A stretch of DNA of 63,936 nucleotides from Thiobacillus sp. GTDB lineage: Bacteria > Pseudomonadota > Gammaproteobacteria > Burkholderiales > Thiobacillaceae. Below, one piece after another: positions 1 to 63,936 of this stretch. Where the stretch lies: contig JAIBEI010000026.1 of assembly GCA_019459055.1 (NCBI GenBank), positions 1-63,936 on the forward strand. The letters run 5' to 3'. The position numbers and the translations under genes were made by a program. Positions within the stretch are counted from its first letter, which is position 1, and each line of letters starts with the position of its first letter. Under the pieces are notes generated by a model. The model was given only the letters and a program-made list of their open reading frames with translations. It was not told the origin of the DNA and did no database searches.

Positions 1-447
1 GATGGCCACGGCTTCGTGCGTGGCGTCGTCCACGACCGTCAGGCACTTGATGACGCGTCCTTCGGCCGTCCGGTCAAACGCGAAATCCATCGACCAGACC
101 TGGTTGGCGGACAGGGGGCGTCCCAACGGCTGTCGATCCGCTACCGGCACCTTCTTGCGCCGGCGACGCCGTACCTGGAGGCCCGCTTCGGCATAGAGCC
201 GTTCGACACGCTTGTGATTCACCGGCATCCCGGCCTGGCGCAATTTCAGGTAGACCATGCCAGCGCCATAGCGGCGATGCCGATGCGCCAGTGCCACGAT
301 TCGATCGCGCAGGTCCTTGTTTTGGTCTGGCGCGGGTTGGTAGCGATAGGCACTGGCACTCATGCCGACGACGCGCAGGGCATGCCGTTCGCTCAATCCG
401 TGGCCTGCCAGGTGACGCACCAGTTCGCGGCGTGCCGGTGCTTTCAC
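1..447 (-). CDS. IS3-family transposase OrfB, N-terminal part (truncated by window start)
   Basis: DDE transposase of an IS3-family element. Translation from the GTG overlapping the orfA stop gives a protein starting VKAPARRELVRHLAGHGLSE, followed by the HTH_21-type region, the basic stretch RRRRRKK and then VWSMDFAFD, which holds the first catalytic Asp of the rve (DDE) domain. The remaining catalytic residues lie outside the window. Normal expression would be as an OrfAB fusion made by -1 frameshifting at the A6 run; the GTG is an alternative internal start. Only 149 codons are visible, so whether this copy is intact cannot be judged. Confidence 0.85.
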   Translation of the reverse strand, partial: MKAPARRELVRHLAGHGLSERHALRVVGMSASAYRYQPAPDQNKDLRDRIVALAHRHRRYGAGMVYLKLRQAGMPVNHKRVERLYAEAGLQVRRRRRKKVPVADRQPLGRPLSANQVWSMDFAFDRTAEGRVIKCLTVVDDATHEAVAI

Positions 448-713
448 CACTTTTTTCGGAGCGCCTCACGCGTGACCTCGTTCTCCAGCATCGCTTCGGC
501 AAGCAGCTTCTTCAGGCGGGTGTTTTCGGTCTCCAGTTCCTTCAGGCGCTTGGCGTCAGACACGTTCATGCCGCCGAACTTGCTGCGCCAGAGGTAGTAG
601 CTGGCTTCAGAAAAACCGTGCCGGCGGCACAGTTCCTTGATCGGCAGGCCCGCTTCCGCCTCCCGCAGGAATCCAATGATCTGCTCTTCCGTGAAACGCT
701 TCTTCATGTCCAA
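444..713 (-). CDS. IS3-family transposase OrfA (HTH)
   Basis: 89-residue orfA product, the usual size for this IS group. It begins MDMKKRFTEEQIIGFLREAE, a typical IS407/IS2-type helix-turn-helix segment, and continues into a leucine-zipper-like coiled coil (LKELETENTRLKKLLAEAML) used for multimerisation. The frame ends REALRKKW, with the slippery A6 immediately before the stop. A GGAGATTGG stretch precedes the ATG. It binds the IS ends and, fused to OrfB, forms the transposase. It looks intact. Confidence 0.9.
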   Translation of the reverse strand: MDMKKRFTEEQIIGFLREAEAGLPIKELCRRHGFSEASYYLWRSKFGGMNVSDAKRLKELETENTRLKKLLAEAMLENEVTREALRKKW

Positions 714-730
714 TCTCCTCCGTCAGTGGG

Positions 731-776
731 ATTGGACTCTAAAGCTACGTGCTACTCAAACTGGGGGGGACGTCGA
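731..776. repeat. Terminal inverted repeat of left IS copy
   Basis: About 45 bp matching in inverted orientation the sequence at 63795-63838. Shared cores are GGACTCTAAAGC, GTGCTACT, and GGGGGGACGTCGA at the outer end. The outer boundary falls at about 774-776, exactly where the long repeat 775-1030 begins. Confidence 0.8.
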
Positions 777-1030
777 GACGGCTGGCATGGCGACTTATCT
801 TGATGATTTTTAAAGTTCCTCTCAGTGTCCGGTCTCTATATTACGTTATGAAAAAGGAGACCGGTGGCCGGTGGATTATGCCCTTGTTGAGGGCACTCAA
901 CTATCGCGAGAAGTCTGGATTGGATCTTGAATAGGCCGCTTTCGATGCATCAACGCACATTCGGAGAATTAGCCTCGACCGTCTCTTACGGGTCGGGTGC
1001 TGCCGCAGAGGAAATCAGAAAGCTGCCGTT
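775..1030. repeat. Long inverted repeat, left arm (partner 61620-61877)
   Basis: This 256-bp noncoding stretch between the IS and the glycosyltransferase gene aligns almost end to end, in inverted orientation, with 61620-61877. It is best conserved at the outer end (CTTATCTTGATGATTTTTA versus TTTATCTTGATGATTTTTA; GTCTCTATATTACG in both; TATGAAAAAGGAGACCGGTGG in part) and weaker inward, but collinear to AAAGCTGCCGTT at the inner end. By eye about three quarters of positions agree. The function is unknown. With the IS flank it fills the 714-1046 gap, where no other gene is seen. Confidence 0.75.
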
Positions 1031-1046
1031 TGGTGAGTTTCTGGCC

Positions 1047-1724
1047 TCACGCCCCTGGGTGATACCGCGCAGCCAGCTGCTCTGCCGGCACGCCGCGCCA
1101 GTAATCGAGCCGCAGCCGCCACATGAGCAGGACGGTGCACCGGAGGCCGTGCCGTTCCCAGCGCCGCCCCGAGGTCGCGACCCGCGCGCGCAAACAGGCC
1201 GGCGGGCCGATGCGCTTCAGGCGTTTCGACAACTCGATGTCTTCCATCAACGGCTGGTCCGGGTAGCCGCCTACGGCATCGAAGGCGGCGCGGCTGACGA
1301 AGATCGCCTGGTCGCCGGTGGCGATGCCGGTGAGCCGCGAGCGCAGGTTCATCATGGCCGCGATGACCGGCAGCCAGCCCGAGCGGCCCGCTATCTTCAC
1401 GTCGAAGCGGCCCCAGGCGTGATGCATCAAAGCCTTTTCGATGAGACCCGGCGCATTGTCGGGCAACTGCGTATCGGCGTGCAGGAAGATGAGCGCGTCG
1501 CCGCTCCCGATGCGTGCGCCACAGTTCATCTGGATCGCGCGCCCGCGTGAGCTGGCGACAACGTGATCGGCCAGCGGATGCGCAGCGTCCGCCGTGCTGT
1601 CGCTGCTGTCGCCGTCCACCACAATTACCTCATGTCCCGACTCGCGAAGCGCCTGCAAGGGCGCCAGGAAAGCGGCAATATCCTGGGCTTCGTTGAGGAC
1701 GGGAACGACGATGGAAAGGCGCAT
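1047..1724 (-). CDS. TIGR04283-type family 2 glycosyltransferase (arsenosugar-associated)
   Basis: 225-residue GT-A glycosyltransferase, starting MRLSIVVPVLNEAQDI with the nucleotide-binding DGDSSDST segment (about residues 37-44), an acidic HADTQLP motif (about 81) and a GDQAIFVSR segment typical of the TIGR04283 family. No membrane anchor is evident. It is last in a same-strand cluster with a small membrane protein, an FAD oxidoreductase and arsS, a grouping in which this family is taken to act in arsenosugar or related glycolipid synthesis. The substrate is not proven by sequence. The stop codon lies just beyond the inner end of the long inverted repeat. Confidence 0.8.
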   Translation of the reverse strand: MRLSIVVPVLNEAQDIAAFLAPLQALRESGHEVIVVDGDSSDSTADAAHPLADHVVASSRGRAIQMNCGARIGSGDALIFLHADTQLPDNAPGLIEKALMHHAWGRFDVKIAGRSGWLPVIAAMMNLRSRLTGIATGDQAIFVSRAAFDAVGGYPDQPLMEDIELSKRLKRIGPPACLRARVATSGRRWERHGLRCTVLLMWRLRLDYWRGVPAEQLAARYHPGA

Positions 1725-1739
1725 GCTGGGTTTCCAGGG

Positions 1740-1958
1740 TTATGCCTTTTTTCGCATTCTGGCGACCCGCACGCCCAACAGGGCTGCCGGAAGCAGGTGC
1801 CAGAGCACGTCGAAAATGTCGATGGCGCGTGTCAGGGTGCCTTGGGACAACATGCGCATTTTTTCTACCAGATGCGGCTCCGGAACGAAGGGCGCGCCCA
1901 GCATGAAAAGTGTCAGCAGCACGAGCGGGAGCAGCGGGATGCGGTCGATGAATTGCAT
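1740..1958 (-). CDS. Small two-helix membrane protein in the arsS cluster
   Basis: 72-residue protein, start ATG at 1958 preceded by a good AAGGAAAG ribosome-binding site. The first hydrophobic segment (PLLPLVLLTLFMLGAPFV, about residues 8-25) and a second near 48-62 (FDVLWHLLPAALLGVRVA) suggest two membrane helices, and the C-terminus is strongly basic (RMRKKA). It lies between the FAD oxidoreductase and the glycosyltransferase with short gaps (46 and 15 nt), so it is probably co-transcribed. No function recognised. Confidence 0.6.
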   Translation of the reverse strand: MQFIDRIPLLPLVLLTLFMLGAPFVPEPHLVEKMRMLSQGTLTRAIDIFDVLWHLLPAALLGVRVARMRKKA

Positions 1959-2004
1959 GTCTATCTTTCCTTGAGTGCGTTCGGAATTCTTTTTGCTGAC
2001 AAAG

Positions 2005-3471
2005 CTATCGCAGCCGCCAGGCATGGAAGCGCTCGACCCAGCGCAGCAGTGTTTGCGGCGCGTGCGCCTTCTTCCAGACGCCGGCCGCATATTTGTTGGC
2101 TTCCGCCAGCGTCGGGTAGATGTGCAGGGTGCCGAGGATCTTGTTGAGCCCGATGCCGTGCTTCATCGCCAGCACGAACTCGGCGATCAGGTCGCCGGCG
2201 TGCTCGCCGACGAGGGTCACGCCGAGGATCTTGTCGCGGCCCGGCACGGTCAGCACCTTGACGAAGCCGCGCGTCTCGCCGTCGACGATCGCGCGGTCGA
2301 GATCGTCGAGATCGTAGCGGCTCACCTCGTAGGCGATGCCCTGCTCCTTCGCTTCCTGTTCGTTGAGGCCGACGCGCGCCACCTCCGGATCGACGAAGGT
2401 CGCCCACGGAATCACCGAGTAATCCACCCTGAACTTCTTGAACGGGTCGAACAGGGCGTTGACCGCCGCGTACCAGGCCTGATGCGCGGCCGTATGGGTG
2501 AACTGGAACGGCCCGGCGACATCGCCCGCGGCGTAGATGTTGGGGTAGTTGGTCTGCAGGAAGGCGTTGGTCTCGATGGTGCGGGAGGTCTTCACCCCCA
2601 GTTCCTCCAGTCCGTAGCCCTGCAGATTGGCGACGCGGCCGACGGCGAGCAGCACCGCATCGAAGGGGATGCGAACGTCGCCGCCCGCGTGCTCGGCGAT
2701 GAGGATTTTCTCGCCGTTCTCGACGACGAACTGTTTGGCCTTGTGGCCGGTGCGTACGTCAATGCCCTCGGCGCGGAAGCGTCGGCTGACGAGTTCGGAC
2801 ACCTCGGGGTCTTCGCGGTTGAGGATGCGCGGGCCCTGCTGAATCTGGGTCACTTGGGCGCCGAAACGGGCGAAGGCCTGGGCCAGTTCCGAGCCGATCG
2901 GCCCGCCGCCCAGCACCAGCAGACGGCGGGGCAATTCGCGCAATTCCCAGACGGTGTCGGAGGTCAGATAGCCCACCGCGTCGAGGCCCGGAACCGGCGG
3001 CACGAAGGGACGCCCGCCCGCCGCGATGACGATGCTGCGCGTCGTCAGCCGCTGCGTGGCGCCGTCATGGCGGACGACTTCCACTTCCCAGGGCGAAACG
3101 AGCTTCGCCGCGCCTTCGATCACCTCGACGCCGAGTCCGGTATAGCGCTCGATCGAGTCGTGCGGCTCGACCGTCCGCACCACGCGCTGCACGCGTTCCA
3201 TCACGTCGGCAAAGTCGAATTCGGCACGGGCTTCGCGGATGCCGAATTCCTTCGCCCGCGCCAGTTGCGACAGGAATTTCGCCGAACGGATCAGCGCCTT
3301 CGACGGCACGCAGCCGGTGTTGAGGCAGTCGCCGCCCATCCTGTGCTTCTCGATCAGCGTGACTTTGGCCTTCACCGCGGCGGCGATGTAGGCCGTCACC
3401 AGCCCGGCGGCGCCACCGCCGATCACCACCAGGTTGCGCTCGAAGCGGCGCGGTTTTTTCCAGTCGCTCAA
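2005..3471 (-). CDS. Dihydrolipoamide dehydrogenase/mercuric reductase-family FAD oxidoreductase
   Basis: 488-residue class I pyridine nucleotide-disulfide oxidoreductase. It has the FAD fingerprint VVIGGGAAGLV (15-25), redox pair C49/C54 in CLNTGCVPSK, NAD-binding VLGGGPIGSELA, second FAD motif NIYAAGDVAG and a C-terminal dimerisation domain with HIYPTLAEANKY. The start chosen is TTG at 3471, overlapping the arsS stop as TTGA, which predicts translational coupling; a longer in-frame reading upstream is only the arsS antiframe. Members of this family beside arsS are usually annotated as mercuric reductase-like. The true electron acceptor is unknown, and there is no N-terminal heavy-metal domain, which argues against a genuine MerA. 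Confidence 0.85.
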   Translation of the reverse strand: MSDWKKPRRFERNLVVIGGGAAGLVTAYIAAAVKAKVTLIEKHRMGGDCLNTGCVPSKALIRSAKFLSQLARAKEFGIREARAEFDFADVMERVQRVVRTVEPHDSIERYTGLGVEVIEGAAKLVSPWEVEVVRHDGATQRLTTRSIVIAAGGRPFVPPVPGLDAVGYLTSDTVWELRELPRRLLVLGGGPIGSELAQAFARFGAQVTQIQQGPRILNREDPEVSELVSRRFRAEGIDVRTGHKAKQFVVENGEKILIAEHAGGDVRIPFDAVLLAVGRVANLQGYGLEELGVKTSRTIETNAFLQTNYPNIYAAGDVAGPFQFTHTAAHQAWYAAVNALFDPFKKFRVDYSVIPWATFVDPEVARVGLNEQEAKEQGIAYEVSRYDLDDLDRAIVDGETRGFVKVLTVPGRDKILGVTLVGEHAGDLIAEFVLAMKHGIGLNKILGTLHIYPTLAEANKYAAGVWKKAHAPQTLLRWVERFHAWRLR

Positions 3472-4481
3472 GGCGTCGATCCGGCTTCGTCGAGCGCCCC
3501 GCCGCAGCTGCTGCCCTGGCCGGCGGTGCAGCCGTAGCAGTGGTCGGCGATCTGGATGGGCCGTCCGGCGACATCGCGATCCAGCAGATCGGCGAGCGTC
3601 GCCAGTCCTTGCAGGGGCAGCCCCAGCATCTGGTTGAAGTCGCAGTCGTACAGCCGTCCGCGCCAGTCCACGCTGACCAGTTCCCGGCACATGACCTGCT
3701 CCAGGTTGCCGGGGTTGTGGCTGGCCTTCAGCAGCTGCATGTAGTCGGCGAACTGTCCCCGGGAAACCAGCGTGCTGCCGAAGCGCAGGATGGGCATGTT
3801 GGCCAGGCTGTAGAGCCGGTTGAAGACGATGCCGTAGCGGGCTTCCAGTTCCTTCTTGTAGGCGGCTTCCAGGCCGGCCTGGGGCGGGGGCAGGCTGGGG
3901 CCGGGCGGGTTGTAGACCAGGTGCAGGTCCAGGCCGCTGCCAGCCTTCGCGTAGCCCAGGGCATTGAGCCGCACGAGCCCGGCAATGCTGCGCTCGAACA
4001 CGCCCTTGCCGCGTTGCCCGTCGACGTTTTCCTCGAGGTAACACGGTAGCGAGGCCACGATTTCGACGCCTTGCGCGGCAAGGAAGTCGGCCAGGTCTTC
4101 CTGCCCCGGCTCCGACAGGATGGTGAGATTGCAGCGGTCGATGACCTTCACCCCCAGACGCCGGGCCGCTTCGACCAGCCAGCGAAAACGCGGGTGCAGT
4201 TCCGGCGCGCCGCCGGTCAGGTCCAGCGTGGAGATCCCGCGCGCCGCCAACACGCGCGGGATCAGTTCCACTGTTGCGTCCGCCATCTCCTCGGTGCGAC
4301 TCGGGCCGGCGTTGACGTGGCAATGCAGGCAGCTCTGGTTGCAGCGATAGCCCAGGTTGACCTGCAGCGTGGCGAGCCGGTCACGGTGCAGCGCGGGGAA
4401 GTCCGTTACCTGAAGGAGGGGAAGCGTGTTGTGCATGGAACGGCGGGATTCAGTGCGTGGCGCGATACCTGCATTTTGCAT
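3468..4481 (-). CDS. arsS: Radical SAM protein ArsS (arsenosugar biosynthesis family)
   Basis: 337 residues. The radical SAM [4Fe-4S] motif is C47-NQS-C51-LH-C54, followed by LDLTGGAPELHP. The C-terminal half ends in a Cys-rich stretch (CYGCTAGQGSSCGG) characteristic of ArsS, probably binding an auxiliary cluster. ArsS is proposed to convert S-adenosylmethionine and dimethylarsenite into a 5'-deoxyadenosyl arsenical. It is first of a four-gene minus-strand operon; the stop overlaps the oxidoreductase start. The ATG at 4481 has GAGG upstream; an internal Met at residue 16 is an alternative. No arsM or arsR is visible nearby, so arsenic chemistry rests on family identity alone. Confidence 0.85.
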   Translation of the reverse strand: MQNAGIAPRTESRRSMHNTLPLLQVTDFPALHRDRLATLQVNLGYRCNQSCLHCHVNAGPSRTEEMADATVELIPRVLAARGISTLDLTGGAPELHPRFRWLVEAARRLGVKVIDRCNLTILSEPGQEDLADFLAAQGVEIVASLPCYLEENVDGQRGKGVFERSIAGLVRLNALGYAKAGSGLDLHLVYNPPGPSLPPPQAGLEAAYKKELEARYGIVFNRLYSLANMPILRFGSTLVSRGQFADYMQLLKASHNPGNLEQVMCRELVSVDWRGRLYDCDFNQMLGLPLQGLATLADLLDRDVAGRPIQIADHCYGCTAGQGSSCGGALDEAGSTP

Positions 4482-4599
4482 CAGGAAACCTCATTTGGCC
4501 GGATCAATGGCGCCAACTGAAGTTGAAGTTATAGAGCGGCCCTCGCCGCGCGAATTCCCGCTGCCGGATAAAAGCAGGCTGCCGATCGAGGAATGATAG

Positions 4600-6171
4600 T
4601 CAGGGAAGCATCATGCCGCGAATGGTGTAGAACAGCACGGCGGCCATGAGGGCGGAAACCGGTACGGTGATCAGCCACGCGGCCACGATGCGCATCAGCG
4701 CGGAACGCTTGACCAGTTCCTGGCGGTAGATGCTTTTCAGGCCCTTGCGTTCCTTCTTGGTCAGGTGGCTTTCTTCGACGGCCTGTTTGCTTGCCTTCAG
4801 TCGCGCGAGCATGGCGCCCTTCTCCTCGAAATCGGCGGCGCGGAATCTTTCCAGATAGGCCTCCACGATTTCCCGGTCATGCCCCTCGTGGTGTTCCTCG
4901 ATGGTTTCGATCATCCGTCCGTAATGCGCCTTGATGTATTCGCGCAGGAAGCCGACGCCGAATATCGCCCCCACGGCAATGTGGGTGGAACTGACCGGCA
5001 GCCCCAGTTGCGAGGCGAGGATGACGGTAATGGCCGCCGCCATGGCAATGCAGAAGCCGCGCATCTGGTCCAGTTCGGTGATGCCCGACCCCACGGTCTT
5101 GACCAGTTTTGGGCCATACAGCGCCAGGCCGAGCGAGATGCCGATGGCGCCCACCAGCAGCACCCAGAGGGGAATGGCCGCCTTGGCGACGACCGCCCCG
5201 TGCTCGATCGCTTCGTTGATGGCTGCCAGGGGGCCAATCGCGTTGGCGACGTCGTTGGCGCCATGCGCGAAGCTCAGCAGGGCCGCGGAAAAGATCATGG
5301 GGATGGTGAAAAGCGTGTTCACCCCCTGCTTTTTGTTCTCCAGGCGGGCGGAGACGGTGGCCACCCTCGATCGCGTGATGGCATAGGTGGCCACGGCGAA
5401 ACCGGTCCCGATCAGCGCAGCCGTGCCAAAACCCACTTTCCATATCTGCGTCAGCCCCTTCAACACCAAGTAGGTGCTGAAGGCCCAGGCCATCGCCGCC
5501 AGCAGGAGGGGGACCATTTTCCTGGCGGCCTGCAGCATGTCGGGTTTGTAGGTGATGGTGCGCTTGATCAGATAGAGAAAGGCGGCGGCGATCACCCCGC
5601 CCAGTACCGGAGAAATGACCCAGCTTGCGGCGATCTGCCCCACTGCGCCCCAGTTGGCGATGCCCAGCCCGCCGGCGGCGACGCCTGCGCCCAGCACCCC
5701 GCCGACGATGGAATGGGTGGTGGAGACCGGCGCCCCGGCCGCCGTGGCGATGTTGAGCCAGAGCGCCCCGGCGAGCAGGGCCGCGGTCATCAGCCAGATG
5801 AAGACATTGACGTCGGCGATGGCCTCGGGATTGATGATCCCGCTTTTGATGGTGCCCACCACGTCGCCGCCCGCGATGATGGCGCCGGCCGCCTCGAAGA
5901 TGGCCGCGATAAAAATTGCGCCGGTGAGGGTGAGCGCCCTGGAACCCACTGCCGGGCCGATGTTGTTGGCCACGTCGTTGGCGCCGATGTTGAGCGCCAT
6001 GTAGCCGCCGATCATCGCCGCGACCATCAGGGAGTAATTGATTTCGCCGCCGCGCATAGCGATGAACAGGATGATTCCCACCAGGAAAAGCAGGGCCGTG
6101 CCCATCCGGAACATTTCCTGACGCCCCTTGTTGGCGGCCTGTTCCAGCTTCAAGAGTTTTTCGAGTTCCAT
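4600..6171 (-). CDS. pit: Inorganic phosphate transporter, PiT family
   Basis: 523-residue inner-membrane H+ (or Na+) coupled phosphate symporter. Both inverted PHO4 signature repeats are visible: NIGANDVANNIGPAVGSRA (about 61-79) and, in the second half, SFAHGANDVANAIGPLAA. It has about ten hydrophobic segments and a charged cytoplasmic insertion between the last two (roughly residues 410-490, rich in E/K/R). The extended C-terminal region after the second repeat is longer than in E. coli PitA. No PhoU-like (DUF47) partner is adjacent. It is transcribed alone, away from a 114-bp gap. Confidence 0.9.
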   Translation of the reverse strand: MELEKLLKLEQAANKGRQEMFRMGTALLFLVGIILFIAMRGGEINYSLMVAAMIGGYMALNIGANDVANNIGPAVGSRALTLTGAIFIAAIFEAAGAIIAGGDVVGTIKSGIINPEAIADVNVFIWLMTAALLAGALWLNIATAAGAPVSTTHSIVGGVLGAGVAAGGLGIANWGAVGQIAASWVISPVLGGVIAAAFLYLIKRTITYKPDMLQAARKMVPLLLAAMAWAFSTYLVLKGLTQIWKVGFGTAALIGTGFAVATYAITRSRVATVSARLENKKQGVNTLFTIPMIFSAALLSFAHGANDVANAIGPLAAINEAIEHGAVVAKAAIPLWVLLVGAIGISLGLALYGPKLVKTVGSGITELDQMRGFCIAMAAAITVILASQLGLPVSSTHIAVGAIFGVGFLREYIKAHYGRMIETIEEHHEGHDREIVEAYLERFRAADFEEKGAMLARLKASKQAVEESHLTKKERKGLKSIYRQELVKRSALMRIVAAWLITVPVSALMAAVLFYTIRGMMLP

Positions 6172-6285
6172 GCTGCTGCCGGCTTCCGCTTTTTTTCAGG
6201 TAACCGGAATGTAACAAATGCCGGGGGAAAAGACCCTGCACGCAGCGTGGGCGCGAACGCATCGCTGCACGCCGGGGCCGCCGCA

Positions 6286-7422
6286 TCAGGCGGCCATCTC
6301 CTTCGCCAGCGCGTTGCGGCGCCCGGTTTCGCTGCCGGTGAGCGCGAAGCCCTGCAAACGGCCGTTGTCGTCGAGGTGCAGCGCGCAGATTCCGGTCTCG
6401 CCGCATTCGACTTTCCAGCTGCCCGCCGCGCCGATCCTCGGCGGCAGCGCCGCGACCGGGTGCGCCGGGGTTTTCACCATCACCGGCATCGCCGGATAAA
6501 CCACCGGGGTCGGCGTGCCGGCGAGGGTGGCGGCGAGCGCGCGCGCCTGCACCATCAGCGGCTGCACATAGGGCAGGTTGAGGCCTTCGACTTCTGCGCA
6601 GTCGCCCATTGCGTAGACATTCGCCGCGCCGGTTTCGAGCAGGCCATTGGTCTGGATGCCGCGCCCGACCGGGATGCCGGCCGCCTGCGCCAGCTGGGTG
6701 CGGGGCCGCAGGCCGATTGCCGAGAGCACCGCATCGGCTTCAACGGTTTCGCCGTTGTCCAGTTCGACCCGGTAGCCGTTCGCGGTCTGCTCGACGCTTT
6801 TTCCGCTGCGCCCGAAATGCCATCGCACGCCCAGCGCGGCGAGGCTGTCGGCCAGGCGCTGGCCGGCTTCGACCGGCAGCAGGCGCTCCAGTGGCCAGCC
6901 GCCCAGGTGCACCACGTCGACCGCAAAGCCGGCGTGCGCCAGGTCGTTGGCGAACTCGCAGCCGATGAGGCCGCCGCCGAGCACGGTGATGCGCTTTTTG
7001 CCGTCGATGGCGCTGCGGAAGGCGGCGTAATCGGCCAGGTCGTTCACCGCCAGCACGCCGGCGGCGCCGCTGCCGGCAAGGCCATGCGGAAACGGGTCGG
7101 CGCCGAGTGCGAGCACCAGCTTGCCGTATTCCAGTTCGCCACCGTCGGTGCGAATGCGCCGGCCTTGCGTGTCGATCGCGGTGACGCGGGTATGCGCCAG
7201 CACCCGCGCATTCAGGTCGGCCGCCATTTTCTCCGCGCTGGCGCCCGCCAGCACTGCTGCAGTCTTGCCTGCGGCGAGCGCGTTCGACAGGTTGGGCTTG
7301 GAATAGAACGCGCCGTCGTCCGCGGTGACGAGCGTGACCGGCGTGACCGTGTCGCGCTTGCGGATTTCCTTCAGCAGGGTGTAGCCGGCGAGGCCGGAAC
7401 CGACGATGACGATGGCTTGCAT
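6286..7422 (-). CDS. Rubredoxin reductase (NAD(P)H:rubredoxin oxidoreductase)
   Basis: 378-residue two-dinucleotide-fold flavoprotein: FAD site IVIVGSGLAGYTLLKEIR at the N-terminus, NAD(P) site VLGGGLIGCEFANDLAHAGF in the middle and FAD site NVYAMGDCAEVEG. It resembles the NorW/AlkT/RubB rubredoxin reductases and passes electrons from NAD(P)H to rubredoxin. The rubredoxin gene lies 59 nt upstream and rubrerythrin beyond it on the same strand, giving a complete chain to reduce peroxide or oxygen. Start ATG 7422 follows GGAGGC. Confidence 0.88.
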   Translation of the reverse strand: MQAIVIVGSGLAGYTLLKEIRKRDTVTPVTLVTADDGAFYSKPNLSNALAAGKTAAVLAGASAEKMAADLNARVLAHTRVTAIDTQGRRIRTDGGELEYGKLVLALGADPFPHGLAGSGAAGVLAVNDLADYAAFRSAIDGKKRITVLGGGLIGCEFANDLAHAGFAVDVVHLGGWPLERLLPVEAGQRLADSLAALGVRWHFGRSGKSVEQTANGYRVELDNGETVEADAVLSAIGLRPRTQLAQAAGIPVGRGIQTNGLLETGAANVYAMGDCAEVEGLNLPYVQPLMVQARALAATLAGTPTPVVYPAMPVMVKTPAHPVAALPPRIGAAGSWKVECGETGICALHLDDNGRLQGFALTGSETGRRNALAKEMAA

Positions 7423-7481
7423 GGGGAGGCTCCTAGAGTGGGGCGACGCGCGTGGCGCGCCGCCTTGCAGGGTGAAGAGAA

Positions 7482-7655
7482 TCAGGCAGCAGTGACTTCA
7501 GCCATTTCGAAATCCGCCTTCGAGACGCCGCAGTCCGGGCATTCCCAGCCTTCCGGCACGTCTTCCCAGCGGGTGCCGGGGGCGATGCCATGCTCCGGGT
7601 CGCCTTTTGATTCGTCATAGATGTAACCGCAAACGATGCATTGCCAAGCTTTCAT
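7482..7655 (-). CDS. Rubredoxin
   Basis: 57-residue electron carrier with one Fe(Cys)4 site: C6-IV-C9-G and C39-PD-C42-G, the canonical pair of CxxCG knuckles, with the usual aromatic core (W4, Y11, Y13, W30, W37). The start lies behind a good AAAGGA site. It sits between the reductase and rubrerythrin genes, so it most likely links them. In many rubrerythrins this domain is fused at the C-terminus; here it is a separate gene. Confidence 0.95.
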
Positions 7656-7693
7656 GATGTGTCCTTTCAGTTGAATGATCTTCAGTAATTCGT

Positions 7694-8167
7694 TCAGGCG
7701 GTGATCGCGTCTTTTTGCGCCTGGTAGTGCTTTGCGTGCTTCTCTTCGACCTTGGCCAGCGCGGCGAAGCGCTTGGCGGCCTTTTCCAGAACGCTCTTGA
7801 ACCTCTCGGCGTGTTCCTTCGACTCGACGATCTGCTCGTCCATCTCGTCGACCGCGGCCGTGTTGCCCTCAATCATCGCTTCGTGGCGGAACTTCGGATA
7901 CATCTCGGTGTATTCGTGGGTCTCGCCGTCAATTGCGTACTGCAGGCACTTGGCCGGGGTCATGGTCTCGTCGGCGAAGAGCAGCTCGGCATGGCCGAAA
8001 GCGTGCTGCATCTCCTGCGCGGCGGTGTCCTCGAACACCTTGGCGGTCGCCTCGTCGCCGGCCTTGCGACACTGGCGGGCGAACCACATGTACTTGATGT
8101 GGGCCATCGACTCGCCGGCAAAGGCGGCTTCAAGGTTCTGGATGGTCGGGGATTTCGTGTTCTGCAT
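7694..8167 (-). CDS. Rubrerythrin, diiron domain only
   Basis: 157-residue ferritin-like four-helix protein. Helices carry the diiron ligands: ESMAHIKY near residue 19, EMQHAFGH near 52 (ExxH), [17 protein letters not shown] region and EEKHAKHY at the end (second ExxH). The family reduces H2O2 with electrons from rubredoxin. It lacks the usual C-terminal rubredoxin domain; the stand-alone rubredoxin gene follows 38 nt downstream, so the fusion is split into an operon. Start ATG 8167 has AGGAGCG upstream. Confidence 0.93.
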
Positions 8168-8222
8168 GATGCGCTCCTGTGTGGTTGATTTGTGATGTCA
8201 ATCAAGACAGGAACGATGTTAG

Positions 8223-8255
8223 AGATTATCTATAATTCAATCCAACGGATAATCT
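8223..8255. promoter_or_regulatory. Candidate operator upstream of rubrerythrin operon
   Basis: Perfect 8-bp inverted repeat AGATTATC / GATAATCT separated by 17 bp, 56 bp upstream of the rubrerythrin start in an AT-rich leader. This is suitable for a dimeric regulator, perhaps peroxide- or iron-responsive. It does not match an OxyR or PerR consensus clearly, so the regulator is unknown. Confidence 0.4.
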
Positions 8256-8341
8256 GGATGGATACGATTGAGAACATCAATCCATATATTCCGGGCAAGC
8301 GCTGTGCAACACTTTGCTTTCCCTCAACTCAGGAGCTTCCC

Positions 8342-8497
8342 ATGCGCCCCTTTCTGATCATCCTGGCCGCCCTGCCCGCTGCCGCCGCACCCACCCTGCA
8401 GCCTGGCCTGTATGACATTTCCGTGCGGATCGTGATGAAAGGCATGGGCGAATTCAGCCAGAAGCTGAGCGCGAAGCGGCTCGGCGCCTGCAAATAA
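8342..8497 (+). pseudogene. Internally deleted copy of the DUF3617 gene at 9336
   Basis: 51 codons: MRPFLIILAALPAAAA, then TLQPGLYDISV, jumping directly to MKGMGEFSQKLSAKRLGACK. The same start and end occur in the 143-residue protein at 9336-9767, so about 90 central codons are missing, in frame. The 5' untranslated segment is copied too (GCTGTGCAACACTTTG before both). A secreted 35-residue remnant could still be made, but it lacks the whole domain core. A duplication followed by deletion is the simplest reading. Confidence 0.8.
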
Positions 8498-8602
8498 ACA
8501 GATGTCCAGAATTTACATCGAACGAACGTTCAGCGGCTGGAATGCCGAAGCCGCGTTCCTTGTTGTCTCCGCGAACCTTGTCGGTTGATTCGATTGCCCG
8601 GA

Positions 8603-8887
8603 TTATTCCTGGCGTAGCTCACGGCTATGCCAAACACGGGTAATCAGGGCATCGCCCGTTGGCAGGATGTGATAGCGAAGGATGTAGGCGCTGCGGCCAA
8701 ACTGGGCAGGCCACTCCCTGAATTCGGCTCTTGGCGATCCGATGTGTGGATTGTCGGCAATCCTGTTCGCCGCCTCTTTGATAACCGCGGCCGCACGTTG
8801 CGCGGCAAGCGGACTGACTGGCGCAAGAAAGTCATACAGCCGCGCGATATCGTCGATGGCATCGGGATGCCAGATCAACGCGGGCAT
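8603..8887 (-). CDS. RelE/ParE-type toxin
   Basis: 94-residue type II toxin. The start chosen is ATG at 8887, giving MPALIWHPDAIDDIARLYDF, the standard ParE N-terminus; a longer in-frame reading extends into the antitoxin gene. Further ParE features are RIADNPHIGSPRAEFREW and a C-terminal YHILPTGDALITRVWHSRE. ParE toxins poison gyrase, RelE members cleave mRNA; which applies is not decided by sequence. It overlaps the 3' end of the antitoxin gene by 13 nt, the usual coupled arrangement. Confidence 0.85.
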   Translation of the reverse strand: MPALIWHPDAIDDIARLYDFLAPVSPLAAQRAAAVIKEAANRIADNPHIGSPRAEFREWPAQFGRSAYILRYHILPTGDALITRVWHSRELRQE

Positions 8888-9111
8888 TCGGTGCGATTTC
8901 CCGCCACCAGGTCGGCCAGCCATGCTTGTGCTTTCTCGTTCGATACCGCTGGCGTGCCAGCCAGATAAGAATCCAGCCGGGCACGGTCGATTTCAAGCGA
9001 CAGCGCATCGGCACACACAGCAGCCAGATAATCCTCAACCGTCATGCCTGCGCGATGCGCGGCTGCGATGACAGAGGCTTCGAGCGGGGCGGTCAGCGAG
9101 ACGGTAAGCAT
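8875..9111 (-). CDS. Antitoxin of the ParE-like toxin
   Basis: 78 residues beginning MLTVSLTAPLEASVIAAAHR, a predicted ribbon-helix-helix-like or short helical N-terminus, followed by an acidic toxin-binding C-terminal half. It precedes and overlaps the toxin gene, as expected for an antitoxin that autoregulates the pair. The upstream AT-rich stretch (TTTTATTTTAACC on the plus strand, 9138-9150) probably holds the promoter. Function is assigned mainly from position and size. Confidence 0.75.
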   Translation of the reverse strand: MLTVSLTAPLEASVIAAAHRAGMTVEDYLAAVCADALSLEIDRARLDSYLAGTPAVSNEKAQAWLADLVAGNRTECPR

Positions 9112-9335
9112 GGGAAAATCCTTGTCAAACGAGCTGATTTTATTTTAACCCAGGCAACGACAACAGGCAGTCCCGGCTTCGAATTGCGTCCGATGAACTC
9201 GGGGCCTGGCTGAAAACCCACGCGTACACGACGACACGACGACGCCATCAGCCGCCTGAGCCTTTTCACGGCGCCCGCTTTAATCCGGCCAGACGCTGTG
9301 CAACACTTTGACTTCTTACATTCCGGGAATTCCCC

Positions 9336-9767
9336 ATGCGCCCCTTTCTGACCGCTGCCCTGCTCATCCTGGCCGCCCTGCCCGCTGCCGCCGCACCCAC
9401 CCTGCAGCCTGGCCTGTATGACATTTCCGTGCAGGCCGTGATGAAAGGCATGCCGATGCAGATGCCGGCGATGAAGGTCCAGCAATGCCTCACCGATCAG
9501 GACATCGCCAACGGCAAAGCCTACGCCTCCAATAAAAACAAGGACTGCAAGATCAGCAAGCTCATTCAAAGCGGCAATCAGGTCAGCTACGATTTCAACT
9601 GCGCCATGGAAGGCGGCCAGCGCATGGTGGGGCACGCCAGCGGCACCACGCATGCCACCGGTTACGACATCCTGATGAGCGGGCGCTTCGTCCCGGCGAT
9701 GGAAGGCATGGGTGAATTCAGCCAGAAAATCCAAGCCAAGCGGCTTGGCGACTGCAAGCCGGGCTAA
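9336..9767 (+). CDS. DUF3617 family secreted protein
   Basis: 143 residues with a clear signal peptide (MRPFLTAALLILAALPAAAA), so periplasmic. The mature part fits DUF3617: LQPGLYDISVQAVMKG, then QQCLTDQDIANGK and NKDCKISKL, with Cys residues likely forming disulfides. DUF3617 proteins have no established function. A shortened duplicate lies at 8342 with a toxin-antitoxin pair in between. The yqaA-like gene starts 12 nt downstream, so the two may be co-transcribed. Confidence 0.8.
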   Translation: MRPFLTAALLILAALPAAAAPTLQPGLYDISVQAVMKGMPMQMPAMKVQQCLTDQDIANGKAYASNKNKDCKISKLIQSGNQVSYDFNCAMEGGQRMVGHASGTTHATGYDILMSGRFVPAMEGMGEFSQKIQAKRLGDCKPG

Positions 9768-9778
9768 CCGGTTCGGCA

Positions 9779-10183
9779 ATGGACTGGACGCTGTTCGGGT
9801 CGGCGCTGCTGTCGTCCACCCTGTTTCCGGGCGGCTCCGAAGCGCTGCTGCTGTACCGCCTGCACCAGGGCGCCGACCCGCTGGTGAGCGTGGCGGTTGC
9901 CACGGCCGGCAACGTGCTCGGCAGCCTGATCACCTACGGTATGGGACGGTTCGGACGGCGGGCGGTGGGGCGGCGCAGCGAGAAGGCCGAACTGCGCACT
10001 GCGCGCGCCGAGCGTTGGTTTGCCCGCTTTGGCCGCCCCGCCCTGCTGCTGGCCTGGCTGCCGGTGGTCGGCGACCCGCTTTGCCTGATGGCCGGGGTGC
10101 TGCGCGTCGGCGTGGGAAGTTTTCTGTTGCTGGTGACGCTGGGCAAGCTCGCGCGCTATGCCGCGCTGGCGTGGCTGATGTAA
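9779..10183 (+). CDS. YqaA-family (DedA superfamily) membrane protein
   Basis: 134 residues, mostly hydrophobic, with the family core TLFPGGSEALLLYRL near residue 14 and a GNVLGSLITYGMGRFG segment. Membrane segments lie near 10-30, 38-55, 85-105 and 112-132. DedA-superfamily members are implicated in lipid flipping and membrane homeostasis; YqaA itself is uncharacterised. It ends immediately against the stop of the convergent RND gene (10184), with no space for a terminator between them. Confidence 0.8.
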   Translation: MDWTLFGSALLSSTLFPGGSEALLLYRLHQGADPLVSVAVATAGNVLGSLITYGMGRFGRRAVGRRSEKAELRTARAERWFARFGRPALLLAWLPVVGDPLCLMAGVLRVGVGSFLLLVTLGKLARYAALAWLM

Positions 10184-13100
10184 TCAGACCTTACGCGTGC
10201 GCCAGCGCCTGAGCGCGGCTTCCATCCGCGCCATGCTCACATAGAAGGTGGGCGTGATGTAGAGCGTGAAGAACTGCGAGAACACCAGTCCGCCCACCAC
10301 CGCGATGCCGAGCGGGCGGCGCGCCTCGGCGCCGGCGCCGAAGCCAATTGCAATGGGGAGCGTGGCGAATATCGCGGCGAAGGTCGTCATCATGATGGGG
10401 CGCAGGCGCACCAGGCTGGCTTCGACGATGGCGTCCTCGGCGCTCATCCCCGCGCGCTGCCGGGTCAGGGCGAAGTCGATCATCATGATGCCGTTCTTCT
10501 TCACCAGCCCCACCAGCAGGATGATGCCGACGAAGCTGAAGATATTGAGCTCCTCGCCCAGCAGCAGCAGCACCAGCAGCGCACCGAAGCCCGCCAGCGG
10601 CAAGGCGGTGAGGATGGTGAGCGGATGGCCGAGGTGTTCGTACAGCACCGCCAGCACCATGTAGATGATGACGACGGTGAACAGCAGCAACAGCGGCAGC
10701 GTGACGGTCGACTCCTGGAATTTTTGCGCCGCGCCGGTGAGTTCGGCGCTGACGTCGGCCGGCAGCGTCTCGTTGGCGGCGGCCAGCGCGGCATCGAGTG
10801 CGGCGTTGAGCGATGCGCCGGGCGCCAGGTTGAACGACAGCGTGACCGCCGGTTGCTGGCCGTAGTGATACACCGCGACCGGGCCCACGCCGGCCTCGAT
10901 CTTCGCCACCGCGTCGAGACGGGTCAGCGCGCCCGATGCTGTGCGCAACGGCAGCTGCCCGAGGATAGACGGATTCAACTGCGCTTCGGGCAGGATCTTC
11001 AGGCTGACCGTGTACTGGTCGTCGACGCCGTTGATCTCGCTGATGCGGCGTCCGCCGAGCGCGTCGTACAGGGTTTGCTGCACCTGCTGGGCGCTGATGC
11101 CGAGCCGAGCCGCCTGCACCGGATCGAGGACCACGCGCAGCTCGGGGTTACGCAGCTCCAGGTTGCTGTCGACGTCGATCAGCAGCGGCACCTCGTCGAG
11201 GCGTTTCTCGACCGCGGCCGCGGCAACTTTCAGCGCCTCGAAATCGCTCGATTTCAGGGTCAGCTGGTAGTCGCTGCTGGCAATCAGCGAGCCGACGTTG
11301 ATCGATGCCGGATTCTGCAGCGTGACGTTGACGCCGCTCACCTTGCGCGTCGCCGCGCGCAGCTCGTCGATCACTTCGTCAGCGCCCATTCGGGTGTCGC
11401 GCGGCGCCAGACGGATCACCAGCCGGCCGACGTTTGACCCGGTGATGCCGCCCCCGGCCTGCCCGGCGGAGGACATCAGGCCTTCGACTGCAGGATGGTT
11501 CTGCACGATGTCGGCGATGCGCTGCTGGCGGGTGGCGAGTTCCTCGAACGGGATGCCTTCCGGGTACTGGATGCTGGCGAAAATCATCCCGGAATCGACG
11601 CGCGGGATGAAGCCCTGCTTGACCTGCCCGGCGAGCCACAGCATGCCGCCCAGCACCGCCGCCGACAGCAGCAGCATGGCGCCGCGATGGCGCATGCTGG
11701 CGCGCAGGGTATCGCCGTAGAAATCGCGGAAGCGGGTGTACCCCGCCTCGAAGCCGCGCGACAGCGGGTTGTTCAGCGGTTCGTGCGACAGCCCGCGCGC
11801 GCACAGCATCGGCGTGAGGGTCAGCGCCACCACGCCGGACAGCAGCACGGCAACGCCGATGCTGACGGCAAATTCCTGGAACAGGCGCCCGATCATCCCG
11901 CCCAGGAACAGGATCGGCAGGAACACCGCCGCCAGCGACACCGTCATCGACACCACGGTGAAGCCGATTTCCTGCGCGCCGTCGAGCGCGGCCTGATAGC
12001 GCGACTTGCCCATGTCCAGGTGGCGCGTGATGTTCTCGATCACCACCACCGCGTCGTCCACCACGAAGCCGATCGCCAGGATGATCGCGATCAGCGACAG
12101 GTTGTTGAGGCTGTAGCCGGCCAGGTGCATGAAGGCGAAGGTGCCCAAGAGCGTGCTCGGCAGCACCAGCGCGGCGATCAGCGTGGCGCGCAGGTTGTGC
12201 AGGAAGGCAAAGATGACCAGGATCACCAGGATCAGGGCCAGCGCGAGCGTGAAATTGACTTCGTGCATCGAATCCTTGACGAACAGCGAGCGGTCGAAAT
12301 GGACCTGCAGGTTCACGCCATCGGGCAGGTCGGCCTCGATCTGCGGCAGCATCGAACGGATGCGCTCGGCCACCTCGACCGTATTGGCGCCCGGCTGGCG
12401 CTGCACTGCCAGCACGATGGCGCGGGTGCCGTTGTACCAGGTGCGCGTCTTGTCGTTTTCGACGCTGTCTTCGGCGCGCCCGAGGTCCTTCACCCGCAGC
12501 GCCACGCCATCCTTGTAGGCCACGATGATGTCGCCGAAATCGGCCGCGTTGGCAAGCGTCACCGGCGCCTTCACCGTATAGGCGCGGCTGGCGCCGTCGA
12601 GCGTGCCCGACGGCAGGTTGGCATTGGCCGTCTGCACCGCCTGGATGACGTCGGCAAAGCTCAGCCCGCGCTGCTGCAGCTTGGCCGGGTCGAGATACAG
12701 CCGCAAAGCATATTTCTGCGAGCCGAACACCATCACCTGTGCCACGCCGGAGAGCCCGGACAGGCGCTGCGCCACCCGCGCGTCGGCAATCGCATCGAGC
12801 TGGGTCAGCGGCAGGCGTTCGGCCGACAGCGCCAGATACAGGATGGGCGAATCGGCGGGGTTGATCTTGCGCAGCTGGGGCGGGTCCATGCCGGCGGGCA
12901 GATTGCGCGCCGCCTGCGCCATCGCGGTCTGCACGTCCTGCGCGGCGGCGTCGATGTCGCGCGCGAGCTCGAACTGCAGCGTGATGCTGGTCGATCCCTG
13001 GCTCGACTGCGAACTCATCGACTCGATCCCCGGCACTGTCGACAGCTGGCGCTCCAGCGGCATCGCCACCGTGTTGGCCATGGTCTCGGGGTTGGCGCCC

Positions 13101-13255
13101 GGCAGGCTGGCGCTGATGCGCAGGGTCGGAAAATCGACCTGCGGCAGATCGTTGACCGGCAACTGCTTGTAGGCCAGCGCGCCGAACAGCACCATCGCCA
13201 GCACCAGCATCAGCGTGGCGACCGGGCGTTCGATAAAGATGCGCGACAGGTTCAT
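10184..13255 (-). CDS. RND-family multidrug efflux permease (HAE1 type)
   Basis: 1023-residue inner-membrane proton-driven exporter. It has the N-terminal helix MNLSRIFIERPVATLMLVLA, two large periplasmic loops and twelve predicted helices. TM4 has the charged pair in GFVVDDAVVVIENI that relays protons, and the second half repeats the pattern (LVGLVKKNGIMMIDFAL). It is closest in feel to the MdtB/MdtC/MuxB branch. It is last in the operon tolC-like, adaptor, permease, all on the minus strand. The family exports drugs, dyes or detergents; the substrate cannot be read from sequence. Confidence 0.93.
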   Translation of the reverse strand: MNLSRIFIERPVATLMLVLAMVLFGALAYKQLPVNDLPQVDFPTLRISASLPGANPETMANTVAMPLERQLSTVPGIESMSSQSSQGSTSITLQFELARDIDAAAQDVQTAMAQAARNLPAGMDPPQLRKINPADSPILYLALSAERLPLTQLDAIADARVAQRLSGLSGVAQVMVFGSQKYALRLYLDPAKLQQRGLSFADVIQAVQTANANLPSGTLDGASRAYTVKAPVTLANAADFGDIIVAYKDGVALRVKDLGRAEDSVENDKTRTWYNGTRAIVLAVQRQPGANTVEVAERIRSMLPQIEADLPDGVNLQVHFDRSLFVKDSMHEVNFTLALALILVILVIFAFLHNLRATLIAALVLPSTLLGTFAFMHLAGYSLNNLSLIAIILAIGFVVDDAVVVIENITRHLDMGKSRYQAALDGAQEIGFTVVSMTVSLAAVFLPILFLGGMIGRLFQEFAVSIGVAVLLSGVVALTLTPMLCARGLSHEPLNNPLSRGFEAGYTRFRDFYGDTLRASMRHRGAMLLLSAAVLGGMLWLAGQVKQGFIPRVDSGMIFASIQYPEGIPFEELATRQQRIADIVQNHPAVEGLMSSAGQAGGGITGSNVGRLVIRLAPRDTRMGADEVIDELRAATRKVSGVNVTLQNPASINVGSLIASSDYQLTLKSSDFEALKVAAAAVEKRLDEVPLLIDVDSNLELRNPELRVVLDPVQAARLGISAQQVQQTLYDALGGRRISEINGVDDQYTVSLKILPEAQLNPSILGQLPLRTASGALTRLDAVAKIEAGVGPVAVYHYGQQPAVTLSFNLAPGASLNAALDAALAAANETLPADVSAELTGAAQKFQESTVTLPLLLLFTVVIIYMVLAVLYEHLGHPLTILTALPLAGFGALLVLLLLGEELNIFSFVGIILLVGLVKKNGIMMIDFALTRQRAGMSAEDAIVEASLVRLRPIMMTTFAAIFATLPIAIGFGAGAEARRPLGIAVVGGLVFSQFFTLYITPTFYVSMARMEAALRRWRTRKV

Positions 13256-13274
13256 GAGAAAGAGAAGAATTGAT

Positions 13275-13396
13275 CCGCGAAGGGTGCGAAGGGACGCGAA
13301 GAAAACACCCGCTCACCCAAACGCTGAATACACAGGCGCACAACGGCGGGCGCGATCCCGTCGTTTCTGCTTCGCGCTCCTTCGCGTCCTACGCGG
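13275..13396. repeat. Palindromic intergenic element (REP-like)
   Basis: Two imperfect 27-28-bp arms (13275-13301 and 13369-13396, built from GAAGGGACGCGAAG and CTTCGCGTCC blocks) face each other across about 67 bp, between the adaptor and permease genes. The transcript would form a long hairpin that may stabilise or separate the mRNA segments. Similar CTTCGCG-type repeats are common between genes in environmental proteobacteria. Confidence 0.6.
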
Positions 13397-13412
13397 ACAG
13401 GCTTTACCCGTT

Positions 13413-14540
13413 TCATGATTTTTCTTCGAGCGTGACCTTGCCGCCCGCCTTCAGGCGTTTGGGAATTTCGATCAGCACGGCTTCGTCCGCCTGCAGCTCG
13501 CCCTCGATCACCTGCTGGCCATCGAGGCTGTGCGTCGCGCGCACCGGCTGCACCACGGCGCGGCCGTCGCGCACCACATAGACATAGGTGCCGTCCTGTC
13601 CGTGCTGCAGCGCCGCCTCGGGCAACACCTTGACGTTGGTCAGGCTGTCCAGCAACAGCCGCAGCCGCACCCCCTGGCCGGGCAGCAGGTTCGTCGCCGA
13701 TGCGGCAAGCCGGACCTTCAGCGGCACCGCGCCGGTGGCGGGATCGAGCTGGGTGTCGACGAACACCAGTTCGCCGCGCGCGGCGGACGCCGGCTGGCCT
13801 GCCGCACCGAGCGGCTCCGGGTACACCTCGGCCATCACCTTGCCTGCCGCGCGCGCCGCGGCAACCTGCGGCCAGTCGGCCTCGGTCAGACCGGCGCGCA
13901 CGTCGAGCGCACCCGGCGCAACGATCGTGGTGAGCGGCTCGCCGCCGGCCTGCACCAGGCTGCCCTGACGGATCGCGATGCGCCCGACGCGTCCGGCAAT
14001 CGGCGATCGAATCTGCGTGTACTGGGCATCCAGCCGCGCAGACTCCAGCTCGGCACTGGCGGTGCCGGCGCGCGCACGCGCGGACTCCAGCGCCACCCGG
14101 GCGTCGTCGAATTCCTGCTGGCTGATGTAGCCCAATTGCATCAGGGGAGCCAAGCGCTCGAGTTTCTTCGCCGCCTCCGTGGTTTCGGCGCGCGCGCCGG
14201 CCAGCGCCGCCTGGCTTTGTGCGATGCGTGCCTGCGCCGGCCGCGCGTCGAGCGTGAACAGCGCCTCGCCCGCCCGCACCTGGGCGCCTTCCTCCACATG
14301 CTGCCGCAGCACCGTGCCGCCGGTCTGGGCGATGATGGCCACCTGCTGCGCCGCTTCCAGCGTGCCGGGCAGATCGATCACGCGCGGAAAGTCGCGCACC
14401 GCCACCGGCACGGTCTTCACCGCAATCGCCCGGTCGCCGCCGCCTTCCTTGTCGTCACCGGTTTCCGCGAACTGGGTGCGGTACACCACACCGGCAATCA
14501 GCGCCAGCACGATGACGATGACAAGCATGCGAGCTTTCAT
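13413..14540 (-). CDS. RND efflux periplasmic adaptor (membrane fusion protein)
   Basis: 375 residues with an uncleaved or lipoprotein-free N-terminal hydrophobic anchor (MLVIVIVLALIAGVVY). The barrel-sandwich half motifs (VAIIAQTGGTVLRQHVEEGAQVRAGE and the partner IRSPIAGRVGRI) flank an alpha-hairpin rich in Ala/Glu/Arg (about 95-160), followed by the beta-barrel and membrane-proximal domains. It bridges the RND permease to the outer-membrane channel. The start overlaps the stop of the TolC-like gene by 4 nt (ATGA). Confidence 0.92.
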   Translation of the reverse strand: MKARMLVIVIVLALIAGVVYRTQFAETGDDKEGGGDRAIAVKTVPVAVRDFPRVIDLPGTLEAAQQVAIIAQTGGTVLRQHVEEGAQVRAGEALFTLDARPAQARIAQSQAALAGARAETTEAAKKLERLAPLMQLGYISQQEFDDARVALESARARAGTASAELESARLDAQYTQIRSPIAGRVGRIAIRQGSLVQAGGEPLTTIVAPGALDVRAGLTEADWPQVAAARAAGKVMAEVYPEPLGAAGQPASAARGELVFVDTQLDPATGAVPLKVRLAASATNLLPGQGVRLRLLLDSLTNVKVLPEAALQHGQDGTYVYVVRDGRAVVQPVRATHSLDGQQVIEGELQADEAVLIEIPKRLKAGGKVTLEEKS

Positions 14541-15931
14541 GGGGTTCTCTCGGAGGGAATGGCGGGCAAGCGGCCCAGCGCATGGTTCAGACGGGAAAAT
14601 GCGGCCAGCCAGTCGCTGTCGGCCTGCGCCCGCGCCTGCCGCGCGCGCGCCAGGTCTGCCTGTGCGGTCAGGAGTTCAAGCAGGCTGCCGACGCCGGCGC
14701 GATAGCGCGCCTCGGCGGCCTGCGCCGATTCGCGGGCGCTGTCGAACTGCACCACTACGCCCTCGCGCCGATCCTGCGCGTGGCGCACGTCGTGATAGGC
14801 CGCGGTCACCGTCAGCGCCACCTGGCTGCGCTGCGACTCGGCCTCGGCCTGCAGGCGCTCGGCATCGCGTTCGGCGGCGCGCGCCAGCGCCGCCAGCCTT
14901 CCGCCGTCGAACAGCGGCACCGACACGCTCACGCCGACGCTGTAGGTTGTCGACGGCGACCGTTCATCTTCCAGAAAGAAGGTGCGCCCGGTATTGGCGG
15001 CCAGCGACAGGCTCGGCCAGCGCGCCGCCTGCGCGCGCTCGGCCTCGGCGCGCGCGCTCGCTGCGGCGGCGTGCAGGGCGCGCAGATCGGGGCGCTGCTG
15101 TTCGGCCTCGGCCAGCAGTTCGGCCAGCAGAGTCGTGGCGTCCAGCGCAGGCGGCGGCGTGGTTTCCCAGTCGAGCAGAAGCGGGCGCGTCTGTTCGATG
15201 CCAGCCGCCTGTTTCAGCGTGGCCTCGGCCTTGGCGATGTCCCGCTCCGCCAACTGGCGCGCAAGCGTCGCTTCGCTCAAGGCAGCGCGTGCCCGCAGCT
15301 GGTCGGCACGCGCCGCCAGCCCGCCACGCAGGCGCATCTCGACGGCGTCGAAACTGGCCCGCAGCGCGGCTTCCTGCTCTGCCTGCGCCGCCAACTGGGC
15401 GCGCGCGGCGAGCAATGAAAAATAAGCGGCCTCCACTTCGGCGACCGTGTCCTGCAGCGCGCGGTTGTTGTTCAGCAGCGCAGCGATCAGCTGGTAGCGC
15501 TGGGCGTCGATACTGGCTGCGCGCGCGCCGAAGTCGTAGAGCACATAGGCGAGGCCGAGACTGGGCCCATAGCGATGCAGCGTCGGCACCGACGCACCGG
15601 AACTCGACAGCGCGCGGCTTTGGGTGAAATTGAACTGGCCGGTGAGGGTGGGCCAGTTGGCTGCTGTGGCGGCATCCAACCGCGCCGCCTCGGCCTGGAT
15701 GCCGAGCCAGACCGCTCGCGAATCGGGCCGCTCGCGCAGCGCGTGCTCGGTGAGTGCGGCCAGGCTGTCAAAGCGAACGGCGTCGGTTTTCGCAGCCGGC
15801 GTCTGCGCTTGAACAGGCAGCGCATCGGGCCGTGACCAGAAGTCGCCGGGGCGCGGCGGCAGGTCGAGCGTAGCCGCGTGGCAGGAGACCGACCACGTGG
15901 CGAGCAGGAGGATGGGCAGGCGTAGTTTCAA
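14537..15931 (-). CDS. TolC-family outer membrane efflux protein
   Basis: 464 residues, with a signal peptide MKLRLPILLLATWSVSCHA ending in a Cys-containing stretch (possible lipoprotein site, not a clean lipobox). Two repeats of the outer-membrane efflux protein domain follow, each with long heptad helices (for example RADQLRARAALSEATLARQL) and strand segments such as YSVGVSVSVPLFDGGRLAAL. It forms the trimeric exit channel for the adaptor and permease encoded next. First gene of the operon; promoter expected in the 96 bp before it. Confidence 0.9.
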   Translation of the reverse strand: MKLRLPILLLATWSVSCHAATLDLPPRPGDFWSRPDALPVQAQTPAAKTDAVRFDSLAALTEHALRERPDSRAVWLGIQAEAARLDAATAANWPTLTGQFNFTQSRALSSSGASVPTLHRYGPSLGLAYVLYDFGARAASIDAQRYQLIAALLNNNRALQDTVAEVEAAYFSLLAARAQLAAQAEQEAALRASFDAVEMRLRGGLAARADQLRARAALSEATLARQLAERDIAKAEATLKQAAGIEQTRPLLLDWETTPPPALDATTLLAELLAEAEQQRPDLRALHAAAASARAEAERAQAARWPSLSLAANTGRTFFLEDERSPSTTYSVGVSVSVPLFDGGRLAALARAAERDAERLQAEAESQRSQVALTVTAAYHDVRHAQDRREGVVVQFDSARESAQAAEARYRAGVGSLLELLTAQADLARARQARAQADSDWLAAFSRLNHALGRLPAIPSERTP

Positions 15932-16027
15932 GATGCCTGGATTCTAAACGACTCCCAAGCGGACCCCACGCCGGGCGCACAAGTTCATCCGGCCTGGCCG
16001 TCCTTCCGATTGACGGGGCGGGGCGAC

Positions 16028-18289
16028 CTACTGCTGGCGCAAGGCTTGGGCGGCCGCCACCATGTTTTGCAGGGCCGCCTCGGTTTCCGGCCAGCCGCGC
16101 GTTTTCAGGCCGCAGTCCGGATTGACCCAGAGATTGCGCGGCGGGATGACCTGCGCGGCCTTTTCCAGCAGCCGCCGCATGTCTTCCGCCGACGGCACCC
16201 GCGGGCTGTGGATATCGTAGACGCCGGGGCCGATTTCGTTGGGATAGTTGAAGTCGCCGAAGCCGCGCAGCAGCTCCATGTCCGAGCGGCTGGTCTCGAT
16301 GGTGATGACGTCGGCGTCCATCGCCGCGATGGCGGGCAGGATGTCGTTGAATTCCGAATAGCACATGTGGGTGTGGATCTGCGTCGCGTCCGCCACCCCC
16401 GATGCGCTGATGCGGAAGGCGCGGCTCGCCCAGTCGAGATAGGCCGGCCAGTCCGCGCGCCGGAGCGGCAGGCCTTCGCGGTAGGCCGGTTCGTCGATCT
16501 GGATGATGCCGATGCCGGCGCCCTCGAGGTCGTCCACTTCGTCGCGGATCGCCAGCGCGATCTGCAGCGCGGTGGTGGCGCGCGGCTGGTCGTCGCGCAC
16601 GAAGGACCATTGCAGGATCGTCACCGGGCCGGTGAGCATGCCCTTCATCGGCCGCGCGGTGAGCGATTGCGCGTAGGTCGTCCAGCCCACCGTCATCGGG
16701 CCGGGGCGCGACACGTCGCCATAAATGATCGGCGGCTTGACGCAGCGGCTGCCGTAGCTCTGCACCCAGCCGTTTTGCGAAAACGCAAAGCCGGCCAGCT
16801 GTTCGCCGAAGTATTCGACCATGTCGTTGCGCTCGGCTTCGCCATGCACCAGCACGTCGAGCCCCAGGGCCTCCTGGTTTGCGACCGCGTGGGCGATCTC
16901 GCGCCGCATCGCGGCGGTGTAGTCGGCCGCGTCAAGGCCGCCTTTCTTGAAGCGCGCGCGGGCGCTGCGGATCTCGGGCGTCTGCGGAAAAGAACCGATG
17001 GTGGTGGTGGGAAACGCCGGCAGCTTGAAGCGCGCGTGCTGCGCGCGCTGGCGGACGGCGAAAGCGCTGCCGCGGGCGTCGTGGCTCGCCGTCAGCGCGG
17101 CGAGCCGCGCGGTGACGGCGGCATCGTGCACCCGCTTCGACGCGCGGCGCGCGGCCAGCGCGGCGGCATTGCCGGCCAGCTTTGCGGCGACCGCCTGACG
17201 GCCGCCGTTGAATGCGGTCTTGAGCGTGGCCAGTTCATCCAGCTTCTCATCGGCGAACGCCAGCCAGCTGCGGATTTCGGGATCAAGCGCGGTCTCGGCG
17301 GCAAGGCTTGCCGGCACGTGCGCGAGCGAGCACGACGGCGCCAGCCACAGGCGGTTGCCGAGGCGTTGATGCAGGCCGTCGAAACGCCCGAGCACGGCGG
17401 CCAGATCGGTCTTCCAGATGTTGCGGCCGTCGATCACGCCCGCCGACAGGATTTTGGTGGCGGACAGCCAGTCGACCACCTGCGCCAGTTCGTCGCCGCC
17501 GCGCACGCAATCGACGTGCACGCCGGCCACCGGCAGCTTCAGCGCCATCAGCAGGTTCTCGCGCAGCGGGCCGAAATAGCTGGCGAGCAGCAGCTTGACC
17601 CCGGCCGCGTTCAGATGATGGTAGGCGCGCTCGAACGCCGTCCGCCAGTCCGCCGGCAGGTCGAGGGCGAGAACCGGCTCATCGATCTGCACCCATTCCA
17701 GCCCCTGCGCCTTCAGCCGCGCCAGAATCCGGCCATACACCGGCAACAGGCGGTCGAGCAGGTCGAGGCGGTTGAAGCCGGCCGTCTTTTCCTTGGCCAG
17801 ATGCAAAAACGTGAGCGGGCCGATCAGCACCGGCTTCGGATTGAACCCCGCGGTCTGCGCTTCGGCGACCTCGTCGAACAGCCATTCCGCGCCCAGCGAA
17901 AACTGCGTATCGGGTTTGAGTTCGGGGACGAGGTAATGGTAGTTGGTGTCGAACCACTTGGTCATTTCCATCGCATGGCAGGCATCATTGCCACGCGCCA
18001 GCTGGAAGTATTCCGGCAGGCTGATCTTCTCGCCGAAGCCGAAGCGCGCGGGCGCGCAGCCCAGCAGCGCGACCTGGTTCAGCATCGGGTCGTACAACGC
18101 GAAATCGCCCACGCTGACAAAATCCAGCCCGGCTTCATGCTGGCGCCGCCAGTTGGCCTGGCGGATGCCGCTTGCCACCGCCCGCAACGTCGCCTCGTCG
18201 ATTTCGCCGCGCCAGAAGGCTTCCTGGGCGAATTTCAGTTCGCGGTTCGGGCCGATGCGCGGAACGCCCAGTACGTGTGTCAGTGCCAT
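16028..18289 (-). CDS. metE: Cobalamin-independent methionine synthase MetE
   Basis: 753 residues when started at ATG 18289 ([20 protein letters not shown]), preceded by GGGAGCC; an upstream in-frame ATG is not needed. It transfers methyl from 5-methyltetrahydropteroyltri-L-glutamate to homocysteine in the cytoplasm. Zinc ligands are visible in [10 protein letters not shown] (His-x-Cys) and PDCGLKTR near the C-terminus, with [19 protein letters not shown] between. Length matches the family. It is transcribed divergently from metR across 83 bp, the classical MetR-controlled arrangement. Confidence 0.96.
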
Positions 18290-18351
18290 GTGTGGCTCCC
18301 ATTGAATGAACGATGGACGCCATGATGCCGACCCGCGTAACATGAAACAAA

Positions 18352-18386
18352 CGAATAGTTCTCATCCATTACATGAACAGTACTCA
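18352..18386. promoter_or_regulatory. Candidate MetR binding sites
   Basis: Two similar 13-mers, CGAATAGTTCTCA (18352-18364) and TGAACAGTACTCA (18374-18386), lie 9 bp apart between metE and metR, the second overlapping the metR start codon. They resemble the enterobacterial MetR box TGAAnnnnnTTCA only partly (second half CTCA). Tandem placement in the divergent promoter supports the reading. Confidence 0.35.
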
Positions 18387-19308
18387 TATCGAACTGCGCC
18401 ACCTGCGGCTGCTGCAGGCGCTGTCGGAAGCCGGGGGGGTGACCGCCGCCGCCGAACGCCTGCACCTCACGCAATCGGCGGTTTCGCATCAATTGAAGGC
18501 GCTGGAAGCGGCGCTGGGATTGCCGCTGGTCGAGCGCGCCGCGCGTCCGGCACAGCTCACCGCCGCCGGGCGCCGCCTGCTGGCGCTGGCGCACGCCGCG
18601 CTGCCGCAGGTGGATGCCGCGCTGCGCGACCTGTCCAAATTGCGCGACGGCGACGCCGGCGAACTGCGCATCGCGGTGGAATGCCACACCTGCTACGACT
18701 GGCTGATGCCGGCGATGGACAGCTACCGCGACGTCTGGCCGGCGGTGGAACTCGACCTGCTGGGCGGCTTCCAGGCCGACCCCATCGCCCTGTTGCTGGA
18801 GCAGCAGGCCGACCTGGTGGTGACCTCCGACCCCACGCCGCGCGCGGGGGTGACGTATGTGCCGCTGTTCGGCTTCGAGATGCTGGCGCTGCTGCCGCCC
18901 GGCCATGCGCTTGCCGCAAAAAAATGGCTGCTGCCGCGCGACTTTGCCGGGCACACGCTCATCACCTATCCGGTGCCGGAAGATCGCCTCGACCTGGTGC
19001 GGCGCGTGCTCGCCCCCGCCGGAATCAAGCCGCCGCGGCGCGAGGCGCAACTGACCGTCGCCATCCTGCAACTCGTCGCCAGCCGTCGCGGCCTGGCCGC
19101 GCTGCCGGCGTGGGCGGTCGCGCCCTATCTGGAACGCGGCTACGTCGTCGCCCGCCCGATCGGCAAGCACGGCCTGTGGGCGGAGTTGCATGTCGCGCTG
19201 CGCTCAGCCGACGCCGGCCGCGCCTACCTTGCCGATTTCATCGACACCGTGCGGCGCGACAGCTTTGCGCGGCTGCCCGGCATTCGGCCGCTCGCGGGCG
19301 GCGGGTAA
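18373..19308 (+). CDS. metR: LysR-type regulator MetR
   Basis: 311 residues. The N-terminal winged helix (LRHLRLLQALSEAGGVTAAA, then HLTQSAVSHQLKALEAALG) is followed by a substrate-binding domain that senses homocysteine in MetR. ECHTCYDWLMPAMD after residue 95 is typical of MetR. It activates metE in response to homocysteine. It is adjacent and divergent to metE, which settles the identity among LysR proteins. Confidence 0.92.
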   Translation: MNSTHIELRHLRLLQALSEAGGVTAAAERLHLTQSAVSHQLKALEAALGLPLVERAARPAQLTAAGRRLLALAHAALPQVDAALRDLSKLRDGDAGELRIAVECHTCYDWLMPAMDSYRDVWPAVELDLLGGFQADPIALLLEQQADLVVTSDPTPRAGVTYVPLFGFEMLALLPPGHALAAKKWLLPRDFAGHTLITYPVPEDRLDLVRRVLAPAGIKPPRREAQLTVAILQLVASRRGLAALPAWAVAPYLERGYVVARPIGKHGLWAELHVALRSADAGRAYLADFIDTVRRDSFARLPGIRPLAGGG

Positions 19309-19393
19309 AAGAGTCGCGCGGCTGGCCGGTTCGATTCCACGCATGAGCGCGCGTTCGGCGGCGGAAAATACGCGCGGATGGTGAGGCCAGGCC

Positions 19394-20299
19394 TCAGACA
19401 GGCTCCACTTCGGAGGGCAAGGTGGCCTTGAGCGTAGTGGCGAGGCGTTCGAAGGTTTCTGGAAACGGCGCGCGTTTGCGCCAGGCGAGCCCGATGGTGC
19501 GCCCCGGCGGCGGCGACTTGAAGGGGCGGATTTCGACCGCCTTTTTGCTGACGCGCGGCCCGGCGTCGACCGCCAGCGCCGGCAGCAGCGTCAGCCCCAG
19601 CCCCATCGCCACCATCTGACGCAGGGTTTCCAGGCTGGTGGCGCGCACTTCCTCGCGGCCGCGCGAGCCGGAGCCGCAGACGTCGAGCGCCTGGTCGCGC
19701 AGACAATGGCCCTCGTCGAGCAGCAGGAGTTTCTCGTTGATGATGTCGGACACCTTCAAGGTGTCGCGTTTGGCGAGCGGGTGCCCGGCGGGCAGCGCGG
19801 CTAAAAACGGTTCGTAGAACAGCGGCTCGACGCGCAGGCTGTCGTCGCTGACGGGCAGCGCCAGCAAGCCGGCATCGAGCTTGCCGTTGGCCAGGTGTTC
19901 AAGGATCTGCGGCGTCATTTCCTCGCGCAGCAGCAGCCGCAGGTCCGGGTGCTTTTTGTGCACCAGGGTCAGCGCGTGCGGCAGGTAATACGGCCCCAGC
20001 GTAGGGATCACGCCGAGATGAATCGTGCGCGCCATCGGATTCTGGGCGTGCTTCGCCAGTTCGCGGATGCGCTCGGATTCCTCGACGATGCTGCGCGCGG
20101 CCTGCAGGATTTCCTGGCCGATCGGCGTCGGGGTGACGCGCTTGAGGCTGCGATCGAACAGCGTCACGCCGAGAAAATCCTCCAGCTTCTTGATCTGGGT
20201 GGACAGCGTCGACTGGGTGATGAAGCAGGCTTCTGCCGCGCGACCGAAGTGACCGTGGTCGGCGAGCGCAACCATATATTTCAATTCTTGCAGGGTCAT
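19394..20299 (-). CDS. oxyR: Hydrogen peroxide sensor/regulator OxyR
   Basis: 301 residues, LysR family (MTLQELKYMVALADHGHFGR; ITQSTLSTQIKKLEDFLG). The peroxide-sensing cysteines are C199 and C208 in EGHCLRDQALDVC, the same numbering as in E. coli OxyR, so the disulfide switch is intact. It is transcribed away from a small ORF and a ZIP transporter gene. Regulated genes cannot be read directly, but the divergent 157-bp gap and the rubrerythrin operon are reasonable candidates. Confidence 0.93.
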   Translation of the reverse strand: MTLQELKYMVALADHGHFGRAAEACFITQSTLSTQIKKLEDFLGVTLFDRSLKRVTPTPIGQEILQAARSIVEESERIRELAKHAQNPMARTIHLGVIPTLGPYYLPHALTLVHKKHPDLRLLLREEMTPQILEHLANGKLDAGLLALPVSDDSLRVEPLFYEPFLAALPAGHPLAKRDTLKVSDIINEKLLLLDEGHCLRDQALDVCGSGSRGREEVRATSLETLRQMVAMGLGLTLLPALAVDAGPRVSKKAVEIRPFKSPPPGRTIGLAWRKRAPFPETFERLATTLKATLPSEVEPV

Positions 20300-20456
20300 G
20301 ACGTTCGTTCGATTTTGTCAATGGATCAATTCTAGACTATTCATTATACAAATTCCCATTCATGGCCTTACATGCGGGTGTCCCGCTTGCGTGACCTCGG
20401 TAAACCGGACGGCGGGCAGCGCAACGCCCTGCCCAAACCATGTAAAGGAGAACATC

Positions 20457-20621
20457 ATGATCGCCATGGGCATAACGAGCATCTACGATGAATGCCGGCG
20501 CGATGCGGTCGCGTCCGCGCCGGGCTACCCCGCCCCCGGCACCCGGTTCAACGCCCTTGATGTCGGTGGCGGGGCTGCGGTGGACGATGAAGCGCGAGTA
20601 TTGGCTAAAGTGAAACCATGA
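20457..20621 (+). CDS. Small ORF translationally coupled to the ZIP transporter
   Basis: 54 codons (MIAMGITSIYDECRRDAVAS...) with an excellent AAAGGAG site 7 nt before the ATG. The stop overlaps the start of the transporter as ATGA. The peptide is not hydrophobic enough to be a membrane protein and shows no known domain; one Cys and one Asp/Glu pair do not define a metal site. The strong RBS and overlap suggest real translation, possibly as a leader that carries ribosomes into the transporter gene. Confidence 0.5.
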   Translation: MIAMGITSIYDECRRDAVASAPGYPAPGTRFNALDVGGGAAVDDEARVLAKVKP

Positions 20622-21535
20622 ACGCCGCCGCCCGTGCCTTGCAGGATTACTTTGCCGACCCGCGCCACGCCGCCACGCTCAAGTTCGGCAGCGGCGGGCT
20701 GGCGCTCGCGCTGCTGGCGGCACTGCTGTGGGTGGCGTGGGCGCAGGGCGGCACCCGGCTCGGCACGCCGATGGGGATGGCGCTGGCCGGTTCCGGCGCG
20801 GCGGCGCTGGCCACCGCGCTGGGCGCGCTGCCTGCGCTGTTCCTCCGCAAGATTTCCACCCGTTGGGAAGATGTGATGCTGGGGTTCGGCGCCGGGGTGA
20901 TGGCGGCCGCCGCATGTTTTTCGCTGATCCTGCCAGGTGTCGCTGCTGGCGCCGACATTCTCGGCAGCAAACTGGCAGGCGCCGCCATTGTCGCCGTGGG
21001 GTTTGTGCTGGGCGCGCTGTTCCTGCTGCTGGCCGACAAGGCGCTGCCGCACGAGCATCCCGGCGCCGGCCGCCATGGCCCCGGCTGGATGCAGTTGCGC
21101 CGCGTGTGGCTGATGGTGTTCGCCATCGCCCTGCACAATTTTCCCGAAGGCATGGCGATCGGCGTCGGCTTTTCCGGCGGCGATACCGCTGTCGGAGTGC
21201 CGCTGGCCGCGGCGATCGCGCTGCAGGACATTCCGGAAGGCCTGGTGGTCGCCGTGGCACTGCGCACCGTCGCCTATGCGCCGTGGCAGGCGGCCGCCAT
21301 TGCCGCACTCACCGGACTGGCCGAGCCGCTCGGCGCCATCGTCGGCGTCGCGCTCACCTCGGGATTTGCGCCGCTCTACCCGGCCGGACTGGGCTTTGCC
21401 GCAGGCGCGATGATCTGGGTGGTGTCGCACGAAATCATTCCGGAAACCCACCGCAAGGGCCACGAACAGGCCGCCACGCTCGGCCTTATCGGCGGCTTCG
21501 TGGTGATGATGCTGCTGGACACCGCGCTGGGATAG
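20618..21535 (+). CDS. ZIP-family divalent metal transporter
   Basis: 305-residue inner-membrane protein with about eight helices. The ZIP core is present: ALHNFPEGMAIGVGFSGG in TM4 (HNxPEG) and QDIPEGLVVAVAL in TM5 (the matching xxxPEG), and WVVSHEIIPETH in a later helix. A His-containing loop (LPHEHPGAGRHGPGW) precedes TM4. It resembles ZupT/GufA importers of zinc, iron or manganese. It begins within the stop of the small ORF. The position beside oxyR suggests a link to oxidative stress (inference). Confidence 0.88.
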   Translation: MNAAARALQDYFADPRHAATLKFGSGGLALALLAALLWVAWAQGGTRLGTPMGMALAGSGAAALATALGALPALFLRKISTRWEDVMLGFGAGVMAAAACFSLILPGVAAGADILGSKLAGAAIVAVGFVLGALFLLLADKALPHEHPGAGRHGPGWMQLRRVWLMVFAIALHNFPEGMAIGVGFSGGDTAVGVPLAAAIALQDIPEGLVVAVALRTVAYAPWQAAAIAALTGLAEPLGAIVGVALTSGFAPLYPAGLGFAAGAMIWVVSHEIIPETHRKGHEQAATLGLIGGFVVMMLLDTALG

Positions 21536-21567
21536 TCTCTCCGATTTACTGCAAGCCCGACAGAGTG

Positions 21568-22275
21568 CTAGCGCAGCGCCCCGGCGAGCTGTGACGTGGC
21601 CGCGGGAACCGGCTGCTGCGGATCCGCCAGCGCCAGCGCATAAATCCGCTGCAGGTCGTCTTCGCTGATGTCGACGAAGGTGTCGATCTGGGACAGCGCG
21701 TAGACCAGGCTGCTGTGCGGGATCATGCTTTTTTCGGCAGTCATGGCAACGGGTTGCGTGCGCTGATGCCAGCTTTGTGGATAACGCCGCCACGCGAACG
21801 GGTAGTTGAACACCACCGCCACCGTCAGCAGCACCACGACATTCAACAGCACCGGGCTGAACAGATAGACATACCCCAGCGCATGCACGGTTTCTCCGCC
21901 GAGCACCGCATACAGGGCGGTCGCCCCGCCCGGTGGATGCAGGCAGCGCAGGCTGTACATGACCGCGATCGACAGCGCCACCGCCAGCGAGGCGGCCAGC
22001 ATCGGCTCGCCGCCCAGCCAGCGCGCGCAGCTCACGCCGATCAGCGCCGACACCAGGTGGCCGCCGAGCACCGGCCACGGCTGCGACATCGCGCCATGCG
22101 GCGCGGCAAACAGCAACACGGCGGAGGCGCCCATCGATGCAATCGCCAGCACGCCGCCATGTCCACCAAGCCAGAAATGGCTGACCCACAGCGCCGCCAG
22201 GATGCCGAGCAGGCCACCCACTGAGGAAATCAGGTGCTCACGTTCCGAAACCGAGTAGGCCAGTCTACGTACCAT
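21568..22275 (-). CDS. HPP family membrane protein
   Basis: 235 residues with four or five hydrophobic helices in the first two thirds and the signature RCLHPPGGATALYAVLGG (the 'HPP' motif) near residue 111. The last ~60 residues are soluble (IDTFVDISEDDLQRIYALAL). HPP proteins have been linked to nitrite transport in plastids and cyanobacteria; the bacterial role is unsettled. It is convergent with the ZIP gene across a 32-bp gap. Confidence 0.85.
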   Translation of the reverse strand: MVRRLAYSVSEREHLISSVGGLLGILAALWVSHFWLGGHGGVLAIASMGASAVLLFAAPHGAMSQPWPVLGGHLVSALIGVSCARWLGGEPMLAASLAVALSIAVMYSLRCLHPPGGATALYAVLGGETVHALGYVYLFSPVLLNVVVLLTVAVVFNYPFAWRRYPQSWHQRTQPVAMTAEKSMIPHSSLVYALSQIDTFVDISEDDLQRIYALALADPQQPVPAATSQLAGALR

Positions 22276-22384
22276 TATTGTGTGATCTCTCCGGATAAAT
22301 GCAGCGAGTGAAACCGGTCCCTTAAGGTGCCATGCAGCGAGAGAATTCCCCCAAGCCGCGCCGGCGTGAAGCGCGGGTATGCCG

Positions 22385-22723
22385 TCAGCCCGTGCTCCAG
22401 GCGCGCGGGCGCCGCATGCCGGCGATCATGCATGCCTGCTTCACGTAGCCGTAGGGAAACAGCTCGAACAACTTTTTGTGCGCTTCTTTCCCCATGCGTT
22501 CGGCCAGGTGCTTGATGACGAAACGGGCATCGGCGATGATCTGGTGTTCCTCGAAGTAGTCGCGCATGAAGCGAATGACGTCCCAGTGGTCGTCGTTGAG
22601 CTGGATATTCGCTTCCTCGGCCAAGGCCTGGGCCACCTCCTCGTTCCAGTCGGTGGGCTCGATCAGATAGCCTTCTGCGTCACGTTCCGGCATCAAGGCC
22701 GCGAGGTCGGGTGTTTGATTCAT
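22385..22723 (-). CDS. DsrC/TusE-superfamily protein lacking the penultimate cysteine
   Basis: 112 residues. The fold signature is DWNEEVAQALAEEANIQLND then DHWDVIRFMRDYFEEHQI and the C-terminal arm FPYGYVKQACMIAGMRRPRAW. Canonical DsrC carries two cysteines in this arm, one in KQAC and one at the penultimate position (...TGCV). Here the first is kept and the end reads AWSTG, with no second Cys. It therefore cannot form the DsrC trisulfide in the standard way and is neither a typical DsrC nor TusE. A divergent LysR gene suggests its own regulation. Confidence 0.85.
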   Translation of the reverse strand: MNQTPDLAALMPERDAEGYLIEPTDWNEEVAQALAEEANIQLNDDHWDVIRFMRDYFEEHQIIADARFVIKHLAERMGKEAHKKLFELFPYGYVKQACMIAGMRRPRAWSTG

Positions 22724-22774
22724 GGCAGACTCCTTTTTGCTTTTGCAATGAGGCTAGTTTAGAGATCTCTAATA

Positions 22775-22826
22775 TATCTATCAAACGATTAATTTTGGTG
22801 TCTAATATCGAAAAACTCGATAGATA
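22775..22826. promoter_or_regulatory. Divergent promoter/operator region between dsrC-like gene and LysR gene
   Basis: The 107-bp gap is AT-rich and contains an 8-bp inverted repeat TATCTATC (22775-22782) / GATAGATA (22819-22826), plus the small palindrome AGAGATCTCT just upstream. Such spaced dyads in a divergent gap are typical LysR-type binding regions. Confidence 0.4.
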
Positions 22827-22830
22827 ACCC

Positions 22831-23688
22831 ATGGACACCGAACTTGCCCGCACTTTCCTGACGGTGGCCGCCACCGGCAATTTCGTCGCTGCCGCCAGCC
22901 GCCTGCACGTCACGCAATCGACCGTGAGCGCGCGCATCCATTCGCTGGAAACGACGCTGGGCGCGCGCCTGTTCCAGCGTGGGCGCAATGGCGCGGAGCT
23001 GACGCCTGCGGGCAAGCGTTTTATGCGCCACGCCAAGCATCTGGTGCGCACGGTCGAGCAGGCGCGCCACGATGTCGGCCTGCCGCATGGCTTTCGCGAC
23101 GTGCTGACGCTGTCGGGCCGCATCGCACTGTGGGAAGGGTTTCTGCCGCGCTGGGTGGCCTGGATGCGCGAGGCCGCGCCGGACGTTTCGCTGCGCCTCG
23201 AAATCGGCTTCGAGGCCGACATCATGCAGAACCTGATCGAAGGCTCGGTGGACATCGGCGTGATGTACACGCCCACCTCGCGCCCCGGGCTGGCGGTGGA
23301 ACCGCTGTTCGATGAAACCCTATTGCTGGTGACCAGCGATCTGGCGCGCGGCTGGCCGGACGAGGGCTACATCCACATCGACTGGGAGCCGGAATTCCAT
23401 GCGCAGTTCAGCGAGTTCTTTCCCGACATGCCTCCGCCCACGCTGGTCGCCAACATCGGCTGGCTGGGCGTGCAGCAATTATTGATTTACGGCGGCAGCG
23501 GCTATTTTCCGCAACGCCTGGTGCGGCGCTACATCGAAGCCGGGCAGTTGTGGCGCGTGCCCGACAGCCCGCAGTTCAGGCTACCGGCGTGGATCGTGTT
23601 TCCGCGCGACAGCGACAGCGCCACGCTGAGAAACGCACTCGATGGCTTGCGTAGCCTGGCACGCGAGGAGCAGGCGCGTGAAGATTGA
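22831..23688 (+). CDS. LysR-family transcriptional regulator
   Basis: 285 residues. The winged helix (MDTELARTFLTVAATGNFVA; HVTQSTVSARIHSLETTLG) and an effector domain containing IGFEADIMQNLIEGSVDIGV are standard. Divergent from the DsrC-like gene, so probably its regulator. The ligand is unknown; a sulfur compound would fit the neighbour (inference). Confidence 0.85.
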   Translation: MDTELARTFLTVAATGNFVAAASRLHVTQSTVSARIHSLETTLGARLFQRGRNGAELTPAGKRFMRHAKHLVRTVEQARHDVGLPHGFRDVLTLSGRIALWEGFLPRWVAWMREAAPDVSLRLEIGFEADIMQNLIEGSVDIGVMYTPTSRPGLAVEPLFDETLLLVTSDLARGWPDEGYIHIDWEPEFHAQFSEFFPDMPPPTLVANIGWLGVQQLLIYGGSGYFPQRLVRRYIEAGQLWRVPDSPQFRLPAWIVFPRDSDSATLRNALDGLRSLAREEQARED

Positions 23689-23822
23689 TTAGGAGCGATC
23701 CACAACGCGCCTCGCTGCCGCACTGTAATCGTCAGGAAATGATGAACCGATTACCCGCCATCTAGGAGAAAAGTTGCGTTGGCCCGTTGCTTTAATAGGT
23801 CACCCTGTTTAAATGGGTGTAA

Positions 23823-24893
23823 ATGGATGTAGCATTGGTGTCCATGATTGCCACGAATGCCGTTCAGATTACCCCGGAAATCTTGAAGCTCATCGCCAGC
23901 GTCGATGAGTTCAAGGGAGCCTGGCGTGCGCTCGGTACACTGGCCCCGGATCGTTTATCCGCATTGCGGCGAGTCGCCACCATCGAAAGCATTGGTTCAT
24001 CCACCCGCATCGAGGGCAGCAGGCTGTCCGATCGCGAGGTCGAGCGCCTGTTGTCCAATTTGCAGATCAAGTCTTTCGCAAACCGGGATGAACAGGAGGC
24101 GGCCGGTTACGCCGAGGTCATGGAAGTAGTGTTTTCGTCCTGGCAGGACATCGCGCTGACCGAGAACCACATCAAACAGCTGCACCGTGACCTTCTGATC
24201 TACAGCGAGAAGGATATCCGGCATCGGGGCAACTACAAGACATCCACCAACAGCGTGGTGGCCTTTGACGAGAACGGGAAACAACTGGGCGTCGTCTTCG
24301 CAACCGCGACGCCTTTCGATACGCCGTCCTTGATGGCTGAACTGATCGCATGGTTCAACGCAGAGCGTCAGGCCGCACAGCTTCACCCGCTGCTGCTGAT
24401 CGGCATCTGGGTCGTAGTCTTCCTTGAGATCCATCCCTTCCAGGATGGCAATGGCCGGCTTAGCCGGGTTCTCACCACCTTGTTGCTCTTGCAGGCCGGG
24501 TACGCCTACGTGCCTTACAGCTCACTGGAAAGCGTGATTGAGCAAAGCAAGGAAGCCTACTGCCTGGCGTTGCGGCAAACGCAAGGCACGATCCGCACGA
24601 GTGCGCCGAATTGGCAACCATGGCTGATATTCTTCCTGCGCGCGCTCGCCGAGCAGGTCAGACGCCTCAATCGCAAGGTCGAGCGAGAGAAACTCGTCCT
24701 GGCCTCGTTACCGGAGCTTTCGCTACAGATCGTCGAGTTCGCACGCGAACATGGACGCATCACCATGGGCGATGCGATTCGATTGACCAACGGAAATCGC
24801 AACACGCTCAAACAGCATTTCCGCGCCTTGGTGGAGCAAGGCCACCTTGGTCAGCACGGCGCCGGTAGAGGCGTCTGGTACGAGTTGCGATAG
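23823..24893 (+). CDS. Fic family protein (AMPylase-type)
   Basis: 356 residues. The Fic motif is complete: H204-PFQDGNGRLSR, the canonical HPFx(D/E)GNGRxxR that transfers AMP to target hydroxyls. An N-terminal inhibitory helix motif, S60-TRI-E64-G65, fits (S/T)xxxE(G/N), so this is a self-inhibited class II Fic. A C-terminal winged-helix-like segment (GRITMGDAIRLTNGNRNTLK...) may bind DNA and autoregulate. The start may be ATG 23823 or the Met eight codons on. No antitoxin gene is needed or seen. Confidence 0.9.
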   Translation: MDVALVSMIATNAVQITPEILKLIASVDEFKGAWRALGTLAPDRLSALRRVATIESIGSSTRIEGSRLSDREVERLLSNLQIKSFANRDEQEAAGYAEVMEVVFSSWQDIALTENHIKQLHRDLLIYSEKDIRHRGNYKTSTNSVVAFDENGKQLGVVFATATPFDTPSLMAELIAWFNAERQAAQLHPLLLIGIWVVVFLEIHPFQDGNGRLSRVLTTLLLLQAGYAYVPYSSLESVIEQSKEAYCLALRQTQGTIRTSAPNWQPWLIFFLRALAEQVRRLNRKVEREKLVLASLPELSLQIVEFAREHGRITMGDAIRLTNGNRNTLKQHFRALVEQGHLGQHGAGRGVWYELR

Positions 24894-25076
24894 GGGAAAG
24901 TCATGCTTGATGTTCGCACCCACATGAACATCAACAGGGGCCAGACATTGAGTTGGGGCTCGGCCCGGCCGTGATTGTGGAGGCCGCGCGCGCCGTGATT
25001 TACGTGCCGTTGCCATCACCACGGCATCAGGCCGGGGGCGACCCTCCTGCATCCGCGCGAAAGCCTTGGCGCCCGA

Positions 25077-25682
25077 TCAGGCCGGCTTTTTCGCGATCAG
25101 ATCGACCAGCGCCGACATCCCGTGGTGGTGCGTACCTTCGCTGATGAACGATTCGTGTTCGGCGAGATGCAGGATCTCCCAGTCGCCGAACCATTCGCGC
25201 AATAAATCTGCGGTGTACATGTTGGCGGCATGGGGCGGGCCGCCGGTGGCGAACTCGATCTGCTTCGGCGTGTAGCCCTGCAGGATCAGCAGTCCGCCCG
25301 GCTTGAGGGTGCGGCGGATGCCTGCAATGATGCGGTCGCGTCCGGGCGGCGGGGCGAACTGGATGAAGATGGCCGCTACCAGATCGTAGGCCGCCTCCGG
25401 CCAGGTCCAGTCGAGCACGTCGGCCTGCTCGATTTCCAGCATCACGCCCCGTTCGCTGGCCAGCCTGCGCGCCTTTTCCAGCGCCGCCGCGGAAAAATCG
25501 ATGGCATGCACCCTGGCCCCATGCTCGGCCAGCCAAACGCCATTGCGGCCCTCGCCATCGGCGATGGCCAGTGCACGCATGCCCGGCTGGATCAGCGCTG
25601 CCTGGCTCGCCAGAAACACATTCGGCGCGGTGCCGAAAATGTAGTCGTCCGTGGCATAACGCGCGTTCCAGAAATCAGACAC
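25077..25682 (-). CDS. SAM-dependent methyltransferase (class I, TehB-like)
   Basis: 201 residues from GTG 25682 (VSDFWNARYATDDYIFG), two bases after the dsbC stop. The SAM-binding motif is MRALAIADGEGRNGVWLAEHG, with acidic AIDFS as motif post-I, and IRRTLKPGGLLILQGY near the middle. The FWNARY...FGTAPN start is typical of the TehB/thiopurine-like group that methylates small substrates such as tellurite or thiols. Co-transcribed with dsbC. Confidence 0.82.
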   Translation of the reverse strand: MSDFWNARYATDDYIFGTAPNVFLASQAALIQPGMRALAIADGEGRNGVWLAEHGARVHAIDFSAAALEKARRLASERGVMLEIEQADVLDWTWPEAAYDLVAAIFIQFAPPPGRDRIIAGIRRTLKPGGLLILQGYTPKQIEFATGGPPHAANMYTADLLREWFGDWEILHLAEHESFISEGTHHHGMSALVDLIAKKPA

Positions 25683-25684
25683 GA

Positions 25685-26395
25685 TTATTTGGCGTTGGCG
25701 GCGAGGAGTTTTTCCAGTTGCGCCGCGGGCACCATGCCGGGCACGCGCTGGCCATTGGCGAAGATCAGCGTAGGCGTGCCGGAGACTTTCAGCTTGTTGC
25801 CCAGCGCGATGGTGGCTTCGACCGGGTTGGCGCACTTGCCGTCGTTTTTCGGTACGCTGCCGTTGCTGATGTAGTCGTCCCACGCCTTGTTGCGGTCGGG
25901 CGCGCACCAGATCTGCTTCGAAGCCTGCACCGCCTTGGGGTGCAGACCCTCGATCGGGTAAAGGAAAGTGTAGACGGTGATGTTGTCGACCTTGGTCAGT
26001 TCGGCCTCGAACTTGCGGCAGTAGGGACAATCGACGTCGGAGAACACCACCAGCTTGCGCGCGCCGTTGCCCTTGACGGTCTTCAGCGCGTTGTTGAGCG
26101 GCAGCGTGTCCCACTTCACCGCCTGCAGCTGGTTCAGCCGCGCCTGCGTCAGGTTGCTGCGGTTCTTCAAGTCGATCACGTCGCCGGTAAACACGTATTG
26201 CGCCTTGCCGTCGACGTAAACCAGCTGGTCGTCAAGATAGACCTCGAACAATCCGCTGTAAGGCGTTTTCTGCACCGAGGCAATGTTGGCCCCCGGGAAC
26301 TGCTGGGTCAGCGCCTTGCGGATGACGGCCTCATTGGCCTGCGCGGCCGTAGCGAACATCAGGGTTGCGGCCAGCGCCAGGGGGGTGAATTTCAT
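25685..26395 (-). CDS. dsbC: Periplasmic disulfide isomerase DsbC
   Basis: 236 residues from ATG 26395, behind CTGGAG. Signal peptide MKFTPLALAATLMFATAAQA, N-terminal dimerisation domain (about 20-80), then a thioredoxin fold with active site CPYC (in FSDVDCPYCRKFEAELTK). A further Cys pair (IWCAPD and GKCANP) corresponds to the structural disulfide of DsbC. It reshuffles wrong disulfides in periplasmic proteins. Length is normal for the family. Confidence 0.93.
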   Translation of the reverse strand: MKFTPLALAATLMFATAAQANEAVIRKALTQQFPGANIASVQKTPYSGLFEVYLDDQLVYVDGKAQYVFTGDVIDLKNRSNLTQARLNQLQAVKWDTLPLNNALKTVKGNGARKLVVFSDVDCPYCRKFEAELTKVDNITVYTFLYPIEGLHPKAVQASKQIWCAPDRNKAWDDYISNGSVPKNDGKCANPVEATIALGNKLKVSGTPTLIFANGQRVPGMVPAAQLEKLLAANAK

Positions 26396-26421
26396 TCGAT
26401 ACTCCAGAAAAAAACAAAAAA

Positions 26422-27636
26422 TCAGGACACCGCCTCGCGAACCAGCGCCGCCTTCAGCGGCGGCAGGTGATCGATCAGCGTCATCCCGGCATTGCGCAGC
26501 CATGCGGCACGGTCGTCGGCAAACAGATGATGCAGGCCGTGGGTGAGCGCCTGCATCCGCTGCACCGGCTCGGCGCGCTGGCGGGCATAGCGTTTTAACA
26601 CACGCACATCACCGCACTGCGTGTGACGGTGCCGCGCCAGCATATCGGCCAGCGCTTCGGCATCGCCAAAGCCGAGGTTCACGCCCTGCCCCGCCAGCGG
26701 ATGCACGCCATGTGCAGCATCGCCAATCAGCGCGATGCCCGGCGCCACCACCGAAGCCACCCGGATCAGCCGCAGCGGAAACGCGGCGGCCGGGGTCAGC
26801 GGGTGCAAGGCGCCCAGCCGGTTGTGGCCAGCCGCCTGCACCTTTTCGGCCAATGCCTCCGGCTCCAGCGCGACCAGTTCGTCTGCATGCGTCGACTGGG
26901 TTGACCAGACCATCGAGATGAGGTTCCCCCCTGAAGGAAAACTCCGAGCCGCCGCGGGCTGAAGTCCACGTGGCGTCGCATGCCCCGCCAATGGCAGCCA
27001 GGCAAGGATATCGCTGCCGGAAAACCACTGGAACGCGGTTCCGCGATGCGGAATTCCGCATGTGAAGTTCGCCACCACGCCGCTCTGGCCGTAGGGCGTC
27101 AGCGTCGAGCCCAGGCCCGCCCATTCGCGGATGCGCGAGGCGGCGCCGTCGGCGCCGACGACCAGTTCGGCCTCAAGCAGCGAGCCATCGTCGAGCGTGA
27201 TCCGCGTGATGCGTCCATCACGTTCGAGCGCCGCAATCGACGCCGGGCAGTGCAGCGCCACGTTGCCGTCGGCCTCGATCGCCTGCCACAGCGCGGCTTG
27301 CAGGCGGCTGCTTTCGAGGATGGTGGCCAGATGCGACACCCCCGCCTCGTAGGCGTCGAGCCTGAGCGCGCCGGACACGTCGCCCGCCACGTCCATGCGA
27401 AACACCGGCTGGATGCGGCCCGCATCCAGCCGTTGCCAGGCGCCGGTGCGTTCGAGGAAACGCTGGCTGCTCGGGCTGATGGCGTAGATGCGGGTGTCCC
27501 AGGCGTCATCCGGCATAGGCGGCGGCTGGCGCTCGATCAGCGCCACCCGCAAGCCCTGCCGGCCGAGCGCCAGCGCGGCCGCTGCGCCCACCAGCCCGGC
27601 GCCGACGAGGACGACCTGATAGCGTTCGATGCTCAT
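26422..27636 (-). CDS. UbiH/UbiF/COQ6-family FAD hydroxylase
   Basis: 404 residues. FAD sites: VVLVGAGLVGAAAALALGRQ at the N-terminus, the DG motif LVVGADGAASRIREWAG, and GIALIGDAAHGVHPLAGQGVNLGF near residue 290. It hydroxylates the ubiquinone ring precursor; which position cannot be told from sequence, and UbiF, UbiI and UbiM-like naming are all possible. The start overlaps the stop of ubiH-like gene by 4 nt, making a ubi pair within the pepP operon. Confidence 0.87.
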   Translation of the reverse strand: MSIERYQVVLVGAGLVGAAAALALGRQGLRVALIERQPPPMPDDAWDTRIYAISPSSQRFLERTGAWQRLDAGRIQPVFRMDVAGDVSGALRLDAYEAGVSHLATILESSRLQAALWQAIEADGNVALHCPASIAALERDGRITRITLDDGSLLEAELVVGADGAASRIREWAGLGSTLTPYGQSGVVANFTCGIPHRGTAFQWFSGSDILAWLPLAGHATPRGLQPAAARSFPSGGNLISMVWSTQSTHADELVALEPEALAEKVQAAGHNRLGALHPLTPAAAFPLRLIRVASVVAPGIALIGDAAHGVHPLAGQGVNLGFGDAEALADMLARHRHTQCGDVRVLKRYARQRAEPVQRMQALTHGLHHLFADDRAAWLRNAGMTLIDHLPPLKAALVREAVS

Positions 27637-28783
27637 CCGCGCGCTCCGAATATCATCCGCCGCGCGACAAAGCTTTTCAGCGGCGGCAGCACGCCCAGCG
27701 CCAGCAGGCCGAGGCCGCGCGCATGGCGCAAGGGCGCGATGTCGTTGGAGAACACGCGCACCAGGAAATCGGTGAAGCCGACGCCACCGAGCACGTCGAC
27801 GCGTCGGCCGCGCGCGTAGGCACGCAGCATGGCCGCGCTGCCGATCTCGCCCGCCGGGGTGTCACCGCACAGGCTCGCCAGTTCCCAGGCGTCGCGCAGG
27901 CCGATGTTGAACCCCTGCCCCGCGACCGGATGCAGCGTCTGCGCAGCGTTGCCGATGCGCACCACGCGGTCGGCCGCCTCGCTGCCGCGGTAGGCGAGCT
28001 TCAGCGGGAAGGTCTTGCGCGGGCTGGCGGACAGGAAAAGGCCCTGGCGCCCGCCGAAGTGGCGGTACAGGGCAGCGAGAAATTCAGGGTCGGCAAGTTG
28101 CGCGAGGCGCGCGGCGTCTTCCTGCCGGGCGGTCCATACCAGGGCGTAGCGATCACCCTTCGGCAGCAGCGCCGCCGGGCCCTCCGGGGTGAAACGCTCG
28201 TAGGCCTGGTTGGCGTGCGGCAATTCGGTCTGCACTTCGCACACCACCGCCGTCTGGTCGTAGTCGCGTTCGAATTTGGGAGCGGGCGCCGCGTGCGCCT
28301 CTTTACCGTGGCCGCCGCGCCCGCCATCGGCCACCACCACCAGCGGCGCGGCATGGGTACTGCCGTCGGCCGCATGCAGGGTCGCCATGTCAGCGCCGGA
28401 TTCGATGCGCGCCACTGCCACGCCGTACTCGACCGCGATGCCGGCATCGGCCAGCGCCCGTTTCAGCGCCGCGGTCAGCGAAGCGTACGGCAGCACATAG
28501 CCGAGTGCCGGCACGCTCGCCTCGTCGGCCGACAGCCGCGCCACGCCGAGCGCGCCGCGCTGCGAAATATGGATGCGGCGGATCGGGGTGACGTCCTCAA
28601 GCGTGTCCCACACTCCGAGGCGTTCGAGGATCAGGCGCGCGCCATGCGACAGCGCCAGGGTGCGGGCGTCGGCGCGCGCGTCTTCCGGCTGCGCTTCGAG
28701 CACGTGCGCATCGACGCCCTGCTGCTGCAGCGCCAGCGCGCACACCGCGCCGACCGGGCCGGCGCCGACGATCAGAACCGTAT

Positions 28784-28799
<16 letters not shown>
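27633..28799 (-). CDS. ubiH: 2-octaprenyl-6-methoxyphenol hydroxylase-like UbiH
   Basis: 388 residues from ATG 28799, which overlaps the last codons of pepP; a GTG at 28787 (4-nt overlap) is an alternative start. FAD fingerprint TVLIVGAGPVGAVCALALQQ, DG motif VVVADGGRGGHGK (divergent), and VVRIGNAAQTLHPVAGQGFN near residue 290, where UbiH typically has GNAAQTLHPIAGQ. That motif favours UbiH over its paralogue downstream. The pepP-ubiH order is conserved in many proteobacteria. Confidence 0.9.
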
Positions 28800-31834
<3,035 letters not shown>

Positions 31835-31858
31835 GCCGCTCCGAATAACGCTATTTCA

Positions 31859-34084
31859 ATGACCTTGGCCCGGATTTTACATCGCTTGTCCACCCTGCCC
31901 GGCTTTGCCCTCGTCGTGTTGTTGCTGTCCGCCGGCTCCGCGGGCGCGGAGTCGCTTGTGCTGAAACGCGATGCCGAATTGAGCGACGCCGCGGTGGCGG
32001 GCCCGGAAGGGCCCTTGTTCCTGATGGCCGACCGCATCGAATCGAACGCGCCCGGCATCATCGAAGCCAGCGGCCGCGTGGAAGCCCGCCAGGCCGGCCA
32101 GAATTTCTTTGCCGACTGGCTGCTCTACGACACCACGCTGAACGAAGTGCAGGCACGCGGCCAGGTACGGCTGGAACAGCCGACGCTGTGGGTGGCGGGC
32201 GATTCGCTCAGGCTCAACCTCAACGACTACAGCGGCGAACTCACGCAGCCGGTCTATCGGTTCACGACCCAGCCGGGGCGCGGCGCCGCCGATCGCATCG
32301 ATTTCCTCGACAAGACCCACTACGCGCTGCAGGACGCCACCTACACCACCTGCCCGGTCGACAACGACGACTGGTTCCTCAAGGTGAGCGACCTCGACAT
32401 CGACAAGACCCGCAACGTCGGCACCGCGCGCAACGCCTCGCTGCATTTTCTCGGCGTGCCCATCCTGTATACGCCGTGGATGAACTTTCCGCTCGACGAC
32501 GCGCGCAAGACCGGCATGCTGGCGCCGACCATCGGCACCACCGAGCGCAGCGGCTTCGACATCCTGGTGCCGTACTACCTCAACCTCGCGCCCAATTACG
32601 ATGCCACGCTGTACCCGCGCCTGCTGTCCAGCCGCGGCGTGCAGCTGGGCGGCGAATTCCGCTATCTGCTGGGTGACGCCCGCGGCGTGAACCGCCTCGA
32701 ATACCTGCCCAACGACCGCGAGGCCGAGCGCTCGCGCTGGAGCGTGGCGCTCGACAACCACTACCGCCTGAACGCGAACACCCAGGCCGGCCTACAGTTC
32801 AACCGCGTGTCCGACGACGATTATTTCCGCGACCTGTCCAACCTGATTTCCATCACTTCGGTCAGCCACCTCAACCGCGAAGCCTGGGTGGCCACGCAGC
32901 ATGCCAACTGGAACGCCGAACTGCGGGCACAAAGTTTCCAGACGCTGCAGGATTCCACCGCGCTGATCCCGATTGTCGAGCCCTATGCGCGCCTGCCGCA
33001 CGCCCGCCTGGGAATGACGCAGACCCTGGGCAACGGCCTCGAACTCAGGCTGGAAAGCGAAGCCACCCGCTTTGCCCACCCTGACTCCACCAACCCCGAA
33101 GGCACGCGGGTACTGGCCTACCCCACGCTGCGCCTGCCGCTCACCAACGCGTACGGCTTCCTCACCCCGCAAATCGGCTGGCACAGCAGCTACTACGCGC
33201 TGGACGACGATGCGGCTGAGCAACGCATCACCCGCAACCTGCCGATCTTCAGCCTCGATGGCGGCGTCTATTTCGACCGTCCGCTCCGCTTTGCCGGCCA
33301 GGAGTACGAACAGACGCTGGAACCGCGCGCCTATTACGTGTTCGCGCCGTACCGCAATCAAGAAAATATCCCGGTCTTCGACAGCGCACTGCTCGATTTC
33401 AGCTACGCGCAGATGTTCACCGAAAACCAGTTCATCGGCGGCGACCGCGTCAACGACGCCAACCAGCTGACGCTCGCGGTCACCAGCCGTTTCATCGAAG
33501 AGGCCAGCGGACTTGAGCGTCTGCAGGTCACGCTCGGCCAGCGTTATTACTTCAGCACGCAGCAGGTCACTCTGCCTGGCGTGGCGCCACGCACCAGCAA
33601 CGCCACCGACCTGCTGGCCGCCGTCAGCGGGCAGATCACGCGCGACTGGCGCATCGACACCGCCTTGCAACTCGACACCCAGAACGGCACCGCCATCCGC
33701 CAGAATATCGGCGCATCCTACCGGCCCGGCCCCGGCCGCGCGTTGAACTTCGGCTACCGCTTCGTAGACCAAACCACCGAACAGATCGACCTGTCCGGGC
33801 AGTGGCCGCTCGGCCGTCGCTGGTACGGCATGTTCCGCTACAACTATTCGTTCCAGGACAACAAGCTGGTCGAAGGCCTGGCAGGACTTGAATACAATGG
33901 TGGTTGCTGGGCGGTGCGCACAGTGTTCCAGCGCCTGGCCACCAAGGAAGAGCAGTCCACCGACGCGCTGTTTTTCCAACTCGAGTTGAACGGCATGGGG
34001 CGTCTCGGCGCCAATCCGCTCGACGTTTTGAAACAAAGTGTTCCCGGATACAGGCCCAGCAATGAAATACTTCAAACGCCCTGA
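31859..34084 (+). CDS. lptD: LPS-assembly protein LptD
   Basis: 741 residues from ATG 31859 (MTLARILHRLSTLPGFALVV); a Met 13 codons upstream is in frame but leaves a poor signal peptide. The signal peptide ends near GSAGAES. An LptA-like periplasmic domain (DRIESNAPGIIEASGRVEA onward) is followed by a large outer-membrane beta-barrel. Only two cysteines stand out, C165 (TTCPVDN) and C683 (GGCWAVR), against four in E. coli, so a single inter-domain disulfide is likely. It inserts LPS into the outer leaflet with LptE. Confidence 0.93.
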   Translation: MTLARILHRLSTLPGFALVVLLLSAGSAGAESLVLKRDAELSDAAVAGPEGPLFLMADRIESNAPGIIEASGRVEARQAGQNFFADWLLYDTTLNEVQARGQVRLEQPTLWVAGDSLRLNLNDYSGELTQPVYRFTTQPGRGAADRIDFLDKTHYALQDATYTTCPVDNDDWFLKVSDLDIDKTRNVGTARNASLHFLGVPILYTPWMNFPLDDARKTGMLAPTIGTTERSGFDILVPYYLNLAPNYDATLYPRLLSSRGVQLGGEFRYLLGDARGVNRLEYLPNDREAERSRWSVALDNHYRLNANTQAGLQFNRVSDDDYFRDLSNLISITSVSHLNREAWVATQHANWNAELRAQSFQTLQDSTALIPIVEPYARLPHARLGMTQTLGNGLELRLESEATRFAHPDSTNPEGTRVLAYPTLRLPLTNAYGFLTPQIGWHSSYYALDDDAAEQRITRNLPIFSLDGGVYFDRPLRFAGQEYEQTLEPRAYYVFAPYRNQENIPVFDSALLDFSYAQMFTENQFIGGDRVNDANQLTLAVTSRFIEEASGLERLQVTLGQRYYFSTQQVTLPGVAPRTSNATDLLAAVSGQITRDWRIDTALQLDTQNGTAIRQNIGASYRPGPGRALNFGYRFVDQTTEQIDLSGQWPLGRRWYGMFRYNYSFQDNKLVEGLAGLEYNGGCWAVRTVFQRLATKEEQSTDALFFQLELNGMGRLGANPLDVLKQSVPGYRPSNEILQTP

Positions 34085-35405
34085 GTGGCGCCGCCCGCAG
34101 TGGGTATTGGCCCAAACATTTCATACCTTGACGCTCGGGCTGGCGCTGTTGGTCGCTGCATCGGCCCTGGCACCGGCGCACGCCGCCGTGCAGGCGCTCG
34201 ATCATATCGTCGCCATCGTCAACGACGAAGTCATCACGCGCCAGGAACTGGCCAGGCGCTACCAGGAAGTGGCGCAGAACCTGTCGCGCCAGAACACGCC
34301 GCTGCCGCCGCGCGAGGTGCTGGAAAAGCAGCTGCTCGAACGCATGGTCACCGAACTGGCGCTGCAGCAGAACGCCCGCAGCACCGGCATCCGGGTCGAC
34401 CCGGCGCAGGTCGAGCGCGCGCTGCAGCGCATCGCCGAGCAAAACAAGCTCGACCTGGCGGGGCTTGCGGCCGCGCTGGAAAAGGAAGGCCAGAACCTCG
34501 ACAGCATGCGCAACACCATCCGCAACGAACTCCTCATCGCACGCGCCCGCGAGCGTGACGTCGACAACCGCATTTCGGTCAGCGACGCCGAGATCGAGGG
34601 CTATCTGCAAACGCAGATGCAGCAGGGCGCGGAAACCGAATACAACTTCGCCCACATCCTCGTTACCGTGCCGGAAAACGCCTCGCCCGAGCAGATCCAG
34701 ACACGCCGCGCCCGCGCCGAGAACATCCTCGCCCAGCTCGCCAAGGGTGCCGATTTCGCCCAGCTGTCGGCCAGCCATTCCGACGCGACCAACGCACTGC
34801 AGGGCGGCGCCTTCGGCTGGCGCGCCAGCGGCAAGATGCCGGTTCTGTTTGCCGAGGCGCTGAAGCCGCTGCAACCCGGCCAGGTCAGCCCGCTGCTTAA
34901 AAGCAGCAATGGCTTCCACATCCTCAAGCTCAACGACAAGCGAGGGCTCGACGCCGCCCTCAGCGTCACCCAGACGCACGCACGCCACATCCTCATCAAG
35001 ACCAACGAGCTCACCTCGGAGGCCGATGCCCGCAACCGGCTTCTGCAGCTGAAAGAGCGCATCGACAACGGCGTGAAATTCGACGAACTGGCACGCCTGC
35101 ATTCCGAAGACGCCAGCGCCTCCAAGGGCGGCGACCTCGGCTGGATCAACCCCGGCGATACCGTGCCCGACTTCGAGAAGGCGATGGACGCCCTGCAGCC
35201 GGGCGCAATCAGCGCGCCGGTCCAGTCGCCCTTCGGCTGGCACCTGATCCAGGTTCTGGAACGCCGCGACCAGGACGTCACGCAGGAACGCCAGAAACTG
35301 ATGGCGCGCCAGGCGATTCGCGAGCGCAAGGGGGAAGAAGCCTTCCAGGACTGGATACGGCAGATCCGCGATTCGGCCTACGTCGAACTGCGTCCGCTCG
35401 ACTGA
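34062..35405 (+). CDS. surA: Periplasmic chaperone/peptidyl-prolyl isomerase SurA
   Basis: 447 residues from ATG 34062, overlapping the end of lptD by 23 nt. The signal peptide ends at APAHA, then SurA N-domain (ALDHIVAIVNDEVITRQELA), two parvulin domains (YNFAHILVTVPENASPEQI near 195; THARHILIKTNEL near 305) and a short C-terminal helix. It escorts outer-membrane proteins, including LptD, so the lptD-surA coupling is functionally sensible. Confidence 0.95.
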   Translation: MKYFKRPEWRRPQWVLAQTFHTLTLGLALLVAASALAPAHAAVQALDHIVAIVNDEVITRQELARRYQEVAQNLSRQNTPLPPREVLEKQLLERMVTELALQQNARSTGIRVDPAQVERALQRIAEQNKLDLAGLAAALEKEGQNLDSMRNTIRNELLIARARERDVDNRISVSDAEIEGYLQTQMQQGAETEYNFAHILVTVPENASPEQIQTRRARAENILAQLAKGADFAQLSASHSDATNALQGGAFGWRASGKMPVLFAEALKPLQPGQVSPLLKSSNGFHILKLNDKRGLDAALSVTQTHARHILIKTNELTSEADARNRLLQLKERIDNGVKFDELARLHSEDASASKGGDLGWINPGDTVPDFEKAMDALQPGAISAPVQSPFGWHLIQVLERRDQDVTQERQKLMARQAIRERKGEEAFQDWIRQIRDSAYVELRPLD

Positions 35406-35412
35406 TTTCAGC

Positions 35413-36459
35413 ATGACCGCGACGCTGCCCGTGCTCGCGCTCACCGCAGGCGAGCCCGCCGGGATCGGTCCCGACCTCTGCATCGCGCTGTCGCAGCAGG
35501 CATTGCCGTGCCGCCTCTCGGTGCTCGGCGACGTCGACGTGCTGCGCGCCCGCGCGGCGCAGCTGGGGATCGCGGTCGATTTCATCCTCGGCGACGCCAT
35601 CCCGGCGCACCAGCCGGGGGCGCTGCATGTGCGCCACATTGCGGCCGCGGCGCCCGTCACCGCAGGCACGCTCGACCCCCGCAACAGTCCCCACGTGCTG
35701 GCCCTGCTCGACGCCGCCCTTGCCGGCTGCCTGGACGGCACCTATCACGCCGTCGTCACCGCACCGGTGCACAAGGGCGTCATCAACGATGCCGGCTTTG
35801 CCTTCACCGGCCACACCGAATACCTGGCCGACCACAGCAACACGCAACGGGTCGTGATGATGCTCGCCGGCGGCGGCCTGCGCGTCGCGCTGGCCACCAC
35901 CCACCTGCCGCTGCGCGCGGTGGCCGACGCCATCACGCCGGGGCTGCTCGATGCGGTGATCCGCATCCTCTACGCCGACCTGCAAAGCAAGTTCGGCATC
36001 ATTCGGCCGCGCATTGTGGTGGCCGGACTCAACCCGCACGCCGGCGAGTCCGGCCACCTGGGGCGCGAGGAAATCGACGTCATCGAACCCGTGCTCGAGC
36101 GCCTGCGCGGCGAAGGCATCGACCTCGCAGGCCCGCTGCCCGCCGACACCCTGTTCTCGCGCATCCGCGTCGATCCCTGCGACGCCGTGCTGGCGATGTA
36201 TCACGACCAGGGCCTGCCCGTCCTCAAGTACGCCAGCTTCGGCGCCGGCGTGAACATCACCCTGGGCCTGCCCTTCATCCGCACCTCGGTCGACCACGGC
36301 ACCGCGCTCGACCTCGCCGGTACGGGGCGGGCGGAAGTGGGCAGCCTGCTGGCGGCGATCGAGGTGGCGATGGAGATGGTTGGCAGGGGTCAGGGGTCAG
36401 GGAATAGCGTGATGCCAGTTAATATAAAAACGCGGCTAAAGCCGCACAAAAAACCCTGA
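35413..36459 (+). CDS. pdxA: 4-hydroxythreonine-4-phosphate dehydrogenase PdxA
   Basis: 348 residues. Motifs: LTAGEPAGIGPDL at the N-terminus, VTAPVHKGVINDAG with the substrate site, GHTEYLADHS (metal His), AGLNPHAGESGHLG (His) and AMYHDQGLPVLKY (metal His). It acts in pyridoxal 5'-phosphate synthesis. The enzyme proper ends near residue 323; the last ~25 residues (GRGQGSGNSVMP...) are encoded by repeat DNA with a hairpin, so the tail is probably a recent extension caused by loss of the original stop. Confidence 0.93.
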   Translation: MTATLPVLALTAGEPAGIGPDLCIALSQQALPCRLSVLGDVDVLRARAAQLGIAVDFILGDAIPAHQPGALHVRHIAAAAPVTAGTLDPRNSPHVLALLDAALAGCLDGTYHAVVTAPVHKGVINDAGFAFTGHTEYLADHSNTQRVVMMLAGGGLRVALATTHLPLRAVADAITPGLLDAVIRILYADLQSKFGIIRPRIVVAGLNPHAGESGHLGREEIDVIEPVLERLRGEGIDLAGPLPADTLFSRIRVDPCDAVLAMYHDQGLPVLKYASFGAGVNITLGLPFIRTSVDHGTALDLAGTGRAEVGSLLAAIEVAMEMVGRGQGSGNSVMPVNIKTRLKPHKKP

Positions 36460-36480
36460 ATCCTGATCCCTGAATCCTAG
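36379..36480. repeat. Repeat element with hairpin at the pdxA 3' end
   Basis: CAGGGGTCAGGGGTCAGGGA near 36383-36402 faces an inverted set of CCCTGAATCCTGATCCCTGA near 36453-36472. Between them is a perfect hairpin GCGGC-TAAA-GCCGC (36432-36445), flanked by A runs on both sides, which reads as a possible terminator on the minus strand. The element covers the last codons of pdxA and the gap to rsmA. Confidence 0.55.
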
Positions 36481-36487
36481 CCCTAAA

Positions 36488-37282
36488 ATGCACACCCCGC
36501 GCAAACGCTTCGGCCAGAACTTTCTCATCGACGACGGCATCATTCACGCCATCGTCAACGCCATCCATCCGCAGGCGGGAGAAACCGTGGTCGAGATCGG
36601 GCCGGGCCTGGGAGCGCTGACCCGCCCCCTGCTCGAACGCCTGCCGCACCTGCATGCGGTCGAGCTCGACCGTGACATCGTCGCACGCCTGCAGCGGGCC
36701 TGGCCGGCCGAACGCCTCACCGTGCATAGCTGCGACGCCCTGAAGTTCGATTTCGGCCAGCTCGGCCACGATCTGCGCATCATCGGCAATCTGCCGTACA
36801 ACATTTCCACGCCGCTGCTGTTCCACCTGTTGGAGTTTGCCGCGCACATCCGCGACATGACCTTCATGCTGCAGAAGGAAGTCGTCGAGCGCATGGTCGC
36901 AGAGCCCTCGACCAACGATTACGGGCGGCTGTCGATCATGCTGCAGCGGCGCTTCCACCTCGAATGGCTGCTCGACGTGCCGCCCACCGCCTTCAACCCG
37001 CCGCCCAAGGTCAACTCCGCCGTCGTCCGGCTGATTCCAAAAACCCCGGCCGAAATCGTGCTGCTCGACGAAGCACTGTTTGCGCGCGTGGTCGCCGCCG
37101 CGTTTTCGCAGCGCCGCAAGACGCTGCGAAACACGCTGGGCGGCCTGATGAAGCCGGCGGACTTCGCTGCGCTCGGGATCGACGCCGGCAAGCGCGCAGA
37201 GAACCTTTCCCTCGCCGACTACGAGGCCATCACCCGCCACCTATCCAGTCGAATCACTCCGATCCCCACGATAAGCGCATGA
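36488..37282 (+). CDS. rsmA: 16S rRNA dimethyladenosine transferase RsmA (KsgA)
   Basis: 264 residues. It has the start KRFGQNFLID, SAM motif VVEIGPGLGALTRPLLERL, the acidic AVELDRDIVA, and the catalytic NLPYNIST motif (N-L-P-Y) for N6-dimethylation of adenines near the 3' end of 16S rRNA. C-terminal FSQRRKTLRNTLGGL is typical. Part of the conserved lptD-surA-pdxA-rsmA string. Confidence 0.96.
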   Translation: MHTPRKRFGQNFLIDDGIIHAIVNAIHPQAGETVVEIGPGLGALTRPLLERLPHLHAVELDRDIVARLQRAWPAERLTVHSCDALKFDFGQLGHDLRIIGNLPYNISTPLLFHLLEFAAHIRDMTFMLQKEVVERMVAEPSTNDYGRLSIMLQRRFHLEWLLDVPPTAFNPPPKVNSAVVRLIPKTPAEIVLLDEALFARVVAAAFSQRRKTLRNTLGGLMKPADFAALGIDAGKRAENLSLADYEAITRHLSSRITPIPTISA

Positions 37283-37343
37283 ATGAACCGGCGGGGCGCA
37301 TCCCCAAAGTCCGATACATCCGTTACACCCTATCGAGCTTTCT

Positions 37344-39116
37344 ATGAGTCAGCCCCTCCAGGAAAATCCAGTTCAGGCCCGAGTGCCCGAACTGGAACCC
37401 GAAATCGAACGAGGGCTGTTGCGCGCCTACATCGATAGCATCAACGATGGCATTTTCGTCGTCTGCGACGAGATGAAATTTCATGTGGCCAATCCACTGC
37501 TGGTCGATTGGCTCGGGGTCGACGAAGCTGAATTGACCGCGCATGGTCGGCGGATGCCGATTACCGAATTTTTCGGCCTGACCGGGGCCGAAGCGCTGTT
37601 CCGCCACCATTTCCAGGCGGTGCTCCACGGCCAGACAGCCCGCTTTGAAGTAGAAATGAACCCGCCACGCGGCGAGCCACGCTGGGTGGAAATCAGCATG
37701 AACCGCGTGCACCTGGAATTCGGCGAACTGGTGATCGGCATCCTGCGCGACACCACCGAGCGCAGATTGATGCAAATCGCGTTGCAGCACCATGCCAGCC
37801 ATGACGATCTGACCGGGCTGGCCAACCGGCGCGAATTCCAGCAACGTCTGCATGGCCTGGTCGACAACATGCAAAACGATCACGGATTGCATGCCCTGAT
37901 CTATATCGATCTCGACCAATTCAAGGTGGTCAACGACACGTGTGGCCACCTGGCTGGCGATGCGTTCTTGCGCCAGTTGGGCACGCGATTGAAGAACCTG
38001 GTACACCAGCACGACGTGATCGCTCGCCTGGGTGGCGATGAATTTGGCCTGCTGCTGCACGATCTGCCCATTGAAGATGCGACGCGGGTGGCGGAATCGC
38101 TATGCCAGGCAATAGCGGAATTTCGCTTCATCTGGGGCGAACGCAGTTTCGAGGTCACAGCCAGCATCGGGCTGTATGCGATCGACCACAGCACGCTCTC
38201 TGCGGAAGAAGCGTTGAGCGCAGCCAATGCGGCCTGCCATGTCGCCAAGGATCAGGGCCGCAACCGCGTGCAATTGTATTTCGGCGCCGCCGCCTGCACA
38301 GGCAAGCGCCAGGAAATGGGATGGGTATCCCGACTGAAAAAAGCGCTGGACGAGAACCGCTTTCAAATTTGGCAGCAGCACATCCTTGACCTGCGCGATG
38401 GCACAAGCGCGCCCACCGGACGTTTTGAAGTGCTGTTGCGACTCATCGACGAAGAAAAAACCATTATTGCGCCGGGTCTGTTTTTCCCGGCCGCCGAGCG
38501 TTATGGGTTGATGCCGGCCATGGACCGCTGGGTCATTCAGCATCTGCTGCTGGATGGTCAAGGTCAACGCCTGATTGCCGAAATGGGACGCACATCGGCC
38601 ACGCATTGCGCCATCAACCTTTCCGGCGCCAGCCTCAATGACGATAAATTCCTGGGCTTTCTGGAAGATGCGCTACGCCGCACCTCGCTTGCCGGCAGTG
38701 CACTGTGTTTCGAAATCACCGAGACCGTGGCGGTCAATAGTTTCGGCCGCGTACGCGAAGTGATGCAGGCCTTCAGGCAGTTCGGATGTCAATTCGCGCT
38801 GGATGACTTCGGCAGCGGCATGTCGTCGTTCCGCTATCTCAAGAACCTGCCGGTGGATTACCTCAAGATCGACGGCGCCCTGGTACGGAACATCGTCGAG
38901 GATGCCGCCGACTTCGCCATGGTCGAGGCCATCAATCGCATCGGCGGCGCGCTGGGTCTAAAGACAATCGCCGAATTCGTCGACACCGAGGCTGCATTGC
39001 AGCGGCTGCGCGACATCGGTGTCGACTATGCCCAGGGCCATGCCATCCACCGTCCTGAACCCTTGTTTGCAGTGGACATGGCGCAACCAGCGCGCGGCGC
39101 CGACACAAAGAAATAA
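37344..39116 (+). CDS. PAS-GGDEF-EAL cyclic-di-GMP signalling protein
   Basis: 590 residues. A PAS sensor (about 25-145) is followed by a GGDEF domain with intact RLGGDEFGLLL (active diguanylate cyclase signature) and an EAL domain. In the latter the signature is FEVLLRL, so EAL reads EVL, while DDFGSGMSSFRYLK, VDYLKIDG and AEFVDTE are retained. Both activities are therefore possible, with reduced phosphodiesterase likely. There are no membrane helices, so it is cytoplasmic. Gap of 61 bp from rsmA. Confidence 0.9.
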   Translation: MSQPLQENPVQARVPELEPEIERGLLRAYIDSINDGIFVVCDEMKFHVANPLLVDWLGVDEAELTAHGRRMPITEFFGLTGAEALFRHHFQAVLHGQTARFEVEMNPPRGEPRWVEISMNRVHLEFGELVIGILRDTTERRLMQIALQHHASHDDLTGLANRREFQQRLHGLVDNMQNDHGLHALIYIDLDQFKVVNDTCGHLAGDAFLRQLGTRLKNLVHQHDVIARLGGDEFGLLLHDLPIEDATRVAESLCQAIAEFRFIWGERSFEVTASIGLYAIDHSTLSAEEALSAANAACHVAKDQGRNRVQLYFGAAACTGKRQEMGWVSRLKKALDENRFQIWQQHILDLRDGTSAPTGRFEVLLRLIDEEKTIIAPGLFFPAAERYGLMPAMDRWVIQHLLLDGQGQRLIAEMGRTSATHCAINLSGASLNDDKFLGFLEDALRRTSLAGSALCFEITETVAVNSFGRVREVMQAFRQFGCQFALDDFGSGMSSFRYLKNLPVDYLKIDGALVRNIVEDAADFAMVEAINRIGGALGLKTIAEFVDTEAALQRLRDIGVDYAQGHAIHRPEPLFAVDMAQPARGADTKK

Positions 39117-39121
39117 GCTTG

Positions 39122-40201
39122 TCAGTCCTGCAGGAAAGGGTAGTCGGTGTAGCCCTTCTCTTCCCCGCTGTAGAGCGTTTCGTAGTCAGGTGGATTAAGC
39201 GGCGCACCGCGGCGGAAACGCTCGACCAGATCGGGGTTGGCCAGCAGCAGCCGGCCAAAGGCAATCGCATCGGCTGCACCGGAGGTTATGGCTTGTTGCG
39301 CCGTTTCGAAGTCGTAACCGTTGTTGCGGATCAGGTTGCCCGAATACAGCGCGCGCAGCCTGTCGTAATCAAACGGCACCCATTGTTCCCTGGGCGCGCC
39401 GCCGGTTCCCTGCAACACGTCGAGGAAGGCCAGGTTCAGCGAATCAAGCTGCGTGACAACGTAATCGAACGTCTCCTGCGGGCGGTCGTCGCTGATGTCG
39501 CTGAAGGTCGTTACCGGCGACAGCCGCAGGCCGACCCACTCGTTGCCGATTGCCTTGCAGACTGCGCCCATCACTTCCAGCAGCAGGCGCGCGCGATTTT
39601 CCTTGCTGCCGCCATACGTATCGGTGCGGTGGTTGGTGGACGAACGCAGGAACTGATCCAGCAGGTAACCGTTGCCGGCGTGGATTTCCACCCCGTCAAA
39701 ACCCGCCTCCATCGCATGGCGCGCCGCCTGGGCGTAGGCGGCGACCAGTCCGGGAATCTCGCCGGTTTCCAGCGCGCGCGGCGTGACGAAATCCTTCATC
39801 GCCTGCCCGGTGAACACCTGCCCGGCCGGGCGGATCGCCGAAGGCGCAACCGGCAGCGCGCCGCCCGGCTGCAGGTCGGGATGCGAAATCCGCCCCACAT
39901 GCCACAACTGCAGCGCGATCTTGCCGCCAGCGCCATGCACCGCATCCGTCACCTGCTTCCAGCCGGCGATCTGCTCGGGCGTGTGGATGCCGGGCGTGCG
40001 CGGGTAACCGTGGCCCTCCGGACAGATCGGCGTCGCCTCGGTCAGGATCAGGCCGGCCGACGCGCGCTGGCGATAGTATTCGGCCATCAGCGGCGTCGGC
40101 ACATTGCCGGCACCGGCACGATTGCGCGTCAGCGAGGACATCACCACGCGGTTGGCCAGTTCAATGGCGCCGAAGCGGGCTGGCGAAAAAAGATCGGTCA
40201 T
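39122..40201 (-). CDS. Old Yellow Enzyme-family alkene reductase
   Basis: 359 residues from ATG 40201 (MTDLFSPARFGAIELANRVV), preceded by AAAGGA; a longer in-frame reading has no RBS. TIM-barrel flavoprotein with FMN-binding SSLTRNRA, substrate-site HAGNGYLLDQFL (His-x-x-Asn) and FGRLLLANPDLVERF near the C-terminus. Related to NemA and xenobiotic reductases, which reduce activated C=C bonds and nitro compounds with NAD(P)H. It is convergent with the GGDEF-EAL gene, 5 bp apart. Confidence 0.92.
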   Translation of the reverse strand: MTDLFSPARFGAIELANRVVMSSLTRNRAGAGNVPTPLMAEYYRQRASAGLILTEATPICPEGHGYPRTPGIHTPEQIAGWKQVTDAVHGAGGKIALQLWHVGRISHPDLQPGGALPVAPSAIRPAGQVFTGQAMKDFVTPRALETGEIPGLVAAYAQAARHAMEAGFDGVEIHAGNGYLLDQFLRSSTNHRTDTYGGSKENRARLLLEVMGAVCKAIGNEWVGLRLSPVTTFSDISDDRPQETFDYVVTQLDSLNLAFLDVLQGTGGAPREQWVPFDYDRLRALYSGNLIRNNGYDFETAQQAITSGAADAIAFGRLLLANPDLVERFRRGAPLNPPDYETLYSGEEKGYTDYPFLQD

Positions 40202-40401
40202 GTCGGGTTCCTTTGGGTTGAGTCCTGCGGGCAAGTCGGCCCGCAACCGTTTACATTCATGACACCACGCTTGGCGGGGCGGGATTCAGTTTCCGGGCCT
40301 TGCCCCAGCCAATAACCCCTACGGGGGATTTACCTGCGGCCTTCATACTCGTGACAATTGCATATGCAACGCAACATCACCTCACTGCCAAGGATTCCAA
40401 G

Positions 40402-41013
40402 ATGATCGAAAACCAGGAAAGTTTCAACCAAGCCCGTTTCAATCAAACCCTGGCACTGTTCGATGCCGCCAATTCGGAAGACCCCAACCTGGACGAGGGT
40501 CAGCCGAAGGAACTGCTGTATTCCAAACGCATGTCCGACATGATCGGCCGCTTTGCGCCGGACGCATCGGAAGCCGCACAGCTGGCGGTGCGCGCCCAGC
40601 ATATCCAGCGCTGGAAGGTGCCGCGCAACACCTATCCGATGACCAAGGAAGGCTATCACGCATGGCGCACCGGGCTGTATACGTTCCAGGCCGACACCGC
40701 CGGCGATCTGATGCGACAGGCCGGCTATGACGATGCAATGATCGAGCGGGTCAAGAAGGCAGTCGGCAAGCGCGGCATCAAGAGCAACCCGGAAACGCAG
40801 CTGCTGGAGGATATCGCCGATCTGGTCTTCATCGAGCATTACATGCTCGGCTTTGCCAGCAGCAAGCCCGACTACGACGAGGCGAAATGGCTGGAGATCA
40901 TCCGCAAGACGTGGAACAAGATGTCTAAAAGCGCCCAGGACTATGCCCTGTCCGGCAAGATCAAGCTGCCGGAGGCCCTGGTGCCGCTGATCACCAAGGC
41001 AATCAGTCAGTAG
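40402..41013 (+). CDS. DUF4202 domain-containing protein
   Basis: 203 residues from ATG 40402, behind AAGGA. All-helical protein with RFNQTLALFDAANSEDPN, AQHIQRWKVPRNTYPMTKEGY, IADLVFIEHYMLGFASSKPD and a conserved NKMSKSAQDYAL, which matches DUF4202, a family related to HD-type folds but of unknown function. Paired His/Asp in AQHIQRW and FIEHY could bind metal. This is the last clear backbone gene before the accessory region. Confidence 0.8.
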   Translation: MIENQESFNQARFNQTLALFDAANSEDPNLDEGQPKELLYSKRMSDMIGRFAPDASEAAQLAVRAQHIQRWKVPRNTYPMTKEGYHAWRTGLYTFQADTAGDLMRQAGYDDAMIERVKKAVGKRGIKSNPETQLLEDIADLVFIEHYMLGFASSKPDYDEAKWLEIIRKTWNKMSKSAQDYALSGKIKLPEALVPLITKAISQ

Positions 41014-41436
41014 GCGCAGCGGCGCGGGCGAGTACCGACTTCACTCCGCCCACTCCTTCACCCACCCCGCGGTTCCCTTCTGGATGAATTCGATCGGGTA
41101 GCCGTCCGTTATATGGGGTAGCCATTCACTACTATTAGGGGTCCAATAGTCCATTCGCAGTCTCTGTCGGTGACCTTTTCCTTGTGTTGCAGAACATTTA
41201 TACAGGGTAAATCCGCAACTATTAGTAATCACTCTACTAGTTGATGATCACACCTGTTTGGTGGCGAACACAGCACAGTAACGCCGAGCGATGGTGTGAG
41301 GTGTTCACAGGTTTGCCCCCGCTAGTTTTTACGTCCACTTGCGCTTCACGTTGATCAGTCAAGGCTTCGCAAGTTTAATGATTGCTCCCCCGTGTACTGC
41401 AGTCGTTCCAGCAACCTAGTCGGCCATTGCAGACAG
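41014..41436. other. Gene-poor junction between chromosome backbone and accessory island
   Basis: The first ~100 bp are GC-rich and, read on the minus strand from 41115 to 41041, encode TDGYPIEFIQKGTAGWVKEWAE and a stop, resembling the C-terminal end of a lost gene. From about 41117 the DNA becomes abruptly AT-rich and has no gene or clear repeat up to the metallopeptidase stop. This is the best visible candidate for the left edge of the island. No tRNA or direct repeat was recognised. Confidence 0.55.
41041..41115 (-). pseudogene. Possible C-terminal gene remnant at island edge
   Basis: Only the last ~22-25 codons of a reading frame with backbone-like composition remain, ending WVKEWAE. Upstream in the same frame the composition changes and no family is recognised. 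It may be the 3' end of the gene into which the island inserted, or chance. Confidence 0.3.
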
Positions 41437-41859
41437 TCAGGATTTTCCAGTCGATTTCCGCTTCGTACCCATAGTCGTCCTTGGGCATGCTCCGTAGTGG
41501 TCATTCAACGATAAGTTCAGCAGCGTCAGCGTACGCTGCTGCGCCTTGTTGCCCGCGATCTGCTTTAACTCGCCTTCATATGCTTCATATTCGCCCAGAT
41601 GCGCGCGCATCAGGCTTTTCCAAAGTTTTCCGTGGTTGGGAACAGAGAAGTGGAGCAGCTCGTGGACGATCACGTAGTCCCACAGCTCGGATTTCAGGGC
41701 AGGCAGTTCGTCGCTGAAATTCAAATGGCCTGCGGTAGAACACGATGCCCATTTGTTCCTCATCGGCCGTACACCCAACCAGACAATCTTTACGTCCAGC
41801 TTGTCGGCCCATAGCCGGACGCGCTGTTTGAACTGACCTTTGTGATCGATTGCTTTCAT
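41437..41859 (-). CDS. YgjP/WLM-type zinc metallopeptidase (DUF45)
   Basis: 140 residues from ATG 41859 (MKAIDHKGQFKQRVRLWADK), four bases after the hsdR stop. The catalytic zinc motif is HELLHFSVPNHGKLWKSLM: HExxH-type HELLH plus a downstream His in the NHG segment. MRNKWASCSTAGHLNFS is the usual YgjP segment before it. Such short M48/SprT-like peptidases are recurrent neighbours of type I restriction genes, but no role is established. It is the last gene of the defence operon. Confidence 0.85.
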   Translation of the reverse strand: MKAIDHKGQFKQRVRLWADKLDVKIVWLGVRPMRNKWASCSTAGHLNFSDELPALKSELWDYVIVHELLHFSVPNHGKLWKSLMRAHLGEYEAYEGELKQIAGNKAQQRTLTLLNLSLNDHYGACPRTTMGTKRKSTGKS

Positions 41860-41863
41860 TGCG

Positions 41864-44785
41864 CTAAATCCGATCCGCCTTTTCCAGCAGCGTAAACAAC
41901 TCATCCACCATCGCCGTCACCCGGTCCAGGTCCTCCGTTTCCGCGAAGATGGCGAAGGTCACTTTCTTGCGAAGTTCACGGATGGCGTTTTCGCTGCGTT
42001 TCCAGTTCGGAAACTCGGTGAAGGCGTGGCGAATCTTCCGGCTGACCGACTCAGCGTTCTGAATCTTCGCGTCCAGCAGGCTGCGGTAGACAAAATAGGT
42101 CAGGCCATCGAAAGACTTTTCGGCCTGTTCCTTTTTCCTCGTTTCGTTGCCTTCCACCTCACGCAGCAAATCGGCCAGGGCCTCGGCAGTGCTGGTCTGA
42201 CGCTCCTCGAAGCTCTCCTGCACTGCCCTCGCGCGCTCCGCCATGGCGATGAGATAGGGGTCATCGCTACCTTCCTCGGCCAGTTTTTCAATGCTTTTGA
42301 TCAGGTTGATGACTTTGGTGCCATCCCCGCCGCTCTTGTTCTTGATCAGCTCAATGGTATTGCCATCGATCGCGACAATTTCGCCCAGACTGCCCACGCC
42401 ATAACTGCCGACCTGCTGCTGCACCAGATGGTTGGTCTTGGCCTGAAACTCACGGTCGACCATGACAGTTCTGGTGTAGGCCTTCCTGACGACCTGATAG
42501 ATCGCCGATAAGGTTCCATAGTCGCCAATGAACGGGCGCAGGAAGGCATCGGGCGAGATGATCTCATAGAGCATCTCGATCTCTTTATATTCCTTGAAGA
42601 ACTCCTTCCGCCGCTCGGGGTCGCGGAAGTGCTCAATGAGGGTATCGACGTCCTTGTCGTTGAAGTTGCGCTCGATCAGGCCGAGGTAGTCCGGGGCCTT
42701 GGATTCCATCTTGTTCTTGAACAGCACCTTCAGCAGCTTCAAGTCCTTGACGATGGCGTTGATCTCGTCGCTGTCGAAGGCGAGGGCCTTTTCGAGTTTA
42801 TCGAAGATGCCGACGAAATCCAGAACGAAGCCGTGGGGCTTCACCATCTCCTGCGCCTCGTTCTCGTAGGGGCGGTTCACCCGGGCGATGGCCTGCAGCA
42901 GCGTGTGGTCGCGCATCGGCTTGTCGAGATACATGGCGTAGAGCACGGGCGCATCAAAGCCGGTCAGCAATTTTTCAGTGACGATCAATATCTTCGGCTG
43001 CTGGTCGAGCTTGCCGAAGCTCTTGCGGATCTGCCGCTCCTTCTTCGGGTCGAGGTGAAATTCCTTCAGCAGCTTGGAGTCGTTGTTGCTGCCGGTGTAG
43101 ACCACTTCGGAATACTCAGGCGGCAGAAACTGATCGAGCGCATGCTTGTAATGGGCGCAGGCTTCGCGGTCCACGCCGACGAGGAAGGCCTTGTAGCCCA
43201 GCGGCTCGACGTTTTCGCGGTAGTGCTCCGCGACGAATTGCGCCACTTGCTGAATCCGGTCTTTGCCCTTGAGGAAGTTCTTCAGGTTCACCGCCCGTTC
43301 GAGGATTTTGTTCAGCTCCTCGATGTCGGCCACGCCCTCGGCTTCGGCGAGGGAGAGAAATTCCTTGTCCAGCGTCTCGTGCGGCACGAGCATTTCGTTG
43401 GGGGCGAGCTGGTAGTACAGCGGGAGCGTGGTGCCGTCCTCGATGCTGTCGGCGATGGAATACTTGTGCAGGTAGCCCTGGTCATCCTCGCAGCCGAAGG
43501 TCTTGAAGGTACCCTTGCCGTAGACGGTCTTGTCCACTGGGGTGCCAGTGAAGCCGAGGAAGGTCGCGTTCGGCAGGCCGGCCATCAGGAAGTTGCCGAG
43601 GTCGCCGCCGGTGGTGCGGTGGGCTTCGTCGATCAGGACGTAGATGTTCGGCCGCAGGTTCAGGTCCGCCGGCATATCGCGGAACTTGTGGATCATCGTG
43701 ACGATGATGCCCCGGTAGTCGTCGCGCAGCAGCTGGTTGAGCCGGGCGATGCTGCTGGCGTGTTCCAGGTTGCCCAGGCCGAGCGCGGCGAGGTTCTTGA
43801 GCATCTGGTCTTCCAGCTCGTTGCGGTCGATCATCAGCAGGACGGTTGGCTTGTCCGCCCCGGGCGCGCGGAAAAGCCGCTCCGCCGCCTTGATCATGGT
43901 GAAGGTCTTGCCGCTGCCCTGGGTGTGCCAGACGAGGCCGCGCGTGCGCTTGGGATCGAGGGCGCGGCTGACGGCCGCATCCACCGCACCGGTCTGGTGC
44001 TGGCGCAGGATGTATTTGTTGAGTTCCTCGTCCTTCTCGGCGAAGACGATGTAGTCCTTCACGAAGGCGAGCACCTGCGGGATGGCGCAGAAGCTCTTCA
44101 CCTTGGCCTCCAGCTTGCCGACTTCCTCATCCTTCCAGTTGAAGATGTTTCGCCGCACCGTGTTCCAGCTCACCCCGTAGGAAAAGCCGATGGCGTCGGT
44201 GGCGGTGAACAATTGCTGCGACACGAACAGCTCGGGTGTTTCGCGGTGGTAGCGGCGGATCTGGTCCACCCCCAGGGCAATGGCCTCGTCCTTGTTGGCG
44301 TTCTTGCACTCGATCACCAGCACCGGGATGCCGTTGATGAGAAAAACGACATCCTCACGCGTGCCATAGTGGCCGTTGTGAAAGGCCCACTCCTCGGTAA
44401 CCTCAAAAACGTTGTTCGCCGGGTCGCCGTAATTGATCAGGATCAGGTCACGCTCGCGCTTCTCCTCGTGGTCGAAGAACTTGCCCCGGTTGCGCAGGTG
44501 TTCGATGAATTCCCGGTTGCCGTAGATGTCAGTGTGCAGATGGCGGAACTGCCCGAGCAAGGCACCCTCGGCCTCGGCGTAACGCGGGTTGAATTCCCGC
44601 ACCTTGGCGTCGAGCTGGTCGTCGAAGAAGAGCGAGCGGTTTTTGGCGCGGTCGACGGTCGGCACATCCGGATCAAAGCCGCGCCGCCGCTCGGCTTCGT
44701 CGCGGGACAAAAATGTCCAGCCGATGGCCTCGGCGTATTCGAGGATTCGGGCCTGGACGGTTTTGTGTTCGCCGGGTGTGGGCAT
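41864..44785 (-). CDS. hsdR: Type I restriction enzyme R subunit (HsdR)
   Basis: 973 residues. The N-terminal PD-(D/E)XK nuclease carries VIECKNANKDEA, with EDVVFLINGIPVL before it. The SF2 translocase motor follows: Walker A TQGSGKTFTMIKAAERLF, DEAH box VLIDEAHRTTGGDLG, motif III FTGTPVD, motif VI ARVNRPYENE. A helical C-terminal domain contacts the methylase. It cleaves unmodified DNA after translocation. It is separated from its partners hsdS and hsdM by three ABC-3C genes, with only 2 nt to the DUF2326 gene. GC-rich compared with those three genes. Confidence 0.95.
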   Translation of the reverse strand: MPTPGEHKTVQARILEYAEAIGWTFLSRDEAERRRGFDPDVPTVDRAKNRSLFFDDQLDAKVREFNPRYAEAEGALLGQFRHLHTDIYGNREFIEHLRNRGKFFDHEEKRERDLILINYGDPANNVFEVTEEWAFHNGHYGTREDVVFLINGIPVLVIECKNANKDEAIALGVDQIRRYHRETPELFVSQQLFTATDAIGFSYGVSWNTVRRNIFNWKDEEVGKLEAKVKSFCAIPQVLAFVKDYIVFAEKDEELNKYILRQHQTGAVDAAVSRALDPKRTRGLVWHTQGSGKTFTMIKAAERLFRAPGADKPTVLLMIDRNELEDQMLKNLAALGLGNLEHASSIARLNQLLRDDYRGIIVTMIHKFRDMPADLNLRPNIYVLIDEAHRTTGGDLGNFLMAGLPNATFLGFTGTPVDKTVYGKGTFKTFGCEDDQGYLHKYSIADSIEDGTTLPLYYQLAPNEMLVPHETLDKEFLSLAEAEGVADIEELNKILERAVNLKNFLKGKDRIQQVAQFVAEHYRENVEPLGYKAFLVGVDREACAHYKHALDQFLPPEYSEVVYTGSNNDSKLLKEFHLDPKKERQIRKSFGKLDQQPKILIVTEKLLTGFDAPVLYAMYLDKPMRDHTLLQAIARVNRPYENEAQEMVKPHGFVLDFVGIFDKLEKALAFDSDEINAIVKDLKLLKVLFKNKMESKAPDYLGLIERNFNDKDVDTLIEHFRDPERRKEFFKEYKEIEMLYEIISPDAFLRPFIGDYGTLSAIYQVVRKAYTRTVMVDREFQAKTNHLVQQQVGSYGVGSLGEIVAIDGNTIELIKNKSGGDGTKVINLIKSIEKLAEEGSDDPYLIAMAERARAVQESFEERQTSTAEALADLLREVEGNETRKKEQAEKSFDGLTYFVYRSLLDAKIQNAESVSRKIRHAFTEFPNWKRSENAIRELRKKVTFAIFAETEDLDRVTAMVDELFTLLEKADRI

Positions 44786-44787
44786 GG

Positions 44788-46581
44788 CTAGAAGGTTTCA
44801 ACTTTGAACAGTCTTCCATCCTCACCGCCGTCATGGAGCTCCAATACGATCTCATCGGGACTTGGGCAGAGATTGTCCGGATCATCAGCCGTTGGAAGCT
44901 CCTCTTCAATAGCACTGAAGATGTATTGAATCCCATGTTCGGCACATGCGGTTCGAACGACGCTCAAAAGCGCCAGTTTACGCTTCGACTCAAGTTGCTC
45001 GAGTGCGCCGTCGTGGTAAACGAAATGGAAAAACCGATCCTTTGAATAGTTGATCAGGACCGAGAGATCAAAGGCGATGCAAAGAATTTTCCTGAACGAC
45101 GTACCCCGTCGCTCCTGAGTCTCTTCGTCGCTCCCTGAATCAGTGTATTCGGCATGGAAATCAATGTTCCCGCTGTCATTTTGATTCACATAAAGAACTG
45201 CCGTTCGGTGTAGGACATCCTTTATGATTCGGCTGAAAACTCTCTGAATTCCTTTGTAACGTTCCGACCCGTTTGTAATTAGCTCGCCAATTTCAATCGC
45301 GAGCTCTTCTTTCCGGTCCTTCGCGTCCCTCAAACGCTCATTGAAAGCCTTGATCGCATCGAGCTTGGCGACTTTCTCCTCCATGAGGGCGAGATTCGCC
45401 CTGTCGCGATCCAGCTCTTTCTGAAGTCTCTTGAACTTCTCAAGGCTATCCGTCCCGCCGAGGATTTGGAGAATCTCCATCCTCTTTGCCGAAAGCTCGA
45501 ACATTTCAGACGCAAGTGAACTTAGAGACTTTTCCAGTTCGGTTGCCCGTTTCGCGAGTCCTACTTGACGCTCCTCGTGGATCCGTCTGTTGAAGTCGAC
45601 CAGTTCGGAATAATCCCTTGCGAGCTGATCTGGAAACGCGAGTTCCGCTTCCGTGAATATTTGCCGAACATCTTCTAGATTGAAATCGACCTTCGATTCG
45701 AGTCCCTTGCGGACCTGAGCTAAATCGAATTTCGCATTGTAGATGCTGTCATTCAGCTCAGCTATGCGACCCTCAATATCATCGGCAAGCTCTTGATTGA
45801 GGCCTATTTCCTGAGGGTTGAAATCGAACCGGTCAAGCGCAGAGACTTTCGCTGAAACCTCATCCCCTTTTGCCAATATTCGCGCTTGCAGTTTCTCATA
45901 GTCTGAGACCTTCACTGTCACATCGCTCTGCGCTTCGTCGCGTTGACTCTTGATCAGACTCTCTTCGGCATCTGCCTCATACTTTTTAATGATTGCTCTC
46001 TCATCGAAACCCAGAACTCTGGCAACGTAGGGCTTCCAGTCCTTGTGGTTGCCGTTTATGAATTTCCGAAGTTGGAATTCATCCGAATAGTCCTCCTGGC
46101 GCCTCAGAAAATAGCTAAACCCCTTCCGATATGACCAAGGCTTAATTGCTGTCAGCTCAAGGTAGCCGTCCAGCATTCGAACACTGGCTGCCAGCGATAC
46201 AGCAGCATGGTCCCATTTGTCATCCGGTGTGCCGTTGAAGTTGAGGTGCCTTTCCTGATGGCGGACAAAAGCAATTCTCGTGGAATCCCGCACCTCCCGC
46301 CGCACCGTAACAAATTCACCGCTCCCAAGTTCTATTTCCAAAAAAAAGATGAGATCACCAAAGAGGTCGTCTCTTGTCTTTAGAAAATGGCCCTTCGTGC
46401 CGACTGTTTTTAAAAGACAAAAATCGATGACGTCGATAATCAGCGTCTTGCCTAGACAATGACTGCTCTTGTCATCATCAGATGGGTGCTGAATTCGCGC
46501 GACAACTGCATTCAAGTCTTTCCGGAATTTGATCGGCGTGAACACCGAATCGTCATTGGTGTATAAATGGCTGAGCTTCAT
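44788..46581 (-). CDS. ABC-3C system ATPase, DUF2326 domain (SMC/RecN-like)
   Basis: 597 residues. The N-terminal ATPase lobe has a Walker A-like CLGKTLIIDVIDFCL (about 43-57), the form usual in DUF2326 proteins. Long coiled coils follow (about 205-440, for example RATELEKSLSSLASEMFELS). The C-terminal DUF2326 lobe has GTSFRKILCIAFDLSVL, then FHFVYHDGALEQLE and a signature-like IQYIFSAIEEELP. In ABC-3C systems this ATPase senses or loads on nucleic acid and controls the effector encoded in the same operon. 4-nt overlap with the middle component upstream. Markedly AT-richer than hsdR. Confidence 0.85.
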   Translation of the reverse strand: MKLSHLYTNDDSVFTPIKFRKDLNAVVARIQHPSDDDKSSHCLGKTLIIDVIDFCLLKTVGTKGHFLKTRDDLFGDLIFFLEIELGSGEFVTVRREVRDSTRIAFVRHQERHLNFNGTPDDKWDHAAVSLAASVRMLDGYLELTAIKPWSYRKGFSYFLRRQEDYSDEFQLRKFINGNHKDWKPYVARVLGFDERAIIKKYEADAEESLIKSQRDEAQSDVTVKVSDYEKLQARILAKGDEVSAKVSALDRFDFNPQEIGLNQELADDIEGRIAELNDSIYNAKFDLAQVRKGLESKVDFNLEDVRQIFTEAELAFPDQLARDYSELVDFNRRIHEERQVGLAKRATELEKSLSSLASEMFELSAKRMEILQILGGTDSLEKFKRLQKELDRDRANLALMEEKVAKLDAIKAFNERLRDAKDRKEELAIEIGELITNGSERYKGIQRVFSRIIKDVLHRTAVLYVNQNDSGNIDFHAEYTDSGSDEETQERRGTSFRKILCIAFDLSVLINYSKDRFFHFVYHDGALEQLESKRKLALLSVVRTACAEHGIQYIFSAIEEELPTADDPDNLCPSPDEIVLELHDGGEDGRLFKVETF

Positions 46582-46826
46582 GGTGCCTTTTCCGCTTGCA
46601 TGTATTCGAGCGAGTCAGTTTGCGGGTGGTATTCGACGCGACCGAGAAGGAAGATCAAGTGGACCGCGTGCACAAAGTTAACGTCTGCATCTTCTCCGAT
46701 CACGGACAAGCTCGCTCGTAGATCGGCATATGTGCAGACTCGCGCGGATTGAAGTTTCAACAACAGGATGCTGGCTGCGCGAAGAACGCAGGTGTTCAGG
46801 TCCAAATGTTTTGCGGGGCGAATCAT
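46578..46826 (-). CDS. ABC-3C middle component (MC6-like)
   Basis: 82 residues from ATG 46826 (MIRPAKHLDLNTCVLRAASI). A small winged-helix-like protein: helices around LRAASILLLKLQ, TYADLRASLSVI and FVHAVHLIFLLGRVEYHPQ, ending in an acidic tail. This size and start (M-x-x-P-x-KH) are those of ABC-three-component 'middle component 6'. It overlaps the effector stop and the ATPase start by 4 nt each (ATGA both times), so production of all three is tightly coupled. It presumably bridges ATPase and effector. Confidence 0.72.
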   Translation of the reverse strand: MIRPAKHLDLNTCVLRAASILLLKLQSARVCTYADLRASLSVIGEDADVNFVHAVHLIFLLGRVEYHPQTDSLEYMQAEKAP

Positions 46827-47785
46827 TGCGATTTTTGTCCTATATCGCAGTCGCAATACATGTAGTGAACGAAGATCTTGACGAGGCGCCGGTGCGAGGC
46901 TGCCTGCAGTTCGGGACTGCGCTCATGGATCAGCTGATACACGTGCTCAAGCGCCTCATCAAAGGTCTCGAATGAGTTTCTGTGAACAATTAGCTGACCC
47001 TTCAATTCATCCGCGACGGCATGATACTGATCGGCGAGAGCGCCGTTACGTGGGTTTTTCAAGAAAGATTCAATCTGAGTGAACCATGGCAGTGAATCTG
47101 TCTGTATGTAGTCAAAGTATCGACTGCTCAGTTTGTTGATTTTGTTCTTCTTTTCGATGCCCGGGTAGTTTCTGAAATCGTGTTGGCTGTCAAATGCTTG
47201 GGCTATACGGCCCTTTTGTTTGAAGAACTCGGAAACCACTTCACGAATATCGTTCGGCGTGAATAGAATGGGGGAACGAAGTTTATTCAAACCGACGTTA
47301 TGCGCTATCTCTGGGTAATCGAGGAGGAAGTCGTGGATGTCTTTGTTCCCAAGAAGCCACGCTTGTGTCACTCCTGTCTCCGACATGATCTTCGTGGATA
47401 TGATGGTTTCAGCACCGCCGGTTTTCTTCCGATTCGTGAATAACAGATAGTGGGTCACTGATTCTTTGTCCACTTGCTTCTTAATCTTGGGAATTTCTTC
47501 GTTCAGGATCGACGTCTTATTGCTTTCGAAATCGTTGTCGGAGCAAGATTTCGTTGGGTCAGTCGTATGCTTTGCTTGGATTACCGCATTTCCACTTAAT
47601 GGAACCGTATTGCTCGGAAAGCAGTTTGCGGTTCCCACAAATTTTGCGTCTTTCCCGCCATCTCGACCTTTTTCAAACGAGGTCGTTCCTGCGCCAAGAA
47701 TCTTTCTGCAAATCCTTGTTACGAGGTCTTCGAATTCCTCGTCGTTCAATTCATGTAATGGATAGCGCGGCATGAAATTTCTCAA
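46823..47785 (-). CDS. ABC-3C effector: PD-(D/E)XK nuclease with ABC-3C C-terminal domain
   Basis: 320 residues. The N-terminal restriction-endonuclease-like fold (Mrr type) shows E19/D20 in FEDLV, D42 in KGRDGGKD, and Q70-A-K72 in VIQAKH, a Q-containing variant of the ExK half. The C-terminal ~100 residues (SSRYFDYIQTDSLPWFTQIE..., then FDEALEHVYQLI) match the domain that links effectors to ABC-3C ATPases. Predicted to cut DNA when released or activated. Start ATG 47785 overlaps the hsdS stop; Met5 is an alternative start. AT-rich relative to hsdM. Confidence 0.75.
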   Translation of the reverse strand: MRNFMPRYPLHELNDEEFEDLVTRICRKILGAGTTSFEKGRDGGKDAKFVGTANCFPSNTVPLSGNAVIQAKHTTDPTKSCSDNDFESNKTSILNEEIPKIKKQVDKESVTHYLLFTNRKKTGGAETIISTKIMSETGVTQAWLLGNKDIHDFLLDYPEIAHNVGLNKLRSPILFTPNDIREVVSEFFKQKGRIAQAFDSQHDFRNYPGIEKKNKINKLSSRYFDYIQTDSLPWFTQIESFLKNPRNGALADQYHAVADELKGQLIVHRNSFETFDEALEHVYQLIHERSPELQAASHRRLVKIFVHYMYCDCDIGQKSQ

Positions 47786-48948
47786 TTGGCCCTGATTTTC
47801 GCGGTCATCAGTTCGTGAAGGAGGGTGCGCAAGAGGTCTTGGAGAGCGGATTGTTTGCTGGCTGCCGAGTCCTGCTTGTCGTCAAGTATTTGGAATACGG
47901 TAACGATTTGCTTTTGCTCGTCCGTTGATGGGACGGGTATCGGGAGGGTCTTTAAGAATCCGCATGTCAGCGCTCCTTTCGTGCTTCCCCCGCCGAGGGC
48001 GATGGTGCGGAGGTAGTCGTAGCGAGTCTGCATGAACCACAGCACGAAATCAGGAACGATCTTTGACGAGTGAAACTGGGCGTAGGCGAGATGTTGATTG
48101 ATGCAGGTCTCAATCCGTGTAATCGCTGAGTTGCCGAGTGTCTTTCCTTGGCCAGTGATTGCGATGAGAAGGCTGTTCGGTGCGACTTTTGGAAGGTGGC
48201 ATTCCTTGGCCGCTTGAGGTGTGACGAATTGTTCAGCTTCTGTGATAAAGCGGTCGTGGATTTTTGCGCTGTTCAACCACGGGATGGTTCCGCCCTCCCA
48301 ATAGGCTTCGTTCGCTCGTTTCGGAGTTGATCCGTTTCCAACTTTGGCGAGTGATCCCAACTCCACCACCTCCCAGCTTTCCGGGACGGATCCGATCTCG
48401 GTTTGTTTTTGGGATTCGTTGCGGAGGCCCTCGGTGAAGAGCTTGTGCATGAGCGCCTTTTTCAGCTCGGTGGTGGTCTGAATGATCCGCTCTTGCGCTT
48501 CGATCGCCCGCTGCACCGTCGAAAGGATGTGCGCGATCTTCCTCTGCTCGGGAAGCGGTGGGAGCGGAAGGCTGCGCTCGTTGAGAATTGTGAAGTGGCG
48601 ATTGTAGCCGCGACTGGGAATCTCCAATGCCAACAGAGCAAAGTAGTAGAACCTAGCGTCGTAGAGCTTCTTGTTCGGCAGGAGAACCTTGGTCCCGTCA
48701 GCGCCAAGGACGAATGGAAAGTCTACGTATTTGAAGCAGCGTGTGTGGTCGCCGAAAATGATTAGAGGCAGATCGAAGTCGATGATCTTGCTTTCATCAT
48801 CACAGTAACCGGCAACGAACTTCTGGCCTTGGTCCACCACCGGGAAGCGACCAACCTCCGCGATGTCCTTTGCGGGAATTTGGTTCTGCCTGCCTACTTT
48901 GTTCTTAATGAACGAATCGGGCACGGCGCATGTTTCCCATTCGTTCAT
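47782..48948 (-). CDS. hsdS: Type I restriction-modification specificity subunit (HsdS)
   Basis: 388 residues with two target-recognition domains and conserved helices. TRD1 covers about 1-125; the central conserved region begins LPLPPLPEQRKIAHILSTVQ and runs as a coiled coil to KALMHKLFTEGLR; TRD2 (about 190-345) contains WEVVELGSLAKVGNGSTPKR and GNGSTPK, then IPVPSTDEQKQIVTVFQIL and the final helix. The two TRDs set the two halves of the bipartite target. It overlaps hsdM (ATGA) upstream and the ABC-3C effector downstream. The target sequence cannot be predicted. Confidence 0.93.
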   Translation of the reverse strand: MNEWETCAVPDSFIKNKVGRQNQIPAKDIAEVGRFPVVDQGQKFVAGYCDDESKIIDFDLPLIIFGDHTRCFKYVDFPFVLGADGTKVLLPNKKLYDARFYYFALLALEIPSRGYNRHFTILNERSLPLPPLPEQRKIAHILSTVQRAIEAQERIIQTTTELKKALMHKLFTEGLRNESQKQTEIGSVPESWEVVELGSLAKVGNGSTPKRANEAYWEGGTIPWLNSAKIHDRFITEAEQFVTPQAAKECHLPKVAPNSLLIAITGQGKTLGNSAITRIETCINQHLAYAQFHSSKIVPDFVLWFMQTRYDYLRTIALGGGSTKGALTCGFLKTLPIPVPSTDEQKQIVTVFQILDDKQDSAASKQSALQDLLRTLLHELMTAKIRAN

Positions 48949-50501
48949 ATCCCGATCTTCTCCAGAATTTCCTTCAGTTCCTTGTCCGTCTCCCGCGCCT
49001 CGGCCTCGATGACCTTCAGTTCCTCCACGATCTCCGCGATGGGCCGGTAGGTTTCAGCGTCGCTCGTGCGGATGTAGCGGCTGGGGGAGATGTTGTAGTC
49101 GTTTTTCTTCAGCTCGGCGTGATCGACGATGCGGCTGAGTTTTTCTTCTTCCTTCCACCCGATGAGGGTGTCGGCGAGGCGCTGAATGCCTTCGTCGGTG
49201 ATGAAGTTCTTGGGGTCGCCCTTTGCGAAGACCTGGCTGGCGTTGACGAGGAAGACCTTGCCCTGCCGCTCTTTCGGTTTGGCCCGATTGAGAAAGAGGA
49301 CGATACCCGGGGCGGTGGTGTTGTAGAACAGGTTTTCGGGCAGGTAGAGGACGCTTTCGATGAGGTCGTGGTCGACGAACCACTGTCTGACACCTTTTTC
49401 TTTGTTGGTGCCCGCATTGCCCGATCCGCGGGAGGCGGCGCCGGTGTCGAGCACGACGGCGGCGCGGCCTTTGTCATTGAGGCTGGCGTGCATGTGCTGG
49501 ACCCAGCCCCAGTCGGCGGAGGATTTGCCGGGGAAGCCGGCCCCGGTGGGGAAGCGGTCGAGTTCGTCGTTGTCGTAGTCGGCCTCGGTGAACCAGTCCT
49601 GGTTCCACATGGGATTGGCGACGACGCGGTCGAAGGTACGGAGCTTGCCTTTGCTCCGGAATTTGGGGTTCTTGAAGGTGTCGCCGATCTCGATCTGGCC
49701 TTCCATGTCGTGGATGATCATGTTCATGTTGGCCATGGCCCAGGTCTCGGCGATGTATTCCTGGCCGTAGAGCTTGAGGGGGGCGACGGTGCGCTTTTTG
49801 CCTTTTGCCGCCTCTTCCATCGCGATCTCGCACTTGATCAGCAGGCCGCCGGAGCCGCAGGTGGGGTCGTAGATTTCCATGCCGGGCTCGGGCTGGAGCA
49901 CGCGGGACATGATGGTGCCGACCTCGGGCGGGGTGTAGAACTCGCCGGCGCTCTGGCCGCCGCCTTCGGCGAACTTGCGGATGAGGTATTCGTAACTCTT
50001 GCCGATGATGTCGGCCTCGACGTCGTCGAGCCCGAGGCGCTTGGTGCTGATGGCCTCGATGAGGTTGGAGAGGCGGTCGTCGTCGAGATCGCGCTGGCCG
50101 TGGGTGGTGGCGTTGAAGTCGACGCGGTCGATGATGCCCTGCAGGAGCGGGTTTTCCCGGGCGATAGCCCGCATGTGGGTGGTGACGCCTTCGCCGATCT
50201 TGTCGGAGAGCTTGCGGATGACGGACCAGACCGGCTGTTCGGGATCGTCCGGCACCAGAGGAAGGTAAAAACGGACGAGCTTGTGGTCAGCCTTGGCGAG
50301 CTGGAAGGCCTTCTTGCGCGAGCCGACCTCGGCGGCGATGCGGTTCAGCTCGTCGTCAAAGACGTCGCAGAGGCGCTTGGTGAAGATGAGGGGGAGGATG
50401 TAGTCCTTGTATTTCGGCGCGTCCTTGGCGCCGCGGATGGAACACGCGGCGTCCCAGATCCAGGACTCGAGAGATTTGTCTTTACCGTTATTGCTTGCCA
50501 C
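48945..50501 (-). CDS. hsdM: Type I restriction-modification methylase (HsdM)
   Basis: 518 residues from GTG 50501. N-terminal HsdM helical bundle, then the N6-adenine methylase: SAM motif I DPTCGSGGLLIKCEIA and catalytic motif IV VANPMWNQDWF, where NPMW takes the place of the commoner NPPF/NPPY. GEFYTPPEVGTIMSRVLQPE (before motif I) is highly typical. C-terminal coiled tail pairs with HsdS. First gene of the operon; a 391-bp gap separates it from gmtX. Confidence 0.94.
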   Translation of the reverse strand: MASNNGKDKSLESWIWDAACSIRGAKDAPKYKDYILPLIFTKRLCDVFDDELNRIAAEVGSRKKAFQLAKADHKLVRFYLPLVPDDPEQPVWSVIRKLSDKIGEGVTTHMRAIARENPLLQGIIDRVDFNATTHGQRDLDDDRLSNLIEAISTKRLGLDDVEADIIGKSYEYLIRKFAEGGGQSAGEFYTPPEVGTIMSRVLQPEPGMEIYDPTCGSGGLLIKCEIAMEEAAKGKKRTVAPLKLYGQEYIAETWAMANMNMIIHDMEGQIEIGDTFKNPKFRSKGKLRTFDRVVANPMWNQDWFTEADYDNDELDRFPTGAGFPGKSSADWGWVQHMHASLNDKGRAAVVLDTGAASRGSGNAGTNKEKGVRQWFVDHDLIESVLYLPENLFYNTTAPGIVLFLNRAKPKERQGKVFLVNASQVFAKGDPKNFITDEGIQRLADTLIGWKEEEKLSRIVDHAELKKNDYNISPSRYIRTSDAETYRPIAEIVEELKVIEAEARETDKELKEILEKIGI

Positions 50502-50892
50502 CAGCCCTAAGCCCTTTTTTGTCTGTCGATTTTTTCATTGGGACAGAGTAAGAACGGAGCATCCCGCCATTACCCAAACTGGAAGGTAACTCTGAAGAAC
50601 GGCTTTATGCCGATTGCGGACTATATCAAAGTGGGCATCATTAAACTGCTCTGGCAGATGTCCAGATGGTCATGATGATTACGCTGACCGACTGTTTTGG
50701 CCGGTTGCAGACCTTGGGGCTCTGCCCCAAACCCACGCGCTCGCCGCGTGACAGGGGTGTGGTTAGAAACCCAACCCACCCCTACTACGGAGCATCGTCG
50801 CTCCATCGGCATCAAGGGCTTTCGCGGCATAAGGCGCCCTCCCGCTACGCGGCCCCTCCCATTTATTCCACATCCCTTGACCCCGCCCCCGC
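50502..50892. other. Intergenic region between gmtX and hsdM, with hairpin
   Basis: No gene seen. A perfect 7-bp stem TTGGGGC-TCT-GCCCCAA (50714-50730) and a pyrimidine-rich stretch 50750-50890 lie downstream of gmtX and may end its transcript; no T run follows, so a Rho-independent terminator is not clear. The hsdM promoter should lie between about 50510 and 50700. Confidence 0.5.
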
Positions 50893-51618
50893 TTAGTCGT
50901 CAAGTCGCTCCCGGCCCGCGTCAGGCGTCTGTTCCCACTCGGCCAATTCCCTCGGCAGCGGCGCATTGGCAGTGACCGGCTCGCCCAGGATCTTCCGGAT
51001 CGCTGTGGCAAACCCGATCTTGAAGATCGGACTTCCCTTGTCAGTGAGGATGCGGCCATGCTTGTCCTCCTTCCAGCCTTCTTCCTTCATCAGCTTCTCG
51101 CTGATCGCATGGCGAAGCGCCGCCTTCTCCGTATCTGTAACGCCAAAGTCGGCAGGCAGGTAATCCCCGGAACGAGCCAACTCTGCACGCTCACCGGACT
51201 TGTCGCGGTAGTCGATCACGATATTTGTATGTTGCTTGAGCAGATTCACTTCCCCACGCAGCTTCTTGTTCTCCGCCAGGACTGCGCCCATGACGGAACG
51301 GACGGCCGGGTCGGGAATTCGGTCGAGCACGTCCCACACCAGGTTGTTGGTCGCCTTGCGCACTTTACGGGTCACGCCGCCCGTATGTTCGGCCCACGCC
51401 TTGATCAGCCCCTTGAAGTCATCGCCGGTCTTGTTGTGAATGGTCGATGGTGCCGGGCCACTGCGTCCTTGGGCAATGCGCGAGATCGTCGCCACTGAGA
51501 AGTCCTTGCTGCCCCGCTCGTACTGCTCCCGGCAGATGGCATGAATCAGGTCGAGGTTCTTCTGCTTGCGCGTGTTGGCGTGGGCTTTCAGTTGTTCTAG
51601 CAGTTCGTCGGGATGCAT
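50893..51618 (-). CDS. gmtX: GmtX-like protein of the gamma-mobile-trio
   Basis: 241 residues from ATG 51618, behind AAGGAGC; a GTG at 51624 is an alternative. The N-terminal part (DFSVATISRIAQGRSGPAPS) resembles a helix-turn-helix, as in phage integrase-associated proteins, followed by a helical middle and basic segments. It is the third gene after gmtY and gmtZ with a 2-nt gap. GmtX proteins occur only with the two recombinases and are thought to assist or regulate integration; the biochemical role is not known. Confidence 0.75.
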   Translation of the reverse strand: MHPDELLEQLKAHANTRKQKNLDLIHAICREQYERGSKDFSVATISRIAQGRSGPAPSTIHNKTGDDFKGLIKAWAEHTGGVTRKVRKATNNLVWDVLDRIPDPAVRSVMGAVLAENKKLRGEVNLLKQHTNIVIDYRDKSGERAELARSGDYLPADFGVTDTEKAALRHAISEKLMKEEGWKEDKHGRILTDKGSPIFKIGFATAIRKILGEPVTANAPLPRELAEWEQTPDAGRERLDD

Positions 51619-51620
51619 GG

Positions 51621-54584
51621 TCACGCTCCTTCTTCCATGTAGGCCGGCAGGGATTTCTTGGTCTGCAGATCGCTGAGGATCTGGGTCATCGCCACGCCCT
51701 GGTCGCCTACGCTCTTCAGCGTCGTGATCAGGTCGTCATCCACGATGCCCAGTTCCTTGAGGCGGCCTTGCGCCACAACAAACTCAACGGCGTTTTCGAG
51801 GGAGCCGGCGCGCGACTCGATCAGCTTCATCGTGGCGTTGCCCGCCAGCAGTTGTTGCTCGACGCTGAGCCGGGAGAACAGCAACGGCTTCTTGTTTGCG
51901 TGCAGCAGCGCGTCGAGTAGCTGGGAGCGCCGGATCGCTGGCTGCCGGGCGTCGATCTCGGGATAGATCGTCGCATTGCGGCACTGCACCTCAATCGGGT
52001 GCAGCTCAGATTCGGTGACGGTCAGCGCGGTCTGGATGTCGAACAGCGTGCCGGCTGCGACCAGTTGCAGCCCGTCCTTGGCCGCGTTCTTGTTGATCTG
52101 GATGCAGCGATGGATCAGGCGCTGGATGGCCTGAAGATCGGTGATCCAGCGGTCCAGCGTCTGGGTTTCTGCTTCGAGCAGCGCCGAATGCTTTTCAAGG
52201 TCGACGGCCTCGGTAAAGAGGCGGCCCGTGGCTTCGCACTCCGCGCGGCGCTCTTCCATGGCCGCCACCTGTTCGGTAAAGCTGTTGTAGCGCTCTGCCG
52301 CCAGCATCGCCTGGTAGGCGATGTGGTTGAACTTCGCGTTGAGCGCGTGTAACCAAGCGGGGCCCGTGAGGAAGAACCGGCAGCGGATGCAGTTGCGCTC
52401 ATGGGGATAGCCAGGGACGGGGCCGTAGTCTTTTCGATCCTTTACTTCGCTGATCTTTTTGCCGCCAACGTCGCACATGGCGCAGCCCACCGGACAGAGG
52501 CCCTTGTCATCGAAGACGAAGCCCGCCTCGCTCTTTTGGTTTATGGCCGCCGTGACGCCATCTTGCGAGACGCTGGCAAAGCGCTGGTTGATCTCGTCGC
52601 GCCCATGCCGCATCAGGAATGTCTTGTGGCCCCGCGCTTCGTTTTCGGTCATCTTGTGTTCGGCGTCGGCCATCAGCTTGTTCATGTGGTCGATGCCGAT
52701 CTTGGTGTAGTAGATGGTCTGGATCAGGCCGTGGTGGCCCGCGATCAGCTTGGACACGACCTCGATGGGCAGGCCGCCTTCCATGATCAGGCCGGTGATC
52801 AGCGAGACGCGCAGCGCGTGGAGCGGGAAGTAGGTTCCGTCGCCGTTTGGGTCGACGAGGCGGATCGGATTACCGAGAGCGTCCTTTTCTTCTTTTTGGG
52901 CGAGTTCCGCTTCCAGGCGGCCCAGGAGCTTGTACCAGAGAGTCGACAGCGCACTGTCAGGCACCGGCTTGGCCCTGTCCCGGCCCTCCGCCGCCGCGTT
53001 GCGGAACAGGAAGAAGGCGGGGCTGCGTTCGGCAAGTATCGCGTCGGCCGGGCGCGCGCTGAAATACCGGGCTTCCAGTTCGGTCCACGGCATCGCCGCT
53101 TCGACCGGGTTGTGGCGCTCCTGCCAATTGCGCAACTTTTCCAGCCAGTAGAGCAACTCAATGTTGGTCCACGGGATGACGTAGCCCTTTTTATCCTCAG
53201 GCTTGTTGATGTCGGCGGTCTTGTTGGTATTGATGAAGAACCCTGTCCCTTGCCCGCCGGCGTCCCGGTGGAACACCCCGCGCTGGCAGGGACGCGCTTC
53301 GCTCCCCAAGGTAAACGGCGTGTCGTTGAGCTCGAAACGGCCGCCCTGCGCATCCCAAACGTAGCGCCAAGTATCGCCCTCGCCCGAGTCGAGGAAGCGG
53401 ACCTGGTGAGTGCGCAGCGCAACTTCGAGCTTGACATAGAGCACCACCGCGCGCACCGGGGACCAGATTTCGGTCACGACTTCCGGGAGGTTGTTGTTTT
53501 TTCGTTCCCTCCGGCCCGGTCTGCGTTCGCGCCACGCGCAGTCGGGATCGTCTCGATTGACGAGGGTCGGATCGACGACGAACCAGTCACCACCAGGGCC
53601 GGCCGAATCCGTGGCCACCTGCGCCCATGTCCAGGCTTGGAAGTTCCGCCCCTCGGCCAGCATCTTCCGGAGCTTGCGAATGTAGAGCATCGGGAGGGCG
53701 TTCTTGACCGTCTCGCTGGGCGCGCCGATTCCCGCTACGGACAGGCGCTCGATGGAGTTGTGGAACACGGCCGGCACCACGCGCTCGCCATGCTCGCCCT
53801 CGACGGAGAGCTTTTTCAGAAGCACCCAGTCGATGAAGTCGGCGACATGAGTGTTTTGCTTGATTAGGAGTGCTGTGGGCTTTTCGTTGGCGGCGCCCTT
53901 GGTGGACCAGCGCTTGGCTTTCGTATTCACCAGAGAGTCGATGAACGCCGGCTTGGTTGTCGTTCGTTTCAGGAACTCCAGCGGGTCGCGCGGCAGATCC
54001 TGCGCGATCAGGTAGCGGGTTAAGAACGCCTCCACGGACCTGTTGCGAAACCCTTGATTTTCCCGCACGGTCTGGATGTACTCCGCGGCATACGCCACCC
54101 AGGCCACCATACGCGGATCGATCGTCAGCACATGGCGAAACGTCAGGTCGCCCTGCTTGCCGTGTTTTTTGTAACCCTTGCGCGGAAACGGGTTGCGCCA
54201 CTGGGCGGGAACGACCCGGTACCCGTCGGCATCCGGTGCCGAGAATTTTTCGCGCAAGACCCAGTCGATGAAGTCGCTGACCCAATCGTGCATCTGTTGC
54301 GCATAGGCCTCGCTCACTGAGTCCAGTCCGAGCACAGCCCACAGGTCGGGCACCTGCTTGCCCGCATCCAGCAAGCGACGGGGCGATTTGTCGAGACTCT
54401 GTCCGTGCAGGTAGGTGACGAAGAAGGCAATGAGACCTAACTTCGCGTGCGGCGACCGTTTTGTTAGCGTCCACCATTCAGCCGCCAGACCCTGCCACTC
54501 CTCGAAGGTCGGGTCCAGCGCCAGCAGGAAGCGGAACTCGGGGTCGAATTGCAGGCCCGTGCCTTTGATTTTTGAGCCTGCCAT
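51621..54584 (-). CDS. gmtZ: GmtZ-like large integrase of the gamma-mobile-trio
   Basis: 987 residues. A tyrosine-recombinase core lies near 585-630: R592 in LHALRVSLITGLI, HH617-618 in AGHHGLIQ and Tyr 625/626 in TIYYTKIG, in the right order but with an unusual His pair instead of HxxR. After it is a Cys-rich segment (GLCPVGCAMC, then NCIRCRFF) likely to bind zinc. N- and C-terminal thirds are helical. It begins directly after the gmtY stop with GAGGAGG as RBS. Recognised as the large partner of GmtY in the gamma-mobile-trio set. Confidence 0.78.
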   Translation of the reverse strand: MAGSKIKGTGLQFDPEFRFLLALDPTFEEWQGLAAEWWTLTKRSPHAKLGLIAFFVTYLHGQSLDKSPRRLLDAGKQVPDLWAVLGLDSVSEAYAQQMHDWVSDFIDWVLREKFSAPDADGYRVVPAQWRNPFPRKGYKKHGKQGDLTFRHVLTIDPRMVAWVAYAAEYIQTVRENQGFRNRSVEAFLTRYLIAQDLPRDPLEFLKRTTTKPAFIDSLVNTKAKRWSTKGAANEKPTALLIKQNTHVADFIDWVLLKKLSVEGEHGERVVPAVFHNSIERLSVAGIGAPSETVKNALPMLYIRKLRKMLAEGRNFQAWTWAQVATDSAGPGGDWFVVDPTLVNRDDPDCAWRERRPGRRERKNNNLPEVVTEIWSPVRAVVLYVKLEVALRTHQVRFLDSGEGDTWRYVWDAQGGRFELNDTPFTLGSEARPCQRGVFHRDAGGQGTGFFINTNKTADINKPEDKKGYVIPWTNIELLYWLEKLRNWQERHNPVEAAMPWTELEARYFSARPADAILAERSPAFFLFRNAAAEGRDRAKPVPDSALSTLWYKLLGRLEAELAQKEEKDALGNPIRLVDPNGDGTYFPLHALRVSLITGLIMEGGLPIEVVSKLIAGHHGLIQTIYYTKIGIDHMNKLMADAEHKMTENEARGHKTFLMRHGRDEINQRFASVSQDGVTAAINQKSEAGFVFDDKGLCPVGCAMCDVGGKKISEVKDRKDYGPVPGYPHERNCIRCRFFLTGPAWLHALNAKFNHIAYQAMLAAERYNSFTEQVAAMEERRAECEATGRLFTEAVDLEKHSALLEAETQTLDRWITDLQAIQRLIHRCIQINKNAAKDGLQLVAAGTLFDIQTALTVTESELHPIEVQCRNATIYPEIDARQPAIRRSQLLDALLHANKKPLLFSRLSVEQQLLAGNATMKLIESRAGSLENAVEFVVAQGRLKELGIVDDDLITTLKSVGDQGVAMTQILSDLQTKKSLPAYMEEGA

Positions 54585-56054
54585 TTACGGCCTCCTCAGT
54601 TTTGGGTTGGGGCCGGTCAGGAGGCCCAATGGGTCGATATCCTCGAAGCCATAGCTTGAGAAGTCGGGCCGCGCCAATGGCGTGCCGGACCCCATCCGTT
54701 GCGAGGCGGCTTCGATCATTCGGTTGACCTTCTGCATGTCCGGTTCGGTGTAGACCACCTGCGATTCGAGCGACTTGTGGTGCAGCGCCTTCTTGCGGGC
54801 GAGCGGGTCAAGCTCGTAGTCGGTGATCCGCTGACCATAGCCATGGCGATGGCCGTGCACACTGGTGCCGAGCATCTTGGCGACGACCAAGCCGATGCGT
54901 TCCACCGCGCGGGCGTGCTGCCCCATAAAGTCGTTGATGGCGTAGGGCTTGCCGGTCACGGTGACGAAGGCAAACGGGTGGTCGCAACGCAGGCGCGAGC
55001 GCTGCGCCATATAGAGCACCCACAATTTCATGAACAACTCCCCGGCCCAAGTCGGGCACCAGAACACTGGCATGAATTTCCCCTCGGCCTCGACCACGTT
55101 GTCCTTCCAGCCGGCATGCATCGCCGCCGTCGAGTAATACAGGTTGCGGGGTGCCAGACCATGCTTGCCCTTGAGGTAGGCTGCGCGGTTGCACTCGATC
55201 GGCTTGCCCTTGGCATCAAGCCAGTCCGGCGGGGCCAGTCCTTCTTCGGGATGGAAGACGCGCACATAGGCGCGTTCGGGATGGTACGGGTCGGGCACCA
55301 CGTCATGGACGAACAAGTGGAACGGCTCGCTGACGCGCAGGCCGCCAAAGTTCATCAGCATGGTGATCAGGATATCGCGGAGGTTCAGTCGCTCTTCCAG
55401 CCGCGGGCTGTTCTGCTTGCCAGGCACGATGAAACCCTTGAACAACAGGTCTTCGATGCGATCCTGAGGGAAGTGCTTCACGGCGCCCCGGTCCACGACG
55501 GGAGTTTTCTTGACCAGGGTTTGGCGTGCGCGCTTGTTTTGCAACGCGGCCGCGTCGTAGTCGACCGAATGGGAGAAGATCGAATGGTTCCGCCGTTTTT
55601 CCCAGGCAGCCCAAGCCAGTAGTTCCTCGCTCTTGGTGGCTTCGCGCCATGGATTGAGGGGTTGCGTCTGCTGTTGCTTGGCCATCCAGTCGGAGAACTC
55701 CGAGAGAAGGTTGGTGAGCTGCCGGATCAGCGGCGTGTTCTTTCCCATCCAGTACAGTTGGCCAGGATCGTGCCCTTCGCCATCAGCGGTGCCGGTGTAG
55801 AGGCGTGCGACGAAGGACTCGAACAAGTCTTCTGGCCGACTGAAATGCTGGTGGTTGGCGCTCATGTAGTCGAGTAGCAGCCCTACGGCCTGGACAAGCT
55901 TCTGCTTCCAGCTTGCGCTCTTGAAGCGTGCCTTCTTGAGCATGTAATCCACGAGCGGCGTGAGCACGCCATACTCGGTCAGGATCACAGGGATTTCGGC
56001 ATAGTGACCATGGCTGTCCTTGTACACACGGGCGCGAACGGTGACGTGGTCCAT
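54585..56054 (-). CDS. gmtY: GmtY-like tyrosine recombinase of the gamma-mobile-trio
   Basis: 489 residues. Catalytic residues of a tyrosine recombinase are present: R240 in NFGGLRVSEPF, H400-GH-R403-H404, a second His in LHHKSLESQ and Tyr435 in VVYTEPD. The N-terminal half (about 40-190) fits a SAM-like core-binding domain. It is expected to cut and rejoin the element's ends. Start ATG 56054 follows GGAGGG and overlaps the stop of a 39-codon ORF as TGATG. It is followed immediately by gmtZ and gmtX, forming one operon. Confidence 0.85.
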   Translation of the reverse strand: MDHVTVRARVYKDSHGHYAEIPVILTEYGVLTPLVDYMLKKARFKSASWKQKLVQAVGLLLDYMSANHQHFSRPEDLFESFVARLYTGTADGEGHDPGQLYWMGKNTPLIRQLTNLLSEFSDWMAKQQQTQPLNPWREATKSEELLAWAAWEKRRNHSIFSHSVDYDAAALQNKRARQTLVKKTPVVDRGAVKHFPQDRIEDLLFKGFIVPGKQNSPRLEERLNLRDILITMLMNFGGLRVSEPFHLFVHDVVPDPYHPERAYVRVFHPEEGLAPPDWLDAKGKPIECNRAAYLKGKHGLAPRNLYYSTAAMHAGWKDNVVEAEGKFMPVFWCPTWAGELFMKLWVLYMAQRSRLRCDHPFAFVTVTGKPYAINDFMGQHARAVERIGLVVAKMLGTSVHGHRHGYGQRITDYELDPLARKKALHHKSLESQVVYTEPDMQKVNRMIEAASQRMGSGTPLARPDFSSYGFEDIDPLGLLTGPNPKLRRP

Positions 56055-56173
56055 CAGGCCATGCCCTCCAGAATCTCGTTGAACAGCGCGCCGAGCGCGA
56101 CATGCCTCCGCGCCGCATGGGGTAGGGCTTCGACCGCTGCCTTGGCGGCCGCTGTATTGCCCACGAAAATCAC
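56054..56173 (-). CDS. Small ORF coupled to gmtY
   Basis: 39 codons from GTG 56173 (MIFVGNTAAAKAAVEALPHA...), with GAGGCG just before it. The stop overlaps the gmtY start as TGATG, a coupling signal. The frame stays open further upstream without a better start, so the true N-terminus may be earlier. Helical peptide ending LFNEILEGMA. Not recognised; it could be a fourth, short component of the recombinase operon. Confidence 0.4.
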   Translation of the reverse strand: MIFVGNTAAAKAAVEALPHAARRHVALGALFNEILEGMA

Positions 56174-56226
56174 CTGCGCCTCACGAACACTGATTTCGCG
56201 GCTCCAGCGAGGGAGCGGAGAGCCGG

Positions 56227-56505
56227 CTAGAGGCTCGCCGACGGCGGAATATCGGGAACTGGCGAAGAAAGTTCCGGCACGTTGGCGACCGCGATATAGC
56301 GAACCACCTCGAAACTGAAGTAATAAACGGAGTCTTCATCCGGATCGTAGTGATAATCGTCTTCGTACTCGATAACGCGCAGCAATTCGTTACTACTATC
56401 CAAGTCACAGCGAGACCCAGCAGCAGTCTCGCCCTGAGCAACATGCCCAGGCATGAGGCACCACTGGTTGAGGTATGCTAGAAGATTGAAACAGGGGTAG
56501 TTCAC
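56227..56505 (-). CDS. Hypothetical small acidic protein
   Basis: 92 residues from GTG 56505, which has a strong AAGGAG site. Acidic centre IEYEDDYHYDPDEDSVYYF, several Cys near the N-terminus (CFNLLAYLNQWC), no transmembrane segment. No family recognised. A palindrome with half-site GTGTAACT lies 90-110 bp upstream, shared with the gene at 57379. It reads towards the gmtY operon. Confidence 0.5.
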   Translation of the reverse strand: MNYPCFNLLAYLNQWCLMPGHVAQGETAAGSRCDLDSSNELLRVIEYEDDYHYDPDEDSVYYFSFEVVRYIAVANVPELSSPVPDIPPSASL

Positions 56506-56898
56506 AAGGCGCTCCTTAGTTGTTAGCAGTGAGTGGCACTGACAGTTCTTACCGTATAACAACCTTGCGAACTTCGAAAGCACCCGAAAGCAAAAAGTGT
56601 ACCTATAGTTACACAACTAGTACGAAGTTACTATCGCACCAGGTGGCGCTAGCTATTACGCACGCCATAGCCCTGCTCAGCAACCAGAACAAGCCTGCCC
56701 TCGATGCACCGTCACCGGGCTGGCTTGGCCATCACAGCGACCGGCCAAGAGTCCGCCAGTCCGACTCTGGAACAACAACCACGTGGACGAGGAATACGAC
56801 CCCTCCTTTCTGAGAGATCTCGAATCCCTGATACCCGGCTAGTAGTCCGACGTCTATCGAGAGCCATCTGGCTAAGCACCAACGAGACGGTTTGCCGC
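56506..56898. other. Intergenic region with operator-like palindrome
   Basis: No credible gene. Contains the near-palindrome at 56597-56614 upstream of the small acidic gene; the rest shows no repeat or RNA structure that I can identify. Confidence 0.5.
56597..56614. promoter_or_regulatory. Operator-like palindrome, copy 1
   Basis: GTGTACCTATAGTTACAC; on the minus strand GTGTAACTATAGGTACAC. 16 of 18 positions are palindromic. It shares the GTGTAACT half-site and spacing with copy 2 at 58222-58239, and lies upstream of the minus-strand gene starting at 56505. Confidence 0.5.
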
Positions 56899-57348
56899 CT
56901 AGTAAAAGAACTCAGGAATGCCCAGAAACGGACCCGCTCCCCTTTGGTTGAGAAAAACGCATACATGAAGGAGCAGATGCACTGACGGCTCGAACGATCG
57001 CGGCCCCACTACGCGATAGAGGGAGTTCTCCGTATGCACGAGGCCTGTGTCAAGGTCGATCGCCTTTACCGTCGAGGACATCCAGGATTGCCCAGTTCCT
57101 TCCACACCCCCCAGCAACTTCGGAACCGACTGCATCTTTCCGCCGGCCGTTGCGTGCATCATCAGAACGTTCCACCCCTCCAGCGTGTGCCGAACCGGCC
57201 CACCCGATGGAATATCACGCTCCAGTGACTTCATCTCCTCGGCGGTCGCGAAGGCCAGCCGAAACTTGTCTCGGTTAGCCCGGACGATCTCGTCCAGACT
57301 CTGGGGTAGCAGGTCCTGCAGGTGGAAGACTTTCGGATCCTCATTCAT
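56899..57348 (-). CDS. Hypothetical protein
   Basis: 149 residues from ATG 57348 (MNEDPKVFHLQDLLPQSLDE). No transmembrane segment or known motif. It contains a Gly/Thr-rich central part (ATAGGKMQSVPKLLGGVEG) and a hydrophobic C-terminal helix (HLLLHVCVFLNQRG). It follows the 266-residue gene by 30 nt on the same strand, so the two are likely co-transcribed. Codon usage is less GC-biased than the backbone. Confidence 0.5.
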   Translation of the reverse strand: MNEDPKVFHLQDLLPQSLDEIVRANRDKFRLAFATAEEMKSLERDIPSGGPVRHTLEGWNVLMMHATAGGKMQSVPKLLGGVEGTGQSWMSSTVKAIDLDTGLVHTENSLYRVVGPRSFEPSVHLLLHVCVFLNQRGAGPFLGIPEFFY

Positions 57349-57378
57349 TTCGACAGGCCCTAGCGGCAATGCCCGGCA

Positions 57379-58179
57379 TCAGGCAACGTAGCTCACGCCG
57401 CGCTTAGCCAACGCGAAACGTACGGCGTAAGGACAATCCACAGCGCGTGAGGGAGGTAACGGCTGGCCGCCCTCTGCTGCAATCCAGCCGTTCGGGTAGG
57501 AAAACCAGGCTGCGATGGACCATGGGTCTGCATCAGATGCAAACGCCCGGATCACATCAGCAATAACCGGCCAGGGTTTGTAGTCATCGTGCAGTTGATA
57601 CCGTGCGACGTGCTGCTGCCCTTCGTAGCTGACAGCGAAGATCCGGCCCTGCTCGAGCCAGTCGCGGGCCTCCGCACGGATGGCAGACAGCTGTTCCAAG
57701 GTCAGCCACTCGGCCTTAGCGATGATGTCGGCGTGGGTCTCTGCTACCCCAAGCCACTCAAACGCTTGCTGGATGGCGAAGTTCTCGGCCAGCGCGCCGG
57801 AACTGTACTGCAGCGAGTGCAATATGGTCGCTTGTCCGCCATGCGGGTCTGGGCTTAGGCCGTCCGGGTGCAATAGCAGCCAAACCGTAGCTGGCCGGCT
57901 CGTGACAACGATTGACAGCATCCGTCCGCCCGGAGCCTCGCGAGTAGTGATCAGGCGCATTGGTGCGGCGGCAAAATCTTGATGCCCGTCCGGCCTAGCC
58001 ACTTGCGCCGTAAAAGCACACCGGGCGGCTGCATAGAACGCACTATCCGCCGCCTCGATCATCTCCAGTGGCCCGGAATCCCACCAAGTGCCGTCGAAAT
58101 CAGCTGAAGTGCTGTAGTGCGCTCCATTTTGCGCACGCCAGCCTGTGTAAAACCCGACAAGTGAGAAAAGCTCGGTCAT
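57379..58179 (-). CDS. Hypothetical protein
   Basis: 266 residues (MTELFSLVGFYTGWRAQNGA...), soluble, Trp/Ala-rich, with no signal peptide. The C-terminal segment DPWSIAAWFSYPNGWIAAEGG recalls the DUF2384/MbcA-ParS C-terminal pattern of some antitoxins, but the key GGxxP...L spacing is not convincing, so I do not assign it. The start has the GTGTAACT palindrome 43-60 bp upstream, giving likely self-standing regulation. Partner 30 nt downstream is also unknown. Confidence 0.55.
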   Translation of the reverse strand: MTELFSLVGFYTGWRAQNGAHYSTSADFDGTWWDSGPLEMIEAADSAFYAAARCAFTAQVARPDGHQDFAAAPMRLITTREAPGGRMLSIVVTSRPATVWLLLHPDGLSPDPHGGQATILHSLQYSSGALAENFAIQQAFEWLGVAETHADIIAKAEWLTLEQLSAIRAEARDWLEQGRIFAVSYEGQQHVARYQLHDDYKPWPVIADVIRAFASDADPWSIAAWFSYPNGWIAAEGGQPLPPSRAVDCPYAVRFALAKRGVSYVA

Positions 58180-58221
58180 TTACGTAGTCTAGCGAGCCGC
58201 CTGAACCAGCGGGGACCACAT

Positions 58222-58239
58222 GTGTAACTTGAGTTACAG
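58222..58239. promoter_or_regulatory. Operator-like palindrome, copy 2
   Basis: GTGTAACTTGAGTTACAG; TGTAACT and AGTTACA form the arms around a 2-bp centre. Same half-site and length as the palindrome at 56597-56614, and lies 43 bp before the start of the 266-residue gene. A common regulator is likely. Confidence 0.55.
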
Positions 58240-58437
58240 GTTTGGTCATGAAATTATTTTATAAACCCATAGGAGGTCAGCCCGCCTTAATTGGATTTAT
58301 ACAAAGGCCATGTTTACCACTGCTTGGGCACCGAAGAGGCGATGTCGGCCCGGCCATCCCAACTGGCAGGTCCTCGGCCAGAGCGGTCTTACGTCCAGCA
58401 AGGCAGAGTACGTTCATCTGGCATTGTCATAAGTCTC

Positions 58438-58875
58438 TTACCTCAGCTCGATAAATCGCAGCCAGTCGTCAGCGTATACGCAGTTCGTCTCTCCAGAGAT
58501 TACCGGCGCTGTACTGCCCTGCCTTCTCCGGTCAAAAGCAGTTCTAGCAGGTTCCGGAATATCTCCCATGCGTACGTACTGTAGGCCGGTGTCAGAATCC
58601 GTATGGATGGGGACCTCCACTTGTACCGGTCTACGCGGAAGCCGCTCCTGGCCGCTGAGCGTTTTTGCAATCGCCCGCGCGACGAGATCCCACACAGTTA
58701 CCGACCAGCGCGGATATGCCGTGATGTCTGCATGTGCCGGGATAGAGTCGTCTGCTGTCAGTAGGCACTCGTAATCCGCAAGCGCTCCCCCTGCCACATT
58801 GCTGATGTGCATCACTCCAATCTGGCGCTCTACGCCGATCCCGCCGGGGATTATCGATACCGTCACTTTTAGCAT
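58438..58875 (-). CDS. Hypothetical protein
   Basis: 145 residues from ATG 58875 (MLKVTVSIIPGGIGVERQIG). The opening beta-strand with PGG and the sequence IGVMHISNVAGG recall a family of small phage and plasmid proteins of unknown function; I cannot name it. A longer in-frame reading to 59127 lacks a good start. The C-terminus is acidic and Arg-rich. About 260 bp on each side hold no other gene. Confidence 0.5.
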   Translation of the reverse strand: MLKVTVSIIPGGIGVERQIGVMHISNVAGGALADYECLLTADDSIPAHADITAYPRWSVTVWDLVARAIAKTLSGQERLPRRPVQVEVPIHTDSDTGLQYVRMGDIPEPARTAFDRRRQGSTAPVISGETNCVYADDWLRFIELR

Positions 58876-59143
58876 GCTTGGCCTACCTATGTGGACTATG
58901 AACAGACCGCCATCATGCCTAGATTTCTTTTTTAAATCAGCTACATAGTTCTTTAGCAGCGGTATACCTTGATACCTCACTTGGCGGGCAAGTTGAACTG
59001 ACGGGTGAACTACCGTGGCCTGGCAAGAAAAGTACAAACCATGGGGAGGCGGGAAACTGCGTAGGAACGTGCTCGTGACCTGTCGCCATGGCCGGCGAAC
59101 CGACCTCTTGAACGGGTATCCCTGCAAGTTTTACTTGGGATCC

Positions 59144-60892
59144 TCATTGTTCATCCTCGAGGTTGTACGCAGGCAATGTGCTGAGCCGTCCGTCTTCAAC
59201 TGGGCCGCCCACCGTGAAGTGGTAGAAACTTTGCCACTCGCGTGAAGCGATGCCGAAAGCCGCATGGACTGGATCGTCGAAGTAGCAGCCGATCCCGGTG
59301 GCGCGGATGCCTGCCTCTTCGGCCTCCAGATAAAGTAGCTGCCCCACCATGCCTGCCTCCCAGAACAGGTTGCGGTAGAACGAGGCGCCGTAGCTCGCCA
59401 GGCTGTCCATGTAGTCGGCGATCATGGCCACGCTGAAGGCGCCCTCGCCGGCGATGTCCTGGCCGCAGGAGACGGTGATCGCCAGCGCACGACAGTCCCC
59501 CTCCTTGAGGAGGTACAAGGGGAGCCCGGGCGGGCAATCTGGCACGCGCTGCCAACAAAATTCTGAACCCATCACTCGCTTGAGAATTTCGATCTTGTCC
59601 GGATCTCGGACGAGCACGTAGAGGCCAGGTGCCAAGCCATCGACGCGGTGAACGAAGAGCCCGAGGTGGATGCGTGGTCGCCAGGGAATTGCGTCCCAAG
59701 GCATCCCTTGCCGCTCATGTGTTGGAATCAATCGGGCGAGCATACGAAAGAATACGGCGCGCGAGATCGATGTTGAGCCATCCATCGCTACCGCGCTGCG
59801 GCGGCCAAGAATGGCCTTCTCTGCGCTGAGCAGACCCTGCCGGACAGGTGTCCCGAAAAGTTCATCTTCCGAAGGAAAGCCGGAGAAGTCTTCCTTGATA
59901 GGCTTGCTATCGCAGCGTCGCGTCGCCTGCGCAACCTCGTCGATCACGGGCCAAGCGACGCCGTGTTCTGGGCTAAGCGTGTTTGCCATGCCCTGCCAGA
60001 GCACGCCAGCTTTGTAGGCCATCAGTGGCTTCGAGTCGGTCGAAAGTGGCATCGAGCCCGGTGTAATCAACACGAGCAGCTCAGCTTCCTCGCGCTCTGA
60101 CCCCGCAAAGTCTTCATCGCGGTCCAGCCCCAGCAAACTGGAGAGAGTGCTATTGCTCACGCAATCGAGGAGCACCAGTCTCCAGCCGAGCGCCGCTGCC
60201 GAGATACGCAGGCTGGTCAGCGCGTGTCCCACATCGTGCTGGCAATAGCGGAATGCACGCTCGCCGTACTTCCAGGCTTCTCGCCAATGCACCGACGACA
60301 GACCCACGAGGAAGGAGCCATCAGGAAAACCCCCAACCAGCTCGGACCACTGCTCCGCGTCGAGCGCTGCTCGTCGTTCAAGCGCGTGTTCCCTCGGCGC
60401 GTAGTGGTACACGGCGGCGGTCTCGCCGATCTGGTCAACCGCAGGAAGTAGCGCATAGCCTTCGGTCGGATGAAGATTCCCGCTCGAAGGATTTGCGCGC
60501 AACGGCCACTTAGTCTCGCCGACTTGCTTCCATGCCGTCAGTGAGAGTGCGTAGCGAAAAAACAGCGAGACCGACTCAAGCGACAGTGGCGCTGGCGGCA
60601 CGGTCGCACTCGCATAGAGCTGCCAATAGGGCAGTGGGCAACCCGCTTGGGGCAGAGGAAGGCGAACCAGGTCCGCTCCCGCGTAGCGCCGAAACGGATC
60701 GGGCTGCGTCGCCCAGTCCATGTAACCGAGTGCGGCGGCGTAGCGATGGAAGTGGTGCTTGGTCCGCTCGTGGTAAGCGACGACCACCATTTCCGGAGAT
60801 GACGCTCCCTCAAAAAGGTCGGCTCGTTTCGGCGCAGTTGGCTCCGCCGATAAGGCTGAAAGACGATGGGATGTCATGGCAATCTTAGTCAT
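59144..60892 (-). CDS. Tandem SagB-type (nitroreductase-fold) oxidoreductase
   Basis: 582 residues containing two nitroreductase-like FMN domains. The first (about 110-300) has LRANPSSGNLHPTEGYALLP, the SagB/ThcOx signature (R-x-x-PSxGxxHP), and the second (about 355-565) has a weaker copy beginning ILGRRSAVAMDG and ending GMVGQLLYLEAEEAGIRATGIGCYF. SagB-type enzymes oxidise azolines in RiPP natural products. No cyclodehydratase gene is seen, so the substrate is open. A 37-codon ORF with a strong RBS lies 86 nt upstream. Confidence 0.85.
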   Translation of the reverse strand: MTKIAMTSHRLSALSAEPTAPKRADLFEGASSPEMVVVAYHERTKHHFHRYAAALGYMDWATQPDPFRRYAGADLVRLPLPQAGCPLPYWQLYASATVPPAPLSLESVSLFFRYALSLTAWKQVGETKWPLRANPSSGNLHPTEGYALLPAVDQIGETAAVYHYAPREHALERRAALDAEQWSELVGGFPDGSFLVGLSSVHWREAWKYGERAFRYCQHDVGHALTSLRISAAALGWRLVLLDCVSNSTLSSLLGLDRDEDFAGSEREEAELLVLITPGSMPLSTDSKPLMAYKAGVLWQGMANTLSPEHGVAWPVIDEVAQATRRCDSKPIKEDFSGFPSEDELFGTPVRQGLLSAEKAILGRRSAVAMDGSTSISRAVFFRMLARLIPTHERQGMPWDAIPWRPRIHLGLFVHRVDGLAPGLYVLVRDPDKIEILKRVMGSEFCWQRVPDCPPGLPLYLLKEGDCRALAITVSCGQDIAGEGAFSVAMIADYMDSLASYGASFYRNLFWEAGMVGQLLYLEAEEAGIRATGIGCYFDDPVHAAFGIASREWQSFYHFTVGGPVEDGRLSTLPAYNLEDEQ

Positions 60893-60978
60893 GCTGTGCC
60901 GTAATCAAGGAGCTTCTTCTAACTCGTCAGCGGCGCGTCGCAGCTACGGTTGTGAAGTGGAATAGGGGCCGGGGTCGG

Positions 60979-61092
60979 TTACTTCTTAGGGTTGGGACTC
61001 CGGGCCAGCCTGACAGGGGCCGCCACCGGCGCAAAGAAGATCGCAGGGTCTTCCCTGACGGCAACGAGCACCTCCTGGAAAAATGCTCTCAT
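60979..61092 (-). CDS. Short ORF upstream of sagB-like gene (possible partner or precursor peptide)
   Basis: 37 codons: MRAFFQEVLVAVREDPAIFF then APVAAPVRLARSPNPKK. An ideal ribosome-binding site GGAGGAG precedes the ATG by 6 nt. The N-terminal half is an amphipathic helix with acidic residues; the C-terminal half is Ala/Pro/Arg/Ser-rich with few of the Cys/Ser/Thr residues usually cyclised by RiPP enzymes. It is therefore more likely a small partner protein than a classic azole precursor. Coding status rests on the RBS and position. Confidence 0.55.
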   Translation of the reverse strand: MRAFFQEVLVAVREDPAIFFAPVAAPVRLARSPNPKK

Positions 61093-61122
61093 GTCGAACT
61101 CCTCCATACGTGCGTGACTTGA

Positions 61123-61150
61123 TTGTAGCCCGTTCGCCAGACCCTATAAT
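61123..61150 (+). promoter_or_regulatory. Sigma-70-like promoter for the small ORF at 61183
   Basis: TTGTAG (61123-61128), 16 bp spacer, TATAAT (61145-61150), a perfect -10 box, 33 bp before the ATG of the small plus-strand ORF. Confidence 0.45.
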
Positions 61151-61182
61151 GCCTTCAACGCCACGGAGTGGGGGTCAACAAT

Positions 61183-61359
61183 ATGAAGCATCTACAGGCA
61201 GTACTCGTGCTTGCGCTCCTTATAACCAGCAAGCGCTACCGCCAGCGCTGGCAGCACACGATCGACCAGGTCGACGCGTCGCTCGACGCCATTGCAGCCA
61301 GCAGGCGACGGATCGATGCCATGGAGAATGGTGGCCCGCCCAAAGTCAGGGTAGTTTGA
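61183..61359 (+). CDS. Hypothetical small basic protein
   Basis: 58 residues (MKHLQAVLVLALLITSKRYR...). A short hydrophobic start could be an N-terminal membrane anchor; the rest is a charged helix rich in Arg/Asp. A good -10 box lies upstream. No family recognised; may not be expressed. Confidence 0.35.
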   Translation: MKHLQAVLVLALLITSKRYRQRWQHTIDQVDASLDAIAASRRRIDAMENGGPPKVRVV

Positions 61360-61619
61360 CGCTGCGCGTGCCCCGTTCTGCCAGCCTGTGTATTCTGCTC
61401 AAACCCGCCAACGCTAATGCTGCCATTACCGCCACCAGGTATGCGTCCAAAGGCGCCAGGCAAAATGTTGAAGGCCGCCAACAGCTTAAAACACCCTTTG
61501 CGGTCATTCAGGCCAGTGGAGCAAAACGTCCGTTTTTCGGCCATAGCTGCCGGTGGTGCTGACCAAATCCAATGGCCGGTGTCGCGCTGGTTGCTGCCGT
61601 TGACGCGGTATTCCGCCTG

Positions 61620-61877
61620 AACGGCAGCTTTGGTCACCGGCGAGGGACGGCACCCGACCCTGAAGAGACAGTCGGGGTATGCTCATCGAACAGCCGTTGA
61701 TGCAGCAAGAGCAGTCTATTGAAAATCCAATCTCCGACTCCCCGCCGCTATTTGAGCGTCTTAAGCAGGTGCATAACCCATCAGCCACCGGTCTCCTTTT
61801 TCATACCGTAATATAGAGACTGGGCACCGAGAAAAAATCTAAAAATCATCAAGATAAATCGCCATGACAGCCGTCTC
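61620..61877. repeat. Long inverted repeat, right arm (partner 775-1030)
   Basis: Collinear inverted match to 775-1030, from AACGGCAGCTTT at the inner end to CCGTCTC at the outer end. The outer end is 43 bp from the first cassette core site. Small reading-frame remnants (MKKETGG...) differ in stops between the copies, so it is not a conserved gene. Confidence 0.75.
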
Positions 61878-61919
61878 TATATTAATAAATGTCCGGGCCC
61901 ATGGGTCTCGTGATTAACT

Positions 61920-61926
61920 GTTAGGC
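61920..61926 (+). other. Integron-type recombination core (GTTAGGC), attI-like or attC half
   Basis: GTTAGGC immediately before the first cassette gene, equal to the R' core (GTTRRRY) that ends the attC at 62588. No upstream R'' partner is visible within 100 bp, which favours an attI-like site or a truncated attC. Confidence 0.55.
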
Positions 61927-61933
61927 CTCACGA

Positions 61934-62524
61934 ATGCCAACCGCAAAAGTTGTACAAGAGCGCGTGTTCTTTCCGTTCACGCCATACCTCGACTCCGCCA
62001 GGCACTTCTGCGATGAGCTCACGCGAAAAGACTATGTCAGTTGGTACGACCTCTTGGCCGCAGTGACTCTGTTGGCACTTTCCGTCGAAGCATTAGCAAA
62101 CACTATTGGTGAATTTGCCATCTCCGATTTCAAGGACTTTGAGTCCAGTTCACCCAGAGCCAAGTTGAGGCTCATCTGCGAAAAGTCAGGGCTGGAGTTC
62201 AATCGAAGCAAGTCGCCATTTACGGAGGTGATACACCTCCTAAAGGTACGAAATCAGCTGGCTCATCCAAAGTATCAGAAGCTGCACTACGAATCCAAGG
62301 AAATGCCATTGGAAGAAGCTCGCGAGCACTACAAGCAACTCGGTGAACCTCTACATGACATCGAGAAGTCCCTGTCCCCAGAAATGGCGCAGAAGTCACT
62401 CAAGGCCGTTCTCAGCTTGGCTGAGATGCTACGGGCAACGCTGAAGCCCGAAGTGTTTGAGTCAAGTAGCAAGCGTCTAGTCATTGACGGCGTGGACTAC
62501 TTCCAACCCAAGGCTCGCGAGTGA
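61934..62524 (+). CDS. HEPN-like protein, integron cassette 1
   Basis: 196-residue all-helical protein. The motif R106-NQLA-H111 (VRNQLAHPKY) fits RX4-6H, the active site of HEPN ribonuclease domains found in toxins and abortive-infection proteins. SWYDLLAAVTLLALSVEALA and a long C-terminal helix are typical HEPN packing. The gene is bounded by GTTAGGC cores on both sides, so it is a mobile cassette. The ATG is 7 nt after the core, as in many cassettes. No partner nucleotidyltransferase is seen. Confidence 0.75.
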   Translation: MPTAKVVQERVFFPFTPYLDSARHFCDELTRKDYVSWYDLLAAVTLLALSVEALANTIGEFAISDFKDFESSSPRAKLRLICEKSGLEFNRSKSPFTEVIHLLKVRNQLAHPKYQKLHYESKEMPLEEAREHYKQLGEPLHDIEKSLSPEMAQKSLKAVLSLAEMLRATLKPEVFESSSKRLVIDGVDYFQPKARE

Positions 62525-62525
62525 A

Positions 62526-62594
62526 ACCTAACCCTTCCATCGAGAGGACGTCACCCGGCAAGCCGGGCGCCGCCTCTCATGTCAAACGTTAGGC
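62526..62594 (+). other. attC: Integron attC site (69 bp)
   Basis: R'' ACCTAAC (62526-62532) and R' GTTAGGC (62588-62594) are inverted. Inside are GAGAGG/CCTCTC arms and a CCCGGC-AA-GCCGGG hairpin, giving the folded structure used by integron integrase. It separates the HEPN-like cassette from the FRG cassette. Confidence 0.85.
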
Positions 62595-62598
62595 ATCA

Positions 62599-63819
62599 TT
62601 GAAGATGAGTGATGATTACTCCGGATACTGGAAGTACTACTCCGATTCCTTTGGTTGGAATGAACCTCCTTTCTTTCAGCCGTTAGATGACTTCCGCACA
62701 AAAGATGTCTTTAAATCAGCAGGTCTGAGCGACACGCAGGCAAATGAGCTCATTGCTTCGGGGTACGTTTGCGTCCCGGACAGTGATGTTGTGATCGACC
62801 GGTTTTATGGGGGAGCCTTAGCTCGCGCTGACGGTGTGTCCCGATTTCGGCCTGACGAGCTTCAAGAGCTATTTAGTGAACCGCGTTCCCGAGCATGGGT
62901 TAAAACGGCGCATTCCCTCGAAGAATTGCATCAGATCGTTGACGAGACGAAGTTAAGGTCACGTAAGCCGATCTTATTCAGAGGCCAAAGAAGCAATTAT
63001 TCAGTAAGTAGAACGATCAACAATCCTAACTTCACGATTCCCGACGTTGGAGAAGTGTCTCTTTTGTCCTCCTTCTGGCGCAAGGCATACGCGCGCGATC
63101 GCAACTGCTTTTGCGATTCTCGTTCGTTGTCCTTATTCGAGTGGAGCAAGATTTTCTATTCAGCTTACGACTTGACGGAAATCGAAAGGAGGCAAAAAGC
63201 AGCAATAGATAATGGCGAGTGGATGTATTCAGAGCAGGACATGGCTGACTCAGATGATCCTCTGCTAAGCGAGTTTGGGAACCATCGACTTGACCTCGCT
63301 ATGGGTATGAATTTCAACTTGGCAAGCACGTTATCAACTCTGCTTCAGCACTACGGACTAATGTCCACTGTTATAGATTTAACCAGCTCGCTGGACGTTG
63401 CTCTGTTTTTTGCCACTCATCGATACGTCAGGCACAACGGCAGGGATCGCTACAACTTCGTTGGAACGAACAATGGCAAAGCAGTGCTATACCTAATCCA
63501 AGATGATCAGAACGAGATGGTGGCGCACGACGCCGCCGAAAGAGTACTTTCAAAGCTCACTCCAGAACGTCCCCTAAGACAGCACTGCGTGATTTCCCGG
63601 TCATCGGCCTTTTCCATCAACTTGCCAGCCTTCTTTCTGCTAGGCATTGTCTATTTGGACTTTCCAATTGATGGTCGTGATTCCAAGAGTTTGGTGGCTT
63701 CCTATTTCCCAGGCACGAATGAGGATAAATTTTTAGCGGCGCTAAAGTCTGGCGCGCTGCATCCAGAACACATTACCGACTTTGGCCAGTGCGATCGACG
63801 TCCCCCCGGTTTTCAGTAG
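62599..63819 (+). CDS. FRG-domain protein, integron cassette 2, 3' end cut by IS
   Basis: 406 codons as read. The FRG domain is centred on F127-R128-G129 (KPILFRGQRSNYSVSRTI), with conserved ATHRYVR and LLQHYGLMSTVIDLTSSLDV later. The family name comes from this F-R-G triplet and is often found in phage-defence or toxin contexts; its activity is not well established. The last residues (RRPPGFQ) are encoded by the inverted repeat of the IS beginning about 63795, so the natural C-terminus is lost. Its own attC is lost as well. Confidence 0.8.
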   Translation: MKMSDDYSGYWKYYSDSFGWNEPPFFQPLDDFRTKDVFKSAGLSDTQANELIASGYVCVPDSDVVIDRFYGGALARADGVSRFRPDELQELFSEPRSRAWVKTAHSLEELHQIVDETKLRSRKPILFRGQRSNYSVSRTINNPNFTIPDVGEVSLLSSFWRKAYARDRNCFCDSRSLSLFEWSKIFYSAYDLTEIERRQKAAIDNGEWMYSEQDMADSDDPLLSEFGNHRLDLAMGMNFNLASTLSTLLQHYGLMSTVIDLTSSLDVALFFATHRYVRHNGRDRYNFVGTNNGKAVLYLIQDDQNEMVAHDAAERVLSKLTPERPLRQHCVISRSSAFSINLPAFFLLGIVYLDFPIDGRDSKSLVASYFPGTNEDKFLAALKSGALHPEHITDFGQCDRRPPGFQ

Positions 63820-63936
63820 CACTCGGCTTTAGAGTCCGGGGGTTAATGTAGCCGATTTGTCGGCCAGTTTCTTGGCGTAGGCCGACGGTGTCAGGCCACC
63901 CAGCGATTTCTTCGGCCTCTCCTCGTTGTACTCGCG
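63795..63936 (-). mobile_element. Second IS3-family copy, right end only (cut by window end)
   Basis: The inverted repeat (TCGACGTCCCCCCGG, GTAGCAC, GGCTTTAGAGTCC) matches 731-776. The element enters the FRG cassette gene. It is oriented like the left copy, orfB reading on the minus strand. Confidence 0.85.
63829..63936 (-). CDS. IS3-family transposase OrfB, C-terminal 35 residues
   Basis: Reads REYNEERPKKSLGGLTPSAY then AKKLADKSATLTPGL and stop, the standard end of IS3-family OrfB proteins. The stop codon lies within the inverted repeat. The rest of the gene lies beyond the window. Confidence 0.88.
   Translation of the reverse strand, partial: REYNEERPKKSLGGLTPSAYAKKLADKSATLTPGL

Follow-up and report, generated by a model that had tools for sequence, protein, structure and literature searches.

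The analysed window, a 63,936-nt stretch of Thiobacillus sp. DNA, contains a type I restriction-modification (R-M) operon with all of its genes on the minus strand (Table 1). The assignment to type I is given by profile searches, in which HsdM, HsdS and HsdR domains were all detected. Three genes located between hsdS and hsdR had been described in a sequence-only reading as encoding a nuclease, a middle component and a DUF2326 ATPase, and this was confirmed by Pfam domains and gene order. Their G + C content is 0.47–0.53, that of hsdS is 0.54 and that of hsdM and hsdR 0.60–0.62.

Table 1. Features of the R-M operon and the surrounding mobile island in the window.
Feature	Position	Strand	Evidence
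Left boundary of the island, within the 3′ part of gloA	41099..41108		synteny breaks against same-genus stretches
YgjP-like metallopeptidase gene, behind the tightly packed hsd/ABC-3C genes	41437..41904	-	Pfam
hsdR, type I restriction subunit, 973 aa	41864..44785	-	TIGR00348, E 5.1e-142
ABC-3C ATPase, DUF2326, SMC/Rad50/LmuB-like with coiled coil, 597 aa	44788..46581	-	Pfam DUF2326
ABC-3C middle component MC8, 82 aa	46578..46826	-	Pfam PF20295
ABC-3C effector, PD-(D/E)XK nuclease domain and CTD12	46823..47785	-	Pfam
hsdS, specificity subunit, 388 aa	47782..48948	-	Pfam Methylase_S
hsdM, type I DNA methyltransferase, 518 aa	48945..50501	-	Pfam N6_Mtase, E 3.8e-89; HsdM_N, E 8.3e-20
gmtX of the mobile island	50893..51624	-	NF040692, E 6.8e-71, over cut-off
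gmtZ, integrase	51621..54584	-	NF047926, E 2.5e-266, over cut-off
gmtY, recombinase	54585..56054	-	NF040693, E 1.2e-158, over cut-off

The hsdM/hsdS, nuclease/MC8 and MC8/ATPase junctions are ATGA overlaps, and ATPase gene and hsdR are separated by 2 nt. This part of the earlier description of the junctions was upheld, but an overlap of hsdS and the nuclease gene (TTGA) requires the TTG at 47785 as start codon. With the ATG at 47773, which is found at the same position in two related loci (L010 and L011), there is a gap of 8 nt; this ATG is the probable start and results in a protein of 316 aa. Translational coupling, previously regarded as forced, is better described as suggested by the tight junctions, and the R-M and ABC-3C genes probably share one transcript.

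The C-terminus of the nuclease was assigned to CTD12 (PF20279, E 2.1e-27, 96.8 bits against a cut-off of 25) and has a moderate structural match, in agreement with the ABC-3C-type C-terminus proposed before. For the nuclease domain, Mrr_cat was matched slightly under the Pfam cut-off (E 0.0015), and a Foldseek search with the nuclease gave no match at E ≤ 0.001. The residues D38 and K68, counted from the ATG at 47773 (D42 and K72 in the former numbering), are invariant in 37 aligned rows, and Q66 is nearly so. The 82-residue protein was identified as a middle component by a match to MC8 (PF20295, E 2.1e-15, 57 bits against a cut-off of 25), for which a 92-aa ORF (46578-46856) was scanned. The third gene product, as predicted, is a coiled-coil ATPase with a DUF2326 domain (E 2.7e-21) and an SMC/Rad50-like fold with P-loop, which matches the fold of LmuB; H41, L43, G44 and K45 are invariant across 28 aligned rows. 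Sequence searches against the PDB revealed nothing useful (one gave two tektin sequences with E 0.14 and 0.93, the other none).

Adjacent genes for an effector, a small middle component and an ABC ATPase, together with effector C-terminal and MC domains that both exceed the curated cut-offs, place the module among the ABC-3C systems of the Lamassu superfamily. Canonical Lamassu was rejected, as the PADLOC models gave no LmuA match at E ≤ 0.01 and an LmuB match of merely E 1.2e-8; the best PADLOC match of the ATPase is PDC-M68B. The three genes probably serve to detect foreign DNA and to cleave it.

The R-M operon is probably cargo of a gamma-mobile-trio (GMT) island; GmtY, GmtZ and GmtX all exceed their curated cut-offs. 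Synteny with ten same-genus stretches ends at gloA, exactly at 41108 in five of them, at 41106 in one and at 41000-41010 in four. The left end of the island was set to 41108; the right end is on another contig and the island is not closed. A repeat scan found no attachment repeat, and the junctions show only a short imperfect repeat. Carriage by GMT genes was seen only in the window, because no gmtX, gmtY or gmtZ homologue was found among 121 related loci.

The gene order first noted in the window was found again in one metagenome-assembled contig each of two other lineages, completely in Neomarinimicrobiota (nuclease 90%) and with its right half in Planctomycetota. Due to this recurrence, which is accompanied by low dN/dS (pairs with saturated dS, for which only an arbitrary bound exists, were excluded), the arrangement is not attributed to chance. 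The YgjP gene or homologous DNA follows hsdR in four further loci (L010, L019, L131 and L204). Across the phylum, CTD12 was detected in three genomes out of 398, the source genome being one of them; of 41 relatives, just one has the nuclease, and this is the source genome itself. Neither a search of phage records with the ATPase nor an HsdM scan of the viral contigs revealed a relative, and in E. coli genomes the matches listed (10 of 156 records) were confined to a conserved stretch of hsdR, about 97 bases long.

In relatives that share this hsd operon (HsdR 74-94%), hsdR is preceded by different genes, namely hsdS itself, which leaves the slot empty, Septu together with Abi_C, a Lamassu of the canonical type or a gene encoding DUF4143; the cargo of L204 matches both the LmuA and the LmuB PADLOC models. 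The locus with the empty slot (L202) and the one with Septu and Abi_C (L203) both have hsdR DNA about 92% identical to that of the window, and the hsdS segment 47798-47844, near the 3′ end and bordering the slot, is conserved in both. In an unrelated hsd operon the slot is held by an HNH-type ABC-3C. Since none of the 14 more distant hsd loci contains an insert, slot use differs between hsd subfamilies. HsdR was missed by automatic reading in 2 of 19 stretches, one of which (L203) was read by hand and the other (L218) excluded. By this comparison, the hsd operon appears to be a vehicle for immune cassettes that can be swapped.

The module also occurs without restriction genes. Its reading frames remain open in three loci (L011, L012 and L184) that have hsdM and hsdR only as relics or not at all. 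HMM scans found no hsd gene at 74 of the 80 genome-contig homologues kept from 158 relatives, nor at the five plasmid loci read (5/5), with models built from the loci of this analysis (HsdM from only four hits) that may miss distant Hsd proteins. Relic tests failed downstream of L011 (12/30, P 0.11) and upstream of L186 (8/30); the test downstream of L186 was weakly positive (12/15, P 4e-5, uncorrected for the several lengths tried).

The preferred reading, with a probability of about 72%, is an autonomous ABC-3C module loaded into the hsdS/hsdR slot, in which a Lamassu-type DNA sensor holds back a nuclease beside restriction. A dimer of the DUF2326 ATPase together with MC8 would keep the CTD12 nuclease inactive. 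The trigger would be DNA ends or abnormal structures in phage or plasmid DNA undergoing replication; on meeting them, the complex would go through an ATP-dependent change that releases the nuclease, and DNA cleavage by the freed enzyme would abort the infection. R-M and ABC-3C would form two defence layers, and the slot contents are probably exchanged between operons, perhaps by recombination within conserved sequence at the 3′ end of hsdS and the 5′ end of hsdR.

A possible but clearly less favoured explanation is neutral hitchhiking, in which the slot does no more than tolerate insertions, and neighbouring genes are expressed and transferred together without being functionally related; it is compatible with an autonomous module. 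The diverse cargoes of one slot, empty included, and the loss of R-M genes around the ABC-3C module are in line with it. The occupation by two further ABC-3C types, one of them in the unrelated operon, the dependence of slot use on the hsd subfamily, and the stronger protection by the whole cluster around the embedded TgvAB (see below) argue against it.

It is improbable that the locus is a two-stage machine, in which HsdR cuts, the Rad50-like ATPase senses the DNA ends and the nuclease attacks the cut genome or the cell, the slot being selected for this pairing of restriction with ATPase-nuclease systems that repeatedly fill it and recognise DNA ends or abnormal DNA (three types of ABC-3C/Lamassu and Septu). 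Type I restriction enzymes do cut DNA, the ATPase is Rad50/LmuB-like and several slot cargoes are ATPase-nuclease systems. Furthermore, DNA-end binding is suggested by Lamassu structures according to a review. However, solitary homologues must have another trigger, breaks in host DNA would also trigger the nuclease, and a dependence on HsdR has no support in this analysis.

Least probable, and very unlikely, is a PrrC-like guard, in which the R-M complex would keep the ABC-3C nuclease in check until phage antirestriction blocks R-M: the ABC-3C genes do sit between hsdS and hsdR in a single gene string, and PrrC, embedded in a type IC locus, is activated upon inhibition of EcoprrI by T4 Stp, but the ORFs that stay open beside lost or relic hsdM/hsdR and the many loci without hsd lack the constant R-M linkage described for PrrC orthologues, a single ATPase-nuclease polypeptide is not present, and a specific R-M interface is unlikely because different ABC-3C types and Septu occupy the slot. 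The earlier suggestion that the ABC-3C part senses R-M failure is, in view of the same loci, not supported.

In one comparison set, the hsd backbone of a type I R-M operon is retained while complete multi-gene immune systems are gained and lost at a single junction. This variability supports searching the hsdS/hsdR junction for new systems. For R-M next to an SMC-like sensor, cooperation versus mere co-travel becomes a testable question.

A literature search found no description of ABC-3C between hsdS and hsdR, and to this extent the proposal of an undescribed combined locus stands. Defence genes in this slot are already known (PrrC, TgvAB and DarTG2), one of them with a downstream metallopeptidase; the new aspect is the use of the slot by three ABC-3C types. 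The prrC gene is located between hsdS and hsdR. Embedded defences are reportedly treated by Payne et al. (2024).

The RRDM island of EPEC (RptR-RMS-DarTG2-M48; PMC12255303) resembles the window in that defence genes lie between hsdS and hsdR, a metallopeptidase gene follows downstream and there are seven ORFs, and the site is regarded by the authors as a potential recombination hotspot; it carries DarTG2 where the window has ABC-3C, and is headed by the repressor gene rptR. TgvAB of V. cholerae VPI-2 is a two-gene system that likewise lies within a type I R-M gene cluster, but a GmrSD-like type IV enzyme and not ABC-3C; the whole cluster is 10- to 100-fold more protective against several phages than tgvAB alone (PMC11411939 and PMC12409362). 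According to PMC2610378 and PMC12707154, PrrC (EcoprrI) shares an ABC-ATPase-linked nuclease gene inside a type I R-M locus, and RloC, with a Rad50-like coiled-coil insert, is only rarely linked to type I R-M. Both are single polypeptides and tRNA nucleases, whereas the window encodes three proteins with a PD-(D/E)XK domain; PrrC is invariably R-M-linked, in contrast to the homologues of the module, which mostly lack hsd. The Lamassu/DdmABC/ABC-3C superfamily (PMC10586767) shares the C-terminal-domain effector, middle component and SMC-like ATPase of the window, whose module differs in belonging to the CTD12/MC8/DUF2326 branch and in that PADLOC ranks PDC-M68B ahead of LmuB.

The ABC-three-component (ABC-3C) module of the window lies in the slot between hsdS and hsdR of a type I R-M operon and forms part of an array of seven consecutive genes. 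Adjacent genes overlap at ATGA or stand 2 nt apart; the exception is the pair hsdS and nuclease gene, where 8 nt separate hsdS from the nuclease ATG, and the same ATG was found in the related loci L010 and L011. The GC content amounts to 0.47-0.53 for the three module genes, 0.54 for hsdS and 0.60-0.62 for hsdR and hsdM. Using PADLOC, the ATPase was matched by PDC-M68B (E 1.3e-54) and weakly by LmuB (E 1.2e-8), and the top match of the nuclease was PDC-S73 (E 6.4e-13), covering the N-terminal half.

Features of the gene array in the window and stretches at the hsdM-hsdS junction of related loci
Feature	Locus	Position	Strand	Remarks
hsdM	window	48945-50501	-	first of the seven genes
hsdS	window	47782-48948	-	after hsdM
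nuclease gene	window	46823-47785	-	CTD12 over curated Pfam cut-off; Mrr_cat just below cut-off
82-residue gene	window	46578-46826	-	MC8 over curated Pfam cut-off
597-residue ATPase gene	window	44788-46581	-	DUF2326 over curated Pfam cut-off
hsdR	window	41864-44785	-	after ATPase gene
YgjP-type gene	window	41437-41904	-	after hsdR, last of array
hsdM-hsdS stretch	L010	4297-5824
hsdM-hsdS stretch	L203	3647-8397
hsdM-hsdS stretch	L202	10273-11340

The contents of the slot were compared by searching HsdR of the window in 349 genomes of the order. At E <= 1e-100, matches were obtained in 20 genomes including its own, and the 19 others were fetched, of which three belong to the same hsd subfamily. 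In L202 (HsdR 94%) the slot is empty and only 2 nt lie between the hsdS TAA and the hsdR ATG. L203 (94%) carries an Abi_C gene together with PtuA and PtuB (Septu), and in L204 (74%) the slot begins with a CTD7 effector, MC3 and a DUF3732 ATPase (LmuA E 2.6e-43, LmuB E 3.8e-123) and continues with a DUF3800 gene and more before hsdR and YgjP. A scan of viral contigs with HsdR yielded the single locus L131 (84%), where hsdR is immediately preceded by the C-terminal part of a DUF4143 gene; the contig begins there, leaving hsdS outside the view. Thus, in three of these four relatives a gene other than hsdS precedes hsdR, and the cargo differs each time, whereas hsdS stands immediately before hsdR in all 14 other loci (HsdR identity 32-35%; P 0.005 in this small post hoc comparison). 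Two loci, L205 (43%) with no readable hsdS and L218 with no readable hsdR, stand outside this count. Since hsdR of both L202 and L203 shares about 92% DNA identity with hsdR of the window, the cargo is replaced faster than hsdR diverges, and we infer exchange by recombination at two conserved borders, the 3' end of hsdS and the 5' end of hsdR. The junction between hsdM and hsdS is a second variable slot of the same operon, with DUF4062, HATPase_c_4 and RhuM genes. In L209 of the 32-35% group, which represents another hsd subfamily, this junction holds a complete Gabija pair, GajA and GajB (L209:4286-7863), and L219 resembles it, judged from sequence starts alone.

Scanning genome contigs for the nuclease resulted in 158 relatives, of which 80 were kept. 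Four are close, namely L010 (Neomarinimicrobiota MAG, 90%), L011 (Puniceicoccaceae K14, 88%), L019 (Planctomycetota MAG, 90%, fragment) and L012 (Acidiferrobacteraceae MAG, 68%). L010 has the order hsdM, two extra genes, hsdS, nuclease, MC8, ATPase, hsdR and YgjP, and the L019 contig begins within the nuclease, with hsdS outside the view, and runs on through hsdR and YgjP. The dS values between window and L010 are uneven (nuclease 0.70, MC8 0.63, ATPase 1.42, HsdR 1.26, HsdM 1.45), which suggests recombination within the unit. An hsd gene was detected in 6 of the 80 loci by HMMs built from the loci of this study. Besides L010, L012 and L019, these are L017, whose ABC-3C module comes immediately after an entire hsd operon that carries a Fic gene in its own slot, L042 with hsdR 4 kb away on the opposite strand, and L079 with a short hsdS piece upstream. 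The HMM scan found none in the other 74 loci, nor in the 11 viral-contig loci and the 5 plasmid loci read, although it may have missed distant Hsd proteins or genes beyond contig ends.

Across 398 genomes of the phylum, DUF2326 was found in 14, the window's own genome among them, and a second ABC-3C type was found in the slot. In L179, hsdM, hsdS, an effector of the HNH type (PDC-M68A E 3.4e-83; CTD10 under its cut-off), MC6, the DUF2326 ATPase and hsdR are in line, and L183 is a decayed copy with other genes inserted. In L184, no hsd genes were detected by the HMM scan; a 98-nt piece matches the hsdM 3' end at 88%, and the open module is flanked by 36/41 nt of the hsdS end and 50/57 nt of the hsdR start. 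L186 holds a weak hsdR relic (12/15), and upstream in L180 there is a piece resembling HsdR; the last 8 of the 13 other DUF2326 loci gave no hsd match. At L179:9896-11617, a nucleotidyltransferase-like domain is fused N-terminally to HsdS.

Remnants of hsd genes also accompany open ABC-3C ORFs in L012 and L011. L012 has an open hsdS (438 aa) preceded by a 42-residue hsdM tail. Behind its ATPase, the first 35 nt or so of an hsdR are discernible by eye, and a second hsdR start, of 28 residues, follows after about 6.8 kb (L012:6157-12924), both downstream of the module. In L011, 31/41 nt directly before the nuclease match the hsdS 3' end and spacer of the window (P 3.5e-10 at 0.28 per-base chance); behind the ATPase nothing is recognisable (12/30), and the contig ends 500 nt later. 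The dN/dS of the three module genes is 0.04-0.20 for pairs with estimable dS, L012 contributing one MC8 pair.

The module is best read as an autonomous system of the Lamassu type that is expressed alongside R-M. ABC-3C is counted within the Lamassu superfamily, in which, according to a 2023 review (PMC10586767), the SMC-like protein probably acts as sensor and the variable C-terminus of the effector may serve for docking. Structural analyses are reported to suggest DNA-end binding by Lamassu (PMC12904381, a 2026 review). Lamassu entries of the PDB bear titles that name one state with a sequestered nuclease and one with bound DNA. Cooperation between R-M and the module may nevertheless occur by analogy with embedded TgvAB, for which the whole cluster is reported to protect 10- to 100-fold better than tgvAB alone against several phages. 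That the HsdR cut itself is the trigger, its DNA ends being sensed by the Rad50-like ATPase, is improbable. Silencing of the nuclease by the R-M complex until phage antirestriction frees it, as for PrrC, is least probable, because the module remains open where hsdM and hsdR are missing.

The array is probably cargo of an island, whose left edge was placed by comparison with ten stretches from same-genus genomes. Five of these (L152, L153, L158, L159, L160) lose synteny with the window exactly at 41108, L156 does so at 41106 and the other four at 41000-41010. The entry point is the 3' part of a putative gloA gene, read from its sequence as encoding lactoylglutathione lyase. The gloA-like gene is an intact ORF in L152; in the genome of the window, its remainder with flank lies on another contig, C32, so the island extends beyond the window end. 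Upstream of hsdM lie gmtX, gmtZ and gmtY, each above the NCBIfam cut-off; as tblastn found no homologues of these in 121 related loci, the hsd unit also moves without adjacent gamma-mobile-trio genes. Further on the island, an FRG-domain gene (62599-63819, E 1.3e-8) adjoins a gene with no Pfam match that is HEPN-like by eye (61934-62524), both possibly further defence genes. The island also carries a nitroreductase-family gene (59144-60892, 582 aa), of which three tested neighbours (56899-59127) have no Pfam match.

Published reports place PrrC, RloC, RloF, TgvAB and DarTG2 within type I loci or in linkage with them (PMC2610378, PMC12707154, PMC11411939, PMC12409362, PMC12255303). Among the matches listed for ABC-3C, Lamassu and type I embedding, titles and abstract openings describe no ABC-3C in the slot. 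The site of the DarTG2 locus is regarded by its authors as a potential recombination hotspot; an M48-type metallopeptidase gene is reported downstream there, much as the YgjP-type metallopeptidase gene follows hsdR in the window.
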